This document shows, piece after piece, positions 1 through 64,000 of a stretch of DNA of 64,000 bases. The stretch lies in the NCBI RefSeq assembly GCF_001623405.1, contig NZ_LUHG01000106.1, positions 1 through 64,000 of the forward strand. Reading direction: 5' to 3'. The stretch comes from Hydrotalea flava (GTDB lineage: Bacteria; Bacteroidota; Bacteroidia; Chitinophagales; Chitinophagaceae). The number at the start of each line of letters is the position of its first letter. Position 1 is the stretch's first letter. The position numbers and the translations under genes are program-made. Under the pieces are notes generated by a model. That model saw only the letters and a list, made by a program, of their open reading frames with translations, had not been told where the DNA came from and made no database searches.

Positions 1-488
1 CACCCACAGAGGTAGAAACGCATTTCCGAAACCAGCTAATGTGGGGCGATGTGCATGATGAAGGCGCCGCCATGCTGGGGGGCGTTGCCGGCCATGCCGG
101 TTTGTTTAGTGATGCGTACGATTTAGCCCAACTATACCAAATGTTATTGAACAAAGGCGTGATGAATGGTAAGCGCTATTTGTCGGAGCAGGTGATTGAT
201 GAATTTACTGCCTATAACAGCGCTGAAAGCAGGCGGGGATTAGGTTTTGATAAACCGGAAAAAAACAATGCCACCGCCAATGACCCCTACCCTTGTAAAG
301 ATGCATCGCCCCTTACTTTTGGGCATACCGGCTTTACCGGCACCTGTGTATGGGTTGACCCAAAAGAAAATTTGGTGTATATATTTTTAAGCAACCATGT
401 AAACCCTACCCGCAACAATAATTTATTGTTCAGTTTACACATCCGCCCCAATATTCAGGAGGTATTGTATCATGCAGTGGAGAAGTGA
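1..488 (+). CDS. Serine hydrolase (beta-lactamase/PBP-like), C-terminal part
   Basis: The reading frame is open from the first base, so the start lies outside the window. The visible 160 or so residues contain GAAMLGGVAGHAGLFS, which fits the C-terminal serine-hydrolase (beta-lactamase-related) domain, and a later FGHTGFTGTCVWVDP that fits the HTG-type third motif of the serine beta-lactamase/PBP fold. In Bacteroidota this combination is common in the C-terminal half of a glycoside hydrolase family 3 (NagZ-like) fusion, but the GH3 half is not visible, so the fusion is only inferred. The nucleophile motif (SxxK) also lies upstream. The natural end at TGA 486-488 looks intact. Confidence 0.8.
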   Translation, partial: PTEVETHFRNQLMWGDVHDEGAAMLGGVAGHAGLFSDAYDLAQLYQMLLNKGVMNGKRYLSEQVIDEFTAYNSAESRRGLGFDKPEKNNATANDPYPCKDASPLTFGHTGFTGTCVWVDPKENLVYIFLSNHVNPTRNNNLLFSLHIRPNIQEVLYHAVEK

Positions 489-575
489 AAGGAATTTTAT
501 ATATTTATGTGATTTTCAAAGAAATTGCGAATAAAATTCGCAGCTTTCTTTTTACATCATTATAAAATATGCTAC

Positions 576-2279
576 ATGCAACGTAATATTTTTTCATATT
601 GTTTACTGCTGCTGGCTATTAGTTTGCTGGCTGCCTGCGCTTCTAAAACACCCAAAGAGCTGAACCTGATTCCCAATAATGCCTCGGTAATGGTATCAAT
701 CAACACCGGACTGGTGCAAACTAAATTATCTAAAGCGGGTATTTCTGCCGATTCAATTGTACGCAAATTGATACACATAGATACTACCCATGCCAATTTA
801 ATGCAACAATATAATGACTTGTTAAAAGCAGGCATTGACTGGAAAAATTCGGTTACCATATTTAGAACCACTAAAGTGTACCCCAACAAATCATTCAGTA
901 ATTTTACCAATGTTATTATAGGTATTACCGACAGTGCCAAACTTTCTGCTTATCTCTCCAAAATAGATTACCTGAAAGGAAGAGATATTCATCAGGAAAA
1001 AAATTATGCCTATATACAAATGGATGGGGATGGTATTATTTCCTGGAATAAACAGGATGTAATATTAACCGTACAACAATACACAGAACAACCTTTAGGC
1101 TTATTTCCCGATAGTATCATGCATGTAAATCAGCCTGATGCCATTAGTAAGGTAGATGAACTGCACAAAGAAGTAAACCGTTTTTACAACCTAAGCAGCA
1201 GTGCATCATTGGGTGCCATACCATTGGTACAATCGTTGTTTAAAACAGCGGCAGACGGCTATTTTTATAACACCACCACCAATGCATTAAATACATTTAA
1301 TACCGGCATGTTGCAACTTCCTAAATTGGCCGATTTGCTGAACAATAATATTACTACTGCTACCTTTAATTTTGATGCCGGGCAAATTGCGGCCAATACC
1401 AACTTCTATCCCAACAGACTCATGAAGGCCATTTTGGAAACATATAAGAGCGGAAAAATAAAAACCGGCCTTATTGAACACTACCCTTCTAAAAATATTG
1501 ATATGGCCATGCTGTTTTCATTTAACCCGAAAATAATAGATGGCATATTGCAGCAGTTAGATGTGGCTCCGTTGGTAGATGGCTTTTTAGATAAAGCAGG
1601 CATTCCGGCTTCGGCAATATATGAAGCGTTTACTGGCGATGTTGCAGTGGTATTATCTGACCTGAATTTGAAAAAAAACAATCCATCTAAAAATAACTGG
1701 GGTAAATTATTCATGAATCTGTGTATTGGTAATACCGCCAGTTTTCACAAAATAATGGATAAAACTGCCGAATCGGGTTGGGTAGTAAAACAAAACAATA
1801 CCTATACAGCCGGGAAATTAATGGAAGCCATGAACATTACACTAACCTGTGATGATAAAAATATGATAATTACTAACGATACTGCCTTACTGAAAACTTA
1901 TAAAGCCGGCAACGCTCCCATTGCTTTTAATGATGATATTTTAAAACAAATGAAAGGCGGCCAAACCTTCTTTTACGGCGATATTGACAAAGTGATACGT
2001 GCATTGAATGATGACAGCACCCAAACTAATGTAGCCATTCAACATACATTCAAAGATATGATAATAAAAGGCGAAGGATTTGATGGAACAGCATCAAAAG
2101 GCACTTATTTAATTAGAATGCAGAATGCACAACAAAACAGCTTGGTAAGCATTTTACAGTTGTTCCCCTACATTGCAGAGCAAATGCAAAAAAACAGGAA
2201 TGCTAAATTGAAAAACCCGGACGATGCCAATGAGTCCATTTTCAATGTGCCTTTCTCTTCCAGATTAGGCAGCTTATAA
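576..2279 (+). CDS. DUF4836-family lipoprotein
   Basis: This is a 567-residue protein if started at ATG 576. A more upstream in-frame ATG at 525 exists, but 576 places a clean lipoprotein signal at the N-terminus (hydrophobic LLLLAISLLAAC, then cysteine and SK). The mature part begins with ELNLIPNNASVMVSINTG, the hallmark opening of the Bacteroidota DUF4836 family. The family is exported and anchored in the envelope; its biochemical role is not known to me. The gene ends 14 bp before the ABC ATPase gene, so the two are probably co-transcribed. Confidence 0.8.
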   Translation: MQRNIFSYCLLLLAISLLAACASKTPKELNLIPNNASVMVSINTGLVQTKLSKAGISADSIVRKLIHIDTTHANLMQQYNDLLKAGIDWKNSVTIFRTTKVYPNKSFSNFTNVIIGITDSAKLSAYLSKIDYLKGRDIHQEKNYAYIQMDGDGIISWNKQDVILTVQQYTEQPLGLFPDSIMHVNQPDAISKVDELHKEVNRFYNLSSSASLGAIPLVQSLFKTAADGYFYNTTTNALNTFNTGMLQLPKLADLLNNNITTATFNFDAGQIAANTNFYPNRLMKAILETYKSGKIKTGLIEHYPSKNIDMAMLFSFNPKIIDGILQQLDVAPLVDGFLDKAGIPASAIYEAFTGDVAVVLSDLNLKKNNPSKNNWGKLFMNLCIGNTASFHKIMDKTAESGWVVKQNNTYTAGKLMEAMNITLTCDDKNMIITNDTALLKTYKAGNAPIAFNDDILKQMKGGQTFFYGDIDKVIRALNDDSTQTNVAIQHTFKDMIIKGEGFDGTASKGTYLIRMQNAQQNSLVSILQLFPYIAEQMQKNRNAKLKNPDDANESIFNVPFSSRLGSL

Positions 2280-2293
2280 TTTGAAGCAACAAC

Positions 2294-2944
2294 ATGATGC
2301 ACTTACATATTGAAAACCTGGTTCCTGTTCCATTAAAACCAAATCTGCAAACGCGTAACAGCGATATTTGGTTACAAGATGTGGAATTTACATCCGGTCA
2401 TTTTATTAAAATAAAAGCACCCAGTGGTTCAGGCAAAACCACTTTTATTCATTTATTGTACCACCTGCGTAACGATTATGAAGGAAGTATTTACTGGAAC
2501 AATCAGGAACAAAAACAATACCATGCAGCGCAATTAGCCATTCTGCGCCAGCAAAACATCAGTATTATATTTCAGGACCTGCGCCTATTTCAAAACATTA
2601 CAGCCCGTGAAAACATTGAACTGAAACGTGTTATGCAACAGCCTTACTACCCCTCTTCAGTTATAGATGATATGGCAGAACAATTAGGCATCGCTAAAAT
2701 TTTAAACCAACGGACAGGCATTTGCAGTTATGGCGAACAGCAACGCATTGCCATTATTCGGGCTTTAATGCAACCATTTAACTGGTTATTGATGGATGAA
2801 CCTTTTAGCCATTTAGACCACGACAATACAGCAAAAGCAACAGCACTTATTGCGGAAGAATGCAATAAAAGGAAGGCAGGTTTTATTTTAACTGATTTAG
2901 ATGAGGATACCCATTTTACTTACCACCAAACTTTACAGCTGTAG
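2294..2944 (+). CDS. ABC transporter ATPase, FtsE/LolD-like, divergent
   Basis: This is a 216-residue single ATPase domain. Walker A is APSGSGKTT (residues 42-50), the Q-loop is IIFQD (about 94) and Walker B is WLLMDEP (164-170) followed by the D-loop SHLD. The signature motif is SYGEQQR (145-151) instead of LSGGQQR, an unusual form. The switch-region histidine expected after the D-loop is not obvious: TDLDED is found where a H-loop should lie. The next gene is an FtsX-like permease overlapping by one base, so this is the ATPase of a two-component mechanotransmission or lipoprotein-release type ABC complex. It is not canonical FtsE; the exact role is unknown. Confidence 0.8.
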   Translation: MMHLHIENLVPVPLKPNLQTRNSDIWLQDVEFTSGHFIKIKAPSGSGKTTFIHLLYHLRNDYEGSIYWNNQEQKQYHAAQLAILRQQNISIIFQDLRLFQNITARENIELKRVMQQPYYPSSVIDDMAEQLGIAKILNQRTGICSYGEQQRIAIIRALMQPFNWLLMDEPFSHLDHDNTAKATALIAEECNKRKAGFILTDLDEDTHFTYHQTLQL

Positions 2945-4137
2945 TGAAAGAGTGGAATAACATATTAAAGCAAATTATTACAACCGCTTCGGGCAGGTTA
3001 CGTTTGTTGCTGGCTATTATCGGGCTCTCGGCTGCGCTGTTACTCATTCTGAGTGCCGTACAATTACAGGCCAATTACAACGATTTATTGCATAGCAAAA
3101 GCAACCAGGATAGTGTAGCCAACTTTTTGGTAGTAAATAAACAGCTTACCAATGCCAATTATGGAAATACCACTTTATCCAATACCGCTATTGAAGATTT
3201 AAAAAAACAACCCTTTGTAGATGCAGTAGGTATTTTAACCCCCAGCCGCTTCAAAGCTTCTATACAAAGCTATAGCAGTCAGTTTCCATTTTATACTGAT
3301 ATTTCGTTTGAAAGTGTACCTGCTGCATTTATTGATGTAGACAGTACCCAATGGCATTGGGCACCTGGAGAAGATATTATACCTATGATTGCGCCCAACT
3401 TATTTCTTGACTTTTATAATTTTCAATTTTCGCTGTCGCAAAATCTACCGCAGCTAACACAGGAAATTGTAAAAATGATTGTATTTAAAGTGAATATTCA
3501 AACGCCTGCCGGCATGGTTTCATTAAAAGGGAAAGTAGTTGGCTTTAGCGATAGAATTACTTCTTTACTGATTCCGGAATCATTTATGCAATGGGCCAAT
3601 ACGCAATATGCAACCGACAATACATTGCAACCATCCCGAGTGGTAATTCGTACCAAAGACCCCGGAAATCCGGCATTGGTACAATATTTAAAAGCACACC
3701 AACTAACTACCGATGCCGACAAAACCCGGTTTAGTAAATACCGGCAAATTGTAAATATGGTGGTACGCATTAGTTGGATTACCGGCACCATTTTATTGTT
3801 GTTTGCACTGCTTATATTTTCCTTATTCATACAATTAACCATTGCATCCTGCAAAGATGAAATTCAACTGCTCATTATATTGGGTGCTGCGCCAAAACAG
3901 TTACAACAGTTTTTAATGCAGCGTTTTTTTCCACCCAATATTTTTATTATTACTGCTGCTGTATTAATTGTTGGCATATTGCAATATGCCCTTGCTGCTT
4001 GGCTGGAACAGCAATATATGTTCGTTAGCCATATAATTTCGGTGTATACTTTGGGTACAGCACTTTTATTTTCAGGAATTTTGTGGGCTGTTAATTTCTT
4101 TACAATTCAATACTATATACAAAAAGAAAACAACTGA
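2944..4137 (+). CDS. FtsX/MacB-type ABC permease
   Basis: This is a 397-residue protein with a GTG start that overlaps the stop codon of the ATPase gene (TAGTG), a sign of translational coupling. There is one N-terminal membrane segment (residues about 17-40), a large extracytoplasmic domain of about 230 residues, then three C-terminal membrane segments (about 275-300, 320-345, 365-385). This 1+3 topology is that of FtsX/LolC/MacB permeases. Together with the preceding ATPase it should form an envelope ABC complex. The substrate is unknown. The PorZ-like gene follows after 20 bp and may be in the same transcript. Confidence 0.8.
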   Translation: MKEWNNILKQIITTASGRLRLLLAIIGLSAALLLILSAVQLQANYNDLLHSKSNQDSVANFLVVNKQLTNANYGNTTLSNTAIEDLKKQPFVDAVGILTPSRFKASIQSYSSQFPFYTDISFESVPAAFIDVDSTQWHWAPGEDIIPMIAPNLFLDFYNFQFSLSQNLPQLTQEIVKMIVFKVNIQTPAGMVSLKGKVVGFSDRITSLLIPESFMQWANTQYATDNTLQPSRVVIRTKDPGNPALVQYLKAHQLTTDADKTRFSKYRQIVNMVVRISWITGTILLLFALLIFSLFIQLTIASCKDEIQLLIILGAAPKQLQQFLMQRFFPPNIFIITAAVLIVGILQYALAAWLEQQYMFVSHIISVYTLGTALLFSGILWAVNFFTIQYYIQKENN

Positions 4138-4157
4138 TATCCATTTACTTTTAAAGC

Positions 4158-6485
4158 ATGTTATATCAATACGCATTTTTCATAAAACGTTTACAATGGT
4201 GTTGGCTGTTTTATTTCTGCTGCACTCAAAGTATTGCACAAAGCAATCTGCAACCTATTGGCTATTGGCGTGAGCATTTAAATTACCAAAGCACCAACAC
4301 GGTAGTTCAGGGCGATAAGTTGTATTGTGCTACCGTTAATAATGTATTTAGTATTGATGCCAATCAGGACATTGAAAGATATAGTAAAGTTACCGGCCTC
4401 AACGATATGGGTGTAAGTACCATTGGATGGGATGACCTGACAAAACAATTGGTAATTGCCTACAACAGCAGTAATATAGATGTACTAAAAGGCAGTATCG
4501 TTACCAACATCAGCGATATTGAAAGAAACACTATTAGCGGCAATAAAACCATTCGTTCCATATACTGTAATGCCGGTTTTGCCTATTTATCAACCGGTCT
4601 GGGTATTATTGTGGTTAACCTGCAAAGCTATGATATAAAAGATACCTGGATTATTGGCAGCAATGGAAATCAGATTAACATCAATGCCTGTATTCAATTC
4701 AACAACCAGTTGTATGCTGCAACCGATGAAGGGTTAAAAACGGCACCAGTTACCGGTACCAACCTGGCCAATTACAGCAACTGGACTAACCTGAGTGGCA
4801 CCAATGGCCTGCCAGCCGGTACCGTTAACAATATTGTTGCTGCCAATGGTTTACTCTATGCGCAATTACAAAATACCATTTATGTATGGAAGAATAACAG
4901 CTGGTTATTGTGGTATGCCGATAACAACTGGCCTATCACCAAAATAGAAGCATCGGGCAACAACCTGTTACTTTGTGAACGAACAATTTCCGGAAACAGC
5001 CGTGTTATAACCTTAGCAGCCAATGCAACAATTCAATCAACCATTGCAGTACCTAACGTAGTATCCTTTCCGAAGGATGCCATTATAGTTAATAATACTA
5101 CCTGGGTTGCCGATTATTATGGTGGATTATCTGCTTTTAGCAATAACAGTTATCAGCGTTATATACCCAATGGCCCGTTAGGTACAGCCAGTGGCGATAT
5201 GGTTTTTACCCAACATACATTGTATATAGCTGCTGGCAGTGTAAACAATGCCTGGAATTACCAATACAACCGAAATGGCATTTATATATTAAAAGAGGGC
5301 ATTTGGAGTAATGTAGGTGCATACACCAATACGGCATTAGATACTACACTCGATTTTATTACCTTAGCCGCCGATAATAGGGATGGAAGTATTTGGGCAG
5401 GCAGTTACGGTGGCGGGTTGGTGCACATGATTGAAGGTAACTTTCAAATATTTAAGCAAAATAATTCTACACTTCAACCTGCTATCGGAGACCCCGGCAG
5501 TTACCGCATTAGTGGTTTGGCCTTTGATGCACAACATAATTTATGGATTGCCAACTATGGTGCTGCACAAAATTTACAGGTTTTAAAGGCAGATGGCAGT
5601 TTTAAAGGCTTCTCGGTTCCTTTTCCATTAACAGAAAATGCATTGAGCCAAATTGTAATAGATGATGCCGGTCAGTTATGGATGGTAAGCCCCAAAAACA
5701 ATGGCCTGCTTTGTTACAATTATGGCAACAGCATTGATGCCACCAATGATGATCAATGGCTGTTGTTGCAAACTGGTGTTGGCAAAGGCAATTTACCCAG
5801 CAATAATGTGTTTTGTATAGCAAAAGATAAAAATGGGTTTATCTGGATTGGCACCGACAATGGTATAGGTGTAATACAATGTGCCACTAATTATTTTCAA
5901 CAACCCTGCGATGCGGTGTGGCCGGTTATTCAACAAGACCAGTTTGCCGGTTATTTATTTCAGGGTCAGCAGGTAAAATGTATGGCCGTAGATGGCGCCA
6001 ACAGAAAATGGGTAGGCACCAACAATGGTTTGTGGCTGGTTTCAGCCGAAGGCAATAAAATAATACAGCATTTTACAGCAGCCAACTCGCCTTTGCCCGA
6101 TAATAATGTTCAAAAATTAGCTATTGATCCCATTACCGGTGAGGTATTCATCAGCACATTTACAGGTATTATCAGCTACCGTAGCACAGCAACTGAAGGA
6201 ACAGCCACCAACAATAGTGTATTGGTGTTTCCCAATCCTGTTCCTCCGGACTATTCCGGAACCATTGCCATAAGAGGGATTGCCGAAAATGCTTTGGTAA
6301 AAATTGCTGATTTATCGGGCAGATTGGTGTTTCAGACGCAGGCACTGGGCGGACAAGCAGTATGGAATGGCTTAAACTATAAAGGCGAAAAAGTAGCCAG
6401 TGGAATGTACCTAATATTGATTCGGGACCGGGTAACCGGGCAGGAAAAATTAGCTACTAAAATTGTAATTATAAGTGGCAGATAA
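4158..6485 (+). CDS. porZ: PorZ-like type IX secretion beta-propeller protein
   Basis: This is a 775-residue exported protein. After a signal peptide ending near IAQS, the mature N-terminus (GYWREHLNYQ, then KLYCATVNNVFSID) matches the start of PorZ-type propeller proteins. Repeated WIGTDNGIGV/WVGTNNGLWLV-like blades indicate two-component-regulator propeller repeats across residues about 40-680. The last 80 residues (VFPNPVPPDYSG through SGMYLILI to KIVII) form a type IX secretion C-terminal sorting domain. PorZ is a cell-surface member of the type IX attachment complex in Porphyromonas. I infer the same role from architecture only. Confidence 0.75.
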   Translation: MLYQYAFFIKRLQWCWLFYFCCTQSIAQSNLQPIGYWREHLNYQSTNTVVQGDKLYCATVNNVFSIDANQDIERYSKVTGLNDMGVSTIGWDDLTKQLVIAYNSSNIDVLKGSIVTNISDIERNTISGNKTIRSIYCNAGFAYLSTGLGIIVVNLQSYDIKDTWIIGSNGNQININACIQFNNQLYAATDEGLKTAPVTGTNLANYSNWTNLSGTNGLPAGTVNNIVAANGLLYAQLQNTIYVWKNNSWLLWYADNNWPITKIEASGNNLLLCERTISGNSRVITLAANATIQSTIAVPNVVSFPKDAIIVNNTTWVADYYGGLSAFSNNSYQRYIPNGPLGTASGDMVFTQHTLYIAAGSVNNAWNYQYNRNGIYILKEGIWSNVGAYTNTALDTTLDFITLAADNRDGSIWAGSYGGGLVHMIEGNFQIFKQNNSTLQPAIGDPGSYRISGLAFDAQHNLWIANYGAAQNLQVLKADGSFKGFSVPFPLTENALSQIVIDDAGQLWMVSPKNNGLLCYNYGNSIDATNDDQWLLLQTGVGKGNLPSNNVFCIAKDKNGFIWIGTDNGIGVIQCATNYFQQPCDAVWPVIQQDQFAGYLFQGQQVKCMAVDGANRKWVGTNNGLWLVSAEGNKIIQHFTAANSPLPDNNVQKLAIDPITGEVFISTFTGIISYRSTATEGTATNNSVLVFPNPVPPDYSGTIAIRGIAENALVKIADLSGRLVFQTQALGGQAVWNGLNYKGEKVASGMYLILIRDRVTGQEKLATKIVIISGR

Positions 6486-6530
6486 AGATAAGCTACACAT
6501 ATTTTTATATACAACTTCAATGCAATACCG

Positions 6531-6947
6531 TTAGTGGCAACTGCAGGGCCAATCCTGCTTTAAATCAATACAGGTAATAACAGTTAACACATCACCACAT
6601 TCGGCCACTATTACCCGCAAATATTGGTTTTCGTCTGTATTCCCTTCTAAAGCATACCGTTTATGGCAATCATCTGCCTGCAACTGACTTTTACGGTAAT
6701 CAATTTTACCATTATGTATTATTTCAGCTATTTCATTTTCTGTAATATGCCTGCATTCCATCCGGCATCGGGCATGGCGGGAATAACGAATAACAGATGG
6801 ATTGGGATTGAAATGACCATGATTCAATGGCTGTAAAATGCCCGTTATGGTTTTGCCGGCATTCCTGTTCTGCTGATGCTGACAGGAAAATAGCACCGAC
6901 AAAAGAAACAAAAGTACTATTGGGAATTTAGGTAATGGCATAAACAA
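6531..6947 (-). CDS. DUF4258 domain lipoprotein
   Basis: This is a 138-residue protein with an N-terminal lipoprotein signal (LLFLLSVLFSC). The rest carries the DUF4258 pattern: YSRHARCRMECRHITENEI, IIHNGKIDYRKS and a closing LTVITCID. DUF4258 proteins resemble small RNase-toxin-like folds, but no function can be assigned here, and the lipoprotein signal argues for a location outside the cytoplasm. It is convergent with the PorZ-like gene. Confidence 0.75.
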   Translation of the reverse strand: MFMPLPKFPIVLLFLLSVLFSCQHQQNRNAGKTITGILQPLNHGHFNPNPSVIRYSRHARCRMECRHITENEIAEIIHNGKIDYRKSQLQADDCHKRYALEGNTDENQYLRVIVAECGDVLTVITCIDLKQDWPCSCH

Positions 6948-7097
6948 AAATAATTGCTTTTGGCTGATTCATTCCCTTCCATTCTTCGTTCACCTGCTAT
7001 TTTCGGGCATTTACCGCCCGGTTGCCGTCATCTGCCTAACTGCTATTCTCAGATGGAAATAGCAGCTTTAGTTTTGCCTCATTAAAATTATAAGAAC

Positions 7098-7844
7098 ATG
7101 AATCCTTCATACGAACGCACCAACAACCGAGTTTTCACCGGTATTTTTTTAATTATTGGTGGGTTATTATTATTAGCTTACAAAATGGGTTATCCTATCC
7201 CTGGCTGGATCTTTTCCTGGCAAATGTTATTGATTGCTATTGGTATCTTATCGGGTATTAAACACCGATTCCAAAATTTTTCCTGGATTATATTAATTGG
7301 AATTGGTAGCTTCTTTTTAATTGATCAGCAACTAGCTAATGCTGCATTTCATCAATTTTTGTGGCCTGGCTTTTTAATTGGATTAGGTATTGTTTTTATT
7401 TTAAAACCTAAAAAAACTAATCGCGGATGTGGTAAAAGATTTTGGTATGAGCAAAATTACAAAAGCACAATCGCCAATACCCCAACACCCATAACCAGTG
7501 AGGAAGACTTCTTAGAAATTAATTCCATTTTTAGCGGTGTACAACGCAGTGTTATTTCAAAAAACTTTGCAGGTGGTAAAATCAACTGTGTATTTGGTGG
7601 TGTGGAAATAGATGCTACACAAGCCGACATGCAACAACCTGCCTGCCTGCAAATAGAAGCAGTTTTTGGTGGTGTGAAACTGGTAGTGCCAAAAAGCTGG
7701 ACCATTAAAAATGAAATGGATGGCGTATTTCATGGGGTAGATGACAAACGCAATCAAAACACCATTAACATAGATACTCCTAATAAAGTACTCATTTTAA
7801 AAGGCTCTGCTGTATTTGCAGGTGTAGAAATCAGGAGTTACTAG
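7098..7844 (+). CDS. LiaF-like membrane protein
   Basis: This is a 248-residue protein. The first 110 residues hold four hydrophobic segments (for example GIFLIIGGLLLLAYKMG and FLIGLGIVFIL), as in the DUF5668/LiaF transmembrane domain. The C-terminal 120 residues repeat an F-x-GV motif (IFSGVQR, VFGGVEI, VFGGVKL, VFHGV, VFAGVEI), the LiaF C-terminal beta-solenoid signature. LiaF-type proteins modulate envelope-stress two-component systems in Firmicutes. Here a LytS-type kinase and LytTR regulator follow on the same strand about 1.5 kb downstream, so a sensor-modulator role is plausible but inferred. Confidence 0.8.
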   Translation: MNPSYERTNNRVFTGIFLIIGGLLLLAYKMGYPIPGWIFSWQMLLIAIGILSGIKHRFQNFSWIILIGIGSFFLIDQQLANAAFHQFLWPGFLIGLGIVFILKPKKTNRGCGKRFWYEQNYKSTIANTPTPITSEEDFLEINSIFSGVQRSVISKNFAGGKINCVFGGVEIDATQADMQQPACLQIEAVFGGVKLVVPKSWTIKNEMDGVFHGVDDKRNQNTINIDTPNKVLILKGSAVFAGVEIRSY

Positions 7845-7911
7845 CAGTGGTGCATTTGGGTAACTTTTACAAATAACATCCATCAATAAATGCATACAAC
7901 AAATCAGAAAA

Positions 7912-8856
7912 ATGAAACAAACAATTTTAGGTGCCGGTGGCGCTATTGGTATAGAACTGGCAAAAGAATTGCCAAATTATACATCGAACATTCGTTTAGT
8001 TGCACGAAACCCCAAAAAAGTAAATGAAACAGATGAATTGTTAGCAGCTAATCTTTTTAACCGGGAAGAAGTATTTAAAGCCGTAGAAGGCAGTGCAATT
8101 GTTTATTTGTTAATTGGCCTTGAATACAATACAAAAGTTTGGCAACAAATATGGCCTACTCTGACTAAAAACGTAATAGATGCCTGTATACAACACCACT
8201 GTAAGTTAGTTTTTTTTGATAACGTATATGCTATTGGCGGAGACAATGTAAACCACATCACGGAATCATCACCCATTAGCCCTACCAGTAAAAAAGGCGA
8301 AGTGAGGGCTGAAGTAGACCGACTTATACTGAACAGCATAGAAAATAAAAACTTACATGCCATTATTGCACGTGCTCCTGATTTTTTTGGCAGTGTAATC
8401 AATAAAAGTATACTCATGACAATGGTATATAAAAAATTTAAAAATGGCAAAAAAGCACAATGGATTTGCAATACAAAAACTATACACAGCATGGGTTATA
8501 CACCGGATTTAGGAAAAGGAACAGCTTTACTCGGCAATACCCATTCTGCCTACAATCAAATTTGGAACCTGCCCACCGATCCTCAAAAAATTACCGGAGA
8601 AGAATGGATTGAATTATTTGCAGAAGAAATGCATGCAAAGAATCAATACCAGCTATTACCCAAATGGGGCATTCGAACACTGGGCATTTTTATGCCTATA
8701 TTGAAAGAATTGGGTGAAATGTGTTATCAATATGACAGAGATTATTATTTTGATAGCACAAAATTTAACAGGCATTTCAACTTTACACCCACTACCAATC
8801 GCGAAGCAGTAAAACAAACCATAGCAGCTATAGTAATGAAGCAGGCTAATCCATAA
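7912..8856 (+). CDS. NAD(P)-dependent epimerase/NmrA-like protein
   Basis: This is a 314-residue Rossmann-fold protein of the extended/atypical SDR class. The nucleotide-binding glycine motif is LGAGGAIG at residues 5-12. The middle (FFDNVYAIGG, then ARAPDFFG) matches NAD-dependent epimerase/dehydratase or NmrA-like proteins, with an active-site-like tyrosine in VYAIGG. The substrate is unknown. It lies between the LiaF-like gene and the two-component pair on the same strand. Confidence 0.75.
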   Translation: MKQTILGAGGAIGIELAKELPNYTSNIRLVARNPKKVNETDELLAANLFNREEVFKAVEGSAIVYLLIGLEYNTKVWQQIWPTLTKNVIDACIQHHCKLVFFDNVYAIGGDNVNHITESSPISPTSKKGEVRAEVDRLILNSIENKNLHAIIARAPDFFGSVINKSILMTMVYKKFKNGKKAQWICNTKTIHSMGYTPDLGKGTALLGNTHSAYNQIWNLPTDPQKITGEEWIELFAEEMHAKNQYQLLPKWGIRTLGIFMPILKELGEMCYQYDRDYYFDSTKFNRHFNFTPTTNREAVKQTIAAIVMKQANP

Positions 8857-8976
8857 AAGTGAACGAAACACGAATCAGGAAACATTGAATAGAATAACAT
8901 ACCCTACCAAAACAGCAACAAAATAGTTCTATCAAAAGCGAATTATTTTACTTAACCTCATTTCAAACAACAAACC

Positions 8977-9333
8977 ATGAACTGCTATGTTACAAAAATG
9001 GTTTTCAGAATTATTTGTGGCGATGGAAACCATACACCCCAATTTGATGAACAAATCAGATTGTTTTATGCCCACAATCAACAAGCAGCTTTTCAAAAAG
9101 CAGAAACCATTGGCAAAGCAGAAGAAGATTGTTTCATGAACATTCACCAACAGCCTGTACAATGGAAATTTATTGCTATAACAGCCTTGTATAGTATACC
9201 ATCTCCAGCAGATGGTATTGAAATTGCCTCCCGCATTAAAGAAGTTGATGATGCCGACAACTATTTATATATTACTTACGAAAAAGCAGCACAGGTAACA
9301 GCAGCCAATTCATTACAAACACAAACCATTTAG
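8977..9333 (+). CDS. DUF4288-like small protein
   Basis: This is a 118-residue soluble protein. The order FDEQIRLFYAHNQQAAFQKA, then IGKAEED, then VQWKFIAI is that of DUF4288 proteins, which are small cytoplasmic proteins of unknown role. There is no signal peptide or membrane segment. It lies 7 bp upstream of the kinase gene, so it is almost certainly co-transcribed with the two-component pair. Confidence 0.6.
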   Translation: MNCYVTKMVFRIICGDGNHTPQFDEQIRLFYAHNQQAAFQKAETIGKAEEDCFMNIHQQPVQWKFIAITALYSIPSPADGIEIASRIKEVDDADNYLYITYEKAAQVTAANSLQTQTI

Positions 9334-9340
9334 TAATCAG

Positions 9341-10393
9341 GTGACCAAATCATTTTTACAGGGCAAGAGAAATTTAGCAGCACTCATTATTTGGTGGTTA
9401 GCCTGGATATTTTTGCAACAATACATATTAAAACATGCCGGCATTACAGAATTGATAGCTGTTACCGATAGTTATGTTACTATTATTTTATTGTTTGCCT
9501 GTTGCCTGCTAGTAATCAATAACATGCGTTATTATTTACCCAAAAAAGAAAAATACTGGTACAGTATTGCAGTTAGTTTAGTATTAAGCCTGGTGTGGGT
9601 TATGGTGTTAAGATGGGGCTTGGGTTTCATTTTTGCTAATAATGTTCCATACATCCAATTATTAAAAACAACACTATTGCTGCGTTTTGCTTTTGGATTT
9701 TTAATGATAGGCTGTATTACCCTGGTAAGTTTAAATTGGTATACACAAATAGATTGGATGAAAACACAAGCACAACAACATAGTATTAGCGAATTGGCTA
9801 AAGAAGCTGAACTATCTAAATTACGGCAACAACTACAACCGCATTTTTTATTCAACAGCCTAAATTCCATCAGCGCATTAACTACAGTACAACCTGAAAA
9901 AGCCAGGCAAATGATACAACAACTTTCTGAATTTTTGAGAGGCACACTGCGTAAAGAAGATAACTGGAATACATTAGAAGAAGAACTTTCCTATATTGGT
10001 TTATATTTATCGATAGAACAAGTACGTTTTGGACATAGAATGTTTACCGAAATAAATACCGACAGCAATGCATTACCGTTAATACTACCCTCTATGTTAT
10101 TACAACCTTTAGTTGAAAATGCCATCAAATTTGGCTTGTACGATACCATAGGGGAAGTAACCATTGGTATTAAAGCCACCAACCGAGATGGTGCACTAAT
10201 AATCACCATTCAAAACCCTTATGATGCATCAACTGCTGTAACCTTACCGGGAACCGGATTTGGATTAACAGCCGTAAAACGCCGGCTTTGGTTATTATTC
10301 GGAAGAAATGATTTAATAACCATTGAAAAAACAGATACTGAATTTATTACCACACTCCTTATTCCACAACATAAACCCAATATAATTGCTTAA
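9341..10393 (+). CDS. LytS/YehU-type sensor histidine kinase
   Basis: This is a 350-residue kinase with a GTG start. Four hydrophobic segments fill residues about 12-132. The His-kinase (PF06580) phospho-acceptor motif is QPHFLFNSLN with His168. The ATP-binding part has LLQPLVENAIKFG (N-box) and a glycine-rich GTGFGLTAVKRRL. No separate sensory domain is seen, so signal input probably comes through the membrane region, possibly with the LiaF-like protein. It sits directly before its regulator gene, as is usual for LytS/LytTR pairs in Bacteroidota. Confidence 0.9.
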   Translation: MTKSFLQGKRNLAALIIWWLAWIFLQQYILKHAGITELIAVTDSYVTIILLFACCLLVINNMRYYLPKKEKYWYSIAVSLVLSLVWVMVLRWGLGFIFANNVPYIQLLKTTLLLRFAFGFLMIGCITLVSLNWYTQIDWMKTQAQQHSISELAKEAELSKLRQQLQPHFLFNSLNSISALTTVQPEKARQMIQQLSEFLRGTLRKEDNWNTLEEELSYIGLYLSIEQVRFGHRMFTEINTDSNALPLILPSMLLQPLVENAIKFGLYDTIGEVTIGIKATNRDGALIITIQNPYDASTAVTLPGTGFGLTAVKRRLWLLFGRNDLITIEKTDTEFITTLLIPQHKPNIIA

Positions 10394-10394
10394 T

Positions 10395-11126
10395 ATGATG
10401 AATTGTATGATTATAGATGATGAACCACTGGCACGCAGTATTATTAAAGAATACCTGCAACAATACCCCAACATTCATTTGCAGGCAGAGTGCAGTGACG
10501 GATTTGAGGCAGCAAAGTTAATACCACAACATCAGCCCCACTTATTGTTCTTAGATATTCAAATGCCGAAAATTAATGGCTTTGAGTTACTAGAATTAGT
10601 AGAAACCACAGCAGTCATTATCTTTACCACTGCGTTTGAAGAATATGCCATCAAAGCATTTGAACAAAATGCTATAGATTACTTGCTGAAACCTTTCAGC
10701 CGCGAACGCTTTGACAGAGCCATTCAAAAAGTACTCAATAATCAGTCAACTACTACCACAGCAGCATTATTAGATACCATAGCTGCAACGCCACAAGAAA
10801 CCAACCGTATTGTAGTAAAAGATGGTACAAAAATTAAAATTATACCCGTAGCACAGGTACAATATTTAGAAGCGGCCGATGATTATGTAAAAATATTTAC
10901 CAAAGAAGGACATTATTTAAAGAAAAAAACTATGCAGTATTTTGAGCAAACACTCTCACAGCAACAATTTGCAAGAATACATCGCTCTTATATCATCAAC
11001 CTGCAACTCATTACTAAAATTGAATTATTGGAAAAAGAAAATTACATCGCCGTATTAAGTACAGGGCTGCAATTACCGGTTAGCAAAAGTGGCTATACGC
11101 GTTTAAAATCAGTTTTAGGTATTTAA
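10395..11126 (+). CDS. LytTR-family response regulator
   Basis: This is a 243-residue regulator. The start at ATG 10395, one base after the kinase stop, is preferred over an in-frame TTG at 10386. The receiver domain has acidic residues in IIDDE (positions 8-10), phospho-acceptor Asp54 in LFLDIQMP, and the conserved lysine in LLKPF. The C-terminal LytTR DNA-binding domain runs from about residue 145 (KDGTKIKIIPVAQVQYLEA) and includes FARIHRSYIIN. It partners the preceding kinase. A terminator hairpin follows at once. Confidence 0.92.
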   Translation: MMNCMIIDDEPLARSIIKEYLQQYPNIHLQAECSDGFEAAKLIPQHQPHLLFLDIQMPKINGFELLELVETTAVIIFTTAFEEYAIKAFEQNAIDYLLKPFSRERFDRAIQKVLNNQSTTTTAALLDTIAATPQETNRIVVKDGTKIKIIPVAQVQYLEAADDYVKIFTKEGHYLKKKTMQYFEQTLSQQQFARIHRSYIINLQLITKIELLEKENYIAVLSTGLQLPVSKSGYTRLKSVLGI

Positions 11127-11128
11127 AA

Positions 11129-11165
11129 AAACGGAATGCCGTTGATGTATTGCAGCATTCCGTTT
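11129..11165. terminator. Bidirectional intrinsic terminator
   Basis: A perfect 11-bp inverted repeat (AAACGGAATGC, with its complement at 11155-11165) and a 15-nt loop lies between two convergent genes, starting 3 bp after the regulator stop codon. A/T runs on both sides give a U-tract in either direction, so it can end both the two-component operon and the amidohydrolase gene. Confidence 0.8.
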
Positions 11166-11183
11166 CAAAAAAATGTTAGCAGA

Positions 11184-12458
11184 TTATTCTGATTTGTACA
11201 CTTTCCCGGCCTTCATCACAAACACTACTTTACCCATTACATTTACATCCTGCACCGGATCGCCATCCACTGCCACAACATCGGCCATTTTTCCTTTTTC
11301 AAGGCTACCAATTTTCGTATCGCCAATTAAATCGGCGGCACTAACGGTAGCGGCTTTAATGCATTCTAAAACAGGCATTCCTGCCTGGTGCATATAGCCA
11401 AATTCCATCCAGTTTTTTCCGTGGTTGTACACACCTGCATCAGTACCAAAAGCAATTTTTACGCCGGCTTTGTATGCTTTTGCAAAAGTGGCCTGAATAA
11501 CAGAACCTATTTGAATGGCTTTTGCCCGAATAATCGGTGGAAAATAACCCGGCATTTTTGTTGCAGAATCGGCTACCGATTTACCCGCAATAATGGTAGG
11601 CACTAAATAGGTACCTCTTTCCTTCATCAGTTCCATAATTTCGGGGGTCATATATGTGCCATGCTCAATAGAAGTTACGCCGGCTAATACAGCGCGCTTC
11701 ATGCCCTCCGGGCCATGTGCATGTGCAGCTACTCGCATACCATAATCTTTGGCAGTAGCTACAATGGTTTTAATTTCATCTTCGGTAAATTGTGCTCCGG
11801 CACCATCTTTCTCTAAACTTAATACACCACCGGTAGCAGTAATTTTAATTAAATCGGCACCATCTTTATAATGCTGCCGAACTGCCTTTCTACATTCATT
11901 ATCGCCATTTACTACATTTTCATTCAATTGCGGAACCATCATAATATCTTCTCTCAACCCATTCGTAGGATCTCCATGTCCGCCGGTGGTGGATATAATG
12001 GAACCTGCGGTAAAAATCCTGGGCCCCATCACCAACCCTTTATTCACTGCATTACGGAGTGCAATATTTACCCCGCTGCCTCCTACATCACGCACAGTGG
12101 TAAAGCCGGCCATTAAGGTTGTTTTAGCATAAACGGCTGCCTGAAAGGCAATATCAGCAGGATTTTGGGTTAACCGTTTCATCATGGCATCGGGACTGGT
12201 TTGGCTTTCCAGGTGCACATGCGCATCAATTAAACCCGGCATAACAGTATACTTTTTTAAATCAATTACTTTATCGTTAGGGCTTGCATTCACAAAACCT
12301 TTTTGAATATCGGCAACGGTATCGGCCTGTATAATAACGGACATGTCTTGCTGTACCGATAATTTATTTACATCAATTAAATGGCCGCAATAAATAATAG
12401 TTTTTTGAGCAAACGTTGTTTGATAAAACAACAGGGCCAGAAGTAACAGTTTTTTCAT
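11184..12458 (-). CDS. Exported amidohydrolase (imidazolonepropionase/prolidase-like)
   Basis: This is a 424-residue protein with a cleavable signal peptide ending near TTFAQ. The metal-binding motifs of the amidohydrolase superfamily are present: PGLIDAHVHLE (HxH), a lysine-containing GADLIKITATGG, AHAHG, SIEHGTYM and FGTDAGV with the catalytic Asp. It resembles the peptide- or prolidase-type subgroup, which hydrolyses C-N bonds with two bound metals. The signal peptide points to the periplasm. It stands alone between two terminators. Confidence 0.85.
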   Translation of the reverse strand: MKKLLLLALLFYQTTFAQKTIIYCGHLIDVNKLSVQQDMSVIIQADTVADIQKGFVNASPNDKVIDLKKYTVMPGLIDAHVHLESQTSPDAMMKRLTQNPADIAFQAAVYAKTTLMAGFTTVRDVGGSGVNIALRNAVNKGLVMGPRIFTAGSIISTTGGHGDPTNGLREDIMMVPQLNENVVNGDNECRKAVRQHYKDGADLIKITATGGVLSLEKDGAGAQFTEDEIKTIVATAKDYGMRVAAHAHGPEGMKRAVLAGVTSIEHGTYMTPEIMELMKERGTYLVPTIIAGKSVADSATKMPGYFPPIIRAKAIQIGSVIQATFAKAYKAGVKIAFGTDAGVYNHGKNWMEFGYMHQAGMPVLECIKAATVSAADLIGDTKIGSLEKGKMADVVAVDGDPVQDVNVMGKVVFVMKAGKVYKSE

Positions 12459-12512
12459 ATCAATTTGTTTGGTTAAAGGGGTTAAGATAAGGAATTAAAA
12501 TAGTACCCCCAC

Positions 12513-12537
12513 AAAAAAGCCCCGAAGAAACGAGGCC
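12513..12537 (-). terminator. Intrinsic terminator after peroxiredoxin gene
   Basis: Read on the minus strand, GGCCTCG pairs with CGGGGC around a TTTCTT loop and is followed directly by TTTTTT. It lies about 28 bp downstream of the peroxiredoxin stop codon and upstream of the amidohydrolase start, so it separates the two transcription units. Confidence 0.75.
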
Positions 12538-12564
12538 ATATTAAAAGTGTAATGTAAAAAGAGA

Positions 12565-13203
12565 TTAATCTTTATCAGGCTGTGGGGTATAACGTAAATA
12601 AGGTTTTACCACTTTTATCCCTTTAGGAAATTTAGCCGGAGCCTCTTCCGTACTTACGCCAAGTCCAATAATAACATCTTCACCGGGATTCCAGTTAGCA
12701 GGTGTTGCTACCGGGTATTTGGCACTTAATTGCAATGAATCCAACACACGCAAAACTTCATTAAAGTTGCGGCCGGTAGAAGCCGGATAAGTAATGAATA
12801 ACTTTAATTTTTTATCAGGCCCAATAATAAATAACGAACGAACGGTATGAGTTTCAGAAGCATTGGGATGAATCATATCAAATAAAGTAGCCACTTTTTT
12901 ATCTTCATCTGCAATAATCGGAAAATCTACATGGGTATGTTGGGTTTCGTCAATATCGCTTATCCATTTTTTGTGGCTTTCTACATCATCTACACTTAAA
13001 GCCAATACTTTGGTATTGCGCTTATCAAATTCAGCTTTCAATAACGCCGTTTTCCCTAATTCGGTAGTACAAACGGGTGTATAATCGGCAGGATGTGAAA
13101 ATAAAATACCCCAGCTATCGCCCAGATATTCATAAAAATCAATGTCGCCAATAGAAGTTTTTGCCTTGAAATTGGGTACTGTGTCGCCTAAACGTAAGCT
13201 CAT
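12565..13203 (-). CDS. 1-Cys peroxiredoxin (Prx6-type)
   Basis: This is a 212-residue cytoplasmic thiol peroxidase. The peroxidatic motif is ADYTPVCTTE with Cys45. The C-terminal domain (PVATPANWNPGEDVI) is the long arm typical of the Prx6 subfamily, and no second cysteine is seen, so it should be a 1-Cys enzyme. It reduces peroxides with an external thiol. BshA in the same window suggests bacillithiol is available in this cell, but a link is only inference. It is a single-gene unit with its own terminator. Confidence 0.93.
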   Translation of the reverse strand: MSLRLGDTVPNFKAKTSIGDIDFYEYLGDSWGILFSHPADYTPVCTTELGKTALLKAEFDKRNTKVLALSVDDVESHKKWISDIDETQHTHVDFPIIADEDKKVATLFDMIHPNASETHTVRSLFIIGPDKKLKLFITYPASTGRNFNEVLRVLDSLQLSAKYPVATPANWNPGEDVIIGLGVSTEEAPAKFPKGIKVVKPYLRYTPQPDKD

Positions 13204-13314
13204 AAAACTATATTTTTAACGGTTAAAAAATCATTGAACAGGAAAGAAGTAGCAAAGATAATTACTCTACTAATTCAGTAGATTAATAATGCTATTCTTC
13301 ATGAAAATTTAACT

Positions 13315-14463
13315 TTATACACTTCTTCCTTTTTGCAGTGCAAAGGTACCATATTTGTTTTTTACGGCATCAATTGCTTTGTACAAGTTGGCCTTAGTAT
13401 TGATTTGATTGAACAAATCAGGCACTTGTCCGTGTTTACTTAAAGCACTTAATCGCACGCCCAGCAGGCGAACAGGTTGATGAGGTTTCAACAACTGCTG
13501 CAGCAATTGTTGGGCCACGGGTATTAATTCATCATCACAAAACGTAAGGGGTATAGTGGCTTGTTTAGAGGTGGTAGTAAAATCGGCATAGCGTATTTTT
13601 ATGGCTATACAAGCGGTAAAAAGCCCCTCTTGTCTTAATTCATAAGCCACTTTTTCGGTCATTTGTACCAGTTTTTGTTCTAAAAAAACCCTTTCGGTGG
13701 TATTGGCAGCAAAGGTTTGTTCAGTAGAAATAGATTTGGTTTCATGACTGTTTTCCAAAGGCATATCATAACTGCCGGTAGCAATGCTGTGTAAGGTTTG
13801 CCCCCATTTACCCAGCTTTTGTTCTAAATGTTGTGGCGTAAATTGCAATATATCCTGAATAGTATGAATACCCATTTGTTGCAAAACAGGCAAAGTATGT
13901 TTACCCACACCCGGAATTTTTTGAATGGGCAATGGCGCTAAAAAATCTATTTCCTTACCGGGCTGCACAAACAGGTACCCGTTAGGTTTAGCCTCATCGG
14001 TAGCAATTTTGGCAATCAATTTGGTGGAAGCCAGCCCGAAAGAAATTGGCAAGCCTGTGGCAGCCATAATTTGTTGCCGCAAATCAATGGTCCATTGTAA
14101 AGGATTAAAAAAAACATCCATGCCGGTTAAATCAATATAAAATTCATCGATACTGGCTTTTTGAAAAGCAGGTGCAGCATGGGCAATGATATCAGTAACC
14201 CTGTTAGAAAAACGGGTATAATCTTTATAAGAACCGGGCAATACAATAGCGTGCGGGCATAGCTGCAAAGCACGCTTCATGGGCATGGCACTGTGTATAC
14301 CAAATTTACGTGCCGCATAACTGCAGGCAGCTACCACACCCCTTTCGCTGCTACCCCCTACCAAAACAGGCCGATGTTGCAGTGCCGGATTTTTAATGAC
14401 CTCCACACTCACAAAAAATGAGTCTAAATCAAAATGGGCAATATAACGCTGCGGCTGATGCAT
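13315..14463 (-). CDS. dinB: DNA polymerase IV
   Basis: This is a 382-residue Y-family translesion polymerase. The first catalytic motif is HFDLDSFFVSVE (Asp12), the second SIDEFYIDLTG with the Asp-Glu pair. The helix-hairpin-helix region IQKIPGVGKHTLPVLQQMG and the C-terminal little-finger domain (from about residue 240) follow. The first motif has FDLDSF rather than the more common DMDAF, within the family's range. It is monocistronic; no LexA-type site was recognised. Confidence 0.93.
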   Translation of the reverse strand: MHQPQRYIAHFDLDSFFVSVEVIKNPALQHRPVLVGGSSERGVVAACSYAARKFGIHSAMPMKRALQLCPHAIVLPGSYKDYTRFSNRVTDIIAHAAPAFQKASIDEFYIDLTGMDVFFNPLQWTIDLRQQIMAATGLPISFGLASTKLIAKIATDEAKPNGYLFVQPGKEIDFLAPLPIQKIPGVGKHTLPVLQQMGIHTIQDILQFTPQHLEQKLGKWGQTLHSIATGSYDMPLENSHETKSISTEQTFAANTTERVFLEQKLVQMTEKVAYELRQEGLFTACIAIKIRYADFTTTSKQATIPLTFCDDELIPVAQQLLQQLLKPHQPVRLLGVRLSALSKHGQVPDLFNQINTKANLYKAIDAVKNKYGTFALQKGRSV

Positions 14464-14501
14464 AAAAATATCAGCAGCTAAATTACAGAGATGGCAGGAG
14501 A

Positions 14502-14651
14502 ATGTGGGATTGGATTATTGAAGCCCACACTATTGAAGTAAACAGTATAGGTATCTTAATAAAAACCAAAGAAAAAACAGATGGTTTAACAATGCAAGAA
14601 ATTGAAGCACTAAAATGTACAAGAATATCATTTCCGCTAAATTTTCTTTAG
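14502..14651 (+). pseudogene. Possible small ORF or gene remnant
   Basis: A 49-codon frame starts MWDWIIEAHTIEV and ends at TAG 14649-14651. It has no signal peptide or recognised domain. It sits in the 490-bp stretch between dinB and the DUF6252-like gene, which otherwise looks like decayed coding DNA. It could equally be chance. Confidence 0.25.
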
Positions 14652-14695
14652 TTTTTAATTACAGTTCGTATACACAAACTTTAATCACGACATAG

Positions 14696-14845
14696 CAGCA
14701 GGTAAAAATAAATTATGTATTTACCGATATAAATCCCCCTTTTACTACTGGCATGTTGTGTGATGATGGTATTGATTGTTTAAACTTATACAACTATACC
14801 GGCACAGCATTACATGACAGTAATTTGGCCATTTTAGATAAATAA
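14696..14845 (+). pseudogene. Decayed coding fragment without start
   Basis: A frame open from 14696 to TAA 14843-14845 reads like protein (YVFTDINPPFTTGM and later ALHDSNLAIL) but has no usable start. Its last part resembles the end of the remnant at 16726-16887 (ALPDSNFPF), suggesting an older, third copy of the repeat unit described downstream. The link is based on a short match only. Confidence 0.3.
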
Positions 14846-14875
14846 AGTGCACAATTTTCCGACTTAGATTGAATG

Positions 14876-15780
14876 ATTAAAAAACATTTAAAATTGTTAT
14901 GTATTACCAAAAATAAATTTTATTTTTAACCCATACTTTAAATATTTTCTTATGAAAACTATACAAATTCTTTTCATTGCAATTACCTGTTTTGCAATAA
15001 TTAGCTGCAAAAAAAGTGTAAACCCGTTCAGCTTATTACCACCAATAACCGATACCGGGGCTAATACTTTTGGGTGTTTAGTAAATGGTGTAGCCATGTT
15101 ACCAAGAGATGGGGTAGCAACTTTTTTCAATCCTTATCCGAATAAAGGAGTAGAGGTTTTATTCAGCCCTTATGATATAGTTGATATAAGCATTTATAAT
15201 GCAAGAGATGGTGCGTCATCAGGATTTTTTTTACGATTTCATTTCTCTAATTTTTCTCTTTTACAACCAGGCGATTACGAATGGAAACAATCTTCTTTCG
15301 GCACAGAAGCATTTCCATACTATTATAATCATGTGTATGGCTCATTCTATAATTCTACAACAAACAATTATTCATGGTTTGGGTCCTATGATAGTTCAGG
15401 TAAAATAACTGTTAATCGGTTTGATGCTACAAACCATATTATATCAGTCACTTTTAGCGGAAAACTGAGAGAAAAAAATGGTACAATGGAAATATCTATT
15501 GACAATGGAAGATTTGATATTAATTGGAAAACCGTAGCAGATAAAAAATTTCGTTAATCAATAAAAACAGGAGGCAGACTGCCATCCGCCGCCTTCGATA
15601 ATAATTAAAAACAATCAACCCGATTATTTTAAATTAAAACTTACGCAAGTTATGAAAAAACTGCTACCGGTATCTATGGTAATGTTTATACTTACCATGT
15701 TCAACCCTATTTTATCCCAAACCTCAGATATGGATGCCATGCTTACCAATGTAAATCAGTCTTCTGTAACCAGTGGAATT
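14876..15780 (+). repeat. Tandem repeat unit 1 (DUF6252-like gene plus partner)
   Basis: This unit recurs at 15962-16815, displaced by 1,086 bp at its start. Conserved blocks are the about 75-bp upstream region, the first 51 codons of the lipoprotein gene, its last 14 or so codons, the spacer after it, and the first 30 codons of the next gene. The centre of the lipoprotein gene differs strongly. A candidate promoter (TTG at 14894, TAAATTTT at 14914) is kept in both copies. Confidence 0.8.
14952..15557 (+). CDS. DUF6252-like lipoprotein, copy 1
   Basis: This is a 201-residue protein with a lipoprotein signal (LFIAITCFAIISC, then KKS). The mature start NPFSLLPPITDTGANTFGCL fits the DUF6252-like family of Bacteroidota envelope lipoproteins with unknown role. 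Its first 51 residues are identical to those of the copy at 16038, and both end with FDINWKTVADKKF, while the central 130 residues are largely different. This points to duplication followed by divergence, or to replacement of the centre. The signal and lipobox place it in the envelope. Confidence 0.8.
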   Translation: MKTIQILFIAITCFAIISCKKSVNPFSLLPPITDTGANTFGCLVNGVAMLPRDGVATFFNPYPNKGVEVLFSPYDIVDISIYNARDGASSGFFLRFHFSNFSLLQPGDYEWKQSSFGTEAFPYYYNHVYGSFYNSTTNNYSWFGSYDSSGKITVNRFDATNHIISVTFSGKLREKNGTMEISIDNGRFDINWKTVADKKFR

Positions 15781-15942
15781 ATTTATGAAAGGGTTGCTGC
15801 ATTTGCTAATTTATATAAGTACAATCAAACACGTGATACTGCCGATATCCTTTATTTTGAACAAGCTCTAAGCGAATTATATCGTGCCGGTAATCAGCAA
15901 AAATTTATGCCTTTTGCCACTTTATGTTGGCGGATGCAATAG
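15652..15942 (+). pseudogene. Truncated secreted protein, partner copy 1
   Basis: A 96-codon frame with a signal peptide (MFILTMFNPILSQ) is followed by a helical-looking stretch including ADILYFEQALSELYRAGNQQ. The abrupt end (FATLCWRMQ) and its position just before the next repeat unit suggest the N-terminal piece of a larger secreted protein, cut by the duplication. The copy at 16726 is shorter still. It may yet be expressed as a short secreted protein. Confidence 0.5.
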
Positions 15943-15961
15943 GGTAGCCTATATTAAAATT

Positions 15962-16815
15962 ATTAAAAAACATTTAAAATTGTTATGTATTACTGAAAAT
16001 AAATTTTATTTTTAACCCATGCTTTCAATATTTTCTTATGAAAACTATACAAATTCTTTTCATTGCAATTACCTGTTTTGCAATAATTAGCTGCAAAAAA
16101 AGTGTAAACCCGTTCAGCTTATTACCACCAATAACCGATACCGGGGCTAATACTTTTGGGTGTTTAGTAAATGGTGTAGCCATGTTACCTAAAAGTGGGG
16201 TGCCAACTTGGAGTAATCCTTTTCCACTTCCTGCACTTTATACTGAATTTAGGGAGGAGGTTAGGATAAAAACGGGAGGCGGATCCAACTCTCCCACTAC
16301 TTTTATTTGCTTGTATCTATTTAATCTTTTTAGTAATGGAGTAACCAATTATGAATGGAAGCAAACAGAATACGGAAGTGAAGCATTTCCATTATATAAT
16401 AGCCAATTATACGGTGTTTTTATTAACCCAAAAACAAACAAATATGAATGGTATGGTTCTTACGTTGGTTCGGGTTCAACTTCTATAATAAAATTCGATA
16501 CTGTAAATACTATCATTTCTGGAACATTTAATGGGAAGTTAAAACAACGTTTTGGTAACGATACAATTACAATTACCAATGGAAGATTTGATATTAATTG
16601 GAAAACCGTAGCAGATAAAAAATTTCCTTAATCAATAAAAACAGGAGGCAGACTGCCATCCGCCTCCTTCAATCATAATTAAAAACAATCAACCCGATTA
16701 TTTACAATTAAAATCAATGCAAGATATGAAAAAGTTACGAACGCTTTCGATGGTAATATTTACACTTACCATGTTCAACAATTCTATGCATTCCCAAACA
16801 TCCGATTTGAATGCT
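15962..16815 (+). repeat. Tandem repeat unit 2
   Basis: This is the second copy of the unit at 14876. The upstream region has only a few substitutions, and the first 51 codons of the lipoprotein gene encode identical residues. Similarity fades inside the partner gene, after about codon 30. Confidence 0.8.
16038..16631 (+). CDS. DUF6252-like lipoprotein, copy 2
   Basis: This is a 197-residue paralogue of the protein at 14952, with the same lipoprotein signal and the same first 51 residues. Its central part is different but keeps the same landmarks (YEWKQTEYGSEAFPLYNSQL against YEWKQSSFGTEAFPYYYNHV). It ends FDINWKTVADKKF like copy 1. It is an envelope lipoprotein of unknown role. Confidence 0.8.
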   Translation: MKTIQILFIAITCFAIISCKKSVNPFSLLPPITDTGANTFGCLVNGVAMLPKSGVPTWSNPFPLPALYTEFREEVRIKTGGGSNSPTTFICLYLFNLFSNGVTNYEWKQTEYGSEAFPLYNSQLYGVFINPKTNKYEWYGSYVGSGSTSIIKFDTVNTIISGTFNGKLKQRFGNDTITITNGRFDINWKTVADKKFP

Positions 16816-16887
16816 GTAACCCCCCCCGCGGCATTACCTGACAGCAATTTTCCATTTCCTAAATTGAGAATACAGGCAATATTCTAA
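16726..16887 (+). pseudogene. Truncated secreted protein, partner copy 2
   Basis: A 53-codon frame starts like the gene at 15652 (signal peptide, then SQTSDLNAV) and then departs. A run of eight C bases at 16820-16827 lies where the similarity is lost. It ends at TAA 16885-16887. The length, the loss of the rest of the protein and the homopolymer mark it as a remnant. Confidence 0.5.
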
Positions 16888-17084
16888 TTATATTAAAAAA
16901 ATTAATTTTATTACGTATTATAAAAAGAAATTTTATTTTATTATAAAAATTAAAAACTGTAAAAGCCACTAAAACACTATACTAAACTGAAATGAAATGT
17001 CAAACACATCATTTGCTAAAAGAACTTAGTCCTTCTTTAGCCTACAACCACATGGAATGATCTCGAAACAATAAAATTCAATTT

Positions 17085-17412
17085 ATGAAACGAATTCGCT
17101 TTCTGATTATTACAATTTTGCTTTCATATTTTTCGTGTCAAAAAATTTTCGCGAATTTTTTTGGGTTCAGTAGATCGATGAACGAACAATTACACAGGAA
17201 GTACAGGCTTTGTATTTATAATAAAATACATAAATCAAAATAAAACGTAAGACAGTTTATTTACTTTAACATTACCTACGCAATTTAAATTGCCTGGGAA
17301 CAAAATAAAGTTTCAAATGAGGGATTTAATGAGCACAGATGAAGTAATGATTTGCAATACTATAATTATAGCACCGAAACAAAAAGTTATTTACAATGTA
17401 AAATCACAGTAA
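17085..17412 (+). pseudogene. Decayed lipoprotein gene
   Basis: A good lipoprotein signal starts at ATG 17085 (RFLIITILLSYFSC), but the frame stops at 17243. A second protein-like stretch in another frame (LPTQFKLPGNKIKFQMRDL, then APKQKVIYNV) ends at TAA 17410-17412. Together they look like one frame-shifted envelope protein gene. The rest of 16888-17517 shows nothing else that I can support. Confidence 0.4.
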
Positions 17413-17517
17413 CAAATAAAATAACAATAAAATATTAAACCCTTTCATGAAGTTTTGTATGGGTGGCACAAAAAGTCAGCCACCCTTTTGTATGCAGATT
17501 AACTTAAATATATTTTC

Positions 17518-17922
17518 CTATCGCAATACCTGCAAAATAGTATCATCTATCCGCCTTGGGCGAAAATTAGTGCGGTGTACCAATGCCCAAATACTGGTGG
17601 CTTTAACAATGGTTTGGTTATCGCGCAACCGCACAATGGTATAATGGCGTTGCCAGGTTACACCGGTATGTTCGCCGGGCCAGGTAGTTATTTCTAATAC
17701 ATCACCCAAAAAAGCGCCGGACAAATAATCTATTTCATGGCGGCGTACTACCCATAATACTTCCCGGTGAAGGGCTTCAGGTACTTTTTGCATCCAGTGG
17801 TGATAGGCAGCATCCTGTAACCATTGCACATACACCACATTATTTACATGTTTTAAATGGTCTAAATGTGCTTCGGTTACCGTAATAGTAAATCGAAATG
17901 GAGGATAGGTATTATTTTCCAT
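17518..17922 (-). CDS. Acyl-CoA thioesterase, YbgC/4HBT type
   Basis: This is a 134-residue hotdog-fold protein. DHLKHVNNVVYVQWLQDA matches the YbgC/FadM-type active-site region (usually DxxGHVNNxxY). EIDYLSGAFLGD and the final strands (IVKATSIWALVHR) complete the fold. It hydrolyses acyl-CoA thioesters; chain length cannot be read from sequence. It lies 4 bp downstream of rimM and is probably co-transcribed. Confidence 0.9.
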   Translation of the reverse strand: MENNTYPPFRFTITVTEAHLDHLKHVNNVVYVQWLQDAAYHHWMQKVPEALHREVLWVVRRHEIDYLSGAFLGDVLEITTWPGEHTGVTWQRHYTIVRLRDNQTIVKATSIWALVHRTNFRPRRIDDTILQVLR

Positions 17923-17926
17923 GTGT

Positions 17927-18448
17927 TTACAAATAGATATCTAACAAACCTTCAGGCAGGTTTACCCAAACTTCTTTTCTTTTGCGGTCTATTTTCAACA
18001 GAGTTTCTTCATGCAAGGGTATCAGTACTTCTTTTCCTTCTAAGGTAATACGCACCAGTACCTGATGGGGTTGTGTAATCACTTCCTCTATGGTACCCAA
18101 TGTTTTTTGTTGTTCTACAATGGTATACCCCAATAAAGCAATGGGCGCATGGGTATCCATTAACGCAATAGCCTCGGTTTCCGGTAACCATACATTTTTG
18201 TTTAAAAATCGGTGTGCGGCTTCTTTACTACCTACACCTTCTAATTGCACAAAGGTTTCTTCGGAGTTTTTGGGCTTGGCTGTTTCTACAAAGTAAGGCA
18301 GGTAACTGTTTTTATTTTGTTCTATGAAAATGGCCTGAATGCCTTTCAGCGCCGTTTTTTTTCCCAGCACATGCTGCACAATTACCTGCCCGTTAGTGCC
18401 AAAAGTGGCTACTATACGGCCTATATGAATATATTGTTGAATGGCCAT
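17927..18448 (-). CDS. rimM: Ribosome maturation factor RimM
   Basis: This is a 173-residue protein. The N-terminal RimM domain starts IHIGRIVATFGTNGQVIV and the C-terminal PRC-barrel covers about residues 95-170 (LLGYTIVEQQKTLGTIEEV, then VLIPLHEETLLKID). It assists 16S rRNA processing and assembly of the 30S head with S19. rpsP lies upstream on the same strand but is separated by a terminator hairpin. trmD, often the next gene in other bacteria, is about 9 kb away on the other strand. Confidence 0.92.
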   Translation of the reverse strand: MAIQQYIHIGRIVATFGTNGQVIVQHVLGKKTALKGIQAIFIEQNKNSYLPYFVETAKPKNSEETFVQLEGVGSKEAAHRFLNKNVWLPETEAIALMDTHAPIALLGYTIVEQQKTLGTIEEVITQPHQVLVRITLEGKEVLIPLHEETLLKIDRKRKEVWVNLPEGLLDIYL

Positions 18449-18504
18449 ATGTTCACAAATAATTTAAGCAAAACTATACTGTTCAAAGAAAGAATGGTCA
18501 GAAA

Positions 18505-18544
18505 ATTAAAAAGCCCTGTTAACGGTATTATGGTTAACGGGGCT
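18505..18544 (-). terminator. Intrinsic terminator after rpsP
   Basis: A 12-bp stem (AGCCCTGTTAAC against its near-complement at 18533-18544, one wobble) with a 9-nt loop is followed on the minus strand by TTTTTAATTTT. It lies about 22 bp past the rpsP stop and before rimM, so it ends or attenuates the rpsP transcript. Confidence 0.8.
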
Positions 18545-18565
18545 ACATTTTTTTGTGCAGGCTTA

Positions 18566-19015
18566 CTACGCTTCGGAACCGCCTTCAGCAGGTTGTTCTT
18601 CTACCTTTTTAACAACAGGTTTGTACTCCTGACGCTGGCGTTTTTGTTGCTTATGCGAGTCGCTTCTGCGTTTTAACTGGGCTTCATGCTCATCGTGCCA
18701 TGCCTGAAATTTGGTCATAGCCGTTGCGTCATCAAATAATCCCAGTGAAACACCACGAAGCAAATGCTTCAGGTACAATACACCTTTAAAGGAAAGAATC
18801 CTTCTTACTGTGTCGGTAGGTTGTGCACCTTTATGTAACCAGTCTAAAGCTTTCTGACGATCTAGTTGAATGGTTGCCGGTACGGTTAAAGGATTGTAAG
18901 TGCCCAGTTTTTGGATGAATTTACCATCTCTGGGTGCACGGGCATCGGCCACTACGATAAAGTAGAATGGGCGTTTTTTACTGCCGTGTCTTTGTAATCT
19001 CATTTTTACTGCCAT
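18566..19015 (-). CDS. rpsP: 30S ribosomal protein bS16
   Basis: This is a 149-residue protein. The first 80 residues are a standard bS16 ([20 protein letters not shown], then [12 protein letters not shown]). The remaining 65 residues are a charged tail ([20 protein letters not shown]), longer than the about 82-residue E. coli protein; such tails are common in Bacteroidota. It is a component of the small ribosomal subunit. Confidence 0.95.
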
Positions 19016-19166
19016 GTTAAATAGACATTTAAAGGCGTTAATAAATAGGGTTTCAATTTTATTTGGACGGCGAAAATAATAAAGGATTGCTTTCCTTCCA
19101 ACTTTACCTGTTTAGTTTTTGTTATTTAATACAAAATTATGAGCATTGCTCGTATTTTTTTGACAT

Positions 19167-20489
19167 TTATCGCCTTAACCCGGGCATTCTGCCACCCATA
19201 GGTAATTTATTCATGGCACCCATCATTTTTTTCATTTGTTCAAATTGTTTCATAAAGGCATTTACTTCCTGAATATCTTTTCCGCTGCCTTTGGCAATGC
19301 GTAACTTTCTTTTCTGGTCAATCACATCCGGATTGGCTCTTTCTTCGGGTGTCATGGAATGAATAATGGCTTCTATGCCTTTAAACGCATCATCATTAAT
19401 ATCTACATCTTTAATGGCTTTACCTACACCGGGTATCATGCCCATTAAATCTTTCAGGTTTCCCATTTTTTTAATTTGCTGCAGTTGCTCTAAAAAATCC
19501 TGAAAATCGAATTGATTTTTCCTGATTTTTTTCTCCAGCTTTCTGGCACGTTCTTCATCAAACTGCTCCTGCGCTTTTTCTACTAATGAAGCAATATCAC
19601 CCATACCCAAAATACGCTGCGCCATACGGTCGGGATAAAACACATCGAGTGTATCCATTTTTTCGCCGCTACTCATAAATTTGATGGGCTTCTGCACCGT
19701 GTATTGAATGGATAGCGCCGCTCCACCACGTGTATCGCCATCTAATTTGGTTAATACCACGCCGGTAAAATCGAGCCGGTCGTTAAAAGCTTTGGCGGTG
19801 TTTACCGCATCCTGTCCGGTCATGGCATCTACCACAAATAAAATTTCGGAAGGGTTTACGGCTTGTTTAATGTTGGCCACTTCGGTCATCATTACTTCAT
19901 CAATGGCCAAACGGCCTGCCGTATCTATAATCACCACATTTTTGTTCTGGGCTTTGGCTGCTTTCAGTGCATGCTGCACTATGCTCACCGCATCTTTGTT
20001 ATCGCGTTCTGCATAAACGGGCACACCAACCTGTTCTGCCAAAACGGTTAACTGGTCAATAGCCGCTGGGCGATAAATATCGGCAGCTACCACCATGGGC
20101 GATTTGCCTTTTTGGTTTTTTAGATAATGGGCCAGCTTGCCCGTAAACGTTGTTTTACCACTACCCTGTAAGCCTGCAATTAAAATGATGGCAGGATTGC
20201 CGGTTACTGAAAATTCAGCCGCTGTACCCCCCATTAACGCTGTTAATTCATCCTGTACAATCTTTACCATTAACTGGCCCGGACTTACAGCATTGATTAC
20301 CTTTTCGCCAATGGCTTTATCTTTTACTTTATCGGTAAACTCTTTGGCAATTTTAAAGTTCACATCTGCATCAATCAATGCCCTGCGAATATCTTTCACG
20401 GTATTGGCTACATTCAGCTCGTTAATGCGTGCCTGGCCTTTTAGATTTTTAAATGCGGATTCTAATTTTTCACTCAGTGAATTAAACAT
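19167..20489 (-). CDS. ffh: Signal recognition particle protein Ffh
   Basis: This is a 440-residue SRP GTPase. The N domain covers residues 1-95; the G domain has the P-loop GLQGSGKTT (106-114), DTAGRLAID and TKLDGDTRGGAA. The methionine-rich M domain runs from about 300 to the end (FMKQFEQMKKMMGAMNKLP). It binds signal sequences and SRP RNA and delivers ribosomes to the membrane with FtsY. Confidence 0.96.
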   Translation of the reverse strand: MFNSLSEKLESAFKNLKGQARINELNVANTVKDIRRALIDADVNFKIAKEFTDKVKDKAIGEKVINAVSPGQLMVKIVQDELTALMGGTAAEFSVTGNPAIILIAGLQGSGKTTFTGKLAHYLKNQKGKSPMVVAADIYRPAAIDQLTVLAEQVGVPVYAERDNKDAVSIVQHALKAAKAQNKNVVIIDTAGRLAIDEVMMTEVANIKQAVNPSEILFVVDAMTGQDAVNTAKAFNDRLDFTGVVLTKLDGDTRGGAALSIQYTVQKPIKFMSSGEKMDTLDVFYPDRMAQRILGMGDIASLVEKAQEQFDEERARKLEKKIRKNQFDFQDFLEQLQQIKKMGNLKDLMGMIPGVGKAIKDVDINDDAFKGIEAIIHSMTPEERANPDVIDQKRKLRIAKGSGKDIQEVNAFMKQFEQMKKMMGAMNKLPMGGRMPGLRR

Positions 20490-20520
20490 AATGCATCAAT
20501 TAATGGTCTGTTTATCATTA

Positions 20521-20548
20521 AAAAAGTGAACCGGTAAGTTCACTTTTT
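20521..20548 (-). terminator. Intrinsic terminator between rpoD and ffh
   Basis: A perfect 11-bp inverted repeat (AAAAAGTGAAC and its complement) with a 6-nt loop is flanked by T/A runs on both sides. It lies about 36 bp after the sigma factor stop and 32 bp before the ffh start on the minus strand, so it separates the two genes. Confidence 0.8.
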
Positions 20549-20583
20549 AATTTGATGCTGCAAATATAATGGCAACTGTGTTT

Positions 20584-21456
20584 TTAACCCAGGTAAACCT
20601 TTAAATGCTTGCAGCGGCTGGTACTTCTTAACTTATTAATGGCTTTATCTTTTATTTGCCGTACTCTTTCACGGGTTAAATTAAACCTTTCGCCAATATC
20701 TTCCAGGCTCAACGATTCTTCCGTACCTATGCCAAAAAAGTAACAAACCACTTCTTTCTGCCTTTCGGTTAACGTTTTAAGGCTGCGCTGTACTTCTTTT
20801 TTTAATGATTCATAATGCTCAACCGCCATATCAGTTCGTTCAGCATTGGGGTTGCACATAATATCGAGCAGGGTATTATCTTCTCCATCGCCCAAAGGCG
20901 TATCTACACTAATGTGGCGGGCATTTACCTGCATGGCGGCATTAATTTCAGAAAGGTCGGTTTCTAATAATTCAGCCAATTCTTCTAAAGTAGGTTCTCT
21001 TTCATTTTCCTGTTCTAATTGTTGAATGGCACGCCCAATGCGGTTGGTAAGGCCAACTTTATTCAGCGGCAAACGCACAATACGGCTTTGTTCGGCCAAT
21101 GCCTGTAGAATGCTTTGGCGTATCCACCAAACGGCATATGAAATAAATTTAAACCCCCGGGTTTCATCAAAACGAAGGGCCGCTTTCATTAAACCCAAAT
21201 TGCCCTCATTAATTAAATCGGGCAGGGTTAAGCCCTGATTTTGATATTGCTTGGCTACCGATACAACAAAACGCAGGTTGGCTTTGACTAATTTTTCTAA
21301 AGCAGCCTGATCATTGTTTTTGATGCGAATAGCTAATTTCACCTCTTCTTCGGGTGAAATTAATTCTACCTTCCCAATTTCCTGCAAGTACTTCTCTAAA
21401 CTCTGGCTCTCCCGATTGGTGATGGATTTAGCGATTTTGAGTTGACGCATACTCAT
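20584..21456 (-). CDS. rpoD: Primary sigma factor RpoD/SigA
   Basis: This is a 290-residue sigma-70 factor. Region 1.2 begins near [10 protein letters not shown]; region 2 has [20 protein letters not shown] and the -10-binding [19 protein letters not shown]; region 3 follows; region 4.2 is [20 protein letters not shown]. It lacks region 1.1 and is of the short primary-sigma size usual in Bacteroidota. It recognises the -33/-7 promoter class also seen elsewhere in this window. Confidence 0.95.
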
Positions 21457-21718
21457 AGCAGCGGTTGTTTTGTGTTAGATGGAATAAGTTGGTTTTGGTG
21501 GAGGAGATGATAATTTTTTCAAATAGCAATTTAATTTATTTAAAGCATATCTCCCAAAAAATATATTTTGAAGGGTTTAAACCGCTAAAAGCCCCATTTC
21601 AGTAGGTTTAAACCGGAATACAAACCCAATAAACTTACTGTTTTAAAAAAAACATTTGGAGGGTATGTATAATTTAATATTATTGCAGCCCACAAAGTAG
21701 TTTAGTAAAGCATTTATA

Positions 21719-22102
21719 ATGAGCAAAAAACAGTTATTTACAATTGAATTCCCCGTAAGATGCTCGCCAGGTATTTTATATGAGTTTTTAAGTACCCCGG
21801 CCGGTTTGCAAGAATGGTTTGCAGATAAAGTGGATGAATGGGATGGCGTATATAGTTTTAGCTGGAACGGCGGAACACCCGATAAGGCCAAAATTGTGGA
21901 CAAAGAGCAGGATAAATTTATCCGTTTTCACTGGCTGCATAGCGAGAAGAATGAATATTTTGAATTCAGGATTGAAAAAACAGAAATTTCTAACCAAACC
22001 ATTTTGGTGGTAAAAGATTTTGCGGAAAAAAATGAAATTAAAGACCAGAGCCGCCTTTGGGAATACCAGATTAAAGAGTTATTTCACCGCTTAGGCAGCT
22101 AA
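21719..22102 (+). CDS. START-like/AHSA1-type domain protein
   Basis: This is a 127-residue protein. FTIEFPVRCSPGILYEFLST, then GLQEWFADKV, is typical of the START-like (SRPBCC/AHSA1) fold of Bacteroidota, which has a hydrophobic pocket for a small ligand or a chaperone partner. No ligand can be named. Its stop codon overlaps that of the convergent gene (CTAA), so the two genes share bases at their ends. Confidence 0.75.
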   Translation: MSKKQLFTIEFPVRCSPGILYEFLSTPAGLQEWFADKVDEWDGVYSFSWNGGTPDKAKIVDKEQDKFIRFHWLHSEKNEYFEFRIEKTEISNQTILVVKDFAEKNEIKDQSRLWEYQIKELFHRLGS

Positions 22103-22683
22103 TTCAATACATTTTTCATCAATGCTTCAAAAGCATCCTGAAAAAAAGCAGGGGCATCTGCCCACTGTTGCAGGGGTATTTTTCTAACTACTTTTATAAA
22201 AGGCCTCTCCATTAAAGTGCTTAATGCAACATCGGCCAACGGAATAGCATTGTTGTAATCAATAACATGCTGCCATTTATCTTCATCTGTCAATAAAAAC
22301 CAACCCGGTTGCGCTACAGGCAATTGTTGTAATTTGTGGGCATAAGCCTGAATAAATTTTCCACTCAATTGCAAAGTGATACTGAAATAATGGCCCCACC
22401 AAAAATAACTGCGAATGGCCAATTCATCATGCCGGGTAAAATAGCGCGGATAATCGAGCATTACCCAGGGTAAACCCTGATAATTTTCTCCTTTATATAT
22501 TTTAGGCGAAATTTGTTTTACCGCATCGGGTATATCTTTCGCCTGTTGCAATAAAATTTGATAGCAACTGCATGCCTCACCCAATACCGTATTGGCTGCA
22601 GCAATAATGCGGTTCTTTGTTAAAATAACCGGTATGTTAGTAACCAGTTCTAATTCTGCGGCCGAAAGTTTTACATTTGCCAT
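22099..22683 (-). CDS. Conserved hypothetical protein
   Basis: This is a 194-residue soluble protein that I do not recognise as a named family. It is rich in aromatic residues (GLPWVMLDYPRYFTRHD, then SYFWWGHYFSITLQLSG) and has no signal peptide or membrane segment. It is divergent from the LptF/G-type permease gene 27 bp away and convergent with the START-like gene. Confidence 0.65.
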   Translation of the reverse strand: MANVKLSAAELELVTNIPVILTKNRIIAAANTVLGEACSCYQILLQQAKDIPDAVKQISPKIYKGENYQGLPWVMLDYPRYFTRHDELAIRSYFWWGHYFSITLQLSGKFIQAYAHKLQQLPVAQPGWFLLTDEDKWQHVIDYNNAIPLADVALSTLMERPFIKVVRKIPLQQWADAPAFFQDAFEALMKNVLN

Positions 22684-22710
22684 AACGCAACAATAGTAAG
22701 AAAGGAATTT

Positions 22711-24171
22711 GTGATAAAAAAATTAGACATTTTAGTAGTACGTGCATTTATTGGCCCCTTTCTGGCCACTTTTTTAATTGCATTATTTGTACTGGTAATG
22801 CAGTTTTTTTGGTTATATATTGATGATTTGGTGGGTAAAGGTATTGACTTTGGCACATTGGCATACTTAACAGGATTAGTGGCCATTACCTGGGTACCGC
22901 TGGCATTACCGCTGGCTTTGCTGCTTTCCTCTATCATGACTTTCGGAAACCTGGGCGAATCATTTGAAATTGTAGCCATTAAAGCTGCCGGCATTCCTTT
23001 ATTGCGTTTCATGCGGCCTTTATTAATTGTTACCATCATCATTAGTGGCATTGCTTTTTTGTTCGCCAATAATATTATTCCGGTAGCACAATTAAAATTA
23101 GCATCATTGCAATACGATATTATTGTTGCTAAACCTGCCTTCGACATTAAAGAAGGTGTTTTTTACAATAAAATTGAAGGCAATGTGATTAAATTGGGGA
23201 AGAAAGAAACTGATGACAGCACCATTAAAAAAATTGTAATTTTCAAAAAAACCTATGGACTGCAGGATAATTTAATTACTGCCGAAAGTGGTGTAATGAA
23301 AGTTACACCCGATAAAAAATTCCTGGAATTTGAATTGAAGGATGGTTACAGCTATGAAGAAAAAGGGCCCCGCCAAACCATTCAAACCGATTTTACCCGA
23401 ACGCATTTTGCAACTTATACCAAACTATTTGATTTAAGCACCTTTCAAATGAACCGTACCAAAGACAGTGCCTTTATTTACGATCCTAAAATGTTAAGCG
23501 TTCGGCAATTAAATACCACCATCGATTCTTTGGAAAATTTACAGGCTTATTATTTAAAACGTTCTAAAATAGAAATTAACCCCTATTTATCATTTGCCAA
23601 ATACATGGATTCTACCTGGCCTAAAACCGATACCGGCTTTTTAAAATCGGTTGCTTCTATTCAACAACTTATTCCCGATTCAGAAAGGCATTATATTCAG
23701 GAACGCAGTTTGAGCCAGTTGGGTACTATTACCAATAATGTTTCTTTAATTTATGACGATTATAAAACCCGGCAGGATTCTTTATTAAAACATGAAATTG
23801 AATGGCATAGAAAGTTTACGTTAAGTGTAGCCTGTATTGTATTGTTTTTAATTGGCGCACCGCTTGGTTCTATTATTCGCAAAGGGGGATTGGGTACACC
23901 ATTAGTATTTGCCATTGTGTTTTTTGTATTGTTTCACTTACTGAATACCTTTGGCGAAAAATTTGCCAAAAGCAACGTAATGAGTCCGCTGGCCGGTATG
24001 TGGCTTTCAACATTGGTATTAATACCTATTGGATTTTTTCTTACTTATAAAGCCATGCGTGATTCGCAGTTGTTTAATCAGGAATTTTATTACAGAACTT
24101 TCAAGATAGTCAGAAAATTTATTCATAGAAAGAAAACAGAATACGAAAACAAGCGCCATAGTGCGGCATAA
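22711..24171 (+). CDS. LptF/LptG-family permease
   Basis: This is a 486-residue YjgP/YjgQ-family membrane protein with a GTG start. Three N-terminal membrane segments (within residues 10-120), a long periplasmic region (about 130-365) and three C-terminal segments (GAPLGSIIRKGGLGTPLVF among them) match LptF/G. These permeases, with LptB, move LPS out of the inner membrane. F or G cannot be told from this sequence. Confidence 0.88.
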   Translation: MIKKLDILVVRAFIGPFLATFLIALFVLVMQFFWLYIDDLVGKGIDFGTLAYLTGLVAITWVPLALPLALLLSSIMTFGNLGESFEIVAIKAAGIPLLRFMRPLLIVTIIISGIAFLFANNIIPVAQLKLASLQYDIIVAKPAFDIKEGVFYNKIEGNVIKLGKKETDDSTIKKIVIFKKTYGLQDNLITAESGVMKVTPDKKFLEFELKDGYSYEEKGPRQTIQTDFTRTHFATYTKLFDLSTFQMNRTKDSAFIYDPKMLSVRQLNTTIDSLENLQAYYLKRSKIEINPYLSFAKYMDSTWPKTDTGFLKSVASIQQLIPDSERHYIQERSLSQLGTITNNVSLIYDDYKTRQDSLLKHEIEWHRKFTLSVACIVLFLIGAPLGSIIRKGGLGTPLVFAIVFFVLFHLLNTFGEKFAKSNVMSPLAGMWLSTLVLIPIGFFLTYKAMRDSQLFNQEFYYRTFKIVRKFIHRKKTEYENKRHSAA

Positions 24172-24279
24172 TGTGATAGGTTTAGAATGAATAACTGATG
24201 TAATTACCGGCATAACTACAAATATTCAGTAAAACAGTTTTCATTCCATATTACAAATCATTCAAAACAATTACTGCTC

Positions 24280-24708
24280 ATGAAAACAATTACCAAATGG
24301 GTAACCCACCTGGCTTTTAATAGCAGCGACGAAAATAACCATACTGTTCGTTTAGATACCAACGCTGCTGATGGAAGCTTAAACAGTGGCATGAGCCCAA
24401 AAAAAATGTTATTGGGTGCTTTAAATACTTGTAGTGGAATGGATGTGGTAGGTATTTTACAAAAAATGAAAGTACATTTCACCACCTTTGAAATAGAAGC
24501 CAATGCCGAACAAACCACCACACATCCAAAAGTATTTACCCGCATCCATTTAACCTATAAAGCAGATATTGCACCGGAAGCATCCCATCAATTTAAAAAA
24601 GCCATTGAACTTTCGCTAAATACCTACTGCGGTATAGCTGCCATGTTGCAAAAGCATTGTAAAATTGAGTATAGCATTGCTTTGCCTCCCTCTACCAAAA
24701 ATAAATAA
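24280..24708 (+). CDS. OsmC/Ohr-family protein
   Basis: This is a 142-residue protein. The two cysteines of the family appear in LGALNTCSGMDVV and LNTYCGIAAML. The family members are thiol-dependent peroxidases of organic hydroperoxides or related proteins. It sits 8 bp before the CDF transporter gene and is likely in the same transcript. Confidence 0.85.
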   Translation: MKTITKWVTHLAFNSSDENNHTVRLDTNAADGSLNSGMSPKKMLLGALNTCSGMDVVGILQKMKVHFTTFEIEANAEQTTTHPKVFTRIHLTYKADIAPEASHQFKKAIELSLNTYCGIAAMLQKHCKIEYSIALPPSTKNK

Positions 24709-24716
24709 CCCATACT

Positions 24717-25712
24717 TTGCAGAAAGAAAAACAAAATTATCGTTTGCAGTTGTTTATTACGCTTTTAAGTGTAGTGCTGTTTGCTGTAAAAATTATTGCG
24801 TTTTATCTCACCAACTCTATTGCTGTTCTAACCGATGCTTTAGAAAGTACGGTAAACATGCTGGCAGGTTTAATTGGCTTGTACTCATTATATATTACCG
24901 CAAAACCAAAAGACAAAGAACATCCTTACGGCCATGGCAAAGCAGAATTTATTTCTGCTGCAGTAGAAGGCTCACTGATTATTACAGCAGGTATTTATAT
25001 TATTTTTCAAACTATACAAAGTTTCTTTGTACAAAAACCGGTACAGGAATTAGATAAGGGTATTATACTGGTTGCCATTACAGCCATTGTAAATTTTGTT
25101 GCAGGCTGGTGGTGTTTACATATTGGCCAAAAAAACAATTCATTAGCCTTAAAAGCCAGTGGCAAACATTTACAATTAGATACTTATTCAACCATTGTTA
25201 TTATTGTTGGTTTATTTATTATAAAAATAACCAACTTATTTTGGTTAGATAAACTACTGGCATTAGGTATTAGTGCCGTAATTATGGTAAATGGCTACAA
25301 AATTGTACGGGCATCATTAGCAGGCATTATGGATGAAGCAGATATGGAACTACTTAAAAAATTAGTAACCACACTTAACCAGAACAGAAGAAATAATTGG
25401 ATTGATTTACACAACCTGCGGGTAATTAAATATGGCGCCACCCTGCATGTTGATTGCCATTTAACCCTGCCCTGGTACATGAATTTACATGAAGCACATA
25501 CTGAAGTAGATGAATTGGAAGCATTGGTTATTAAAACCTTTGGAGATGATATTGAACTCTTTGTTCATACCGATGGCTGCCTGCCTTTTAGCTGCCAGGT
25601 ATGTATTAAAACCGATTGCCACGTAAGGCAACACGCTTTCACGCAAAAGGTAACATGGACATTGGATAATATTCTCTCTAATCAAAAACACAATGCCCCC
25701 GCCATCACTTAA
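24717..25712 (+). CDS. Cation diffusion facilitator transporter
   Basis: This is a 331-residue inner-membrane transporter. The start appears to be TTG 24717, since the first in-frame ATG is within a membrane segment. The metal site motif LTDALESTVNM (family: x-D-x-x-x-[SDN]) is in TM2, YGHGKAEFISA follows, and a second metal-site motif is in TM5 (LDTYSTI). The cytoplasmic C-terminal domain carries HVDCHLTLP and ends with several cysteines and histidines. It exports divalent metals such as Zn, Fe or Mn; specificity is not readable. Confidence 0.9.
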   Translation: MQKEKQNYRLQLFITLLSVVLFAVKIIAFYLTNSIAVLTDALESTVNMLAGLIGLYSLYITAKPKDKEHPYGHGKAEFISAAVEGSLIITAGIYIIFQTIQSFFVQKPVQELDKGIILVAITAIVNFVAGWWCLHIGQKNNSLALKASGKHLQLDTYSTIVIIVGLFIIKITNLFWLDKLLALGISAVIMVNGYKIVRASLAGIMDEADMELLKKLVTTLNQNRRNNWIDLHNLRVIKYGATLHVDCHLTLPWYMNLHEAHTEVDELEALVIKTFGDDIELFVHTDGCLPFSCQVCIKTDCHVRQHAFTQKVTWTLDNILSNQKHNAPAIT

Positions 25713-25784
25713 CAAATTGTTGTAGTGTGAACTGATTACCTTTGTCTTCTTCATTCAATGCTTAAAAAATTAAAAAATGCACAT

Positions 25785-27164
25785 ATGGAAACATGGAAAA
25801 ATTACATTGAAAGCCATCAACAACGCTTTTTAAATGAATTGATTGAGTTATTAAAAATACCCAGCATTAGCGCCAGAAGCGAAAATAAACCCGATATGCT
25901 GCATTGCGCTACTTTAGTTGAAAATAAATTAAAAGAAGCAGGTGCAGACAAAGTTAACATATACAATACTAACGGACACCCAATTGTGTATGCAGAAAAA
26001 ATAATCGACACCGCCAAACCCACTATTTTGGTATATGGCCATTATGATGTGCAGCCAGCCGACCCATTGAACCTTTGGAACAGTCCGCCTTTTGAACCGA
26101 TAATAAAAGATGGCAAAATTTATGCACGGGGTTCGGCGGATGATAAAGGCCAGTTTTACATGCACGTAAAAGCATTAGAAACCATGCTGCAAACCCATTC
26201 AATGCCCTGCAATATGAAATTAATTATTGAAGGGGAAGAAGAAGTGGGCAGCCCGAATCTGGCAACTTTTGTAGAAACACATCAGGATTTATTGGCCTGC
26301 GATGTAATACTCATTAGCGATACTTCAATGATTGCTTTAGATACACCCTCAATTGATGTTGGCGTTCGCGGACTAAGTTATATTGAAGTAGAAGTAACCG
26401 GCCCCAATCGGGATTTGCATAGTGGTGTATATGGTGGCGCCGTTGCCAACCCTGCTACTATATTGGCTAAATTAATTGCCTCCTGCCACGATGAAAATAA
26501 TCATATTACCATTCCCGGTTTTTATGATGATGTATTGGAAATTAGTCAGGAAGAAAGAACCGAAATGGCAAAAGCACCATTCGATGAAGAAGCCTATAAA
26601 AAAGAATTAGGTATTTCAGCTGTTTGGGGCGAAAAAGGTTATTCAATCATTGAACGTACCGGCATTCGTCCTACTTTGGAAGTAAATGGTATATGGAGTG
26701 GCTATACCGGCGAAGGTGCTAAAACCGTATTACCCTCTAAAGCCTATGCTAAAATTTCGGCTCGTTTGGTGCCCAACCAATCTTCCAAAAAAATTACAGC
26801 AGCACTTATCCGCTATTTTGAAAACGCTGCACCGGCAGGTATTACCGTAAAAGCTACCGAACATCATGGCGGCGAACCCTATCAAACCCCCATCGATTCT
26901 ATTGAGTACTTAGCTGCGTCAAAAGCAATGCTAACAACACTGGGAAAAGAACCTGTTCCGGTTCGTGGCGGTGGCAGCATACCCATTTGCGATTTATTTG
27001 AAAAAACATTACATAAAAAAATTGTGTTTTTAGGCTTTGGATTGGATAGTGATAACCTGCACAGTCCTAATGAAAAATTTGATTTGGCTAATTTTTATAA
27101 AGGCATTGAAACCATTCCTTATTTCTTTCAATATTTTACAGAATTGTACCTGGCAAAACATTAA
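25785..27164 (+). CDS. M20-family dipeptidase
   Basis: This is a 459-residue metallopeptidase; the start at ATG 25785 (METWKNYIE) fits family starts better than ATG 25758. Metal-binding motifs are LVYGHYDVQPAD (His, Asp), GSADDKGQ, EGEEEVG (catalytic Glu and metal ligand) and a late LHSPNE. The dimerisation domain includes DLHSGVYGGAV. It hydrolyses dipeptides or short peptides with two zinc ions in the cytoplasm. Confidence 0.9.
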   Translation: METWKNYIESHQQRFLNELIELLKIPSISARSENKPDMLHCATLVENKLKEAGADKVNIYNTNGHPIVYAEKIIDTAKPTILVYGHYDVQPADPLNLWNSPPFEPIIKDGKIYARGSADDKGQFYMHVKALETMLQTHSMPCNMKLIIEGEEEVGSPNLATFVETHQDLLACDVILISDTSMIALDTPSIDVGVRGLSYIEVEVTGPNRDLHSGVYGGAVANPATILAKLIASCHDENNHITIPGFYDDVLEISQEERTEMAKAPFDEEAYKKELGISAVWGEKGYSIIERTGIRPTLEVNGIWSGYTGEGAKTVLPSKAYAKISARLVPNQSSKKITAALIRYFENAAPAGITVKATEHHGGEPYQTPIDSIEYLAASKAMLTTLGKEPVPVRGGGSIPICDLFEKTLHKKIVFLGFGLDSDNLHSPNEKFDLANFYKGIETIPYFFQYFTELYLAKH

Positions 27165-27186
27165 TTGCATTAAACCTTCTTTGTGT

Positions 27187-27217
27187 AAAAGCGCAGCGCC
27201 GAAATGCTGCGCTTTTT
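27187..27217 (+). terminator. Intrinsic terminator after dipeptidase gene
   Basis: A perfect 11-bp stem (AAAAGCGCAGC with its complement), an 8-nt loop and TTTTT follow 22 bp after the dipeptidase stop codon. An upstream extension of the next frame into this hairpin argues for that gene's start at 27291 instead. Confidence 0.88.
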
Positions 27218-27290
27218 ATGTTATGCTACCCGGTTTATTTTACTTCAAAAAATATTACCTTCAACCTTACTTACAGTAAATAAATGTTGC

Positions 27291-27683
27291 ATGGATGCCG
27301 TAAAAGAAAAAATAAGAATTGATAAATACCTGTGGTGTATACGCATTTTTAAAACCCGTTCGCTGGCAAGTGAAGCCTGCGAAAAAGGTAAAGTAAAATA
27401 CTTGGGCAATAATGTTAAACCCTCAAAAACAGTAGCTGTTGGCGATGAATATGAAATTAAAACCGAAACCCGTAAATGGATAATAAAAGTTACAGCACTG
27501 TTAAACCACCGGGTTGCGTATGCAGAAGCAATAAAACATTATATAGATATAACACCGGTTGAAGCTTTGGAGAAACCGGCTTTTCTGCCTCCCTCATTCC
27601 ATACAGGCAAGCGTTTGAGTAAAATTGGCCGCCCAACTAAAAGAGAAAGAAGAGATTTAGACAATTTTATGGAAAGTGAATAG
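27291..27683 (+). CDS. S4-domain RNA-binding protein (Hsp15-like)
   Basis: This is a 130-residue protein from ATG 27291. The S4 domain occupies the first 60 residues (RIDKYLWCIRIFKTRSLA, then GKVKYLGNNVKPSKTV), followed by a basic C-terminal tail (KIGRPTKRERRDLD). Hsp15-type proteins bind 50S subunits with stalled nascent chains. It lies 12 bp before trmD and is probably co-transcribed. Confidence 0.88.
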   Translation: MDAVKEKIRIDKYLWCIRIFKTRSLASEACEKGKVKYLGNNVKPSKTVAVGDEYEIKTETRKWIIKVTALLNHRVAYAEAIKHYIDITPVEALEKPAFLPPSFHTGKRLSKIGRPTKRERRDLDNFMESE

Positions 27684-27695
27684 CATCTTTGCAAA

Positions 27696-28376
27696 ATGAT
27701 AATTGATATTATTTCTGTTGTACCTGAATTATTAGAAAGTCCGTTGAATCATAGCATCATGAAACGGGCTCAGGAAAAAGGCTTGTTGCAGGTGCGTACG
27801 CACAATCTGCGCCAATGGGCCATCAACAAACATGGCCAGGTAGACGATTACCAGTACGGTGGAGGTGCCGGTATGGTAATGATGTGCGAACCGCTTTTTG
27901 AAGCCATTACCCATTTACAAAAAACAACTACCTACAATGAGATTATTTATTTAACGCCCGACGGAGAAACTTTTAATCAGTCAATGGCTAACCGTTTGTC
28001 ATTGCAACAAAATCTGCTGTTTATTTGTGGGCATTACAAAGGCATTGACCAGCGCATTCGTGATCATTTTGTTACCAAAGAAATATCCATTGGCGATTAT
28101 GTGCTTAGCGGCGGAGAATTGGCAGCAGCCGTAATTGTTGATGCCATTGGGCGTTTAATACCCGGTGTGTTGAATGATGAAACTTCTGCCTTATTCGATT
28201 CTTTTCAGGATAACCTTTTGGCGCCCCCGGTATACACCCGACCGGCAGATTTTAATGGATGGAAAGTGCCTGATATTTTATTGCAGGGCGATCCCAAAAA
28301 AGTAGAAGCATGGCGTTATGATACAGCATTAGCCATTACCAAAGCCAAACGCCCCGATTTGCTGAAAGAAGAATAA
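27696..28376 (+). CDS. trmD: tRNA (guanine-N1-)-methyltransferase
   Basis: This is a 226-residue SPOUT-class enzyme. The trefoil-knot SAM site is seen in [23 protein letters not shown] and [13 protein letters not shown], and the C-terminal tRNA-binding helices follow [20 protein letters not shown]. It makes m1G37 in tRNAs and protects against frameshifting. It is apart from rpsP/rimM, which lie about 9 kb away on the opposite strand. Confidence 0.96.
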
Positions 28377-28460
28377 TTGTTTTTCTATTAGCTTTAAAAC
28401 ATCCTTATGTATTGTGTATCACTTCGTACACAACATTTTTGAAATAAGATAATAATCAAG

Positions 28461-30122
28461 ATGGAACAAAATAAATTCAGTATCTGCGGACAATTAGTAG
28501 ATGTTTGGAAACAACAAATTTATCCCGCTACCATTCATATTAAAGCAGGCCGTATTGCTGCCATAGAAGCATTGCCCAACGATAAAACCGTTCCCAATCA
28601 ATATATTTTACCCGGCTTTATTGATAGCCATGTGCATGTAGAAAGCAGTATGCTGGTACCCAGTGAATTTGCCCGATTAGCTGTTGTGCATGGTACTGTA
28701 GGCACCATTAGCGACCCACATGAAATAGCCAATGTATGCGGTATGGAAGGGGTTGAATTTATGTTGGCCAATGGCAAACAGGTTAATTTTTCTTTCAACT
28801 TTGGTGCCCCCAGTTGTGTGCCCGCCACCACCTTTGAAACTGCAGGTGCTGCACTCAATAGTACTAACGTAGCCGCCTTGCTGCAAAGAGAAGATATTAA
28901 ATACCTGAGCGAAATGATGAATTTTCCCGGTGTGTTGTATGGCGATGCGGAAGTGTTAAAAAAAATTGCAGCAGCCAAAGCAGCAGGAAAGCCGGTAGAT
29001 GGGCATGCACCGGGATTAATGGGCACACAGGCGCAACAATATATTGCTGCCGGCATCAGTACCGACCATGAATGTTTTACAGCCGAAGAAGCATTGAACA
29101 AACTAAACTACGGCATGAAAATATTAATACGGGAAGGCAGCGCTGCCAAAAACTTTGACGCGCTGATTGATTTAATGCATAATCATTTTGAACAAATGAT
29201 GTTTTGCAGTGATGATAAACATCCCGATAGTTTAGTAGTTGGCCACATCAATCAATTGTGCGCCAGAGCAGTAGCCAAAGGTATAGATGTATTTAAAGTA
29301 CTCCAATCCGCCTGCGTTAACCCGGTACAACATTACCAATTAAACATTGGTTTATTGCGCACTGGCGATCCGGCCGATTGTATTGTGGTAGAAAACCTCA
29401 CTGAATTTAAAGTGAAACAAACTTACATTAAAGGTATATTGGTAGCAGAAGATGGACAAACGTTGATACAATCTGTTCCTGTTACCCCCATCAATCAGTT
29501 TCATTGTTTACCTGTTACTGAAGCTGCACTTGCCATGCCAATAACGGAATACCCTTTACAAGATGGAAAAGTTCCGGTAATTGCAGCATTAGAAGGGCAA
29601 TTAATTACCGATAAATTATGGGTAACACCCAATGTAAATAACAACTACCTTTTATCCGATGTAGCAAACGATGTATTGAAAATGGTAGTAGTGAACCGAT
29701 ATCATCCTGCCCCTATTGCCAAAGCATTCATTAAAAATTTTGGTTTGAAGAAAGGAGCTATTGCCTCAACCGTTGCACACGATAGCCATAACATAGTAGC
29801 AGTAGGTACCAATGATGCCGATTTAGCCAAAGCTATAAATGCAGTGATTGAAGCCAAAGGCGGTGTTAGTGCCGTGCATGAAAACCACCAACAAATACTG
29901 CCATTGCCCGTAGCCGGATTAATGAGTGCCAATGATGGTTATACGGTTGCATCCGCTTATACCGCCATTGATGCCATGGTAAAAAATGAGTTAGGCAGTG
30001 CACTCGCTGCACCTTTTATGACACTCAGTTTTATGGCTTTATTGGTAATACCTCATCTTAAATTAAGTGATAAGGGTTTGTTTGATGGTGATTGTTTTAA
30101 CCTTTGGCCACTGCAATTATAA
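28461..30122 (+). CDS. ade: Adenine deaminase
   Basis: This is a 553-residue amidohydrolase-superfamily enzyme. Metal motifs are [30 protein letters not shown] and FCSDDKHPD. The C-terminal adenine-deaminase domain (about 390-553) includes [15 protein letters not shown]. It converts adenine to hypoxanthine for salvage. It is a single gene preceded by 84 bp. Confidence 0.93.
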
Positions 30123-30559
30123 TGTGTTGCTACCTGTAAAATTTTTACATAAAAACTAAGGTAGAAAAAGTGAAGCATATGATTTCCAATTCCATTCAGG
30201 CATCTAATTTATCCATGAGGAGGAGAACCTTAACTTTCGGTACAAAAAAAGGATACTAAGAAAATAACCTAGAAAATAAATTATGCATCATACAAATTGG
30301 AATTAAGAAAAATTGGGTGAAACTGTTTAATAACGAATTCAATAGCTTGAAACCATCAGTCAATGATGATGCTTATTTATTTTTTTTAAACCAGCACGAA
30401 AATATTTTATGATTACAACAAGTACTAAAGAAAACCAGAATGCTATATTCGGGTTGTAGAAATGTGTAATTAGTTGATGAATTACTAACAAAATACAAAA
30501 CAAGCAAACAAATTGTAGGTATTTATTGATCATATGAGCAATAATGTTTGTGATAAAAA
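30123..30559. other. 437-bp intergenic stretch, no gene seen
   Basis: AT-rich spacer between two convergent genes. A short inverted repeat (TGTAAAA-T-TTTTACA near 30135-30149) might act as a terminator for the adenine deaminase gene, but its loop is too small for a firm call. I see no open frame with coding character. Confidence 0.5.
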
Positions 30560-32995
30560 TTAATTTCCTGTTCGTTTTTTAATATCCTGATTGGCAATAT
30601 TTCTTTCACTAACTGTTTTTAGATTTCTATTTCCAAATTGATAGGCTACATTCAAACTGATACTTCTATTGTATGTATTATTAAAAGAATTGTTGCCAGT
30701 AAAAAGTGGATTTGCAAAAAGGATTTGCCAAATTTTTGAAGAACCATTATAAATGTCTGCCAAATAAATATAAAATGAAAAGTTTTTGTATGTTTTCTTT
30801 AGCATAACGTCTAAATTAGAAATTCCATTAAGTGTTTTAGCTGCAAGTGTTTGTTGAGGCGTGTTGTAATGAAGTGCTATATAAGCCATCCAATCCTTTT
30901 TTTTATTTAAGTACACATAGTTTTCCCAATTCATAATACCATTGGCATTATTCAATTGAATATTGGCTACATTGGTATTTCCTGTATAGTGTGTATAATT
31001 AAAAGCGGTATTAATATAGCTTTGCCATCTATCATTAATAATGGACTTATAAAAACTAAAAACTATAGCATAAGTATTACTGGCACCATAATTCAAATAA
31101 GTGCTATTAAATTTATTTTGATTATCCTCAACAACTGGCACAATAAAATTGCTATATGCATTTTGAATATGTGAATAGCTGGCCACTATACTGAATACAT
31201 TATTATAAACATAGGTAAACTCAGCATTATTATATAATTGCGGCTGAAGAAATGGATTATTCTGTGCAAAAAAAGTGGGACTATAGTAGGTACGCCCCGG
31301 GAAAAGTAATTCAATGGATGGGCGCATAATTTTTCTGGCAAAGGAAAAACCAAAATTGTTTTTTGCATTAGCAGCATAACTTAAGGCAAAAGAGGGAAAG
31401 AAATTAACATAGTTAGAATCCTTTGAAATACCGGTATTCTTTTCTTGGGTATTATACTGTGTAGTTTCTATCCTTCCACCAATATTCATTTGCCATTTAT
31501 CTGAAATAGTATAAGCAAATGAGGTATAGCCGGAACCATAATTTTCTGTATAGGCATAATGTTTACTAAGGGCAGTATCTAAAGTATAATTATTATAATT
31601 GCCATTAAAATATTTCAAATTGTTGTCAACTTGAGTTTGACTAAACTGAATACCCAAAATCCACCTTACATGGTTAGATAGTTGGTTGCCATATTCAACC
31701 CGTTCCGATAAATTGAAAAAGTTTTGAGGCAAATGGTTGTAATAAGCACCAATATTGCCAATCAAATTTCCCTGCTGGTTTAATTGATTAAAATTGCCTA
31801 CACTATTTTGTTCCTGATAAAATTTGTTATAATCTACATTAACATCAATATTCTGTTTATTCAAAGAATCAAACTGATGATGAAAATATACATTACCAAA
31901 GTTATAAATATAATGATCTGTTCCATTAACATAGGTCTGTAGTGGATTATTAAAAGCCGACTGATTAGAAGGCTGATGATAAATGAGATTATTATCAATT
32001 GTATTCCCATTCACTGAAGAAAACCAGCCTTTGTAACTTAAAGTGTTGTTATTATTGATATAGTAATCTGCATTTAAACCACCACCTAAAACCGTGTAAC
32101 GCCGGTAGTGATTAATAGTAGTAGAATCTTTTGATTGATTTGTATAAGCAAAACTATTATATCCAGTATTATAATTAAAATTACTACTTAAAAAAGGAAT
32201 GAACTGTAAAGCCAATTGATGTTTATTATAATTAACAGAACCATTCAATTGAGTAGTATTATAAACACTTTGTTGTGTATTTAACTGAATATTGCCCATC
32301 CAACCTTCATTCACGTTTCGGGTTATGTTTATATTAATGATACCACCCGTAATATCAGCATTATATTCACTACCGGGATTAGTGATAATTTCAATATTTT
32401 TAATATTTTCAGCGGGTAGCGCTTTTAACATGGCAACAATGGTTTGCCTTGGCAAATTGCTTTTGCGATTGTTAATATAAACAGTAGTATTAGTTTTATT
32501 AATAATTGAAAAAAAGTCATCATTCTCATTATAAATTACCAATGGCACATACCGCATTAGCTGTAAACCATTAATACCGGCTGCCACCCATTTATTGGGT
32601 GTAAAAACAAAACGATCACCCTTTCTTACAAATAACGGTTTTTTAGCATCAATAGAAACATCTTTCAATGTATGTACAGAATCAGCAAGCGTAATTTGTA
32701 ATTGGGCATCGCTATTAAGTGCAATAGTTTGGGTAAAAGTATTGTAGTTAAGGCTTTTACATACCAATAAATACTTGCCTTTAGGAATTGATGGTATGAA
32801 AAAGTTGCCTAAACTGTCAGTTACCGCTGCGCCAATTAATAAACTATCTTTTTGAACTAGAACAGTGGCTAAAATAATGGGTGTATGTTCGGCATTTTGC
32901 ACTTTACCCTGAATAGAAAACTGACTCCAAGCCTGTATTGAAGTAATTAAAAATAGAAAAATAAAGTACAATTTTTTTTGGATGGGAAAATTCAT
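30560..32995 (-). CDS. Outer-membrane beta-barrel receptor, operon D
   Basis: This is an 811-residue protein from ATG 32995 (ATGs at 33007 and 33037 are also in frame; 32995 gives the neatest signal peptide, QKKLYFIFLFLITSIQAWSQ). An N-terminal carboxypeptidase-regulatory-like beta-sandwich (FSIQGKVQNAEHTPIILATV) is followed by a plug-like part (NIEIITNPGSEYNADITGGI) and a barrel of the OMP_b-brl_3 type. No SusD-like partner is nearby. It is the only intact gene behind the operon D promoter. Confidence 0.85.
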   Translation of the reverse strand: MNFPIQKKLYFIFLFLITSIQAWSQFSIQGKVQNAEHTPIILATVLVQKDSLLIGAAVTDSLGNFFIPSIPKGKYLLVCKSLNYNTFTQTIALNSDAQLQITLADSVHTLKDVSIDAKKPLFVRKGDRFVFTPNKWVAAGINGLQLMRYVPLVIYNENDDFFSIINKTNTTVYINNRKSNLPRQTIVAMLKALPAENIKNIEIITNPGSEYNADITGGIININITRNVNEGWMGNIQLNTQQSVYNTTQLNGSVNYNKHQLALQFIPFLSSNFNYNTGYNSFAYTNQSKDSTTINHYRRYTVLGGGLNADYYINNNNTLSYKGWFSSVNGNTIDNNLIYHQPSNQSAFNNPLQTYVNGTDHYIYNFGNVYFHHQFDSLNKQNIDVNVDYNKFYQEQNSVGNFNQLNQQGNLIGNIGAYYNHLPQNFFNLSERVEYGNQLSNHVRWILGIQFSQTQVDNNLKYFNGNYNNYTLDTALSKHYAYTENYGSGYTSFAYTISDKWQMNIGGRIETTQYNTQEKNTGISKDSNYVNFFPSFALSYAANAKNNFGFSFARKIMRPSIELLFPGRTYYSPTFFAQNNPFLQPQLYNNAEFTYVYNNVFSIVASYSHIQNAYSNFIVPVVEDNQNKFNSTYLNYGASNTYAIVFSFYKSIINDRWQSYINTAFNYTHYTGNTNVANIQLNNANGIMNWENYVYLNKKKDWMAYIALHYNTPQQTLAAKTLNGISNLDVMLKKTYKNFSFYIYLADIYNGSSKIWQILFANPLFTGNNSFNNTYNRSISLNVAYQFGNRNLKTVSERNIANQDIKKRTGN

Positions 32996-33046
32996 TGGAA
33001 AATTCATATTTATATTATCAACTATTCTTCTAAACACAAGTTTTTC

Positions 33047-33199
33047 TTACAACAACTCATGTAATAAGCATCCCCACTTCATGGTATCCATGCCCACATC
33101 AACCTCAACCATAGTATACACACCATTGCTATCTTTCAGGATGGTGCAACTGCCCTTAATATGGTTTTATTCATATCCCATTCTTGTAACATGCTTCAT
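33047..33199 (-). pseudogene. Small ORF broken by one in-frame stop, operon D
   Basis: From ATG 33199 the minus strand reads ten codons, then TAA (33167-33169), then 39 more codons in the same frame to TAA 33047-33049, including KGSCTILKDSNGVYTMVEVD and two cysteines. It lies just downstream of the operon D promoter, the place that secreted peptide genes hold in operons A and B. It has no clear signal peptide, so it may not be of the same kind. Confidence 0.35.
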
Positions 33200-33266
33200 T
33201 CAATATAAGTCATGCACTACAACTTCTTACCACCATTACTGTTACTAAAGAGGATGATAATACACC

Positions 33267-33323
33267 GCATCATATAATACAAAATTAATCATTCAAAATC
33301 CTAAAAGCGTACGTAGTTTTACG
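33267..33323 (-). promoter_or_regulatory. Operon D promoter with CGTAG operator
   Basis: On the minus strand: operator at 33312-33323 (plus-strand CGTAGTTTTACG, 4 of 5 arm bases paired), 13-bp gap, -33 TTTTG at 33294-33298, 19-bp spacer, -7 TATGATGC at 33267-33274. The same layout with the same 13-bp gap is found in front of operons A, B and C. The downstream 33200-33266 shows no similarity to the long leader of the other three. Confidence 0.6.
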
Positions 33324-33425
33324 CTATTTTGTAAAATACCATCACCTGCAATTGTATGTTGTTGTATGCCAGTTTAAAAAAAACTTAACAAAACTCAAAT
33401 TAGGCAAGCCGTAAAGTAAAATACT

Positions 33426-36101
33426 CTAAAAACTAAATTGTGCTTTCAAAAGCAACATTCTGGGCCGTAAAGTATAATCATTATACCATTTCATATTTGC
33501 ATTGATACTATAATTAAGGAAACTGCCGGTATTCAATACATTATAGCAGCCTAATGAAATTTTTGTATTGAGTTTAGAAATATTTTTTTGAATAATGGCA
33601 TCTAAAAAATAATTACCGGTTTGGGATTGTTGATGTTGGTTGTAATAATAGGTATCTGTTTGAATGGTAAAATCAAACAAATACTTAAAAAACCAATGCA
33701 CAGAAGCATTTTGTTGAATACTGCTTTGATTAAATATAAATGATGATAAATTGCCTATTCCCCTACTTCTTGAAATCGCCCATAAACCCTCATAATCTAT
33801 TGCAAATAATTGGCGTATTTTTTTAAATAATTTAAGTTTTGTTTGCAAAAAGGTATTCTTATATGCATTCATTTCTAAGTTTATTAATTGCAACCAATTA
33901 GATGTTTGCCATGAAGATTCGATGGAAATATTTGTTTTAATAGCAAAAAAATATTTGCTTAGTCCAAAACCTGCTTGCCACTGTTCAATGGTATTTGCGT
34001 AGGGTATATTGGTGTTTTTTTGAAAATTTTGAAATAATACTGTATTCGTTAAAAAGTTATTGTATTTTCTATTGTATTCTAGGTAAACATGATAGAATAG
34101 AATTTGAATACTTTTTTTATTTTGAAATTGAACATGCAGTAATTGTTGCCTTTTTGTAACAAAAGGCAATAAATTATTTTGTATAGTAAGATAATTTCGA
34201 ATAATAAGCCCCGGAAAAACATCCTGAATGGTAGCTGCCTGATTATTGCTATTGAAATGTAAAATGATATTACTTTCTGCTCCTGTTGCATATTGCAAGC
34301 GTAAAAAAGGGTTAAAAAAAAGGTCTTTATAAAAAATATGTTTTGAATAAAAATAATCAGCATTGAAATGTATTTGCTGATAATTGAATGGCAATGAAAA
34401 ATCCACCGAAATTTTATCTTTTAACCAGTTGAGATGATAACTTCCGAAATACTGATATTGATACCACTTAATTGCATTAGAACCACTATCAAAATTTACC
34501 ACTGGCAAATTATTGGGATATAGCAAAATAAAACTGTTTAATTGCTGTGTTTGTGCTGAAAAACTAATTTGTAAACTTTGCGAAATATTGTTTCTAAAAT
34601 GGCGATAAGCAATATTTTGATAAGAAAAAAAATTAGGTGCATTGGTATTTTGTTGAATGGGATATGCCTGCTGACCAATTTGAAAAATACTATCCATTGT
34701 ACCCGGGTGTAAGTTTAAATTTTCTTGTACTGAATTATACTGAAATAATGCATTAAATTCAAACATATCATTTCTAAAAACCGGTTTAATCAGGTTAATG
34801 CGGTTGGTTATTTCTATTTTTTGTTGCTGTAATTGTTGAAATGTTGGATTATTGTTAATTGTAAAATTAGAAAGCAAATTATTTTTGGAAAAAGAAGCAT
34901 TCAGCATACTACTCAAATAAAATTTTTTTTGATTAACCACCATTTGAATTGCTCCAAATAAACTATTATATCTGAAATTATTTTGCTGTTGTGATAGGTA
35001 ACTGATGGTGTCATTGGGCAAAAAATAACTGGTACCATTGGCATAATTTTGATCTTCATCTTGTTGCCAATAATAAATATTGCTTCTAATTTGAATGCCT
35101 TTTTTTGTTTTCCATAAATTATTGGCATTAACAATACCACCTTTATTCATTAAATAACGAAACTTATCTAATGCCGGTGGTTCATAATTTAAACCTAATA
35201 AATAATTGTTTTTGGCATAATTAATTCCTGTAAGCCAAAGATTATCATTATGGTCTACAATGTCAGTGGCAACATCAATACCTATATTGTTTTCCTGAAG
35301 CGTATTAATGGCTTTATAAGCAGGTTTAAAACTAAGCATGGTTAGTTGTGTGCTATGTAAATTGTTTATACCCAAGGCAGCATCTACCTGTTTAATGGGT
35401 TTTATTTTTGCCCCTTTTTTAATTTCAACATTAATTGACACGCAATTACTTGTATTATGCTGTTGTAATACTTTTATGGGTTCATCATGTTGTATTACTT
35501 GCAATTTATTTACCATTTCGGCGGGTATATTATTAGAAGCAATCGTATACCTTCCCTCCAATAAATTATCACCATCTATATAAAAATTTTTAATGGCAGT
35601 ACCATTATAAAATATTTTACCTGAGGCATCTATTTGCATACCGGGTAATTTTTTGATCACATCGCCAATAGTTCTGTCCTGATTAGATTTAAACGCATCT
35701 ATCCGATAAGTTAATGTATCTGTTTTATTATCTATATAAGGAAGGGGGTGATGCACAGTAACCGAAGGCAATTCATTTTGCACAGGCCATAAATAAACAT
35801 GCCGGTACGCAGAAAAATATGTAAAAGGCACTATTTTATCTATATATTGAATGGCTCTTATTTCATATGCCAATTCAGTATGTGGTTGCATGGAATCATT
35901 TGACAATGTAAAGTATCCGGAAGTATCGGTAATAGCAAATGCAAGAATAATTTTGCTTTTTTTATCCACCAAAAGCACACTTGCTCCGCGAATAGGTTGT
36001 TGGGTTAATGTATCAATAATAACACCCTTAGTATTTATCTGAGCAATTACTATCTTACAACCAATGAAACAACAAATAAATAAAAGTATCAGTTGTTTCA
36101 T
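33426..36101 (-). CDS. Outer-membrane beta-barrel receptor, operon A
   Basis: This is an 891-residue exported protein (signal peptide ending near IVIAQ). It has a carboxypeptidase-regulatory-like domain (NTKGVIIDTLTQQPIRGASV), a plug-like region (TIGDVIKKLPGMQIDASGKI) and a long barrel closing with a terminal phenylalanine (KAQFSF), the outer-membrane insertion signal. It resembles TonB-dependent receptors without a SusD partner. It follows the GLPGLI gene by about 37 bp and ends the operon headed by a cysteine-containing peptide. Confidence 0.85.
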   Translation of the reverse strand: MKQLILLFICCFIGCKIVIAQINTKGVIIDTLTQQPIRGASVLLVDKKSKIILAFAITDTSGYFTLSNDSMQPHTELAYEIRAIQYIDKIVPFTYFSAYRHVYLWPVQNELPSVTVHHPLPYIDNKTDTLTYRIDAFKSNQDRTIGDVIKKLPGMQIDASGKIFYNGTAIKNFYIDGDNLLEGRYTIASNNIPAEMVNKLQVIQHDEPIKVLQQHNTSNCVSINVEIKKGAKIKPIKQVDAALGINNLHSTQLTMLSFKPAYKAINTLQENNIGIDVATDIVDHNDNLWLTGINYAKNNYLLGLNYEPPALDKFRYLMNKGGIVNANNLWKTKKGIQIRSNIYYWQQDEDQNYANGTSYFLPNDTISYLSQQQNNFRYNSLFGAIQMVVNQKKFYLSSMLNASFSKNNLLSNFTINNNPTFQQLQQQKIEITNRINLIKPVFRNDMFEFNALFQYNSVQENLNLHPGTMDSIFQIGQQAYPIQQNTNAPNFFSYQNIAYRHFRNNISQSLQISFSAQTQQLNSFILLYPNNLPVVNFDSGSNAIKWYQYQYFGSYHLNWLKDKISVDFSLPFNYQQIHFNADYFYSKHIFYKDLFFNPFLRLQYATGAESNIILHFNSNNQAATIQDVFPGLIIRNYLTIQNNLLPFVTKRQQLLHVQFQNKKSIQILFYHVYLEYNRKYNNFLTNTVLFQNFQKNTNIPYANTIEQWQAGFGLSKYFFAIKTNISIESSWQTSNWLQLINLEMNAYKNTFLQTKLKLFKKIRQLFAIDYEGLWAISRSRGIGNLSSFIFNQSSIQQNASVHWFFKYLFDFTIQTDTYYYNQHQQSQTGNYFLDAIIQKNISKLNTKISLGCYNVLNTGSFLNYSINANMKWYNDYTLRPRMLLLKAQFSF

Positions 36102-36138
36102 GCTTAAGCCATTAAAGTACTAAAATAAATATACCACA

Positions 36139-36960
36139 TTAGTTATTTTTCAGTTCAATCGGATTATTATCATTGTCCCATTTTTTTAAACGATTATTCC
36201 CTCCACTTAACTTTATATCAGAAATTTGTATGCCATTCATCTGTATATTATTATCCTGTGCCCCACCTTGTTGATAGGCCAATTGCATTTTTTTAAAATC
36301 TTTGATTGTAGTGGCAATAATATGATTGGGTAATACAAGAGTTCCTAAATTTTTAGCCTGTACTAACCATCTAAAATTAAACTGCACCTCTTTTGTAGCA
36401 TCATAGGCCTCTAAAATTAAACCAGGCAAACCATTTAGTTTCCAAGGTCCATATGCCAAAGGAATTGATGTAGTAAACCAAGCCGTATATTTCCTTCCCC
36501 TAAAATTAGTAATAGCACTTTGACAGGTATATCCATCTATTAATCGGGTTTCTTTTTGTATTTGCCATTGCGGTACATTACCCATATCAAACATCATATA
36601 GCGGGTATTACGATACTCTTCAACCAACCACAATTTTTTATTAAACCTGTTAAAAAAAATAATCTGTGGGTTTGTTATCACCATATTTCCAAAATCAACA
36701 TTATTAGTTCCTGTACGCATAGCATCTTCCAATTTTTGCTTCATCATTGAATCTTGCATTTGTTTGGTTAAACTAAAGTATTCAGACATTTCATTGCCAT
36801 ACAATAACACCATAATTTCTTTGTGCAAATAATTGGAGGCAGTATCGGTTTTATGCACAAATTCATAGGTTACTTTACCCAAAATGGTTTCCGGATGCTT
36901 TTGCGATAAAAGTGCATTACAAAATATCAGAAAAGCAAAATATAAAATTATTTTTTTCAT
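36139..36960 (-). CDS. GLPGLI-family exported protein
   Basis: This is a 273-residue protein with a signal peptide (LYFAFLIFCNALLSQ). The family motif is exact: GPWKLNGLPGLILEAYDA at about residues 175-192, preceded by AWFTTSIPLAYGP. GLPGLI proteins are exported Bacteroidota proteins that often sit beside outer-membrane barrel receptors; their function is not established. Here it stands between the secreted peptide and the receptor gene, which suggests a shared job. Confidence 0.9.
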   Translation of the reverse strand: MKKIILYFAFLIFCNALLSQKHPETILGKVTYEFVHKTDTASNYLHKEIMVLLYGNEMSEYFSLTKQMQDSMMKQKLEDAMRTGTNNVDFGNMVITNPQIIFFNRFNKKLWLVEEYRNTRYMMFDMGNVPQWQIQKETRLIDGYTCQSAITNFRGRKYTAWFTTSIPLAYGPWKLNGLPGLILEAYDATKEVQFNFRWLVQAKNLGTLVLPNHIIATTIKDFKKMQLAYQQGGAQDNNIQMNGIQISDIKLSGGNNRLKKWDNDNNPIELKNN

Positions 36961-36981
36961 ATAAACGAATTGTATAATTAC

Positions 36982-37015
36982 AAAACTGTACCAACAGTAC
37001 TACTATTGGTACAGT
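36982..37015 (-). terminator. Intercistronic hairpin after peptide gene A
   Basis: A perfect 10-bp inverted repeat (ACTGTACCAA with its complement at 37006-37015) and an 11-nt loop is followed on the minus strand by TTTTG. It lies between the peptide stop and the GLPGLI start. The short U-tract suggests partial termination or mRNA end protection, giving more peptide mRNA than downstream mRNA. Confidence 0.6.
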
Positions 37016-37024
37016 AATAAAAAA

Positions 37025-37258
37025 TTAACGAAAACAACCATTTGCACCAGCTCTACTGGTCATGTAATTGGCTGCTGCTTGAGAAAGATCACTATAAGAG
37101 CAACCATTACAAGATACTGTGAAACTTAAAACCTGCCCACAGGCATCTGTAAAAGACACCCTAATAGAATTTAAATATTGATTTTGCTTTACTGTTGTTT
37201 TGGCATTTACAAAACCCAACATACCCACAAAACCAATGATTAATAACAGCTTTTTCAT
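37025..37258 (-). CDS. Small secreted four-cysteine peptide, operon A
   Basis: This is a 77-residue precursor. A signal peptide (residues 1 to about 19, ending FVNA) leaves a mature peptide of about 58 residues with cysteines at 40, 50, 53 and 75. The CNGC pair resembles a redox or metal motif, but no known family is recognised. It is the first gene behind the operon A promoter and is followed by a hairpin, then a GLPGLI protein and an outer-membrane barrel. It may be a disulfide-bonded product handled by these proteins; that is inference. Confidence 0.7.
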   Translation of the reverse strand: MKKLLLIIGFVGMLGFVNAKTTVKQNQYLNSIRVSFTDACGQVLSFTVSCNGCSYSDLSQAAANYMTSRAGANGCFR

Positions 37259-37274
37259 TGTAAATAATGTTTTA

Positions 37275-37520
37275 TTTTACCCTCCCCTGCCTAACGCTCA
37301 TGGGGTCGGATGTTCAGCGGATTTTTTACTTGCTTTGCTGCAAGGGGTAATACCTGTTTATTGCATGGCATTTGTAATAAACAGTATTTCCTGTTTTTTA
37401 CCGGTAAATGGTATGATGGGTGTACATCCAATCATATAAGGTAAAAATACTCACTACAAACCATAAAAACGTACGTAGTTTTACGCTATTTTGTACATAG
37501 TTCTACGCTATTTTTTAAAA
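37275..37520. repeat. Control-region repeat, copy A
   Basis: This is the most diverged of three copies (others at 42057 and 50322). The first 175 bp differ from copy B at about two positions, then differences mount near 37450. It contains the operon A promoter, two operators 22 bp apart (37474-37485 and 37496-37507) and the transcribed leader. Copies B and C look like this copy with exactly 22 bp deleted between the two operators. Confidence 0.85.
37429..37507 (-). promoter_or_regulatory. Operon A promoter with two operators
   Basis: On the minus strand: -33 TTTG at 37457-37460, 20-bp spacer, -7 TATGATTG at 37429-37436. Upstream, after a 13-bp gap, is the operator at 37474-37485 (plus-strand CGTAGTTTTACG), and a second at 37496-37507 (CATAGTTCTACG). 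The two sites are 22 bp apart, about two helical turns, so both face the same side of DNA. Confidence 0.65.
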
Positions 37521-37585
37521 ATGTCCACAAAATGATGATATGTAAACCAAACGTCATAATATTGTAAAGTATAAAGTGTTGCTGC

Positions 37586-37642
37586 ATGGAAAGACCGCTA
37601 AAAATTGCTGTTATAAAAATTATTTTAGCAAATTATAACTAA
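37586..37642 (+). pseudogene. Possible relic of response regulator 5' end
   Basis: An 18-codon frame begins MERPLKIAVIK, against MASTIKIAIID at the start of the intact regulator at 50607. It keeps the same place relative to the divergent promoter, and a TAATATTG -7-like box is kept at 37557-37564. Nothing recognisable follows. The region 37643-37846 shows no other gene. Confidence 0.35.
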
Positions 37643-37846
37643 TCATCCATTTTAGATAGCAGCGCTACATTTATAAAATTATGATCAAAAAATGAACATA
37701 CTATATTTTTTATATTTTTATAGAAAGTGTAGAAAATGTTGATACAAATACTATTAATTTGTCAATAAAGAAAATGAGTGGTGAGGGGTACAAATATTAC
37801 TGATATTATTATGGAAAAAAATATTTTAAATTTTATAATTACCACA

Positions 37847-40300
37847 TTAAAAATTTAAACCTTTTATGTTTCGACCATCCACTTTTTTATTTAAATTATC
37901 ATCTTCCTCTTTTTTTGATTTACCAAAAAAATAAACAAAAGAAAGATGAATATCTTGGAACTTCGTAATTTCAAAATAAGATGCAAAAATATCTGGTGAA
38001 GAATAACTCGATTTTATTCTCTTGTCTAAATTAAAAATATGATTCCATTCACATTTAGCAAACAATTTATTCTTGAATAAATTTTTATTGAGAGTTAACG
38101 ACATGTTTGGATTTGTTAATGTAGATACTTCAAAAACGTCATAATTTTTATTTCGAAATTCAAATAAAAATTCCACACTTGTAGTATTTGAAATATTATA
38201 TGTAATATTTTCGGACAACTTAATAAAATAGTTATTATTCTGAATATGACTATTAAAATTATTATTTTTTAAAACACCATCATAAAGATTAAATCTTAAA
38301 CATTCCATATTAACATTGGAAATAGTGCTAAATGCTTTTGACCAATTATTGTTAACAGAAAAATCAAAGCCAACCTTTAATTTTTTTCCAATATTAGAAT
38401 ATACATTGGAAAAATTAATTGAGTCAAAATCATAGGGGCCTTTAGAAATAAAATCAGTAGTATGTATAATATATAAGGTAGAATTATAATATGATTTTGG
38501 TCTTTCATAAATATGATAAAAAGTAAAAGAATTTGTAACTTCAGGTTGTAAACGAGCCGAACCCATTGATTGTTGATTAGGCCTATAACTTACTGGTGCA
38601 CCAGAAAGTTGATATGAATTAGGCAGTTCAAAGTCTTTCTGATATGAAAAAACAAATGTACCAGATTTCGAGGTTGATTTAAAAAAAGAAAACTTAGGTA
38701 AAAAATTCAAAATTTTAGAATCACTACTATATGAAGAATCGATTTTAGAAGTTACTATATACCTAACATCGTCAAGCTTTGCACCTAACATAAAGGTGCC
38801 TATATTAAAGTTTTTAGTTAAAGTAATTGATGAGGAAATTAAATTTTGCTTATAAGAGGTAAAACCTAATAGGTTTGGAAATATAATTCCGGTACCTGAA
38901 TAAATCATTCCAAATATAGAATTTGATTCATATTTTTGATATAGTATACTACTTTCAATTGTTAGATTCTTTAAGGTAAATTCATTTTTAAACTGTATAG
39001 CATTGTTGGAGTTATGAGAAGAATTATTTAAAACACTACTATCAATTTTATATAATGTTTTATAATTATACATGTTTTCAATATAATCATTATTTTTAGA
39101 ACAATTAATGCCAGCAAGTAAATAAAAAACTAAATTATCTTTTACTTTATATCTTATAGTAAGGTTTCCATATGTACTTGTTGTTCTTTTGGTAGTATTG
39201 TTTTGAAAATAGCTACTATCATTCTGTGCAGATAATACATTTGAAAAATTATTAAACAAAATATTTTGCTTATCATAATTAAGAGATACAAAAAAACCGA
39301 ATTTTTTATTAGGAGTGTATTGTACACTTAGTGAATTATACATTGGGGATACTGAATAATTTTCTCTATCAGAAGTTGAAAAATTTAAAATATTAGTACT
39401 AAATGATTTCCAAATAGCATTCCTATCAGCAGAGTAGTCGTTAAAATATTTAGTGCTTGTAAAATTAATAAATAAAAATTTTGAAGAGAGGTAACTTGAA
39501 AGTTTATACTCAGAAGTATTTCTTATTAATCCTATTCCATCAGAAAGTTGACCACCAAATGAGTATTTGAAATTTTTTTTTGTTACCAGATTTATAATAA
39601 ATTCATCATCTTTCAACTCAGCAGATAAAGGAGGGTTGAAAACTATTTCAATCTTTTCAACAATTTCTAATGGTAAATTTAGAATTACTTCTTTATTACT
39701 TTCTACCCCATTAAGAAAATATTTTGCTTTTTTATAATTGTATAATGTGTAATCATTATTATTCAAATGAATACCAGGAATAGTTTGTATAAAAGAATTT
39801 GCAGTAGGAGCTATAGCACTATTAACCAAACTTACATAATATGTTTTTTTATTAATGTCTATTTTATTTCTTATTTCTTTTACAATTACTTCGTCAATTT
39901 CTTTAATGGATGGTTGCAATCTAATTACACCTATATTAAATGTTCCGGATTTATTTAATAATAAATTGTTATAATAAAATTTAGATTCTTTAAAGAATTT
40001 AGAATTTACTTGCAAAATAAATGAAATATTTTCTTTGGGAACTTTTACTTCAAATTCACCTTTTTCATTTGTTAAAAAAGTAAGAGTATTTTTTAAAGGC
40101 AAATCATAAGTTAGATTAATTTTTAAAAAGGGAATTCCTTCTTTCGTTAAACTGTCTATTACCTTTCCTTTTATTGTTAAATAAACTCCAATATTATTAT
40201 CAAATTGCACATTTTCATTTGTAATATTCTGGGAATAAGAGCAAATACTTATAGAATAAAATACAATTGCTTTAATATATTTTACAAGTTTTATTTTCAT
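37847..40300 (-). CDS. Outer-membrane beta-barrel receptor, operon B
   Basis: This is an 817-residue exported protein from ATG 40300 (KLVKYIKAIVFYSISICSYS signal). A carboxypeptidase-regulatory-like domain (YLTIKGKVIDSLTKEGIPFL) precedes a plug-like region (NSFIQTIPGIHLNNNDY) and a barrel. The C-terminal 30 residues are polar (KSKKEEDDNLNKKVDGRNI) and follow the last barrel strand. AT content and asparagine/lysine/serine use are higher than in flanking housekeeping genes, suggesting an accessory origin. It starts just after the MauE/DoxX-like gene. Confidence 0.82.
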   Translation of the reverse strand: MKIKLVKYIKAIVFYSISICSYSQNITNENVQFDNNIGVYLTIKGKVIDSLTKEGIPFLKINLTYDLPLKNTLTFLTNEKGEFEVKVPKENISFILQVNSKFFKESKFYYNNLLLNKSGTFNIGVIRLQPSIKEIDEVIVKEIRNKIDINKKTYYVSLVNSAIAPTANSFIQTIPGIHLNNNDYTLYNYKKAKYFLNGVESNKEVILNLPLEIVEKIEIVFNPPLSAELKDDEFIINLVTKKNFKYSFGGQLSDGIGLIRNTSEYKLSSYLSSKFLFINFTSTKYFNDYSADRNAIWKSFSTNILNFSTSDRENYSVSPMYNSLSVQYTPNKKFGFFVSLNYDKQNILFNNFSNVLSAQNDSSYFQNNTTKRTTSTYGNLTIRYKVKDNLVFYLLAGINCSKNNDYIENMYNYKTLYKIDSSVLNNSSHNSNNAIQFKNEFTLKNLTIESSILYQKYESNSIFGMIYSGTGIIFPNLLGFTSYKQNLISSSITLTKNFNIGTFMLGAKLDDVRYIVTSKIDSSYSSDSKILNFLPKFSFFKSTSKSGTFVFSYQKDFELPNSYQLSGAPVSYRPNQQSMGSARLQPEVTNSFTFYHIYERPKSYYNSTLYIIHTTDFISKGPYDFDSINFSNVYSNIGKKLKVGFDFSVNNNWSKAFSTISNVNMECLRFNLYDGVLKNNNFNSHIQNNNYFIKLSENITYNISNTTSVEFLFEFRNKNYDVFEVSTLTNPNMSLTLNKNLFKNKLFAKCEWNHIFNLDKRIKSSYSSPDIFASYFEITKFQDIHLSFVYFFGKSKKEEDDNLNKKVDGRNIKGLNF

Positions 40301-40302
40301 TT

Positions 40303-40722
40303 TTATTTTACGTTTGTTATGAAATAACCACATAATGAAAATATTATTAAAACAAAATTAAATACAATATGTTGCCTCCAAGTTAGTTCTTCAATAAAAC
40401 CACCACAACTACAAGGCAAATATGGACTATAAACAAGCATAAGTATAATATAACCGTTAAAAAGAAGAAGAACAAGAAAGGCAAATAAAAACCCCCACAC
40501 TTTTAGTCTATTAGAAATTAGCAGTAAAACAATAGCTATTTCAATGAGAATTATAAATATTCCTGTTTCTTTAATAAATTTATTATAAAGAAAAGGTGAT
40601 TTGGATAATGTAGAAATAAAATTATCAAAATCAATAATTTTTTGTAAACTTGAATAAAGAAAAACAAAAATTAGTACACTAGAAAATATGTATACCAATT
40701 TAAAAATTATATTTTGATTCAT
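40303..40722 (-). CDS. MauE/DoxX-like redox membrane protein
   Basis: This is a 139-residue protein from ATG 40722. Four hydrophobic segments are seen, and between segments three and four lies SPYLPCSCGGFIEELTWR, whose CxCGG motif is typical of MauE/DoxX-family redox-associated membrane proteins. Such proteins help form or transfer disulfides across the inner membrane. Its neighbours include a secreted peptide with two cysteines, so a substrate link is plausible. It overlaps the end of the propeller-like gene by 23 bp, a sign of coupling. Confidence 0.75.
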   Translation of the reverse strand: MNQNIIFKLVYIFSSVLIFVFLYSSLQKIIDFDNFISTLSKSPFLYNKFIKETGIFIILIEIAIVLLLISNRLKVWGFLFAFLVLLLFNGYIILMLVYSPYLPCSCGGFIEELTWRQHIVFNFVLIIFSLCGYFITNVK

Positions 40723-41773
40723 AAATGAAAAGATTTTTTGAGTATACAAGAAATATTTTATTTTCAAGTATAAAAAAATCATTTAAATTATCTCCGTCAA
40801 GTTTGGGAATATAATAACTACCATCGTAGTTTAACACATTACTAATATTATAAACATCAAGTACTATATTTCCTTTAAAATCACCATCATTATTAGCAGC
40901 TACTAATGAATGATTAAAAAGTTTGTTATTTAAAACTTGTGCATTAGGATTAGACATTCTAACTGGAGATGCATACTGTAACCGTCCAGTACCATTAGTA
41001 CCAATAAAAGTAACAATCGGCCCATTAGAAATAGTGTCAATTAATTTTCCTTTTAGAGAGACTTTAAGATTTGAATCTAAAACAAATATTGAATTTTTAT
41101 AAAAACAAGTATACACGAGTTTACTATTCCCAGAAATATTTAATATTCCATCATCGACCATATCAATCAAAAATAAATTACTTGTATCAACTTTTTGATA
41201 AATAATATTTTGATTCAAATCTTTTTTATACTTCAAAAAAGTAAACACAAAATCTTTATTTATATTCTGTTTTGACTCAGTTTCAAAAATAAAATCAACA
41301 TCATTAAGTTTCCATCCTCTATTAAATAAAAAGTTTGTTTTAATTTCATTTGTAGCATGGGAAGCAATATCATATGTATAAATAGTGTGTGCAGCTTCTG
41401 AAAATATATAAATAATACCATTCCTTGCGTCGATAGAAATACTGCTGACAGAAATAGGGGTTTTAAAAATTTCATTAATATAAATTGTGGAATTTTCAAT
41501 TGCAGGGCGGCTTTCAGAAAATCTATAAATTGTATTTGTTGTGAAGCTCTGTAAATAAATTTGCTTATTATAATAGCCTAATATTTTATAATTACCATTA
41601 AATAAATTTACGTTTTGTATTAAAGTTAATTCAGCTATATTTATTTTTTTTCTTTCAAATCCACCGTATTGTAAAAAATGTTTACTTTGATTAGTTTTAA
41701 AATTTATTAAAAAAACCACTATTAATAAAACAACAATAAAACTGCCAAAAATTAAAACTATATTCTTCTTCAT
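40700..41773 (-). CDS. Propeller-like exported protein, operon B
   Basis: This is a 357-residue protein with an uncleaved-looking N-terminal membrane anchor (IVLIFGSFIVVLLIVVFLIN). The rest is built of short repeated strands (ISIDARNGIIYIFSEAAHTI, then FFILENKIFLVYSKN), as in six-bladed beta-propellers of the kind found beside small secreted peptides in other Bacteroidota. No catalytic motif is seen. It follows the peptide gene and its hairpin and is coupled to the MauE/DoxX-like gene. Confidence 0.6.
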   Translation of the reverse strand: MKKNIVLIFGSFIVVLLIVVFLINFKTNQSKHFLQYGGFERKKINIAELTLIQNVNLFNGNYKILGYYNKQIYLQSFTTNTIYRFSESRPAIENSTIYINEIFKTPISVSSISIDARNGIIYIFSEAAHTIYTYDIASHATNEIKTNFLFNRGWKLNDVDFIFETESKQNINKDFVFTFLKYKKDLNQNIIYQKVDTSNLFLIDMVDDGILNISGNSKLVYTCFYKNSIFVLDSNLKVSLKGKLIDTISNGPIVTFIGTNGTGRLQYASPVRMSNPNAQVLNNKLFNHSLVAANNDGDFKGNIVLDVYNISNVLNYDGSYYIPKLDGDNLNDFFILENKIFLVYSKNLFIYESKYNF

Positions 41774-41800
41774 AAATTAATTTTTTAAGAAAACAGTCAA

Positions 41801-41837
41801 CAAAAAACCTATTGTTACTAGAATTAGTAACAATAGG
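41801..41837 (-). terminator. Strong hairpin terminator after peptide gene B
   Basis: A perfect 13-bp inverted repeat (CCTATTGTTACTA at 41808-41820 and its complement at 41825-41837) with a 4-nt loop is followed on the minus strand by TTTTTT. It lies 15 bp after the peptide stop codon and before the propeller-like gene. It should make most transcripts end after the peptide, with the remaining genes expressed by read-through. Confidence 0.88.
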
Positions 41838-41851
41838 GGTATTTTCTACTA

Positions 41852-42037
41852 CTAAAGTTTTATGGTTGCAAGACCACTTACCGATTTAACAGTTACGCCA
41901 CCAAGTGTAACTTTGTAACAAGTTTGTTTAGCAGCGGCACAACTAGCAGTCTGTGCTTTAGCAGTATTACTAAGTAAAACAAGCACCACTGCAACTAGTA
42001 CTGGCAATACAACTGATAATAGTTTTAATTTTTGCAT
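41852..42037 (-). CDS. Small secreted two-cysteine peptide, operon B
   Basis: This is a 61-residue precursor with a signal peptide (hydrophobic VVLPVLVAVVLVLL, cleavage near AKAQ at about residue 29). The mature peptide is about 32 residues with cysteines at 33 and 40 and a hydrophobic tail (GGVTVKSVSGLATIKL). It is too short for a known family match. Position, the strong promoter, and the hairpin right after it suggest high expression. The pattern resembles NVEALA-type peptide loci of other Bacteroidota, but that motif itself is not present. Confidence 0.7.
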   Translation of the reverse strand: MQKLKLLSVVLPVLVAVVLVLLSNTAKAQTASCAAAKQTCYKVTLGGVTVKSVSGLATIKL

Positions 42038-42203
42038 TATTAAGATTTTTATGTTTTACCCTCCCCTGCCTAACGCTCATGGGGTCGGATGTTCAGCGGA
42101 TTTTTTACTTGCTTTGCTGCAAGGGGTAATACCTGTTTATTGCATGGCCTTTGTAACAAACAGTATTTCCTGTTTTTTACCGGTAAATGGTATGATGGGT
42201 GTA
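42038..42203 (-). promoter_or_regulatory. Conserved transcribed leader of operon B
   Basis: From the predicted start site near 42203 to the peptide start codon is a leader of about 165 nt that is nearly identical in operons A and C. It can form small hairpins: 42158-42175 (6-bp stem, GAAATA loop), 42108-42123 (5-bp stem), and the palindrome TTTACCGGTAAA at 42176-42187. It may be a structured regulatory RNA, or simply a recent duplication. I recognise no known riboswitch. Confidence 0.45.
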
Positions 42204-42552
42204 CATCCAATCATATAAGGTAAAAATAATCACTCAAAACCACAAAAACGTACGTAGTTCTACGCTATTTTTTAAAACTTAAACAAAATTTGTATATGAT
42301 AGCTAAATAGTATAATATTGCTATATAAAATGTATCCCTGCATGGCAAGTACGATAAAAATAGCCATCATTGATGATCGTTTATGCGATTTGGAACTCAT
42401 TACCCATGCTGTGCAACGTATCAATGGTTGTTCCATTATCCTTAAGCATACCCGGCCCATGCAATTTTTTGAGCATTTAATGGAAAGTACCCAAATACCG
42501 GATGTGCTGATTACCGATTGCCAAATGCCCGAAATAGATGGCATGGCACTTA
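42057..42552. repeat. Control-region and regulator repeat, copy B
   Basis: This is almost identical to copy C at 50322-50817, displaced by 8,265 bp and in the same orientation. After the first 30 or so bases the only difference I find over about 470 bp is C at 42338 versus A at 50603. It holds the leader, operon promoter, operator, the regulator promoter and the first 70 codons of the response regulator. Similarity ends abruptly after GGCACTTA. Confidence 0.92.
42208..42264 (-). promoter_or_regulatory. Operon B promoter with CGTAG operator
   Basis: On the minus strand: operator at 42253-42264 (CGTAGTTCTACG, perfect 5-bp arms), 13-bp gap, -33 TTTTG at 42235-42239, 19-bp spacer, -7 TATGATTG at 42208-42215. 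This fits the Bacteroidota consensus TTTG-N19/20-TAnnTTTG with one mismatch in the -7 box. The operator just upstream of the -33 box fits activation by a regulator. Confidence 0.7.
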
Positions 42553-42566
42553 TTAGTTTAACTTAG
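42342..42566 (+). pseudogene. Truncated response regulator (5' part only)
   Basis: The first 70 codons are identical to the intact regulator at 50607, including the acidic pair IIDD and phospho-acceptor Asp59 in LITDCQMP. After ALI the frame runs into foreign sequence and stops at TAG 42564-42566. The DNA-binding domain is missing. It is convergent with the S41 peptidase gene, 6 bp away. It keeps its own promoter, so a receiver fragment could still be made. Confidence 0.9.
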
Positions 42567-42572
42567 TTTTTT

Positions 42573-43745
42573 TTATTTCAATAAATCAATCGCTTTTTCT
42601 AATTGAGGATCAGTTCCATTTTGTAGAGCCGAAAGATTAAATACAACAGAATAATCTGGAGGAAACCCCTTTCCCTCATAAATTTTACCATCAATATATT
42701 TAAATTTAGCAGATGAAGTTTGTACACTCATAAAACCGGGTATAGTAAAACTGCCATCATTATATAAATTATTATCACTAACAATCGGGCCTGTTGCACC
42801 AAACGTTTTTTCACCAACAAAAACAGAATTAGGTAATGCTTTAACTGCCATTACAGTGGCTTCCGCTAAAGAAGCTGAAACATTATCAGCTAAAACAATA
42901 ATCGGAATGTTTAACTGCTTTGCACTTTGTTGTGGCTTAATATAAGCTGTAAGCCATGAGCTATAATCAAATCTTCCATTGCCAGTTTTATACTGAGTAT
43001 AACCAAAAATCAAGGGTTTATTAATCAACCTGCCAATTAAAAAATTTAAGTCGCTTAAATCACCTCCATAATTACTTCTTACATCAATTATTAATCCTTT
43101 TATATTGGCAGACAAGTTATTTAATGTACTGAAAAATGAATTTAAAATGGGTTGTATTTTATTAGCTGTTGTTGAATAGTATGCTTTTGACAATGAAAAA
43201 TAATTACAAGAAAAAAATAAAATATTATGCTGAATAGTTCCGTATAAAACAGTTGAAGGCTGCCCTCCGTATGAATAAGAATTCTCAACACCTAATTGAT
43301 AATTTGCATCTAAATAACCTGTATCTACTTTATAAAAAGCATACGGATTATGAAATCCGTATAAATTCTTTTTCTTATCATAAGCAGGATAAATAAATGA
43401 ATCTATAATAGCATTTTGCATAAATGAAATATAATAATGCCCATCCATTATGGTTTTTGTCATCTCTTTAAAATAAGAAACACTCTTTTTTATATCGGCA
43501 GTGTTATTCAAATCTAACTTTGCAAATACAGGCTTATATTTTAGATACATCTTATTCCAATTGGTTGTATCAATATCCCAATAAACGTAATTTGCATTCA
43601 TTTTATTCCAGTATTGCTCAAACACATCATTAAAGGTTTTAGGAGTGTTGTTATTTATTGGAAAAGTAATTTTCTTACATGAAATACAGAAGATAAAGCT
43701 CAATATGCTTATAACGAACCAATATTTGAGCAAATTATTTTGCAT
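42573..43745 (-). CDS. S41-family peptidase-like lipoprotein
   Basis: This is a 390-residue lipoprotein (signal ILSFIFCISC, then KK). The C-terminal part carries the S41 (tail-specific/CPP) fold: GLIIDVRSNYGGD, then VLADNVSASLAEATVMAVKA, then FVGEKTFGATGP. The serine in SASLAEA fits the catalytic nucleophile. No PDZ domain is obvious. It should act in the envelope on unfolded or C-terminal peptide segments. It ends the duplicated module operon, with no counterpart after the first module copy. Confidence 0.82.
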   Translation of the reverse strand: MQNNLLKYWFVISILSFIFCISCKKITFPINNNTPKTFNDVFEQYWNKMNANYVYWDIDTTNWNKMYLKYKPVFAKLDLNNTADIKKSVSYFKEMTKTIMDGHYYISFMQNAIIDSFIYPAYDKKKNLYGFHNPYAFYKVDTGYLDANYQLGVENSYSYGGQPSTVLYGTIQHNILFFSCNYFSLSKAYYSTTANKIQPILNSFFSTLNNLSANIKGLIIDVRSNYGGDLSDLNFLIGRLINKPLIFGYTQYKTGNGRFDYSSWLTAYIKPQQSAKQLNIPIIVLADNVSASLAEATVMAVKALPNSVFVGEKTFGATGPIVSDNNLYNDGSFTIPGFMSVQTSSAKFKYIDGKIYEGKGFPPDYSVVFNLSALQNGTDPQLEKAIDLLK

Positions 43746-43757
43746 TGATTTTAATTT

Positions 43758-44492
43758 TTAAATATGTAGATGCAACATGTAGCCTATATAGATTACAATT
43801 GTTTGATCGTATTGCATAATTTGATTAATGCTATATTTTTTTTGCTGTGAAGTAAGCGACTGGTAAAATCTTGCATTACAAAACAATGAATACTTTTTAT
43901 TAAGTTGATAGGTTGTTGTTATTCCCGCCAATGCACCAAACTCAAAACGATTATCTTTTGTATTATTGAATTGATATTTTTGGGAATAGTTTGTATAGCG
44001 TAAATAGTGTGTAATTTGTCCGTTTGTATTTATGCTATCATAACTGCTATATATATTAGGGATAACGCCCTTTATTTTACCAAAAGCCCAATAGGAAACA
44101 AAGAATCCAGCATCAGTAAAAAATTGCCATTTGTTTTTTTGAAAGATTTTATACTGAAAAATGATTGGTAATTGTAAATAAAGGTTTCTGTATTTCGTAT
44201 ATATACCCGTATAATTTACAGTGCGAACAAATGAGTAATCTTTATGCAGTAAATCTATTTCTGTTTGTAAATTTATTTTATTGTTACATTTATAGTTTGA
44301 TATTATGGCAGTACCAAAACCATTACCATTTTTGTTTTGAGTAAATGTTCGATTAGAAATGTCAGTTTGTAAATGATTATTAGTATAAGCTGCTGAAAAT
44401 CCTATGCTAAATTGGGATATTCCTTTAAAGTAAAAACCTAATGCAAGAGTAGCAAATACTATTTTATAGCTTTTACTTAACAAGTATTTCAT
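43758..44492 (-). CDS. Outer-membrane beta-barrel protein, module copy 2
   Basis: This is a 244-residue protein with a signal peptide ending near GISQ and alternating strands of a small outer-membrane barrel (PorT-like group): FSIGFSAAYTNNHLQTDI, INLQTEIDLLHKDYSFVRTV, FQYKIFQKNKWQFFTDAGFF. It is a paralogue of the frame-shifted gene at 47027-47744. Its start overlaps the upstream gene by 20 bp, so translation is coupled. Function is unknown; it is the fourth gene of the module. Confidence 0.75.
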   Translation of the reverse strand: MKYLLSKSYKIVFATLALGFYFKGISQFSIGFSAAYTNNHLQTDISNRTFTQNKNGNGFGTAIISNYKCNNKINLQTEIDLLHKDYSFVRTVNYTGIYTKYRNLYLQLPIIFQYKIFQKNKWQFFTDAGFFVSYWAFGKIKGVIPNIYSSYDSINTNGQITHYLRYTNYSQKYQFNNTKDNRFEFGALAGITTTYQLNKKYSLFCNARFYQSLTSQQKKYSINQIMQYDQTIVIYIGYMLHLHI

Positions 44493-44985
44493 GTGTATTT
44501 AATGCCTCTTTTAAAAAGCATTCATATTTTGTTTTTGGAAATTTGCAATCCTTTAAAGTTAAAATATACCAAGTACCATATTTCTTTGTTTTTTTTACTT
44601 TTATTTTTTTCACCGTTACACTGTCACCTTTATGTATAAAGCCTAACAATTTATCATGTTCTCGTGAAACTGAAGCACCATAAGGATAGTTACTTCTATA
44701 ACTTTCCTCTTCACTATTTCTGAAGAGCCATAAAGACCAATTGAATGGACTTTTAAAACTTATATAATTATACCACCCATATACAGTATCAGAACCCTTG
44801 CCAATATACAATGTCTGATTTATTGTAATAATACTATTATTGCTTAAAATAATAGTATCATTATTCTCGGAGACATAGTGAATTTTTATAGAATCATTAC
44901 TAGATAAAATATTACTTTGAGCATAGGAAAAACTAACTCCTATGCTCAAAATAAAAGAAAGAATGCACTTTTTACTTATACTCAT
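44473..44985 (-). CDS. Secreted module protein, copy 2
   Basis: This is a 170-residue exported protein (signal ending SFSYAQ) and a paralogue of the protein at 47766. Shared landmarks are IITINQTLYIGKGSDTVYG against KIYEGLTLQVGSGSGINGI, GDSVTVKKIKVKKTKKYG against GDRLVVKRITKKGNKKFG, and a C-terminal NTHEILVK against NSKEILL. It is mostly beta-strand. I recognise no named family. Confidence 0.7.
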   Translation of the reverse strand: MSISKKCILSFILSIGVSFSYAQSNILSSNDSIKIHYVSENNDTIILSNNSIITINQTLYIGKGSDTVYGWYNYISFKSPFNWSLWLFRNSEEESYRSNYPYGASVSREHDKLLGFIHKGDSVTVKKIKVKKTKKYGTWYILTLKDCKFPKTKYECFLKEALNTHEILVK

Positions 44986-45010
44986 TTAAGAAAGCGAATT
45001 TATAAAATTA

Positions 45011-45355
45011 CTAATTTTTAAAATGCAAAATGAGTGCTACTGGATTAGTGCCATCGTTTACCATTACTTTAGCCACATCATAATAATTTAAGTATAATAA
45101 ATTAAAAATTTGTAATTGGTTCTGAATTGAAATAAATCCATTTGAAAAAGACCATGTTGTGCCTAAAGTTGGTGAAATATTTGTCGGGAATCCTCCATTA
45201 TCTGTCCAAGCAATTATCCTATGTATGTTATTATCCTTAATAACTTTTTGCAATTCTGTTGTTATCCGGTCGGCAGGAGTTTGAACCGTTTGCTTAGTAC
45301 AAGAAAAACTAAGTAATAATAAAAGTAGAACAGTAAATAATCTAATATCTTTCAT
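45011..45355 (-). CDS. Small lipoprotein, module copy 2
   Basis: This is a 114-residue lipoprotein (VLLLLLLSFSC, then TKQ). It is a weak paralogue of the protein at 48295: both start the mature part with a short helix (ITTELQKVIK against ITAAKLQKVMA) followed by strands and end with a short aromatic stretch (LILHFKN against NNWFLYF). No domain is recognised. It is the second gene of the module. Confidence 0.65.
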   Translation of the reverse strand: MKDIRLFTVLLLLLLSFSCTKQTVQTPADRITTELQKVIKDNNIHRIIAWTDNGGFPTNISPTLGTTWSFSNGFISIQNQLQIFNLLYLNYYDVAKVMVNDGTNPVALILHFKN

Positions 45356-45366
45356 AAAACTATAGT

Positions 45367-46896
45367 TTAATTATTTACGATATTTGCCAAGAAGGTTTTT
45401 ATAATAGTCGATTTAGGAGCACCATTATTGGGAACAACATCAAAAATCACACGTACCGCTGCCTGATTGGAAGGTTGAGAGCCATGTTCCAAAGTATAAT
45501 TAGTTGTTACGGATGTGCCTGTATATACATTATAGCTACCTACTGTTTCATTATTACCAAATGCCTGAAAATTATAAGCTGTATTTGGATTTAAAATTAC
45601 AACTTGTGTTTGTAAATTTTTTATAATAGCCCCATCAGACAAACTATTTATAACATTAGGGTTGGTAATAAAAGCAGAATTAAAAATATTACTATTTACG
45701 GTATACAGATTTGTGTATTTAGTAGAGGGCACATTAACTCCACCTTCATTGACATAAACAATAGACGTTGTTGTATGTTTGTTAATAATAGGGGTTGATG
45801 AAAGACTAAAAACCCCCATTGGTTGATTATAGCCAGGAATGTAACCACTTGCAGACTGACTATTTGAAATACCGGGAATACCTATACCTAAACCAGGATC
45901 TGGTATAAAAGCCCCACTTTGAGATGAAGTACCGGTTAATTGAATTTTTGTATTCATTGTTAAATTTACTTCTTGTGTATTAGAACTACTTCCACCAAAT
46001 ATTCCATTGAAAATATTTTTCACTACACCAGATAATCCACTTTGCAATCCGTCTTGAATTGACTTGAATATGTTACCAGGCAATCCTAATGTATTTTGTG
46101 TATAATTCGTTTTATCACCTCCAGCATTGTTGCTAAAGATAGCCAACCCTGTTGCCTCTAATGCTCCTTGTGTGAGGAGCCCTGATATATCAAAGCTAGG
46201 AGCAGGTGTTGATATCGTACCATTAATTGTTCCTTGTTGTGTGCCTCCTAAAGCTATACTTGATACACTTGTCCACTTCAAAGTCCAATTTAATCCTAAT
46301 TGCTGGTATGTGCTTGTTACAATATTAGGGTCATAGGCAATTTCATATTGAGAGGCATACCATGTACCCGTAGCCAATTGAGTAGGCTCAATTTTTGAGA
46401 TTGAAGTTTGGTTTTTTGTTACATCAACTACATCTTGTCCTATATAATTTAGCATAGAAGAAGAAATGGAGTTGGGCGCTAAATTCAGACCACTTGTTAA
46501 ATAATCCGATGCAACAAATCCGTTATTAGTAACATAAACATAAATCCGTAACAATCCTCTATACTTATTATACAATGCAAACCAAGGATTGGCAGGTAAA
46601 GAAGTTGTATTGAAAACATTATATACTAATGTCCAACCATCACTACTTTTATAATCATACCAAATATCAGGAGAAAACCCTTTTACTGAACCATTTGCCC
46701 AAGGCACTAAAATAGATGTACCAGTTGGTGTTGGCATGTAATCGGCTGTTTCCCAACTTAATGGAAATGGTTGTATGCCGTCGGTTCCAGTTGTAGAGAT
46801 AGAAGAATTTAAATTTTTTTTACAGCCTGTTGAAACTAAGGTTGCAAATAAGAATAATAATAATACTAAACGAAAAAGTCGAATTGAGTTTTTCAT
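45367..46896 (-). CDS. Large module lipoprotein, copy 2
   Basis: This is a 509-residue lipoprotein (lipobox cysteine at 25). A paralogue at 48635 shares the order TDGIQPFPLSWETADYMPTP, YRGLLRIYVYVTNNG, YEIAYDP and the closing STIIKTFLANIVNN. In the middle (about 271-302) is a glycine-rich hydrophobic stretch (GLPGNIFKSIQDGLQSGLSG and on) between beta-rich halves. It could insert into membranes or stack against a partner, but no known family is recognised. It heads the second module copy, with 130 bp upstream and no recognised promoter of its own. Confidence 0.7.
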   Translation of the reverse strand: MKNSIRLFRLVLLLFLFATLVSTGCKKNLNSSISTTGTDGIQPFPLSWETADYMPTPTGTSILVPWANGSVKGFSPDIWYDYKSSDGWTLVYNVFNTTSLPANPWFALYNKYRGLLRIYVYVTNNGFVASDYLTSGLNLAPNSISSSMLNYIGQDVVDVTKNQTSISKIEPTQLATGTWYASQYEIAYDPNIVTSTYQQLGLNWTLKWTSVSSIALGGTQQGTINGTISTPAPSFDISGLLTQGALEATGLAIFSNNAGGDKTNYTQNTLGLPGNIFKSIQDGLQSGLSGVVKNIFNGIFGGSSSNTQEVNLTMNTKIQLTGTSSQSGAFIPDPGLGIGIPGISNSQSASGYIPGYNQPMGVFSLSSTPIINKHTTTSIVYVNEGGVNVPSTKYTNLYTVNSNIFNSAFITNPNVINSLSDGAIIKNLQTQVVILNPNTAYNFQAFGNNETVGSYNVYTGTSVTTNYTLEHGSQPSNQAAVRVIFDVVPNNGAPKSTIIKTFLANIVNN

Positions 46897-47026
46897 AAGC
46901 TAAGTGTCTAATCTATAACAAAAGAAAAACTTGAATATTAATAATATATCACCTAAATGTTAATAATGTATTATTTATTTAAGGGTATCTCTAAAAACCT
47001 AAGAACTGAAGCAATATTTTGCATTA

Positions 47027-47744
47027 CTATCTATTTTTTGCATGAAAATTAAACATACAGCCTGTAGAAATTACACTGGTTTGATTATACTGCATAATCT
47101 GGCAAACAGAATAACTTTTTTGTTGTGAAATGATAGATAAGTAAAATATTGTATTGACAAAAATAATGTCTGTTATTAAGTAGATACCTTGATGTTATAC
47201 CCACTAATGGTACCACCTCAAATCGATTATCATTTAAATGAGAAAAAGTGTATTTTTTATAATAATCAGAAAAACGTAAATAATTTGTCACTAAACCTGT
47301 AGCATCTATGGTATAGTAACTATCAAACAAATTAGATATTACTCCCTTTATGCTTCCAAAAACCCAATAAGAAACAAAGAATCCGGCATCGGCCGATAAT
47401 GCCCATTTAGTTTTTTGTAGTAACTTGTATTCAATAATAACCGGCAATTGTAAATATGTATTTCTGTAATTTGCAAAAATACCTTCGTAAATCCCTTTGC
47501 GAACAAATGAATAATTTTTTTGCAATACATCTAATTCAGTTAGTAATTGAATTTTATTTTTATATGCATAGTTAAATATTAACCCTGTACTAAAACTATT
47601 GCCATTCTTATTTTCAATAAACAAACGATTAGAAATATTGGTTTGTAAATGATTGTTAGAATAACCCGCAGATATCCCTATACCATGTTGTGTATTGACA
47701 CATGTTAACATAAAAACGGAAAGCAAAATAAATGTTTGCCTCAT
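47027..47744 (-). pseudogene. Outer-membrane barrel protein, module copy 1, frame-shifted
   Basis: The first 190 or so residues run in one frame from ATG 47744 and match the paralogue at 43758 (GISAGYSNNHLQTNI; NADAGFF-type strand ALSADAGFFVSYWVFG). Near a five-A run at 47159-47163 the frame changes: the present frame stops at 47085, while the alternate frame continues with SQQKSYSVCQIMQYNQTSVI, matching SQQKKYSINQIMQYDQTIVI of the paralogue, to a stop at 47027-47029. Removing one A restores the full barrel. It may be a real mutation, a slippage site or a sequence error. Confidence 0.8.
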
Positions 47745-47765
47745 TCTCTTATATTTTAATGACTA

Positions 47766-48248
47766 TTAAAGGAGTATTTCTTTACTGTTAACCGCCAGTT
47801 CAATATTACAAACCACTTTAGTGTGTGGTGCTTGTGTTCTTTTAAGTAGTAAATAAAACCAATAACCAAACTTTTTATTTCCTTTTTTGGTTATTCTTTT
47901 TACCACTAACCTATCTCCGTAATGTAATAGCTCTTTTAATATATCATTCTGCCTGTCAAATTCAGGATTTACCCTATTCAAATAAGTGGTTTTCATTTCT
48001 GCATCATGAAATAGCAATAAGTAGGCATTTAGTTGTGTTTTAAATCTAATCTGCTGATAAATGCCATTTATACCTGAACCACTGCCAACTTGTAAGGTTA
48101 AGCCCTCATAAATTTTATAACCGGTATTGGTGATTAACGTATCATTTTCTAGACGATAACTGGTACTGGGGTATATGGTTTCACTTCTTGTTTGTGAAAA
48201 ACAAAAAAAAGGACATAAAAATAGCGTAATCAAACAAATACGAAACAT
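47766..48248 (-). CDS. Secreted module protein, copy 1
   Basis: This is a 160-residue exported protein from ATG 48248; the longer frame from 48323 would run into the upstream gene and bury the signal peptide (ITLFLCPFFCFSQ). It is a paralogue of the protein at 44473, with matching GDRLVVKRITKKGNKKFGYW and ending NSKEILL. Predicted to be mainly beta-strand. Function is unknown. Confidence 0.7.
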   Translation of the reverse strand: MFRICLITLFLCPFFCFSQTRSETIYPSTSYRLENDTLITNTGYKIYEGLTLQVGSGSGINGIYQQIRFKTQLNAYLLLFHDAEMKTTYLNRVNPEFDRQNDILKELLHYGDRLVVKRITKKGNKKFGYWFYLLLKRTQAPHTKVVCNIELAVNSKEILL

Positions 48249-48294
48249 TGAAGTTGTTTTAAGCCCGAACCCTATATTCCGGTTATGCGGAAAA

Positions 48295-48624
48295 TTAAAA
48301 ATATAAAAACCAATTGTTGCCATTGCTTAACACCACATTAAAGTATTTCTTCAATAAGCTTAAGTTGTAGGTAGCATAAACAGCCTGATAGGCCACCATA
48401 ATGTAACCATCATTTGATATATTAACGAGTCTCCCTTCCGATTGCGCAGATGTTCCATCTACATTGTATACATATACAATATCTCCCTTAGCCATTACTT
48501 TTTGAAGCTTAGCTGCTGTAATTTGCCCTTGAGTTGGTGCTGCAATTTCCTTTTTGCAAGAAGATATACTTAATCCAGACAGCAATAACAGGAAAACTAC
48601 AATTTTAATTGAAAAAGCGCTCAT
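48295..48624 (-). CDS. Small lipoprotein, module copy 1
   Basis: This is a 109-residue lipoprotein (LLLLSGLSISSC, then KKE). The mature part holds a short helix (ITAAKLQKVMA) then beta-strands (GRLVNISNDGYIMVAYQ). It begins 10 bp after the large lipoprotein gene, so the two are tightly linked. It is a weak paralogue of the protein at 45011. Confidence 0.65.
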   Translation of the reverse strand: MSAFSIKIVVFLLLLSGLSISSCKKEIAAPTQGQITAAKLQKVMAKGDIVYVYNVDGTSAQSEGRLVNISNDGYIMVAYQAVYATYNLSLLKKYFNVVLSNGNNWFLYF

Positions 48625-48634
48625 ATTGATACAT

Positions 48635-50278
48635 TTAATTGTTTACCATATTGGCTAAAAAAGTTTTTATGATTGTTGATTTTGGAGTAATCCCATTGTT
48701 GGGTACAACGTCAAATGTGATTCGAACAGCAGCATAATTATTACGAGGCTGCACTCTAGGTACTGTATACGTTGTACCAACGGATGTTCCAGTAATAACT
48801 GTATGAGTTCCAATGATGCCGAGATTTCCACCAATGACGGGATTTGCAGACAAATCTGGGTCAATTAATACTACTTCAGTTTTTAAATTTTTAATTGTAG
48901 CACCAGTTGATGAAGAATTTATAACTGACGGATTCCATAAATAATTAATTGAAGATGCATTAACTGTGTATAAATTATCATATTGATAATAGATGCCACC
49001 ATTTTGATTTACTTTAATTGAATTAGTATGTATATTGACAATGGGCTTGGAAGATAAATTAAAAATACCTAAACTATTTGTATACAATGGAATATAACCT
49101 TGTGCAGTAATTGGATCTATGATTGTCCCAGGTACATATACAGAAGCGGGACTTGCGGGAAAAAAACCTTTACTTGTACTAGTACCATCCAATTGTAGCT
49201 TTGCATTGAGCGTTAAACTTATTGTTTGAGCATTGCTGTTTCCGCCTATTATTGCACTTAATAATCCTGCAACTGCTCCTGGAATATTGCCAGTTGCAGC
49301 AGAAAATGCACCATTTAGTCCCTTCTGAAGTGCTGTGAAAGTTTCATTTGACAAACCTAATTTATTGTTAACTGTGGTAGGTGTGTATCCCTGTATTGTC
49401 CCATCTGGATTTACTATTGGGATTACTGCAGAAAAATTACCGCTGGCATTATTTACAGCAGAACTACCTGCCAAAGAAAGACCTGCTGTTGTGACTACGT
49501 CTAATCCTTTTAAAAGAGATGAACTAATATTAGACGTAGAAGATCCAACAGTACCATTCACACTACCTATCAATGGCCCTCCCAATGATATTTTGGAAAT
49601 ACTATTATAATTGGTGTACCAACTCAATTGAATATTGTTATAATTTGTGTTCGCTAAATTGGGGTCATAGGCCATTTCATATTGTAGCATGTACCACTTT
49701 CTGGTTCCTAAGGGAGCTGAGCCATCTGGTGGGCCTGGTTCTATTTGTGAATATGATAATTGATTTTGAGAAACATCAACAATATCATTACCCAAAAAAT
49801 TTAATATACTTGTAGTTCCAGATGTTGATGCTGTAAGCCCATCAACTAAATAATCTGAATTAGCAGAAACTTGGGAAGTTACAAAAAAATAAATACGCAT
49901 TAATCCTCGATATCTATTATACAAAATAAAGTAAGGATCCTCTAACGGCCCGGGGGAATTTGGGTCAAAACTATTATACACTAAAACCCAACCATCAGTA
50001 GCCTTGTAATCATTTGCTACATCAATACCATAAACAGAAGTTATGCTTCCCTGCCCAATCCATGGTGGATTTATTAAAGATTGACCTGCAACAGTGGGAG
50101 TAGGCATCCAATCAACTGTTTCCCAATTAAAGTTAAAAGGTTGTATCCCGTCCTTTCCTTGTACTGCTATTGAAGCATTAAAGTGTTTTTTACAACTTGT
50201 AAACATGAGCGAACTCAACATTAAAATAAAAATAAACCATTTTGAATAAATAGATTCAAAATTACGTATTTTTTTCAT
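48635..50278 (-). CDS. Large module lipoprotein, copy 1
   Basis: This is a 547-residue lipoprotein from ATG 50278 (an in-frame TTG at 50284 is less likely); lipobox cysteine at 29 in LMFTSCKK. It is a paralogue of the protein at 45367, sharing GIQPFNFNWETVDWMPTPT, YRGLMRIYFFVTSQ, YEMAYDPN and the C-terminal STIIKTFLANMVNN. A glycine/alanine-rich hydrophobic stretch lies at about 308-346 (NGAFSAATGNIPGAVAGLLS). It is the first gene of operon C, behind the CGTAG promoter and a leader of about 190 nt. No family is recognised. Confidence 0.7.
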   Translation of the reverse strand: MKKIRNFESIYSKWFIFILMLSSLMFTSCKKHFNASIAVQGKDGIQPFNFNWETVDWMPTPTVAGQSLINPPWIGQGSITSVYGIDVANDYKATDGWVLVYNSFDPNSPGPLEDPYFILYNRYRGLMRIYFFVTSQVSANSDYLVDGLTASTSGTTSILNFLGNDIVDVSQNQLSYSQIEPGPPDGSAPLGTRKWYMLQYEMAYDPNLANTNYNNIQLSWYTNYNSISKISLGGPLIGSVNGTVGSSTSNISSSLLKGLDVVTTAGLSLAGSSAVNNASGNFSAVIPIVNPDGTIQGYTPTTVNNKLGLSNETFTALQKGLNGAFSAATGNIPGAVAGLLSAIIGGNSNAQTISLTLNAKLQLDGTSTSKGFFPASPASVYVPGTIIDPITAQGYIPLYTNSLGIFNLSSKPIVNIHTNSIKVNQNGGIYYQYDNLYTVNASSINYLWNPSVINSSSTGATIKNLKTEVVLIDPDLSANPVIGGNLGIIGTHTVITGTSVGTTYTVPRVQPRNNYAAVRITFDVVPNNGITPKSTIIKTFLANMVNN

Positions 50279-50472
50279 AAGCAAATAATTTTATGTATGA
50301 TGTTAAAAAAAATAAATAATTACCCCCTCGTGCCTAACGTTCATGGGGGTCGGATGTTCAGCGGATTTTTTACTTGCTTTGCTGCAAGGGGTAATACCTG
50401 TTTATTGCATGGCCTTTGTAACAAACAGTATTTCCTGTTTTTTACCGGTAAATGGTATGATGGGTGTACATC

Positions 50473-50529
50473 CAATCATATAAGGTAAAAATAATCACTC
50501 AAAACCACAAAAACGTACGTAGTTCTACG
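50473..50529 (-). promoter_or_regulatory. Operon C promoter with CGTAG operator
   Basis: On the minus strand: operator at 50518-50529 (CGTAGTTCTACG), 13-bp gap, -33 TTTTG at 50500-50504, 19-bp spacer, -7 TATGATTG at 50473-50480. It is identical to the operon B promoter. The same operator also lies upstream of the regulator promoter on the plus strand, so one site could serve both directions. Confidence 0.7.
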
Positions 50530-50553
50530 CTATTTTTTAAAACTTAAACAAAA

Positions 50554-50585
50554 TTTGTATATGATAGCTAAATAGTATAATATTG
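50554..50585 (+). promoter_or_regulatory. Response regulator promoter
   Basis: TTTG at 50554-50557, a 20-bp spacer and TAATATTG at 50578-50585 match the Bacteroidota -33/-7 consensus with one mismatch. The predicted start site is about 15 nt before the ATG at 50607. The operator at 50518-50529 sits about 25 bp upstream of the -33 box, so autoregulation is possible. Confidence 0.6.
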
Positions 50586-50606
50586 CTATATAAAATGTAT
50601 CCATGC

Positions 50607-51290
50607 ATGGCAAGTACGATAAAAATAGCCATCATTGATGATCGTTTATGCGATTTGGAACTCATTACCCATGCTGTGCAACGTATCAATGGTTGTTCCA
50701 TTATCCTTAAGCATACCCGGCCCATGCAATTTTTTGAGCATTTAATGGAAAGTACCCAAATACCGGATGTGCTGATTACCGATTGCCAAATGCCCGAAAT
50801 AGATGGCATGGCACTTACCCGTTTGGTGCATTTGTTTCTTCCACAAGTAAAAACAATGGTTGTTTCCGGTTTATTGTCAGAATTGGATGTAGCAGAATTA
50901 TTAGATATTGGTGCCAGTGCCATTGTAGCAAAAGGTTCATTGCAAATAGCAAAGAACAATACCTTACAAATGGCTATTGCTGCAGTTACACACAATAAAA
51001 TTTTTATTGACCCTATTTGGGAAGAAACACTTGTACAAAATACATTTAACCAGTTACAGAAAAAAAAAGAACACCGGCAAACACCCGATTTCTCTGAACA
51101 TGAACAAAAAATCATACAATTACTGGCTACCCATCATCAATATAAAACCATTGCCCAACTCATGCACTTATCGCACCGTACTGTTGAAACACATGTAAAA
51201 AAAATAGCAGAAAAAGCCGGCACCCATAATAAGGCACAAATCATTGCCTATGGTATTAAAAATTTTTTTATCCGTGTATTCCGTGGCTAA
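50607..51290 (+). CDS. LuxR/NarL-type response regulator
   Basis: This is a 227-residue regulator from ATG 50607. The receiver domain has the acidic pair in IAIIDD, phospho-acceptor Asp59 (LITDCQMPEIDG), the MVVSG switch residue and lysine in IVAKGS. The LuxR-type helix-turn-helix is at about 160-215 (YKTIAQLMHLSHRTVETHVK). No histidine kinase is nearby, so it is an orphan here. It is divergent from operon C and is the best candidate to bind the CGTAG-TT-CTACG operators found at four promoters in this window. Its first 70 codons are duplicated at 42342. Confidence 0.92.
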   Translation: MASTIKIAIIDDRLCDLELITHAVQRINGCSIILKHTRPMQFFEHLMESTQIPDVLITDCQMPEIDGMALTRLVHLFLPQVKTMVVSGLLSELDVAELLDIGASAIVAKGSLQIAKNNTLQMAIAAVTHNKIFIDPIWEETLVQNTFNQLQKKKEHRQTPDFSEHEQKIIQLLATHHQYKTIAQLMHLSHRTVETHVKKIAEKAGTHNKAQIIAYGIKNFFIRVFRG

Positions 51291-51479
51291 ATTTCTTGTT
51301 GCGCTACCTCAGTTCTTCCTACACTTTTTCCAAAAAATATTGGCTGTATTCTCTACTTATTCGCAATTTCTTCAATCAATTTTAGAACAACGGCATAAGC
51401 AACACATGCAAATGCCGCTACTTCCAATTTTTTCCCTTTATTTTACAGCATTTTAGTACCCTAAATGCACCTATTATAT

Positions 51480-52133
51480 ATGATTGTTAATTTAAGTGAT
51501 GCACATAGTTTGGTGAGTAACTGGACGGCAGAAATCAGGAACATCCACATTCAAACCGACAGAATGCGCTTTCGCCGCAACTTAGAGCGAATAGGTGAAG
51601 TTGCAGCATATGAAATTAGTAAACAATTGCCCTGGCACGAAGTGGAAACACCTACTCCATTGGGTATTCACTATAGTAAAGTTTTAATAGAGCAGCCGGT
51701 ATTAGCCACCATTTTACGGGCAGGTTTACCCATGCACCAGGGTATGCTGAATTATTTTGACAAAGCTGATAATGCGTTTATTTCTGCCTACCGCAAACAC
51801 CACCACGATGGCAGTTTTGAAATTTGTTTGGAATACATGAGTTGCCCTTCGTTGGATAATAAAACCGTTATCATCAGCGATCCCATGTTGGCAACCGGAG
51901 CCTCATTGGTTAAAACCATTCAGTTCATACAACAGGAATACAAACCCGCCGCCATTCATATTGTGGCTGCTATTGCCTGTACCGTAGGCATTGAATTTGT
52001 GCGAAGAGAATGTGGCGCTAATATTCAATTATGGTGTGGGGATATTGATGATGAGTTAACCGCTAAAGGCTATATTGTTCCGGGTTTGGGCGATGCAGGC
52101 GATTTGGCTTATGGTGCCAAAGACCAATCTTGA
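51480..52133 (+). CDS. upp: Uracil phosphoribosyltransferase
   Basis: This is a 217-residue protein from ATG 51480. The PRPP-binding loop is ISDPMLATGASLVK, and the C-terminal uracil-binding region is PGLGDAGDLAYG. ATILRAGLPMHQG also fits the family. It makes UMP from uracil and PRPP in pyrimidine salvage. It is monocistronic, with a 190-bp spacer after the response regulator. Confidence 0.93.
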   Translation: MIVNLSDAHSLVSNWTAEIRNIHIQTDRMRFRRNLERIGEVAAYEISKQLPWHEVETPTPLGIHYSKVLIEQPVLATILRAGLPMHQGMLNYFDKADNAFISAYRKHHHDGSFEICLEYMSCPSLDNKTVIISDPMLATGASLVKTIQFIQQEYKPAAIHIVAAIACTVGIEFVRRECGANIQLWCGDIDDELTAKGYIVPGLGDAGDLAYGAKDQS

Positions 52134-52298
52134 TTTTTTTTACTTTTTTTTGTTAAATAGCTCAACAAATGAAAAAGATAAACAGCATTTCCTGTATTTT
52201 GTATATCTGTTTTCGTAAATCTAAATTTGAAAGGATGGGTTCTGCTTTGCTTCAATGAATGGCTTAGCTGCTTTCTGTTCTTCTTTGCACCGGTGCTC

Positions 52299-53303
52299 AT
52301 GAAAAAAATGGTACTATTTTCCCTACTACTTTCTATTTGCCAACATTTGTGGGCACAAGACCCGCATTTCTCTCAATTTTTTTCATCGCCTTTAACCCTT
52401 AGCCCAGCTTTTACCGGTAAATTTGATGGCAATATTCGGGTGGCCGGTAATTACCGCAACCAATGGCCCACCATTAACAATGCCTTTACCACCGGTACTG
52501 CTTCAGTTGATTTTCATATTATGCAAAATAAAATTGCCAGTAATGATGTATGGGGACTAGGTTTTATGGCCTATAACGATAACAGTGCCAATGGCGCCGT
52601 CAAATTTAATTATGCTACCGTTTCAACCGCCTACCATAAAGGCCTAGATGAAGATGGCAATAACACCATTGGTTTAGGTGTGCAATTAACATATGCTAAT
52701 ATGATAATTAACACTGCCGGACTTACATTTGAAGACCAGTTAACCAGCAATGGATTTACCGGTGTTACCAGCGAAGTGTTTAATGGCGCTACTTTAAAAT
52801 CGAATTACATGGATGTGAATGCCGGTATTTTATACAACGGAAGTACCACCGATAAAAATAATTTTTATTTTGGCGTTAGCCTGTATCATATTACCCGCCC
52901 TCAGCAATCTTTTACGGGGGCTACCTATACGCTCAATCCGCGTGCCACCCTACATGCGGGTACTTATTTTCCTATTAGTGATAATACTACTTTACACCTC
53001 AGTGCTTTGCAAAGTTTTCAGGGCGGCGCCTCTGAAACAGTGATAGGTGGTGCTTTTCAGTTTACCCCCACATTAAATTTAGAGCAGGATGTTAGTGTAT
53101 ATGTAGGCACCTGGATGCGGCTAAGAGATGCGTTTATTCCCTATGTTGGGTTAGAATATGGCAACTTTAGGTTGGGGGCATCCTATGATGTAAATACTTC
53201 CGCTTTAAAAACAGCATCACAGGGTGTGGGCGGCATTGAAATATCACTCATTTATATACAGAAGAAAAGTGATGCCAAACCTATTAACTGCCCCAAATTT
53301 TAA
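52299..53303 (+). CDS. PorP/SprF-family type IX secretion membrane protein
   Basis: This is a 334-residue protein from ATG 52299 (signal peptide VLFSLLLSICQHLWAQ). The mature start DPHFSQFFSSPLTLSPAFTG is the family signature, and the rest is an outer-membrane barrel (GFMAYNDNSANGAVKFNYAT). PorP/SprF proteins help export and surface attachment of type IX substrates, often next to a large surface protein gene; no such gene is beside it here. Confidence 0.9.
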   Translation: MKKMVLFSLLLSICQHLWAQDPHFSQFFSSPLTLSPAFTGKFDGNIRVAGNYRNQWPTINNAFTTGTASVDFHIMQNKIASNDVWGLGFMAYNDNSANGAVKFNYATVSTAYHKGLDEDGNNTIGLGVQLTYANMIINTAGLTFEDQLTSNGFTGVTSEVFNGATLKSNYMDVNAGILYNGSTTDKNNFYFGVSLYHITRPQQSFTGATYTLNPRATLHAGTYFPISDNTTLHLSALQSFQGGASETVIGGAFQFTPTLNLEQDVSVYVGTWMRLRDAFIPYVGLEYGNFRLGASYDVNTSALKTASQGVGGIEISLIYIQKKSDAKPINCPKF

Positions 53304-53331
53304 AAAATATTTTCCAAACAGAAGCGCCGCT

Positions 53332-53943
53332 TCAATCAAGCTCTTTTTTCCCACTTACATAAGGATTTCCCTTTATCAAAAAACGATAGGGTAATAAAGC
53401 ATCCTGACCGGCATAGTCAACGCCTATCCGTTTAGTCGCTATCCAATCTAATTCATTCAACACAAATCCATCTTCAGCAATATACAATTGTTTATCGTTT
53501 AATAAACATCCATTATGTAAACGGTGAATGCCCAATGCTTTACTAACATTACCCGGCCCACGGCCAATGGAATAATCGGCCATTGATTTGCCCATCCGTT
53601 GCAACATAGTATTGATACCGGTTACCGGTTCAATGGAGCGGATTAAAACAGCGTGTGGTATATTTTTCGGACCGGTAACCACGTTAAACAGGTGATGGAT
53701 ACCATAACACAAATACACATAAGCACATCCGCCCGCTGCATACATGGTTTGGGTACGTTGGGTGTACCTGCCTCCATAAGCATGCGAAGCTTTATCAGTA
53801 GTGCCGTAATAGGCTTCTGTTTCAACAATACGACCAATGGTTAATTGTTGCTCAAATTGGGTAACCAATAACTTTCCCAATAAATCTTTAGCAATTTGTA
53901 ACACATCGTTTCTTTGGTAAAAATGAAGGGATAATTTCTGCAT
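53332..53943 (-). CDS. 3-methyladenine DNA glycosylase (AAG family)
   Basis: This is a 203-residue protein from ATG 53943. It has the AAG/MPG motifs IVETEAYYGTTDKASHAYGG (catalytic Glu region), MYAAGGCAYVYLCYGIHHLF and RGPGNVSKALGI. It removes alkylated purines in base-excision repair. It is convergent with the PorP/SprF gene; a small 5-bp hairpin at 53321-53333 may end both, weakly supported. Confidence 0.93.
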   Translation of the reverse strand: MQKLSLHFYQRNDVLQIAKDLLGKLLVTQFEQQLTIGRIVETEAYYGTTDKASHAYGGRYTQRTQTMYAAGGCAYVYLCYGIHHLFNVVTGPKNIPHAVLIRSIEPVTGINTMLQRMGKSMADYSIGRGPGNVSKALGIHRLHNGCLLNDKQLYIAEDGFVLNELDWIATKRIGVDYAGQDALLPYRFLIKGNPYVSGKKELD

Positions 53944-54080
53944 GGTAACCTGGTTCAACACTGCAAATTACTATAAATTGAGGGGTACAAATTGTATGAT
54001 CGCTTTACTGAAAACAACGTTTCAAAAAGCAAATCACCCATAAATAAAAGGAAACGATTATTTTCGTAACAAAAAGCCAT

Positions 54081-54899
54081 TTGCTCAAAGAAATTATTAT
54101 AGCGGTTCAGGCCTATTTTAAAGCCCACCAATTCATTCAACAACACCGGTTGTGGAAATGGATTATTATTCCGGGCATTTTATATGCGCTGCTGTTTATT
54201 GCCAGCATGGGCTTTTTTTTACACTCCACCAGCGGTGTAATTGAATGGTTGAGCTTAAAAACCGGATTAAAAACCTGGTTAGATAAAATGCAGAGTACCT
54301 GGCTGGGGTTTTTATTTACTTTATCGAGCCTGGGTTTACTGCTCATTCAAATGTTGTTTTACTTTTCGTTCTTTAAATATTTTTACTTAATTGTAGGCTC
54401 ACCGGTATTTGCTTATTTAAGCGAAAAAACAGAAGCCATCATCAATGGGCAGGATTATCCCTTTAGCTTACGCCAATTGGGTACCGATATGTGGCGGGGT
54501 ATTCGCTTAGCCATTCGCAATGCATTATGGCAAACTGTTTATTTAATTGCATTGCTGATACTTAGTATTATTCCATTATTTGGTTTAATTACGCCCATTA
54601 TTGCGCTTTTTGTAGAAGGTTATTACTATGGTTTTTCAATGCTGGATTATAGTATGGGGCGGCACAACAAAACCATGGGCGAAAGCACTTATTATATTGG
54701 TACACATAAGGGGTTGGCCATTGGTAATGGACTGGTATTTTACATCATGCACCTGTTGCCTTTTGTTGGCTGGGTATTGGCCCCTGCTTATGCAGTAGTG
54801 GCAGCAACATTAGCGTTATATCCACTGCATCAAACAGAAGCACCTACTATACCTCTTCCGGGCAAACCACTTTCTAAAAAAAATCATTCCACATCATAG
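54081..54899 (+). CDS. EI24/CysZ-like membrane protein
   Basis: This is a 272-residue protein with a TTG start. Four or more long hydrophobic segments are seen (IIIPGILYALLFIASMGFFL; LLLIQMLFYFSFFKYF; VYLIALLILSIIPLFGLI; GNGLVFYIMHLLPFVGWVLA) with the internal FVEGYYYGFSMLDYSM of the EI24/CysZ family. CysZ imports sulfate, but in Bacteroidota the role is unproven. Confidence 0.8.
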   Translation: MLKEIIIAVQAYFKAHQFIQQHRLWKWIIIPGILYALLFIASMGFFLHSTSGVIEWLSLKTGLKTWLDKMQSTWLGFLFTLSSLGLLLIQMLFYFSFFKYFYLIVGSPVFAYLSEKTEAIINGQDYPFSLRQLGTDMWRGIRLAIRNALWQTVYLIALLILSIIPLFGLITPIIALFVEGYYYGFSMLDYSMGRHNKTMGESTYYIGTHKGLAIGNGLVFYIMHLLPFVGWVLAPAYAVVAATLALYPLHQTEAPTIPLPGKPLSKKNHSTS

Positions 54900-54922
54900 C
54901 TTTATAAGCAATAATTTTTTAC

Positions 54923-55627
54923 ATGAAACCAGGAACAGTTTTTTTAATTCCGGCTCCTTTATACGATGATGCTCTGAATGCATTACCCGCCCATATTTTA
55001 CCGGCTATTCAGCAATGCCATGCCTTTTTTGTAGAAAACGAAAAAACTACCCGCCGTTATTTTAAACAAATTTGGAAAGAAATGGTGATTGACGATTACG
55101 CCTGGTTTACCATACATAAAGCCGAGGAATCGGTGATTACCGCGTTTAAAAAAATATTGTTAGAAGGAAAGAATATAGGCATTGTAAGCGAAGCCGGATG
55201 CCCGGGCATAGCCGATCCCGGACAAATACTAACAGGCATAGCCCAACAAATGCAGGTAACGGTACACCCACTGGTAGGGCCAAATGCAATATTGCTGGCT
55301 TTAATGGCAAGTGGCATGAACGGACAGCGCTTTGCGTTTGAAGGCTATTTACCTATTGATACTGCTGAAAGAAAAAATAAAATTAAAACACTTGAGCAGA
55401 TATCCCGACAACAAAACAGCACACAAATTTTTATTGAAACACCTTACCGTAATCAGGCATTGCTGCTGGATATAATACAGGTTTGTAAAGAGAATACCCT
55501 GCTTTGTATTGGGGTTGATATTACCGCCCCATCAGAAAATATTTATACCAAAACTATTGGTGAGTGGAAAAAAACAACCTTACCACTGCATAAAAGGCCG
55601 GCCGTTTTTTTATTGTTAGCCAATTAA
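54923..55627 (+). CDS. RsmI-like SAM-dependent methyltransferase
   Basis: This is a 234-residue protein of the tetrapyrrole-methylase/RsmI fold: FLIPAPLYDD at the start, the SAM site VSEAGCPGIADPG, then PLVGPNAILLALMASGMNGQ and FIETPYRNQ. True RsmI 2'-O-methylates C1402 of 16S rRNA; this shorter protein with a variant N-terminus is more likely the second paralogue common in Bacteroidota. It lies 23 bp after the EI24 gene. Confidence 0.82.
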   Translation: MKPGTVFLIPAPLYDDALNALPAHILPAIQQCHAFFVENEKTTRRYFKQIWKEMVIDDYAWFTIHKAEESVITAFKKILLEGKNIGIVSEAGCPGIADPGQILTGIAQQMQVTVHPLVGPNAILLALMASGMNGQRFAFEGYLPIDTAERKNKIKTLEQISRQQNSTQIFIETPYRNQALLLDIIQVCKENTLLCIGVDITAPSENIYTKTIGEWKKTTLPLHKRPAVFLLLAN

Positions 55628-55638
55628 TACAATAAACA

Positions 55639-56415
55639 TTATTGGGGTATAATAACCGATTTACGCTGCCGGGTATGGGCGCTAAAATAACCTAATACGC
55701 CACCACTAATATTACTGGTAGGGTTGGCCGGCGTGGCTGCATTATTTTGTAAATCTTGCAAACCGCGTACATATTGATAAATGGGCTTATCTATACAACG
55801 CATTTCAACTGTAATGGTGTCGCCGGGGTTAATGGTACTATCGGGTTCAATTAAAGGGCGGGTTGAAATACCCCCATTGGTTAAGTTATCATCCCACACA
55901 AAAATGCGCTGATTCTCTACCCGATTAATGTATTCTATAAACCAATAATAATTGGCCACATCGGCAGGATCATTATACTGCGGCTGTACAATCGGAATAA
56001 TTTTTCCTGCAAAAATGATATTAGACACAGGTAAGCTATCTAAATTAACCTGTAACGGCATGGTAGAACTGGCAGTATACGTATTTCCATTTTCTACAAC
56101 TTGTAACCGATAGGTAGCGCCGGGTGAGCCTAACAATTGATTGTTTACATACGTACCCGGACTTGTTTGCACCAATTGATATACGTTACCACGCATATCG
56201 GTAATGGAAACCACCGCATCGGTAACCGGTGGAAACACGTTATCGGCACTAAAACTTACCGATTTGGAAATAAGTACCTGTGCAGGTGAAGTGTTGGTAA
56301 CCATACCTTCAATAACCAATACAGGTGCTGCATTTTTTAAATCGACATTGATCATTTTTTTACAGGAAAAAAATAACATCAAAGAAAATAATATGCTGAG
56401 TGATACTATGCGCAT
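55639..56415 (-). CDS. DUF4249-family lipoprotein
   Basis: This is a 258-residue lipoprotein (ILFSLMLFFSC, then KKM). The mature part (LVIEGMVTNTSPAQVLISKS, then APGVT-type strands GSPGATYRLQVVENGNTYTA) matches DUF4249, usually encoded beside a TonB-dependent receptor. It lies 4 bp after the receptor gene, so the pair is co-transcribed and probably acts in uptake at the outer membrane. The substrate is unknown. Confidence 0.9.
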   Translation of the reverse strand: MRIVSLSILFSLMLFFSCKKMINVDLKNAAPVLVIEGMVTNTSPAQVLISKSVSFSADNVFPPVTDAVVSITDMRGNVYQLVQTSPGTYVNNQLLGSPGATYRLQVVENGNTYTASSTMPLQVNLDSLPVSNIIFAGKIIPIVQPQYNDPADVANYYWFIEYINRVENQRIFVWDDNLTNGGISTRPLIEPDSTINPGDTITVEMRCIDKPIYQYVRGLQDLQNNAATPANPTSNISGGVLGYFSAHTRQRKSVIIPQ

Positions 56416-56419
56416 ACAT

Positions 56420-58786
56420 TTAAAATTTAAAGTTCCAGGTTATACTGGGTATAAACCGAAATAAAGCAGTTTGCTGTGCTACTGTTTTATTGGGATTATT
56501 CGGATCATCAATAAACGTTATAAAATAAGGATTTTCGCGGCCATACACATTATACACCCCAAACGTAAAACTGCTTTGGTATTTATGGTATGGATTTTTT
56601 TTGTTTTGCACCGTAGCAGCAATATCTAAACGATGATATGCCGGCATACGGTAACCATTGCGTTCAGTATATAAAAAAGTGGTTTGATTGTTAACGCGGT
56701 ATTTACCGCTGGGGAAGGTAACTGCATTACCGGTATTATACACCCAATTGGCAGAAAGGGTCCACCGTTGGTTAAGCCGGTAAATACCCACCATGGTAAT
56801 GGCATGTGTTTGATCTTGTCGGGCCGGGAAATAATTGCCATTATTAATGCCGGCAAATTTTCTTTCGGTTCGTGAAAGGGTATAACCTATCCATCCCGTT
56901 AATTTACCTATATTTTTCTTGGCAAAAAGCTCAATACCATAAGCCCTTCCTACCCCATATATCAACTCATTCTCTACATTATCATTGGCTTGCAAATCGG
57001 CGCCATTTTTATAATCAATCTGGTTCTGCAACCATTTATAATAGGTTTCAACGGAAAATTCATATACCTGATTTTTTGAATTTTTATAATAGCCAAGCGC
57101 AACCTGGTCGGCAATTTCAGGTTGTACATTATTGGTACTGGGCAACCACAAATCGGTAGGTGCACCCACCGTTGAATTGCTGAGCAGATGTAAATTTTGC
57201 ACATTACGGTTGTAGGAAAATTTCAAAGAAGCATAGGTATTTAGTAAATAGCTGGCACTAAAACGTGGTTCCAGATTCCAATAGCTGGCAACGGACTTGC
57301 CTTTGGGTACATGAATGGTGTCAATGGTATTCCCATTACTATCGTACTGATAATAATTACCCGGGCCAACTGCCAATAAATTAGACAGGCGTAACCCATA
57401 TACAATATTGAATTTATCGGCAAAACTCAGTTCATGTGATACATACAAAGCACTTTCATAAGAGTAACGGTTTTGAATGGTGGCACTTTTTAAATTAGAA
57501 GTAGCAGAAGCGGTGATGGCTCCCGGTGATACGGTATGATGAATGATATTACCCCCAAATTTTATTTTATTATTGTTGTTGATGAAATAATCAAAATCCT
57601 GTTTCAAATTCAGGTCTTGAATTTTAGAGGTAATTTTAAATTGATCAGTACCCGATTTAATGCGAATAACATAATTATAATTGCTAAAAATAAGTGAGGT
57701 ATTCGAAAATAGTTTATTACTCACAATATGGTTCCAACGCAGGGTACCCGTGGTATTGCCCCAATCGCTGCCAAATGTTTGGCCAAAGCCCAGTACATCG
57801 CGCCCAAAATAACCCGATAGGTATAAATGGTTTTTTTTGTTGAGTGTATAATTGGCTTTCAGGTTTAAATCATAAAAATATAAGGTATTGGAATTAATGG
57901 CTGAATCGGGCGATAATTTCAAAAATAAATCGGCATAGGTTCTGCGACCACTGATAATAAAAGAGCCTTTATTTTTCACTATAGGCCCTTCTACCGTTAA
58001 TCGTGATGATATTAAACCCACACCGCCATCAACATGGTAGGCCTTGTCGTTCCCATCTTTCATTTTAATATCCACCACACTACTTAGTCTGCCGCCATAT
58101 TGTGCCGGCATACCACCTTTGTACACCGTAACATCTTTAATGGCATCCGAATTAAATGTAGAAAAAAATCCCAATAAGTGTGAGGCATTGTAAACAGGCG
58201 CCTCATCTAATAAAATTAAATTTTGGTCGGCACCCCCACCCCTCACAAAAAAACCACTGTTACCATCACCTGCCGATTTAATGCCGGGCAACAATTGTAT
58301 CGATTTTAAAATATCTTTCTCGCCCAGTAACACCGGTAGTTCATTCACTTCACGCATATTTAACTTATCTACCCCCATCAAAGGTTTGGCTACATTCTCA
58401 TTTTTCTTTTTAGAAGAAACCACTACCTCCTGCAAGTTATTGGCAATAGGAACTAAATGTAAATTCAGCTCCCGGTTTTGGTTAAATGCAACCGTTTGGG
58501 TAAGGGTTGCATAGCCCGCATACCGCACTATTATGGTATACGTGCCCGGCTTTACCGTTATGGAATAAAACCCATAAGCATTGCTGGTAACACCAATGCC
58601 GGGTAATTCTTTCAATTGAATAACCGCACCAATCAATAACTCGCCCGATGATTGATCGCGAACCACACCATTTAAAGTAAATTTAGATTGCGCAAAAACA
58701 GTTACGGTAATGAAACAAAACACCAACAATGCCATCGCCTTCAAGCAGTATCTTTCCAACATCATACAATCCCTTTTAGTAACCAT
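56420..58786 (-). CDS. TonB-dependent receptor with carboxypeptidase-like domain
   Basis: This is a 788-residue outer-membrane receptor. The signal peptide ends near VFAQS; a carboxypeptidase-regulatory-like domain (FTLNGVVRDQSSGELLIGAV) precedes the plug (LPVLLGEKDILKSIQLLPGI, then GGGADQNLILLDEAPVYNA) and barrel, ending with a terminal phenylalanine (SITWNFKF). With the following DUF4249 lipoprotein it forms a standard Bacteroidota uptake pair. Substrate is unknown. Confidence 0.92.
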   Translation of the reverse strand: MVTKRDCMMLERYCLKAMALLVFCFITVTVFAQSKFTLNGVVRDQSSGELLIGAVIQLKELPGIGVTSNAYGFYSITVKPGTYTIIVRYAGYATLTQTVAFNQNRELNLHLVPIANNLQEVVVSSKKKNENVAKPLMGVDKLNMREVNELPVLLGEKDILKSIQLLPGIKSAGDGNSGFFVRGGGADQNLILLDEAPVYNASHLLGFFSTFNSDAIKDVTVYKGGMPAQYGGRLSSVVDIKMKDGNDKAYHVDGGVGLISSRLTVEGPIVKNKGSFIISGRRTYADLFLKLSPDSAINSNTLYFYDLNLKANYTLNKKNHLYLSGYFGRDVLGFGQTFGSDWGNTTGTLRWNHIVSNKLFSNTSLIFSNYNYVIRIKSGTDQFKITSKIQDLNLKQDFDYFINNNNKIKFGGNIIHHTVSPGAITASATSNLKSATIQNRYSYESALYVSHELSFADKFNIVYGLRLSNLLAVGPGNYYQYDSNGNTIDTIHVPKGKSVASYWNLEPRFSASYLLNTYASLKFSYNRNVQNLHLLSNSTVGAPTDLWLPSTNNVQPEIADQVALGYYKNSKNQVYEFSVETYYKWLQNQIDYKNGADLQANDNVENELIYGVGRAYGIELFAKKNIGKLTGWIGYTLSRTERKFAGINNGNYFPARQDQTHAITMVGIYRLNQRWTLSANWVYNTGNAVTFPSGKYRVNNQTTFLYTERNGYRMPAYHRLDIAATVQNKKNPYHKYQSSFTFGVYNVYGRENPYFITFIDDPNNPNKTVAQQTALFRFIPSITWNFKF

Positions 58787-58928
58787 AGCAACAAATTATT
58801 GCAAGGTTGGTTTGATAAGCCGGGCAAAGATGTGAGACAAAATGCAAAAAATCATGCATTTGTATAAATAAAAAATACCCATTCATAAAAATATAACATA
58901 AAATTAATATATAATAATCCAAGCCAAA

Positions 58929-59321
58929 TCAATTGGGCTGAATACCGGTTTCACCGCCCACTCCTCTAATTTCAATCACACTGTCTACAATAAATTTTTG
59001 CATGCCACGCCAGGGTAATGCCCCGAGGTACAATTTATAATGGAGATTCATATCACGTCCCGAATTTTTTTCTAATATAGCTGCTACTTGCGGATTGGTA
59101 ACACTAAATGAAAACTCATTGCTTTGCACATTGGCTTTAAATCCGCTTTGTATAATTTTACCTTCATAGGTTTTAAAAATAATGCCCTTATGCTGAAAAG
59201 TGTTGAGCACTCCCGCTTTGGTACCCGTTGCAAATACAAAATAAAACTGCCAGTAAAACCAACCGGCACCAATAATAATGAGTATAATGATGGTATTACG
59301 CAACCATTTTTTTACTTTCAT
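58929..59321 (-). CDS. Conserved single-span membrane protein
   Basis: This is a 130-residue protein with one N-terminal membrane segment (TIIILIIIGAGWFYWQFYFV) and a beta-rich outer part (GIIFKTYEGKIIQSGFK). Similar Bacteroidota proteins have often been mislabelled 6-phosphogluconate dehydrogenase; nothing in the sequence supports that. Its stop and the M28 peptidase start are separated by 1.4 kb of that gene in the same direction, and it lies 1 bp after the peptidase stop, so they share a transcript. Confidence 0.7.
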   Translation of the reverse strand: MKVKKWLRNTIIILIIIGAGWFYWQFYFVFATGTKAGVLNTFQHKGIIFKTYEGKIIQSGFKANVQSNEFSFSVTNPQVAAILEKNSGRDMNLHYKLYLGALPWRGMQKFIVDSVIEIRGVGGETGIQPN

Positions 59322-59322
59322 A

Positions 59323-60693
59323 TTAAAAATATTTGTCTACAAGATACACCAGTCCGGCCATATTAATGGCCCCCAGCAATAATTCTCTTTTATTTACTGC
59401 TTCAAACACATCGGCTTTGGTATGATGAATATCAAAATAGCGCTGGTTATCGGGCATTAAACCACAGGCAGGAATGTTGAAATGGCGTGCTAACGGACCA
59501 ATATCGGCGCCGCCACCCCCTGCGGCTATCTTATCGGTACCATAAGGCTGTAACAGGGGAATCCAACTTCTGAGTGCAGCTAATTTTTCGGGTGAAGTGC
59601 TACACCCAAAACCACGAGGGGTAAATCCACCTTCATCACTTTCCAATGCAAAAATGGGCTGATCGGTTTGCATAGCCGCCACACGGGCATATTCGTTGCC
59701 GCCGCGCAAACCATTTTCTTCATTGGCAAATAATACAAAATGGATGCTATGCTTGGGGCGATAACCCACTGCTTTAAAAGCCCGCATTACTTCCATGGTT
59801 TGTACCACCCCGGCACCATCATCATGCGCCCCTTCTCCTTCATCCCAACTGTCTAAATGCCCACCAACGGTAATGTATTGCTGTGGCAGTTCTGTTCCTT
59901 TTAAAACACCAATTACATTATAACCAATCGTATCGGGTAAAAAATAGCCATGCGTTTCTAAATGCAACTGTACGGGCATACGTTGGCACCAGGCAAATAA
60001 ACTGTCTGCATCCTGTAAACCCAAGGCAGCGGCGGGTATTTTAGGCAAAGAATCATTATAGGCCATTACCCCGGTATGTGCATAATTATCGGTTGAGCCG
60101 CTTAATGAACGAATAACAATACCCACGGCACCATATTTAGCTGCAATGGCCGCACCATTACGCCGGTAAGCACCTGATTCACCATAGGCCCTGCCGGGAA
60201 TAATATACGTTGGGTTAAAAGGATAATTGAAAAACACAATTTTACCTTTTGCTTCTGCTTGATGTGCCTCTAATTCAGCAAAATCACGCACCGCCAATAC
60301 CTGTGCCGTTATGCCACCCGGTTTTGTACCCAGTGAATTACCCAATGCAGTTACCGATAATGATTTTTTAACCTTACGCCCATTCATTTGCACCACAGTA
60401 GCTGCATCTTTCCCGCCACGCACCCAATGGGGTACCCTACACGCTTGTAAATACACGGTATCGGCACCCATATCTTTCATGGCCTGTTGGCCCCAGAGTA
60501 CTGCTTTCATAAACTGAGGCGAGCCGGTCAAACGTCCACCAATTTGTTTGGTTAACTGGTGTAGAAGGGTATATGACTTCCCATTGGTTAATACATCATC
60601 CGATATTTGTTTAATCAGCAAACTGTCGCTTGGCTGTTGTGCAAATGCCATACAAGGTACCATCCATATACCCAATAATAATTTTTTCATCAT
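59323..60693 (-). CDS. M28-family zinc aminopeptidase/carboxypeptidase Q-like
   Basis: This is a 456-residue exported peptidase (signal LLLGIWMVPCMAFAQ). Zinc ligands are visible in GGHLDSWDEGEGAHDDGAGV (His, Asp), FANEENG (catalytic Glu and ligand), LESDEGG and DIHHTKADV. A PA-like insert lies at about 130-260. It cleaves dipeptides or short peptides outside the cytoplasm. Confidence 0.92.
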   Translation of the reverse strand: MMKKLLLGIWMVPCMAFAQQPSDSLLIKQISDDVLTNGKSYTLLHQLTKQIGGRLTGSPQFMKAVLWGQQAMKDMGADTVYLQACRVPHWVRGGKDAATVVQMNGRKVKKSLSVTALGNSLGTKPGGITAQVLAVRDFAELEAHQAEAKGKIVFFNYPFNPTYIIPGRAYGESGAYRRNGAAIAAKYGAVGIVIRSLSGSTDNYAHTGVMAYNDSLPKIPAAALGLQDADSLFAWCQRMPVQLHLETHGYFLPDTIGYNVIGVLKGTELPQQYITVGGHLDSWDEGEGAHDDGAGVVQTMEVMRAFKAVGYRPKHSIHFVLFANEENGLRGGNEYARVAAMQTDQPIFALESDEGGFTPRGFGCSTSPEKLAALRSWIPLLQPYGTDKIAAGGGGADIGPLARHFNIPACGLMPDNQRYFDIHHTKADVFEAVNKRELLLGAINMAGLVYLVDKYF

Positions 60694-60928
60694 AGCCGTT
60701 TAGGGTTTATTAGAATAAAACAAAGGTTGTCTCAAAAAAATTTATACCGATAAAGATAAAGGAATCCCCCTAAAAATAATCTGTTGAAAAGGCAGCCAAA
60801 ACGGCAAGTGGTGTGCTTAGTTTACTGGTTAAAAAAGTTAATTTAACCCATTTGGGCAAAAAGGATGTTGCCATAATTGAACTGAAAGGATAAATAGTTG
60901 TTACTTAGCACAAATAATCAGTTGAATC

Positions 60929-62095
60929 ATGCGCATTGGTATCGTTTGTTATCCAACATTTGGCGGAAGTGGTGTATTGGCAACAGAATTGGGAAAGGCA
61001 TTGGCCGATGAAGGCCATCAGGTACATTTCATTACTTACCAGCAACCGGTAAGGCTCAATGAATTTAATACCAATATTTTTTATCATGAAGTAAGGGTAC
61101 CCACCTATCCGTTATTTGATTATCCGCCTTATGAAGTGGCCTTAGCCAGCACCATGGTGGATGTAATTATTAACCACGATTTAGATTTATTGCATGTACA
61201 CTATGCCATACCCCATGCATCTGCCGCTTATATGGCCAAACAAATTGTAAAAAGCAAAAACGGGCGAAATGTACCCGTTATTACCACTTTACATGGCACC
61301 GACATTACTTTAGTAGGCCGCGATAAAACCTATGAGCCGGTGGTTACTTTTTCTATTAATGAAAGCGATGCCATTACTGCTGTTTCGCAGAACCTGCGGG
61401 AAGAAACTTATAAAAGTTTTGCCATTACCAAAGAAATAGATGTCATTACCAATTTTGTAGATGTACATCGGTTCAACAAAAAACCTTTTGATGCTTTCAA
61501 AAAAGTAATTGCCCCCGCGGGTGAAAAAATTCTGGTGCATGCCTCTAATTTCAGAAAAATAAAACGGGTGCAGGATGTAATTAAAGTATTTGCCGAAGTG
61601 CGAAAATACCTGCCTGCCAAATTGTTAATGGTGGGTGATGGCCCGGAACGGCCGGTAATGGAAGAATTGGTGCGTGCTTTAGGGTTAATGGATGATGTAC
61701 GTTTTGTGGGTAAGCAGGAACAGATGGAAGAAATTTTAGCCGTGAGTGATGTATTTTTATTACCCAGCGAATATGAAAGTTTTGGTTTAGCAGCCTTAGA
61801 AGCCATGGCGGCCAGAGTAGTGGTAATTAGCACCAACGCAGGCGGCTTGCCGGAGATAAATATACAAGGGAAAACGGGATTTATGGCCAATGTAGGCGAT
61901 GTGGCTACCATGAGTGAATTTGCCATTACCATTTTAAAAGATGAGCAAAAACTCAATAAAATGAAACAGGCTGCTTATGAGCAGGCGCAACATTTTGATA
62001 TTGTGAATATTATTCCCCAATACGAAAAATTATATAGCCGTTTCTGCAGAATGACCATCCATGAACCCAACCAACAACAGGCAGTGAAGGAGTAG
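60929..62095 (+). CDS. bshA: N-acetyl-alpha-D-glucosaminyl L-malate synthase
   Basis: This is a 388-residue GT4-family glycosyltransferase. The start IGIVCYPTFGGSGVLATELG, the middle HVHYAIPHASAAYMA and TLHGTDITLVG, and the nucleotide-sugar site PSEYESFGLAALEAMA match BshA. It makes the first intermediate of bacillithiol from UDP-GlcNAc and malate. The later enzymes BshB and BshC are not in the window. The 235 bp upstream hold no gene that I can see. Confidence 0.93.
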   Translation: MRIGIVCYPTFGGSGVLATELGKALADEGHQVHFITYQQPVRLNEFNTNIFYHEVRVPTYPLFDYPPYEVALASTMVDVIINHDLDLLHVHYAIPHASAAYMAKQIVKSKNGRNVPVITTLHGTDITLVGRDKTYEPVVTFSINESDAITAVSQNLREETYKSFAITKEIDVITNFVDVHRFNKKPFDAFKKVIAPAGEKILVHASNFRKIKRVQDVIKVFAEVRKYLPAKLLMVGDGPERPVMEELVRALGLMDDVRFVGKQEQMEEILAVSDVFLLPSEYESFGLAALEAMAARVVVISTNAGGLPEINIQGKTGFMANVGDVATMSEFAITILKDEQKLNKMKQAAYEQAQHFDIVNIIPQYEKLYSRFCRMTIHEPNQQQAVKE

Positions 62096-62206
62096 AATGG
62101 GCATTGTACGTTACGGTAGGAGTTGTAATGCATACACCCAGCACTAAGTAGCACGGTTCAACAAATGGGTACAAGCTATACCGGTGCTATACAGTAGTAT
62201 ATCCCG

Positions 62207-63397
62207 CTATTCAACCCCCGTATCAATAATACTTTGCATAACTATACCCGCTATTTTTTTCAATTCTCTTTTTTGGATACACAAAGGCGGCGCAATACGC
62301 ATAGCTTGCGGCCTGAATAAAAACCAATCGGTAATTAAACCGTGTTGAATACATTGATGAATGACTTTTTGATTGGTTTCAAAACTATCAAATTCCACTG
62401 CCATCCATAAACCCGCACTGCGTATGGACTTAATGGCCGGATGCTGCAAGTAATTCTTCAAATAAATTTCTTTCTCTTTTACCGCTTGTGTAAAGTTTTG
62501 GTCGAGCAATACCTCAAAAGCTGCTTTACCTGCTGCGCAGGAAACCGGATGCCCGCCAAAAGTGGTAATATGGCCCAATACAGGATTGTGTGTTAGCAAG
62601 TGCATATATTCCCTTGTTGCAATAAAGGCACCCAAAGGCATGCCCCCGCCCAGGGCTTTCCCTAACAATAAAATATCGGGTACAATATTCATTTGTTCAA
62701 ATGCCCAAAGGGTGCCTGTTCTGCCAAAACCCGATTGTATTTCATCGGCAATCAGCATTACCCCCATTTCCGTGCATTTGGCGCGTAAAGCCTGTAGCCA
62801 TTCTTTTGCAGGGCTTACAATGCCCGCTTCGGCCTGCACCATTTCAACCACCACACAAGCGGTTTGGTTATCAATAGCTTCTATGGCAGCCTCGCTGCCA
62901 TATTCCAAATGATATACTTCCGGCAACAAAGGCCGGTACGCATTGCGCCAATATTCGCTACCCATGATGCTTAAAGCACCCTGTGTACTGCCATGATAGG
63001 CATTCTGAAAGGCCAGTATTTTTGTGCGGCCGGTAATGCGTTTGGCCAATTTCATGGCACCTTCTGTAGCTTCAGCCCCGCTATTGGTAAAGTACACACA
63101 GTTTAATGTTGTGGGTAAATGATCGGTTAATAATTTGGCATAGGCCACCTGCGGTTGTTGAATAAATTCGCCATACACAATCAGGTGCATGTATTCAGAT
63201 ACTTGTTGCTGAACAGCACTCACTACTTTGGGATGGCTGTGCCCTATATTGGCTACACTAAAACCCGAAATACCATCTATATATTCCTTGCCATATACAT
63301 CAAATAAGTAAATGCCGTGTGCACGTTGCATTTCTAAACCTATTGGGGCATTAGATGTTTGTGCAATATGTTGTAAAAAAAGTTGCCTGTAATTCAT
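62207..63397 (-). CDS. Class III PLP aminotransferase (ornithine/acetylornithine-like)
   Basis: This is a 396-residue protein from ATG 63397 (MNYRQLFLQHIAQTS), favoured over the 63430 start. PLP-binding Lys is in ILLLGKALGGGMPLGA; ADEIQSGFGRTG and YFTNSGAEATEGAMKLAKRI are family motifs. Substrate is not clear: acetylornithine, ornithine or another omega-amino acid are possible. Divergent from the carbonic anhydrase gene. Confidence 0.88.
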   Translation of the reverse strand: MNYRQLFLQHIAQTSNAPIGLEMQRAHGIYLFDVYGKEYIDGISGFSVANIGHSHPKVVSAVQQQVSEYMHLIVYGEFIQQPQVAYAKLLTDHLPTTLNCVYFTNSGAEATEGAMKLAKRITGRTKILAFQNAYHGSTQGALSIMGSEYWRNAYRPLLPEVYHLEYGSEAAIEAIDNQTACVVVEMVQAEAGIVSPAKEWLQALRAKCTEMGVMLIADEIQSGFGRTGTLWAFEQMNIVPDILLLGKALGGGMPLGAFIATREYMHLLTHNPVLGHITTFGGHPVSCAAGKAAFEVLLDQNFTQAVKEKEIYLKNYLQHPAIKSIRSAGLWMAVEFDSFETNQKVIHQCIQHGLITDWFLFRPQAMRIAPPLCIQKRELKKIAGIVMQSIIDTGVE

Positions 63398-63489
63398 ACC
63401 CAACAATACATTAGCTTTGAAAATAAACAACGAAGTTATACATTCGATGAATGATGGATTGTATAAAAAAAGTTATCTAACAAATTATT

Positions 63490-64000
63490 ATGGCTATTAT
63501 ACTTTCGGTTGAAAATGTGCATCCGCAATTTGGGCACAATTGTTTTGTAGCACCCAATGCTACAATAGTAGGTAAAGTGGTGATAGGCAACCAATGCAGT
63601 GTTTGGTTTAATGCGGTAATTCGTGGCGATGTAAACACCATTACCATGGGTAACCGAGTAAATGTGCAGGATGGCGCTGTAATACACTGTACGTATCAAA
63701 AAAATGCAACGGTTATTGGCAATAACGTATCTATTGGGCATAATGCCATTGTACATGGATGCACGATACACGACAATGTACTCATTGGTATGGGTGCTAT
63801 TGTAATGGATCGCTGTATAGTACATAGCAATGCAGTTATTGCAGCAGGCGCTGTGGTATTAGAAGGAACCGTGGTTGAGGCGGGTTGTGTTTATGCCGGC
63901 GTACCAGCGAAAAAAGTAAAAGAAGTATCACAGGAATTATTAGAAGGAGAAATTAATCGCATTGCCAATAATTATACTTTTTATGCCGGATGGTTTGCCG
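63490..64000 (+). CDS. Gamma-class carbonic anhydrase/hexapeptide protein, partial
   Basis: The frame opens at ATG 63490 and runs off the window end. Repeated hexapeptides form a left-handed beta-helix (VIGNNVSIGHNAIVHGCTI). The three histidines expected for the metal site are in VIHCTY, SIGHNAIVHG. RGDVNTI is also typical. It may be a carbonic anhydrase or a PaaY-like transferase; zinc ligands favour the former. Divergent from the aminotransferase gene. Confidence 0.88.
   Translation, partial: MAIILSVENVHPQFGHNCFVAPNATIVGKVVIGNQCSVWFNAVIRGDVNTITMGNRVNVQDGAVIHCTYQKNATVIGNNVSIGHNAIVHGCTIHDNVLIGMGAIVMDRCIVHSNAVIAAGAVVLEGTVVEAGCVYAGVPAKKVKEVSQELLEGEINRIANNYTFYAGWFA

Follow-up and report, generated by a model that had tools for sequence, protein, structure and literature searches.

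A tandem envelope gene module that appears to join exchangeable lipoprotein genes to a portable barrel-peptidase pair

What are four exported proteins of the bacterial envelope, encoded twice in a row and described in a first-pass annotation as belonging to no recognised family, doing together, and do their genes form one system? In the window (the whole 64,000-nucleotide stretch analysed here), all eight open reading frames were recovered at the places first given, in the order A-B-C-D twice in tandem, on the minus strand from 43758 to 50278. The first copy consists of the large lipoprotein A1 (48635..50278; 547 aa, N-terminus ...SCKKHF, with 94% identical orthologues at G002:C8 and G003:C316), the small lipoprotein B1 (48295..48624; 109 aa), the small secreted protein C1 (47766..48248; 160 aa from its likely start) and the small outer-membrane barrel D1 (47027..47744). 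The second consists of A2 (45367..46896; 509 aa, aligning to A1), B2 (45011..45355; 114 aa), C2 (44473..44985; 170 aa) and D2 (43758..44492; 244 aa). Two of the original boundaries had to be moved: the C1 frame extends to 48323, and its start most likely lies at 48248, where the orthologues start; and D1, aligned at the DNA level with its orthologue in L042, has a two-base deletion at 47165, so that its open frame stops at 47085 and not at 47027. The frameshift may be a true lesion or a sequencing error.

The unit is also larger than the four genes proposed, because a fifth, encoding an S41 peptidase lipoprotein (42573..43745, minus strand; 390 aa; Peptidase_S41, 5.8e-18), is present in all seven module loci compared. 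Here it starts 12 bases past D2 and is the only one for both copies. Directly 3' of D1, on the same strand, lies a 12-base remnant of an S41 start (47013..47024), and in L041 and L042 identical bases come after D and form the beginning of S41. Two diverged capture sets in one operon with one shared peptidase is the likely arrangement.

That the copies are related and well diverged is borne out. A1 and A2 are 48% identical (E 6.5e-107) and share the C-terminal end STIIKTFLANxVNN and the glycine-rich middle already remarked on; D1 and D2 are 57% identical over 180 aa (E 5e-73), and C1 and C2 33% (E 2e-18). For B, the BLASTP match (26%, E 0.094) is unconvincing on its own, and the link comes from a profile of four B sequences that recovers B1 at E 5.1e-08 with B1 and its two orthologues held out. 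In the A tree, A1 clusters with A of G002 and G003 (support 100/100) and A2 falls outside, so the tandem does not stem from a recent duplication. Selection was compared on A1, B1, C1, the 5' part of D1 and S41, A2-D2 having no close orthologue; the 15 comparisons of these five genes among three genomes gave dN/dS of 0.07-0.43, with saturated dS in one. Judged by these ratios, all five are under purifying selection, and the A1 type keeps 94% identity between species.

The idea that the set has been kept together over time holds in part. The module recurs in Sediminibacterium, where seven loci were compared and A, D and S41 are found in 7/7, B in 6/7 and C in 4/7; C is an optional part of the unit, and S. 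magnilacihabitans DSM 22423 carries A-D-S41. A single closed complex of four products was not upheld, and the outcome named beforehand as refuting it, homologues that occur alone, was largely observed. Five Chitinophagaceae genomes have a strongly matching B that stands apart from any A, C or D. In Pedobacter and in two genomes of Chitinophagaceae it is A that stands by itself, with none of B, C, D and S41, and D goes with S41 but no A in 12/12 loci outside Sediminibacterium, the C and D searches covering the fetched loci. In G310, A and the D-S41 pair lie at separate places. As read from sequence comparison, the locus is made of two independent parts, an exchangeable A/B/C set and a portable D-S41 pair.

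D is the one product that does belong to a recognised family: D2 (51.4 bits, 1.8e-13) and D1 (30.7 bits, 3.9e-07) both exceed the Pfam cut-off of 27 for OMP_b-brl_2 (PF13568), with a TDE1717-like match (NF049866) below cut-off. It adjoins S41 in all seven Sediminibacterium module loci, and wherever a compared locus is intact S41 is the next gene after D. A search with S41 at E 1e-40 across 294 family genomes, scoring the best six candidates per genome, led to 12 loci outside Sediminibacterium with a close S41 relative; all 12 were fetched and the two genes stand side by side in every one. Those D relatives that adjoin S41 are closely alike as a group; beyond the genus, the D profile matches them at E 1e-36 to 1e-60. 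Upstream of the pair lie SusD in L166 (L165 and L168 are look-alike operons by eye), a TonB receptor in L169, which was scanned (L170 and L171 are look-alikes by eye), three tandem lipoproteins of no family in L164, and LRR and RCC1-repeat proteins in L174. In L166, where families were scanned, there are also lipoproteins with metallopeptidase and LEA_2 matches, both below cut-off. The window module shares its end genes with SusC/SusD uptake operons, but has neither SusC nor SusD, and A gives no match to the SusD domain. L167, L172 and L173 carry the pair with no cargo gene, so that service to a receptor is not a necessary role for it; a fourth locus, L176, reaches its contig end.

The peptidase resembles S41 enzymes of the tricorn and retinol-binding-protein type, sharing Peptidase_S41 and a Tricorn_C1 match below cut-off, and its best-scoring solved sequences are PDB 4l8k and 8vcb. 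The catalytic set of tricorn is His, Ser and Glu; H103, S290 and E357 are kept in 19 of 20 aligned S41 sequences (L174b lacks the His and the Glu) and are a conserved candidate triad of that type. Prc/Ctp-type S41 peptidases instead use a Ser-Lys dyad, with the Lys within a TFGK motif; the position equivalent to the Prc Lys holds A, G or T in 20/20 sequences and never lysine, which speaks against such a dyad here. Unlike the tricorn type, the present group consists of predicted lipoproteins, about 380-430 aa long, whose genes are linked to that of a small outer-membrane barrel, and its peptidase activity is a candidate one.

For A, B and C, the absence of a recognised family stands: Pfam and NCBIfam gave nothing better than E 0.06, and PHROGs and PADLOC gave no match. 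Neither a SusD/RagB domain (Pfam, E up to 1) nor the Por_Secre_tail sorting domain (Pfam, NCBIfam) was detected in A1 or A2, and two scans of viral contigs yielded no A relatives. A phylum search scoring the best three candidates per genome gave A profile matches outside the family with E down to 4.1e-25, and A has a core, at most about 400 residues long, in common with 26 distant proteins of 550-1264 aa. Positions common to at least 60% of these 26, and present in A, are W48, P65, GWxL, LYNxYxGxxR, W179, YDP, LxGT, PG and YN...G.F...TP (A2 numbering). Among the 33 distant loci that were fetched, the profile re-finds an A-like reading frame in 29; the other four, L050, L117, L124 and L125, which came from the genome search, were not re-found at E 1e-3 and are omitted from alignment A7, as are the broken or partial L011, L048 (two pieces), L130 and L133 (two pieces). 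In 24 of the 37 A-family members scanned there is a type IX secretion (T9SS) tail, as in type A cargo (PF18962 / TIGR04183), and by inference all 24 bearers are among the 26 distant members. A1 and A2 differ from such cargo in being tail-less, with a lipobox and the end KTFLANxVNN. By these features A represents a branch, predicted to be lipid-anchored, within a Bacteroidota family that is unnamed and has no Pfam or NCBIfam model. Loss of T9SS as the cause of lipid anchoring was rejected, as SprA_N is present in 4/4 genus genomes; G000 has 11 T9SS tail matches, some below cut-off.

The claim that all four products are exported stands at the level of signal sequences, those of A1, A2, B1 and B2 having lipobox-like cysteines. 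Which face of the membrane A would occupy is less clear. According to PMC5080379, the export signal of surface-exported lipoproteins (LES) in Capnocytophaga is K-(D/E)2 or Q-A-(D/E)2 close after the Cys. Set against that rule, A (N-termini CKKHF and CKKNL) lacks the acidic export signal and so could face the periplasm; the same signal is found in none of nine readable SusD-like N-termini of this genome, however, so the rule as given there may not apply here. Three or four of those nine N-termini resemble A's.

Structure comparison did not lead to a fold for A. No solved relative came to light for A, B or C; A had none among PDB sequences, and the superfamily profile matched PDB only within the T9SS tail region. 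The model of A, built from six sequences, is poor (pLDDT 55.1, pTM 0.47) and has beta-sandwich domains, with a helical glycine-rich stretch between two beta regions. Its sole Foldseek match at E <0.001 is an archaeal fusexin (probability 0.15, rmsd 33), and VIA-align gave Z of at most 5.4, to adhesin and integrin Ig domains, where Z <8 carries little meaning; on such scores and such a model we assign no fold. The B2 model is better (pLDDT 83.9), with no convincing match among PDB and viral structures (best PDB E 0.36) and Z 4.9 to part of glutamine synthetase. Another lipoprotein, P, lies directly upstream of A's distant relatives in 11/33 loci; hhalign gave a probability of 45.6 against B, over 17 columns near the N-terminus, and 0.1 against C, and we take P to be probably unrelated to either.

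The module has a leader/promoter region (50320..50539, minus strand) whose repeats are 94-99% identical. Copies lie at 42056-42274 and 37277-37495; the four occurrences of the repeat in the genome are all within this locus, and the region is also shared with G002:C8. Within it, upstream of A1, lies the palindrome TAGCGTAGAACTACGTA (50516..50532, minus strand). A pattern scan of the 3.4-Mb genome allowing up to two mismatches found five sites, all in this locus (the others at 42251-42267, 37494-37510, 37472-37488 and 33310-33326), and none for a reversed control pattern; the strict palindrome was not found in the other module loci scanned. It is common to the module and three other envelope units of the locus, and neighbouring units encode small Cys-containing secreted peptides of 61 and 77 aa (41852-42037 and 37025-37258), both sharing leader and palindrome with the module; the 61-aa peptide has no family. 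Divergent from A1 is a response regulator with a LuxR-type DNA-binding domain (50583..51290, plus strand; Response_reg 6e-12, GerE 2.5e-10), of which a truncated repeat lies at 42318-42566. Its PADLOC match to a CARF-labelled model (7.1e-07) covers the DNA-binding end and is taken as a shared helix-turn-helix. The distribution of the palindrome suggests a local regulon in which the module and the three other units may be controlled together beside this regulator. An integron attC origin of the repeated leader was rejected, since the repeat is confined to its four places in this locus. Rfam gave no match across 30000-52000 at E up to 1, and the leader folds modestly better than shuffles (z -2.18), so we claim no RNA element.

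How might these parts work together? We favour, with a probability of about 0.4, a surface capture operon in which variable A/B/C proteins are coupled to the portable D-S41 barrel-protease pair. A would be displayed outside as a putative binder of a protein or peptide ligand, B and C would be its accessories, and the S41 peptidase, docked at D, would trim either the ligand once bound or the receptor; the whole locus would be switched on by the divergent regulator. The occurrence of D-S41 behind SusD and TonB-receptor genes points to uptake. The same observation counts against the strongest competitor, in which no nutrient is involved, A serves at the surface as an adhesin or matrix protein, S41 matures or sheds it and D is its outer-membrane holder. 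We consider this rather unlikely, if well ahead of the other alternatives. It would account for the T9SS surface proteins among A's distant relatives and for one A type being 94% identical between species, and the weakly adhesin- and integrin-like beta-sandwich domains of the model are consistent with it, but those come from a poor model and from Z <8. A also keeps the same C-terminal tail in L012, L043 and L044, which have no adjacent S41 (G174, L043, has no S41 match at 1e-40); this weakens the tail as a candidate S41 substrate.

Two further readings are antagonistic. Nisin resistance protein degrades an antimicrobial peptide, and by its S41 relationship the window enzyme might do likewise, making the locus a defence or competition unit with the neighbouring Cys peptides as targets or signals. 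The leader and site shared by the module and both peptide units fit this proposal, but the 61-aa peptide has no family, the module proteins have no PADLOC match (D1 was outside that set) and D-S41 occurs elsewhere in very different settings; we rate it improbable. Least probable of all is that A forms pores and B, C and D shield the producer, as with Bacteroidales antibacterial surface toxins. Two diverged types side by side and the helical glycine-rich stretch between beta regions in the poor model might be read that way, yet A has no MACPF or other Pfam match (E up to 1; the model is too poor to judge MACPF by structure), B is found alone, unlike a dedicated immunity protein, and A1, 94% conserved between species, is not diversifying.

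No described system of this composition came to light, as first supposed, in a literature search of listings with abstract beginnings, which returned no paper on this gene set. Behind the capture operon that we favour there may tentatively be two undescribed things: a portable outer-membrane processing pair of Chitinophagaceae, D-S41, attached to a wide range of surface receptors (SusC/D, TonB receptors, tandem lipoproteins and the A family), and a Bacteroidota surface domain, the A family, that has switched between type IX and lipid anchoring. What looked like a four-gene complex becomes two reusable parts. D-S41 would be a conserved barrel-protease pair that plays the same part behind operons for uptake and for the cell surface. 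The A family, a widespread domain with type IX and lipid-anchored forms, would lend itself to comparing the two routes of export. The palindrome, found only in this locus, would offer a handle on when the gene set is made.

The window carries two tandem sets of four genes on its minus strand, in the order A1-B1-C1-D1-A2-B2-C2-D2, where A is a large lipoprotein, B a small lipoprotein, C a small secreted protein and D a small OMP_b-brl_2 outer-membrane barrel, followed by the gene for an S41 peptidase lipoprotein (42573-43745, minus strand). Intergenic gaps within each set are 10-46 bases, with C2 and D2 overlapping, and 130 bases separate D1 from A2. The copies are clearly similar in A, C and D, and B1 is related to B2 through a held-out profile only. 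The first-pass annotation was right that the set is tandem; the closed four-gene complex that it proposed, however, gives way to variable lipoproteins and a portable barrel-peptidase pair. The gene set is undescribed in the sources searched.

Among the seven module loci that we compared (the window, L040, L041, L042, L010, L008 and L009, with L040 and L041 from the same genome), A, D and S41 are always present, B is found in six (missing in L008) and C in four (the window, L041, L042 and L009, where it is placed after S41). Close A genes occur without other module genes in Pedobacter (L012), G174 (L043) and G310 (L044), and the A gene of L011, at the end of a contig, is broken. The B profile matches 21 of 294 family genomes (E 1e-3), and next to its five strong matches outside Sediminibacterium (genomes G188, G123, G194, G281 and G185; E 4e-24 to 3e-38) A, C and D are absent from the fetched stretches. 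Elsewhere, B thus appears to be a solo lipoprotein; in one B stretch, L101, a weak S41 relative is found a few kb from B. Degraded B pieces also lie at contig ends of the source genome and G001 (L105, L106 and L107), in sequence common to several contigs.

The S41 profile matches 16 of 294 family genomes (E 1e-40). Outside the genus there are 13 S41 genes in 12 loci, and all 12, once fetched, proved to carry a D relative immediately before S41 and in the same orientation, masked in L165 and L167 by an opposite-strand open reading frame (ORF). D and S41 would therefore be a portable pair. Genes farther upstream vary: L166 has a large open frame that is SusC-like by appearance, a SusD protein and two lipoproteins, which match a metallopeptidase family and LEA_2, respectively, each below the cut-off, and L165 and L168 have genes resembling this set; L169 has a TonB receptor together with a 103-aa protein, and similar-looking genes occur in L170 and L171; L164 has three tandem lipoproteins of ~410 aa (8384-12467, minus strand) that repeat GNGH/GYG motifs and match no Pfam family; and L174, with two S41 genes, has LRR and RCC1-repeat proteins preceded by genes of SusD-like and TonB-like appearance. 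No envelope-like gene was noticed directly upstream of the pair in L167, L172 and L173, and L176 meets a contig end there. Beside weaker S41 relatives (L101, and large ones in L170 and L171), D is not directly adjacent in the fetched stretches. H103, S290 and E357, which we take to be the likely catalytic residues, are kept in 19 of 20 aligned S41 sequences, the exception being one of the two L174 copies; the Prc-type lysine is missing in all 20.

The array itself retains traces of its history. The source genome (3.4 Mb) has Sediminibacterium magnilacihabitans and another Sediminibacterium among its near relatives, names that suggest Chitinophagaceae as its family. L041 (G002:C8) and L042 (G003) show the order A1-B1-C1-D1-S41; their A proteins are 94% and their S41 peptidases 81-84% identical to those of the window. 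Right behind D1, at 47013-47024, lie the first 12 bases of an S41 gene, as in L041 and L042, with A2 next, and a complete S41 gene follows D2. Because of this split, the A2-D2 block seems to sit inside an older A1-D1-S41 operon, either by insertion or because a deletion joined two complete modules. In trees, A1 clusters with its L041 and L042 counterparts (support 100/100) with A2 outside, its position not settled; D1 likewise clusters with its counterparts there (98/99), D2 adjoining that group (87/92); and the position of the window's S41 is not settled. Compared with the L042 gene, D1 has lost two bases at 47165 and is frameshifted, either truly or through a sequencing error. Across 15 comparisons of the window, L041 and L042, covering A1, B1, C1, the 5' part of D1 and S41, dN/dS was 0.07-0.43, with dS saturated in one; no close orthologue of A2-D2 was found. 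Contig C6 of the source genome retains just the end of a further S41 gene, beside genes resembling (in their first residues) those upstream of the L040 module, probably a leftover of a lost module. Another tandem duplication in the window (14872-15139/15958-16225 and 15274-15737/16348-16814; DNA 94% and 75% identical) includes ORFs of 201 and 197 aa.

The A profile matches 21 of 294 family genomes and, in a sample of 395 genomes of the phylum, 15 (E 1e-5, source genome counted in both). The alignment has identifiable conserved positions, and its distant members span 550-1264 aa. A type IX sorting tail was found in 24 of 37 members scanned with Pfam, and each other Pfam family matches at most one. 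All 24 would belong to the 26 distant members, since members 1, 2, 10 and 11, scanned singly, gave no hit, close members end in KTFxAN, and the tailless distant ones are L126 and L128. Within this unnamed surface family, A is apparently a branch held by a lipid anchor. Type IX secretion genes are present in Sediminibacterium, including SprA, and a PorP/SprF-type gene (PF11751) lies near the locus at 52227-53303 (plus strand). A conserved lipoprotein of ~265 aa, P, occurs in 14 of 33 fetched distant A loci. In 11 (L045, L047, L048, L049, L053, L057, L058, L116, L128, L129 and L130, the others being L050, L117 and L133) the P gene immediately precedes the A-like ORF and runs in the same direction, with at most 85 bases between the open frames, so that P, rather than B, C, D or S41, is a frequent partner of the A family. 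Two P proteins scanned with Pfam gave no family. P and the A-family gene look like a second two-gene unit in distant Bacteroidota.

A1, A2, B1, B2 and S41 have lipobox-like N-termini. A lacks the acidic lipoprotein export signal described for Capnocytophaga (PMC5080379), and so do all nine SusD-like N-termini with a lipobox (nine of 13 loci in the source genome, one doubtful). Three or four of these nine (CKKDF, CQKNF, CKQSF, CSKNF) are similar to A's CKKHF/CKKNL, which makes surface exposure of A plausible.

A ~220-base leader is repeated at 94-99% identity before three units: the module (from 50320), a unit starting with a 61-aa cysteine peptide (from 42056) and one starting with a 77-aa cysteine peptide and containing a GLPGLI gene (from 37277); a shorter piece (33261-33336) precedes a CarbopepD/OMP_b-brl_3 gene. 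The palindromic site TAGCGTAGAACTACGTA occurs at five places in the whole genome (at most two mismatches), each within or next to one of these leaders and always on the same strand; its reversed control pattern occurs at none. The gene diverging from the module encodes a response regulator with a LuxR-type domain and has a truncated copy at 42318-42566; we infer that this regulator may bind the site. When ten other A loci were scanned with a stricter motif, none gave a match; one of them, L041, has the leader in common with the window and a degenerate site. A 498-bp direct repeat (98.8% identity; 42056-42552/50320-50817), comprising leader and regulator gene start, flanks the whole module and may reflect recent duplication or gene conversion. 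The 61-aa secreted peptide (41852-42037, minus strand), without a family match, precedes a MauE/CarbopepD-OMP unit, and the 77-aa one (37025-37258, minus strand) a GLPGLI/891-aa CarbopepD unit; both could be signals or bacteriocin-like.

Parts, order, distribution, selection and site are directly observed, and we infer a mechanism in which A, together with B and C, would capture a ligand at the cell surface, D would keep S41 in place at the outer membrane, and S41 would trim the ligand or the receptor. The main rival gives S41 a maturation role. The D-S41 pair also terminates SusD and TonB-receptor operons, however, and we therefore favor uptake over maturation as the function that the module may serve.
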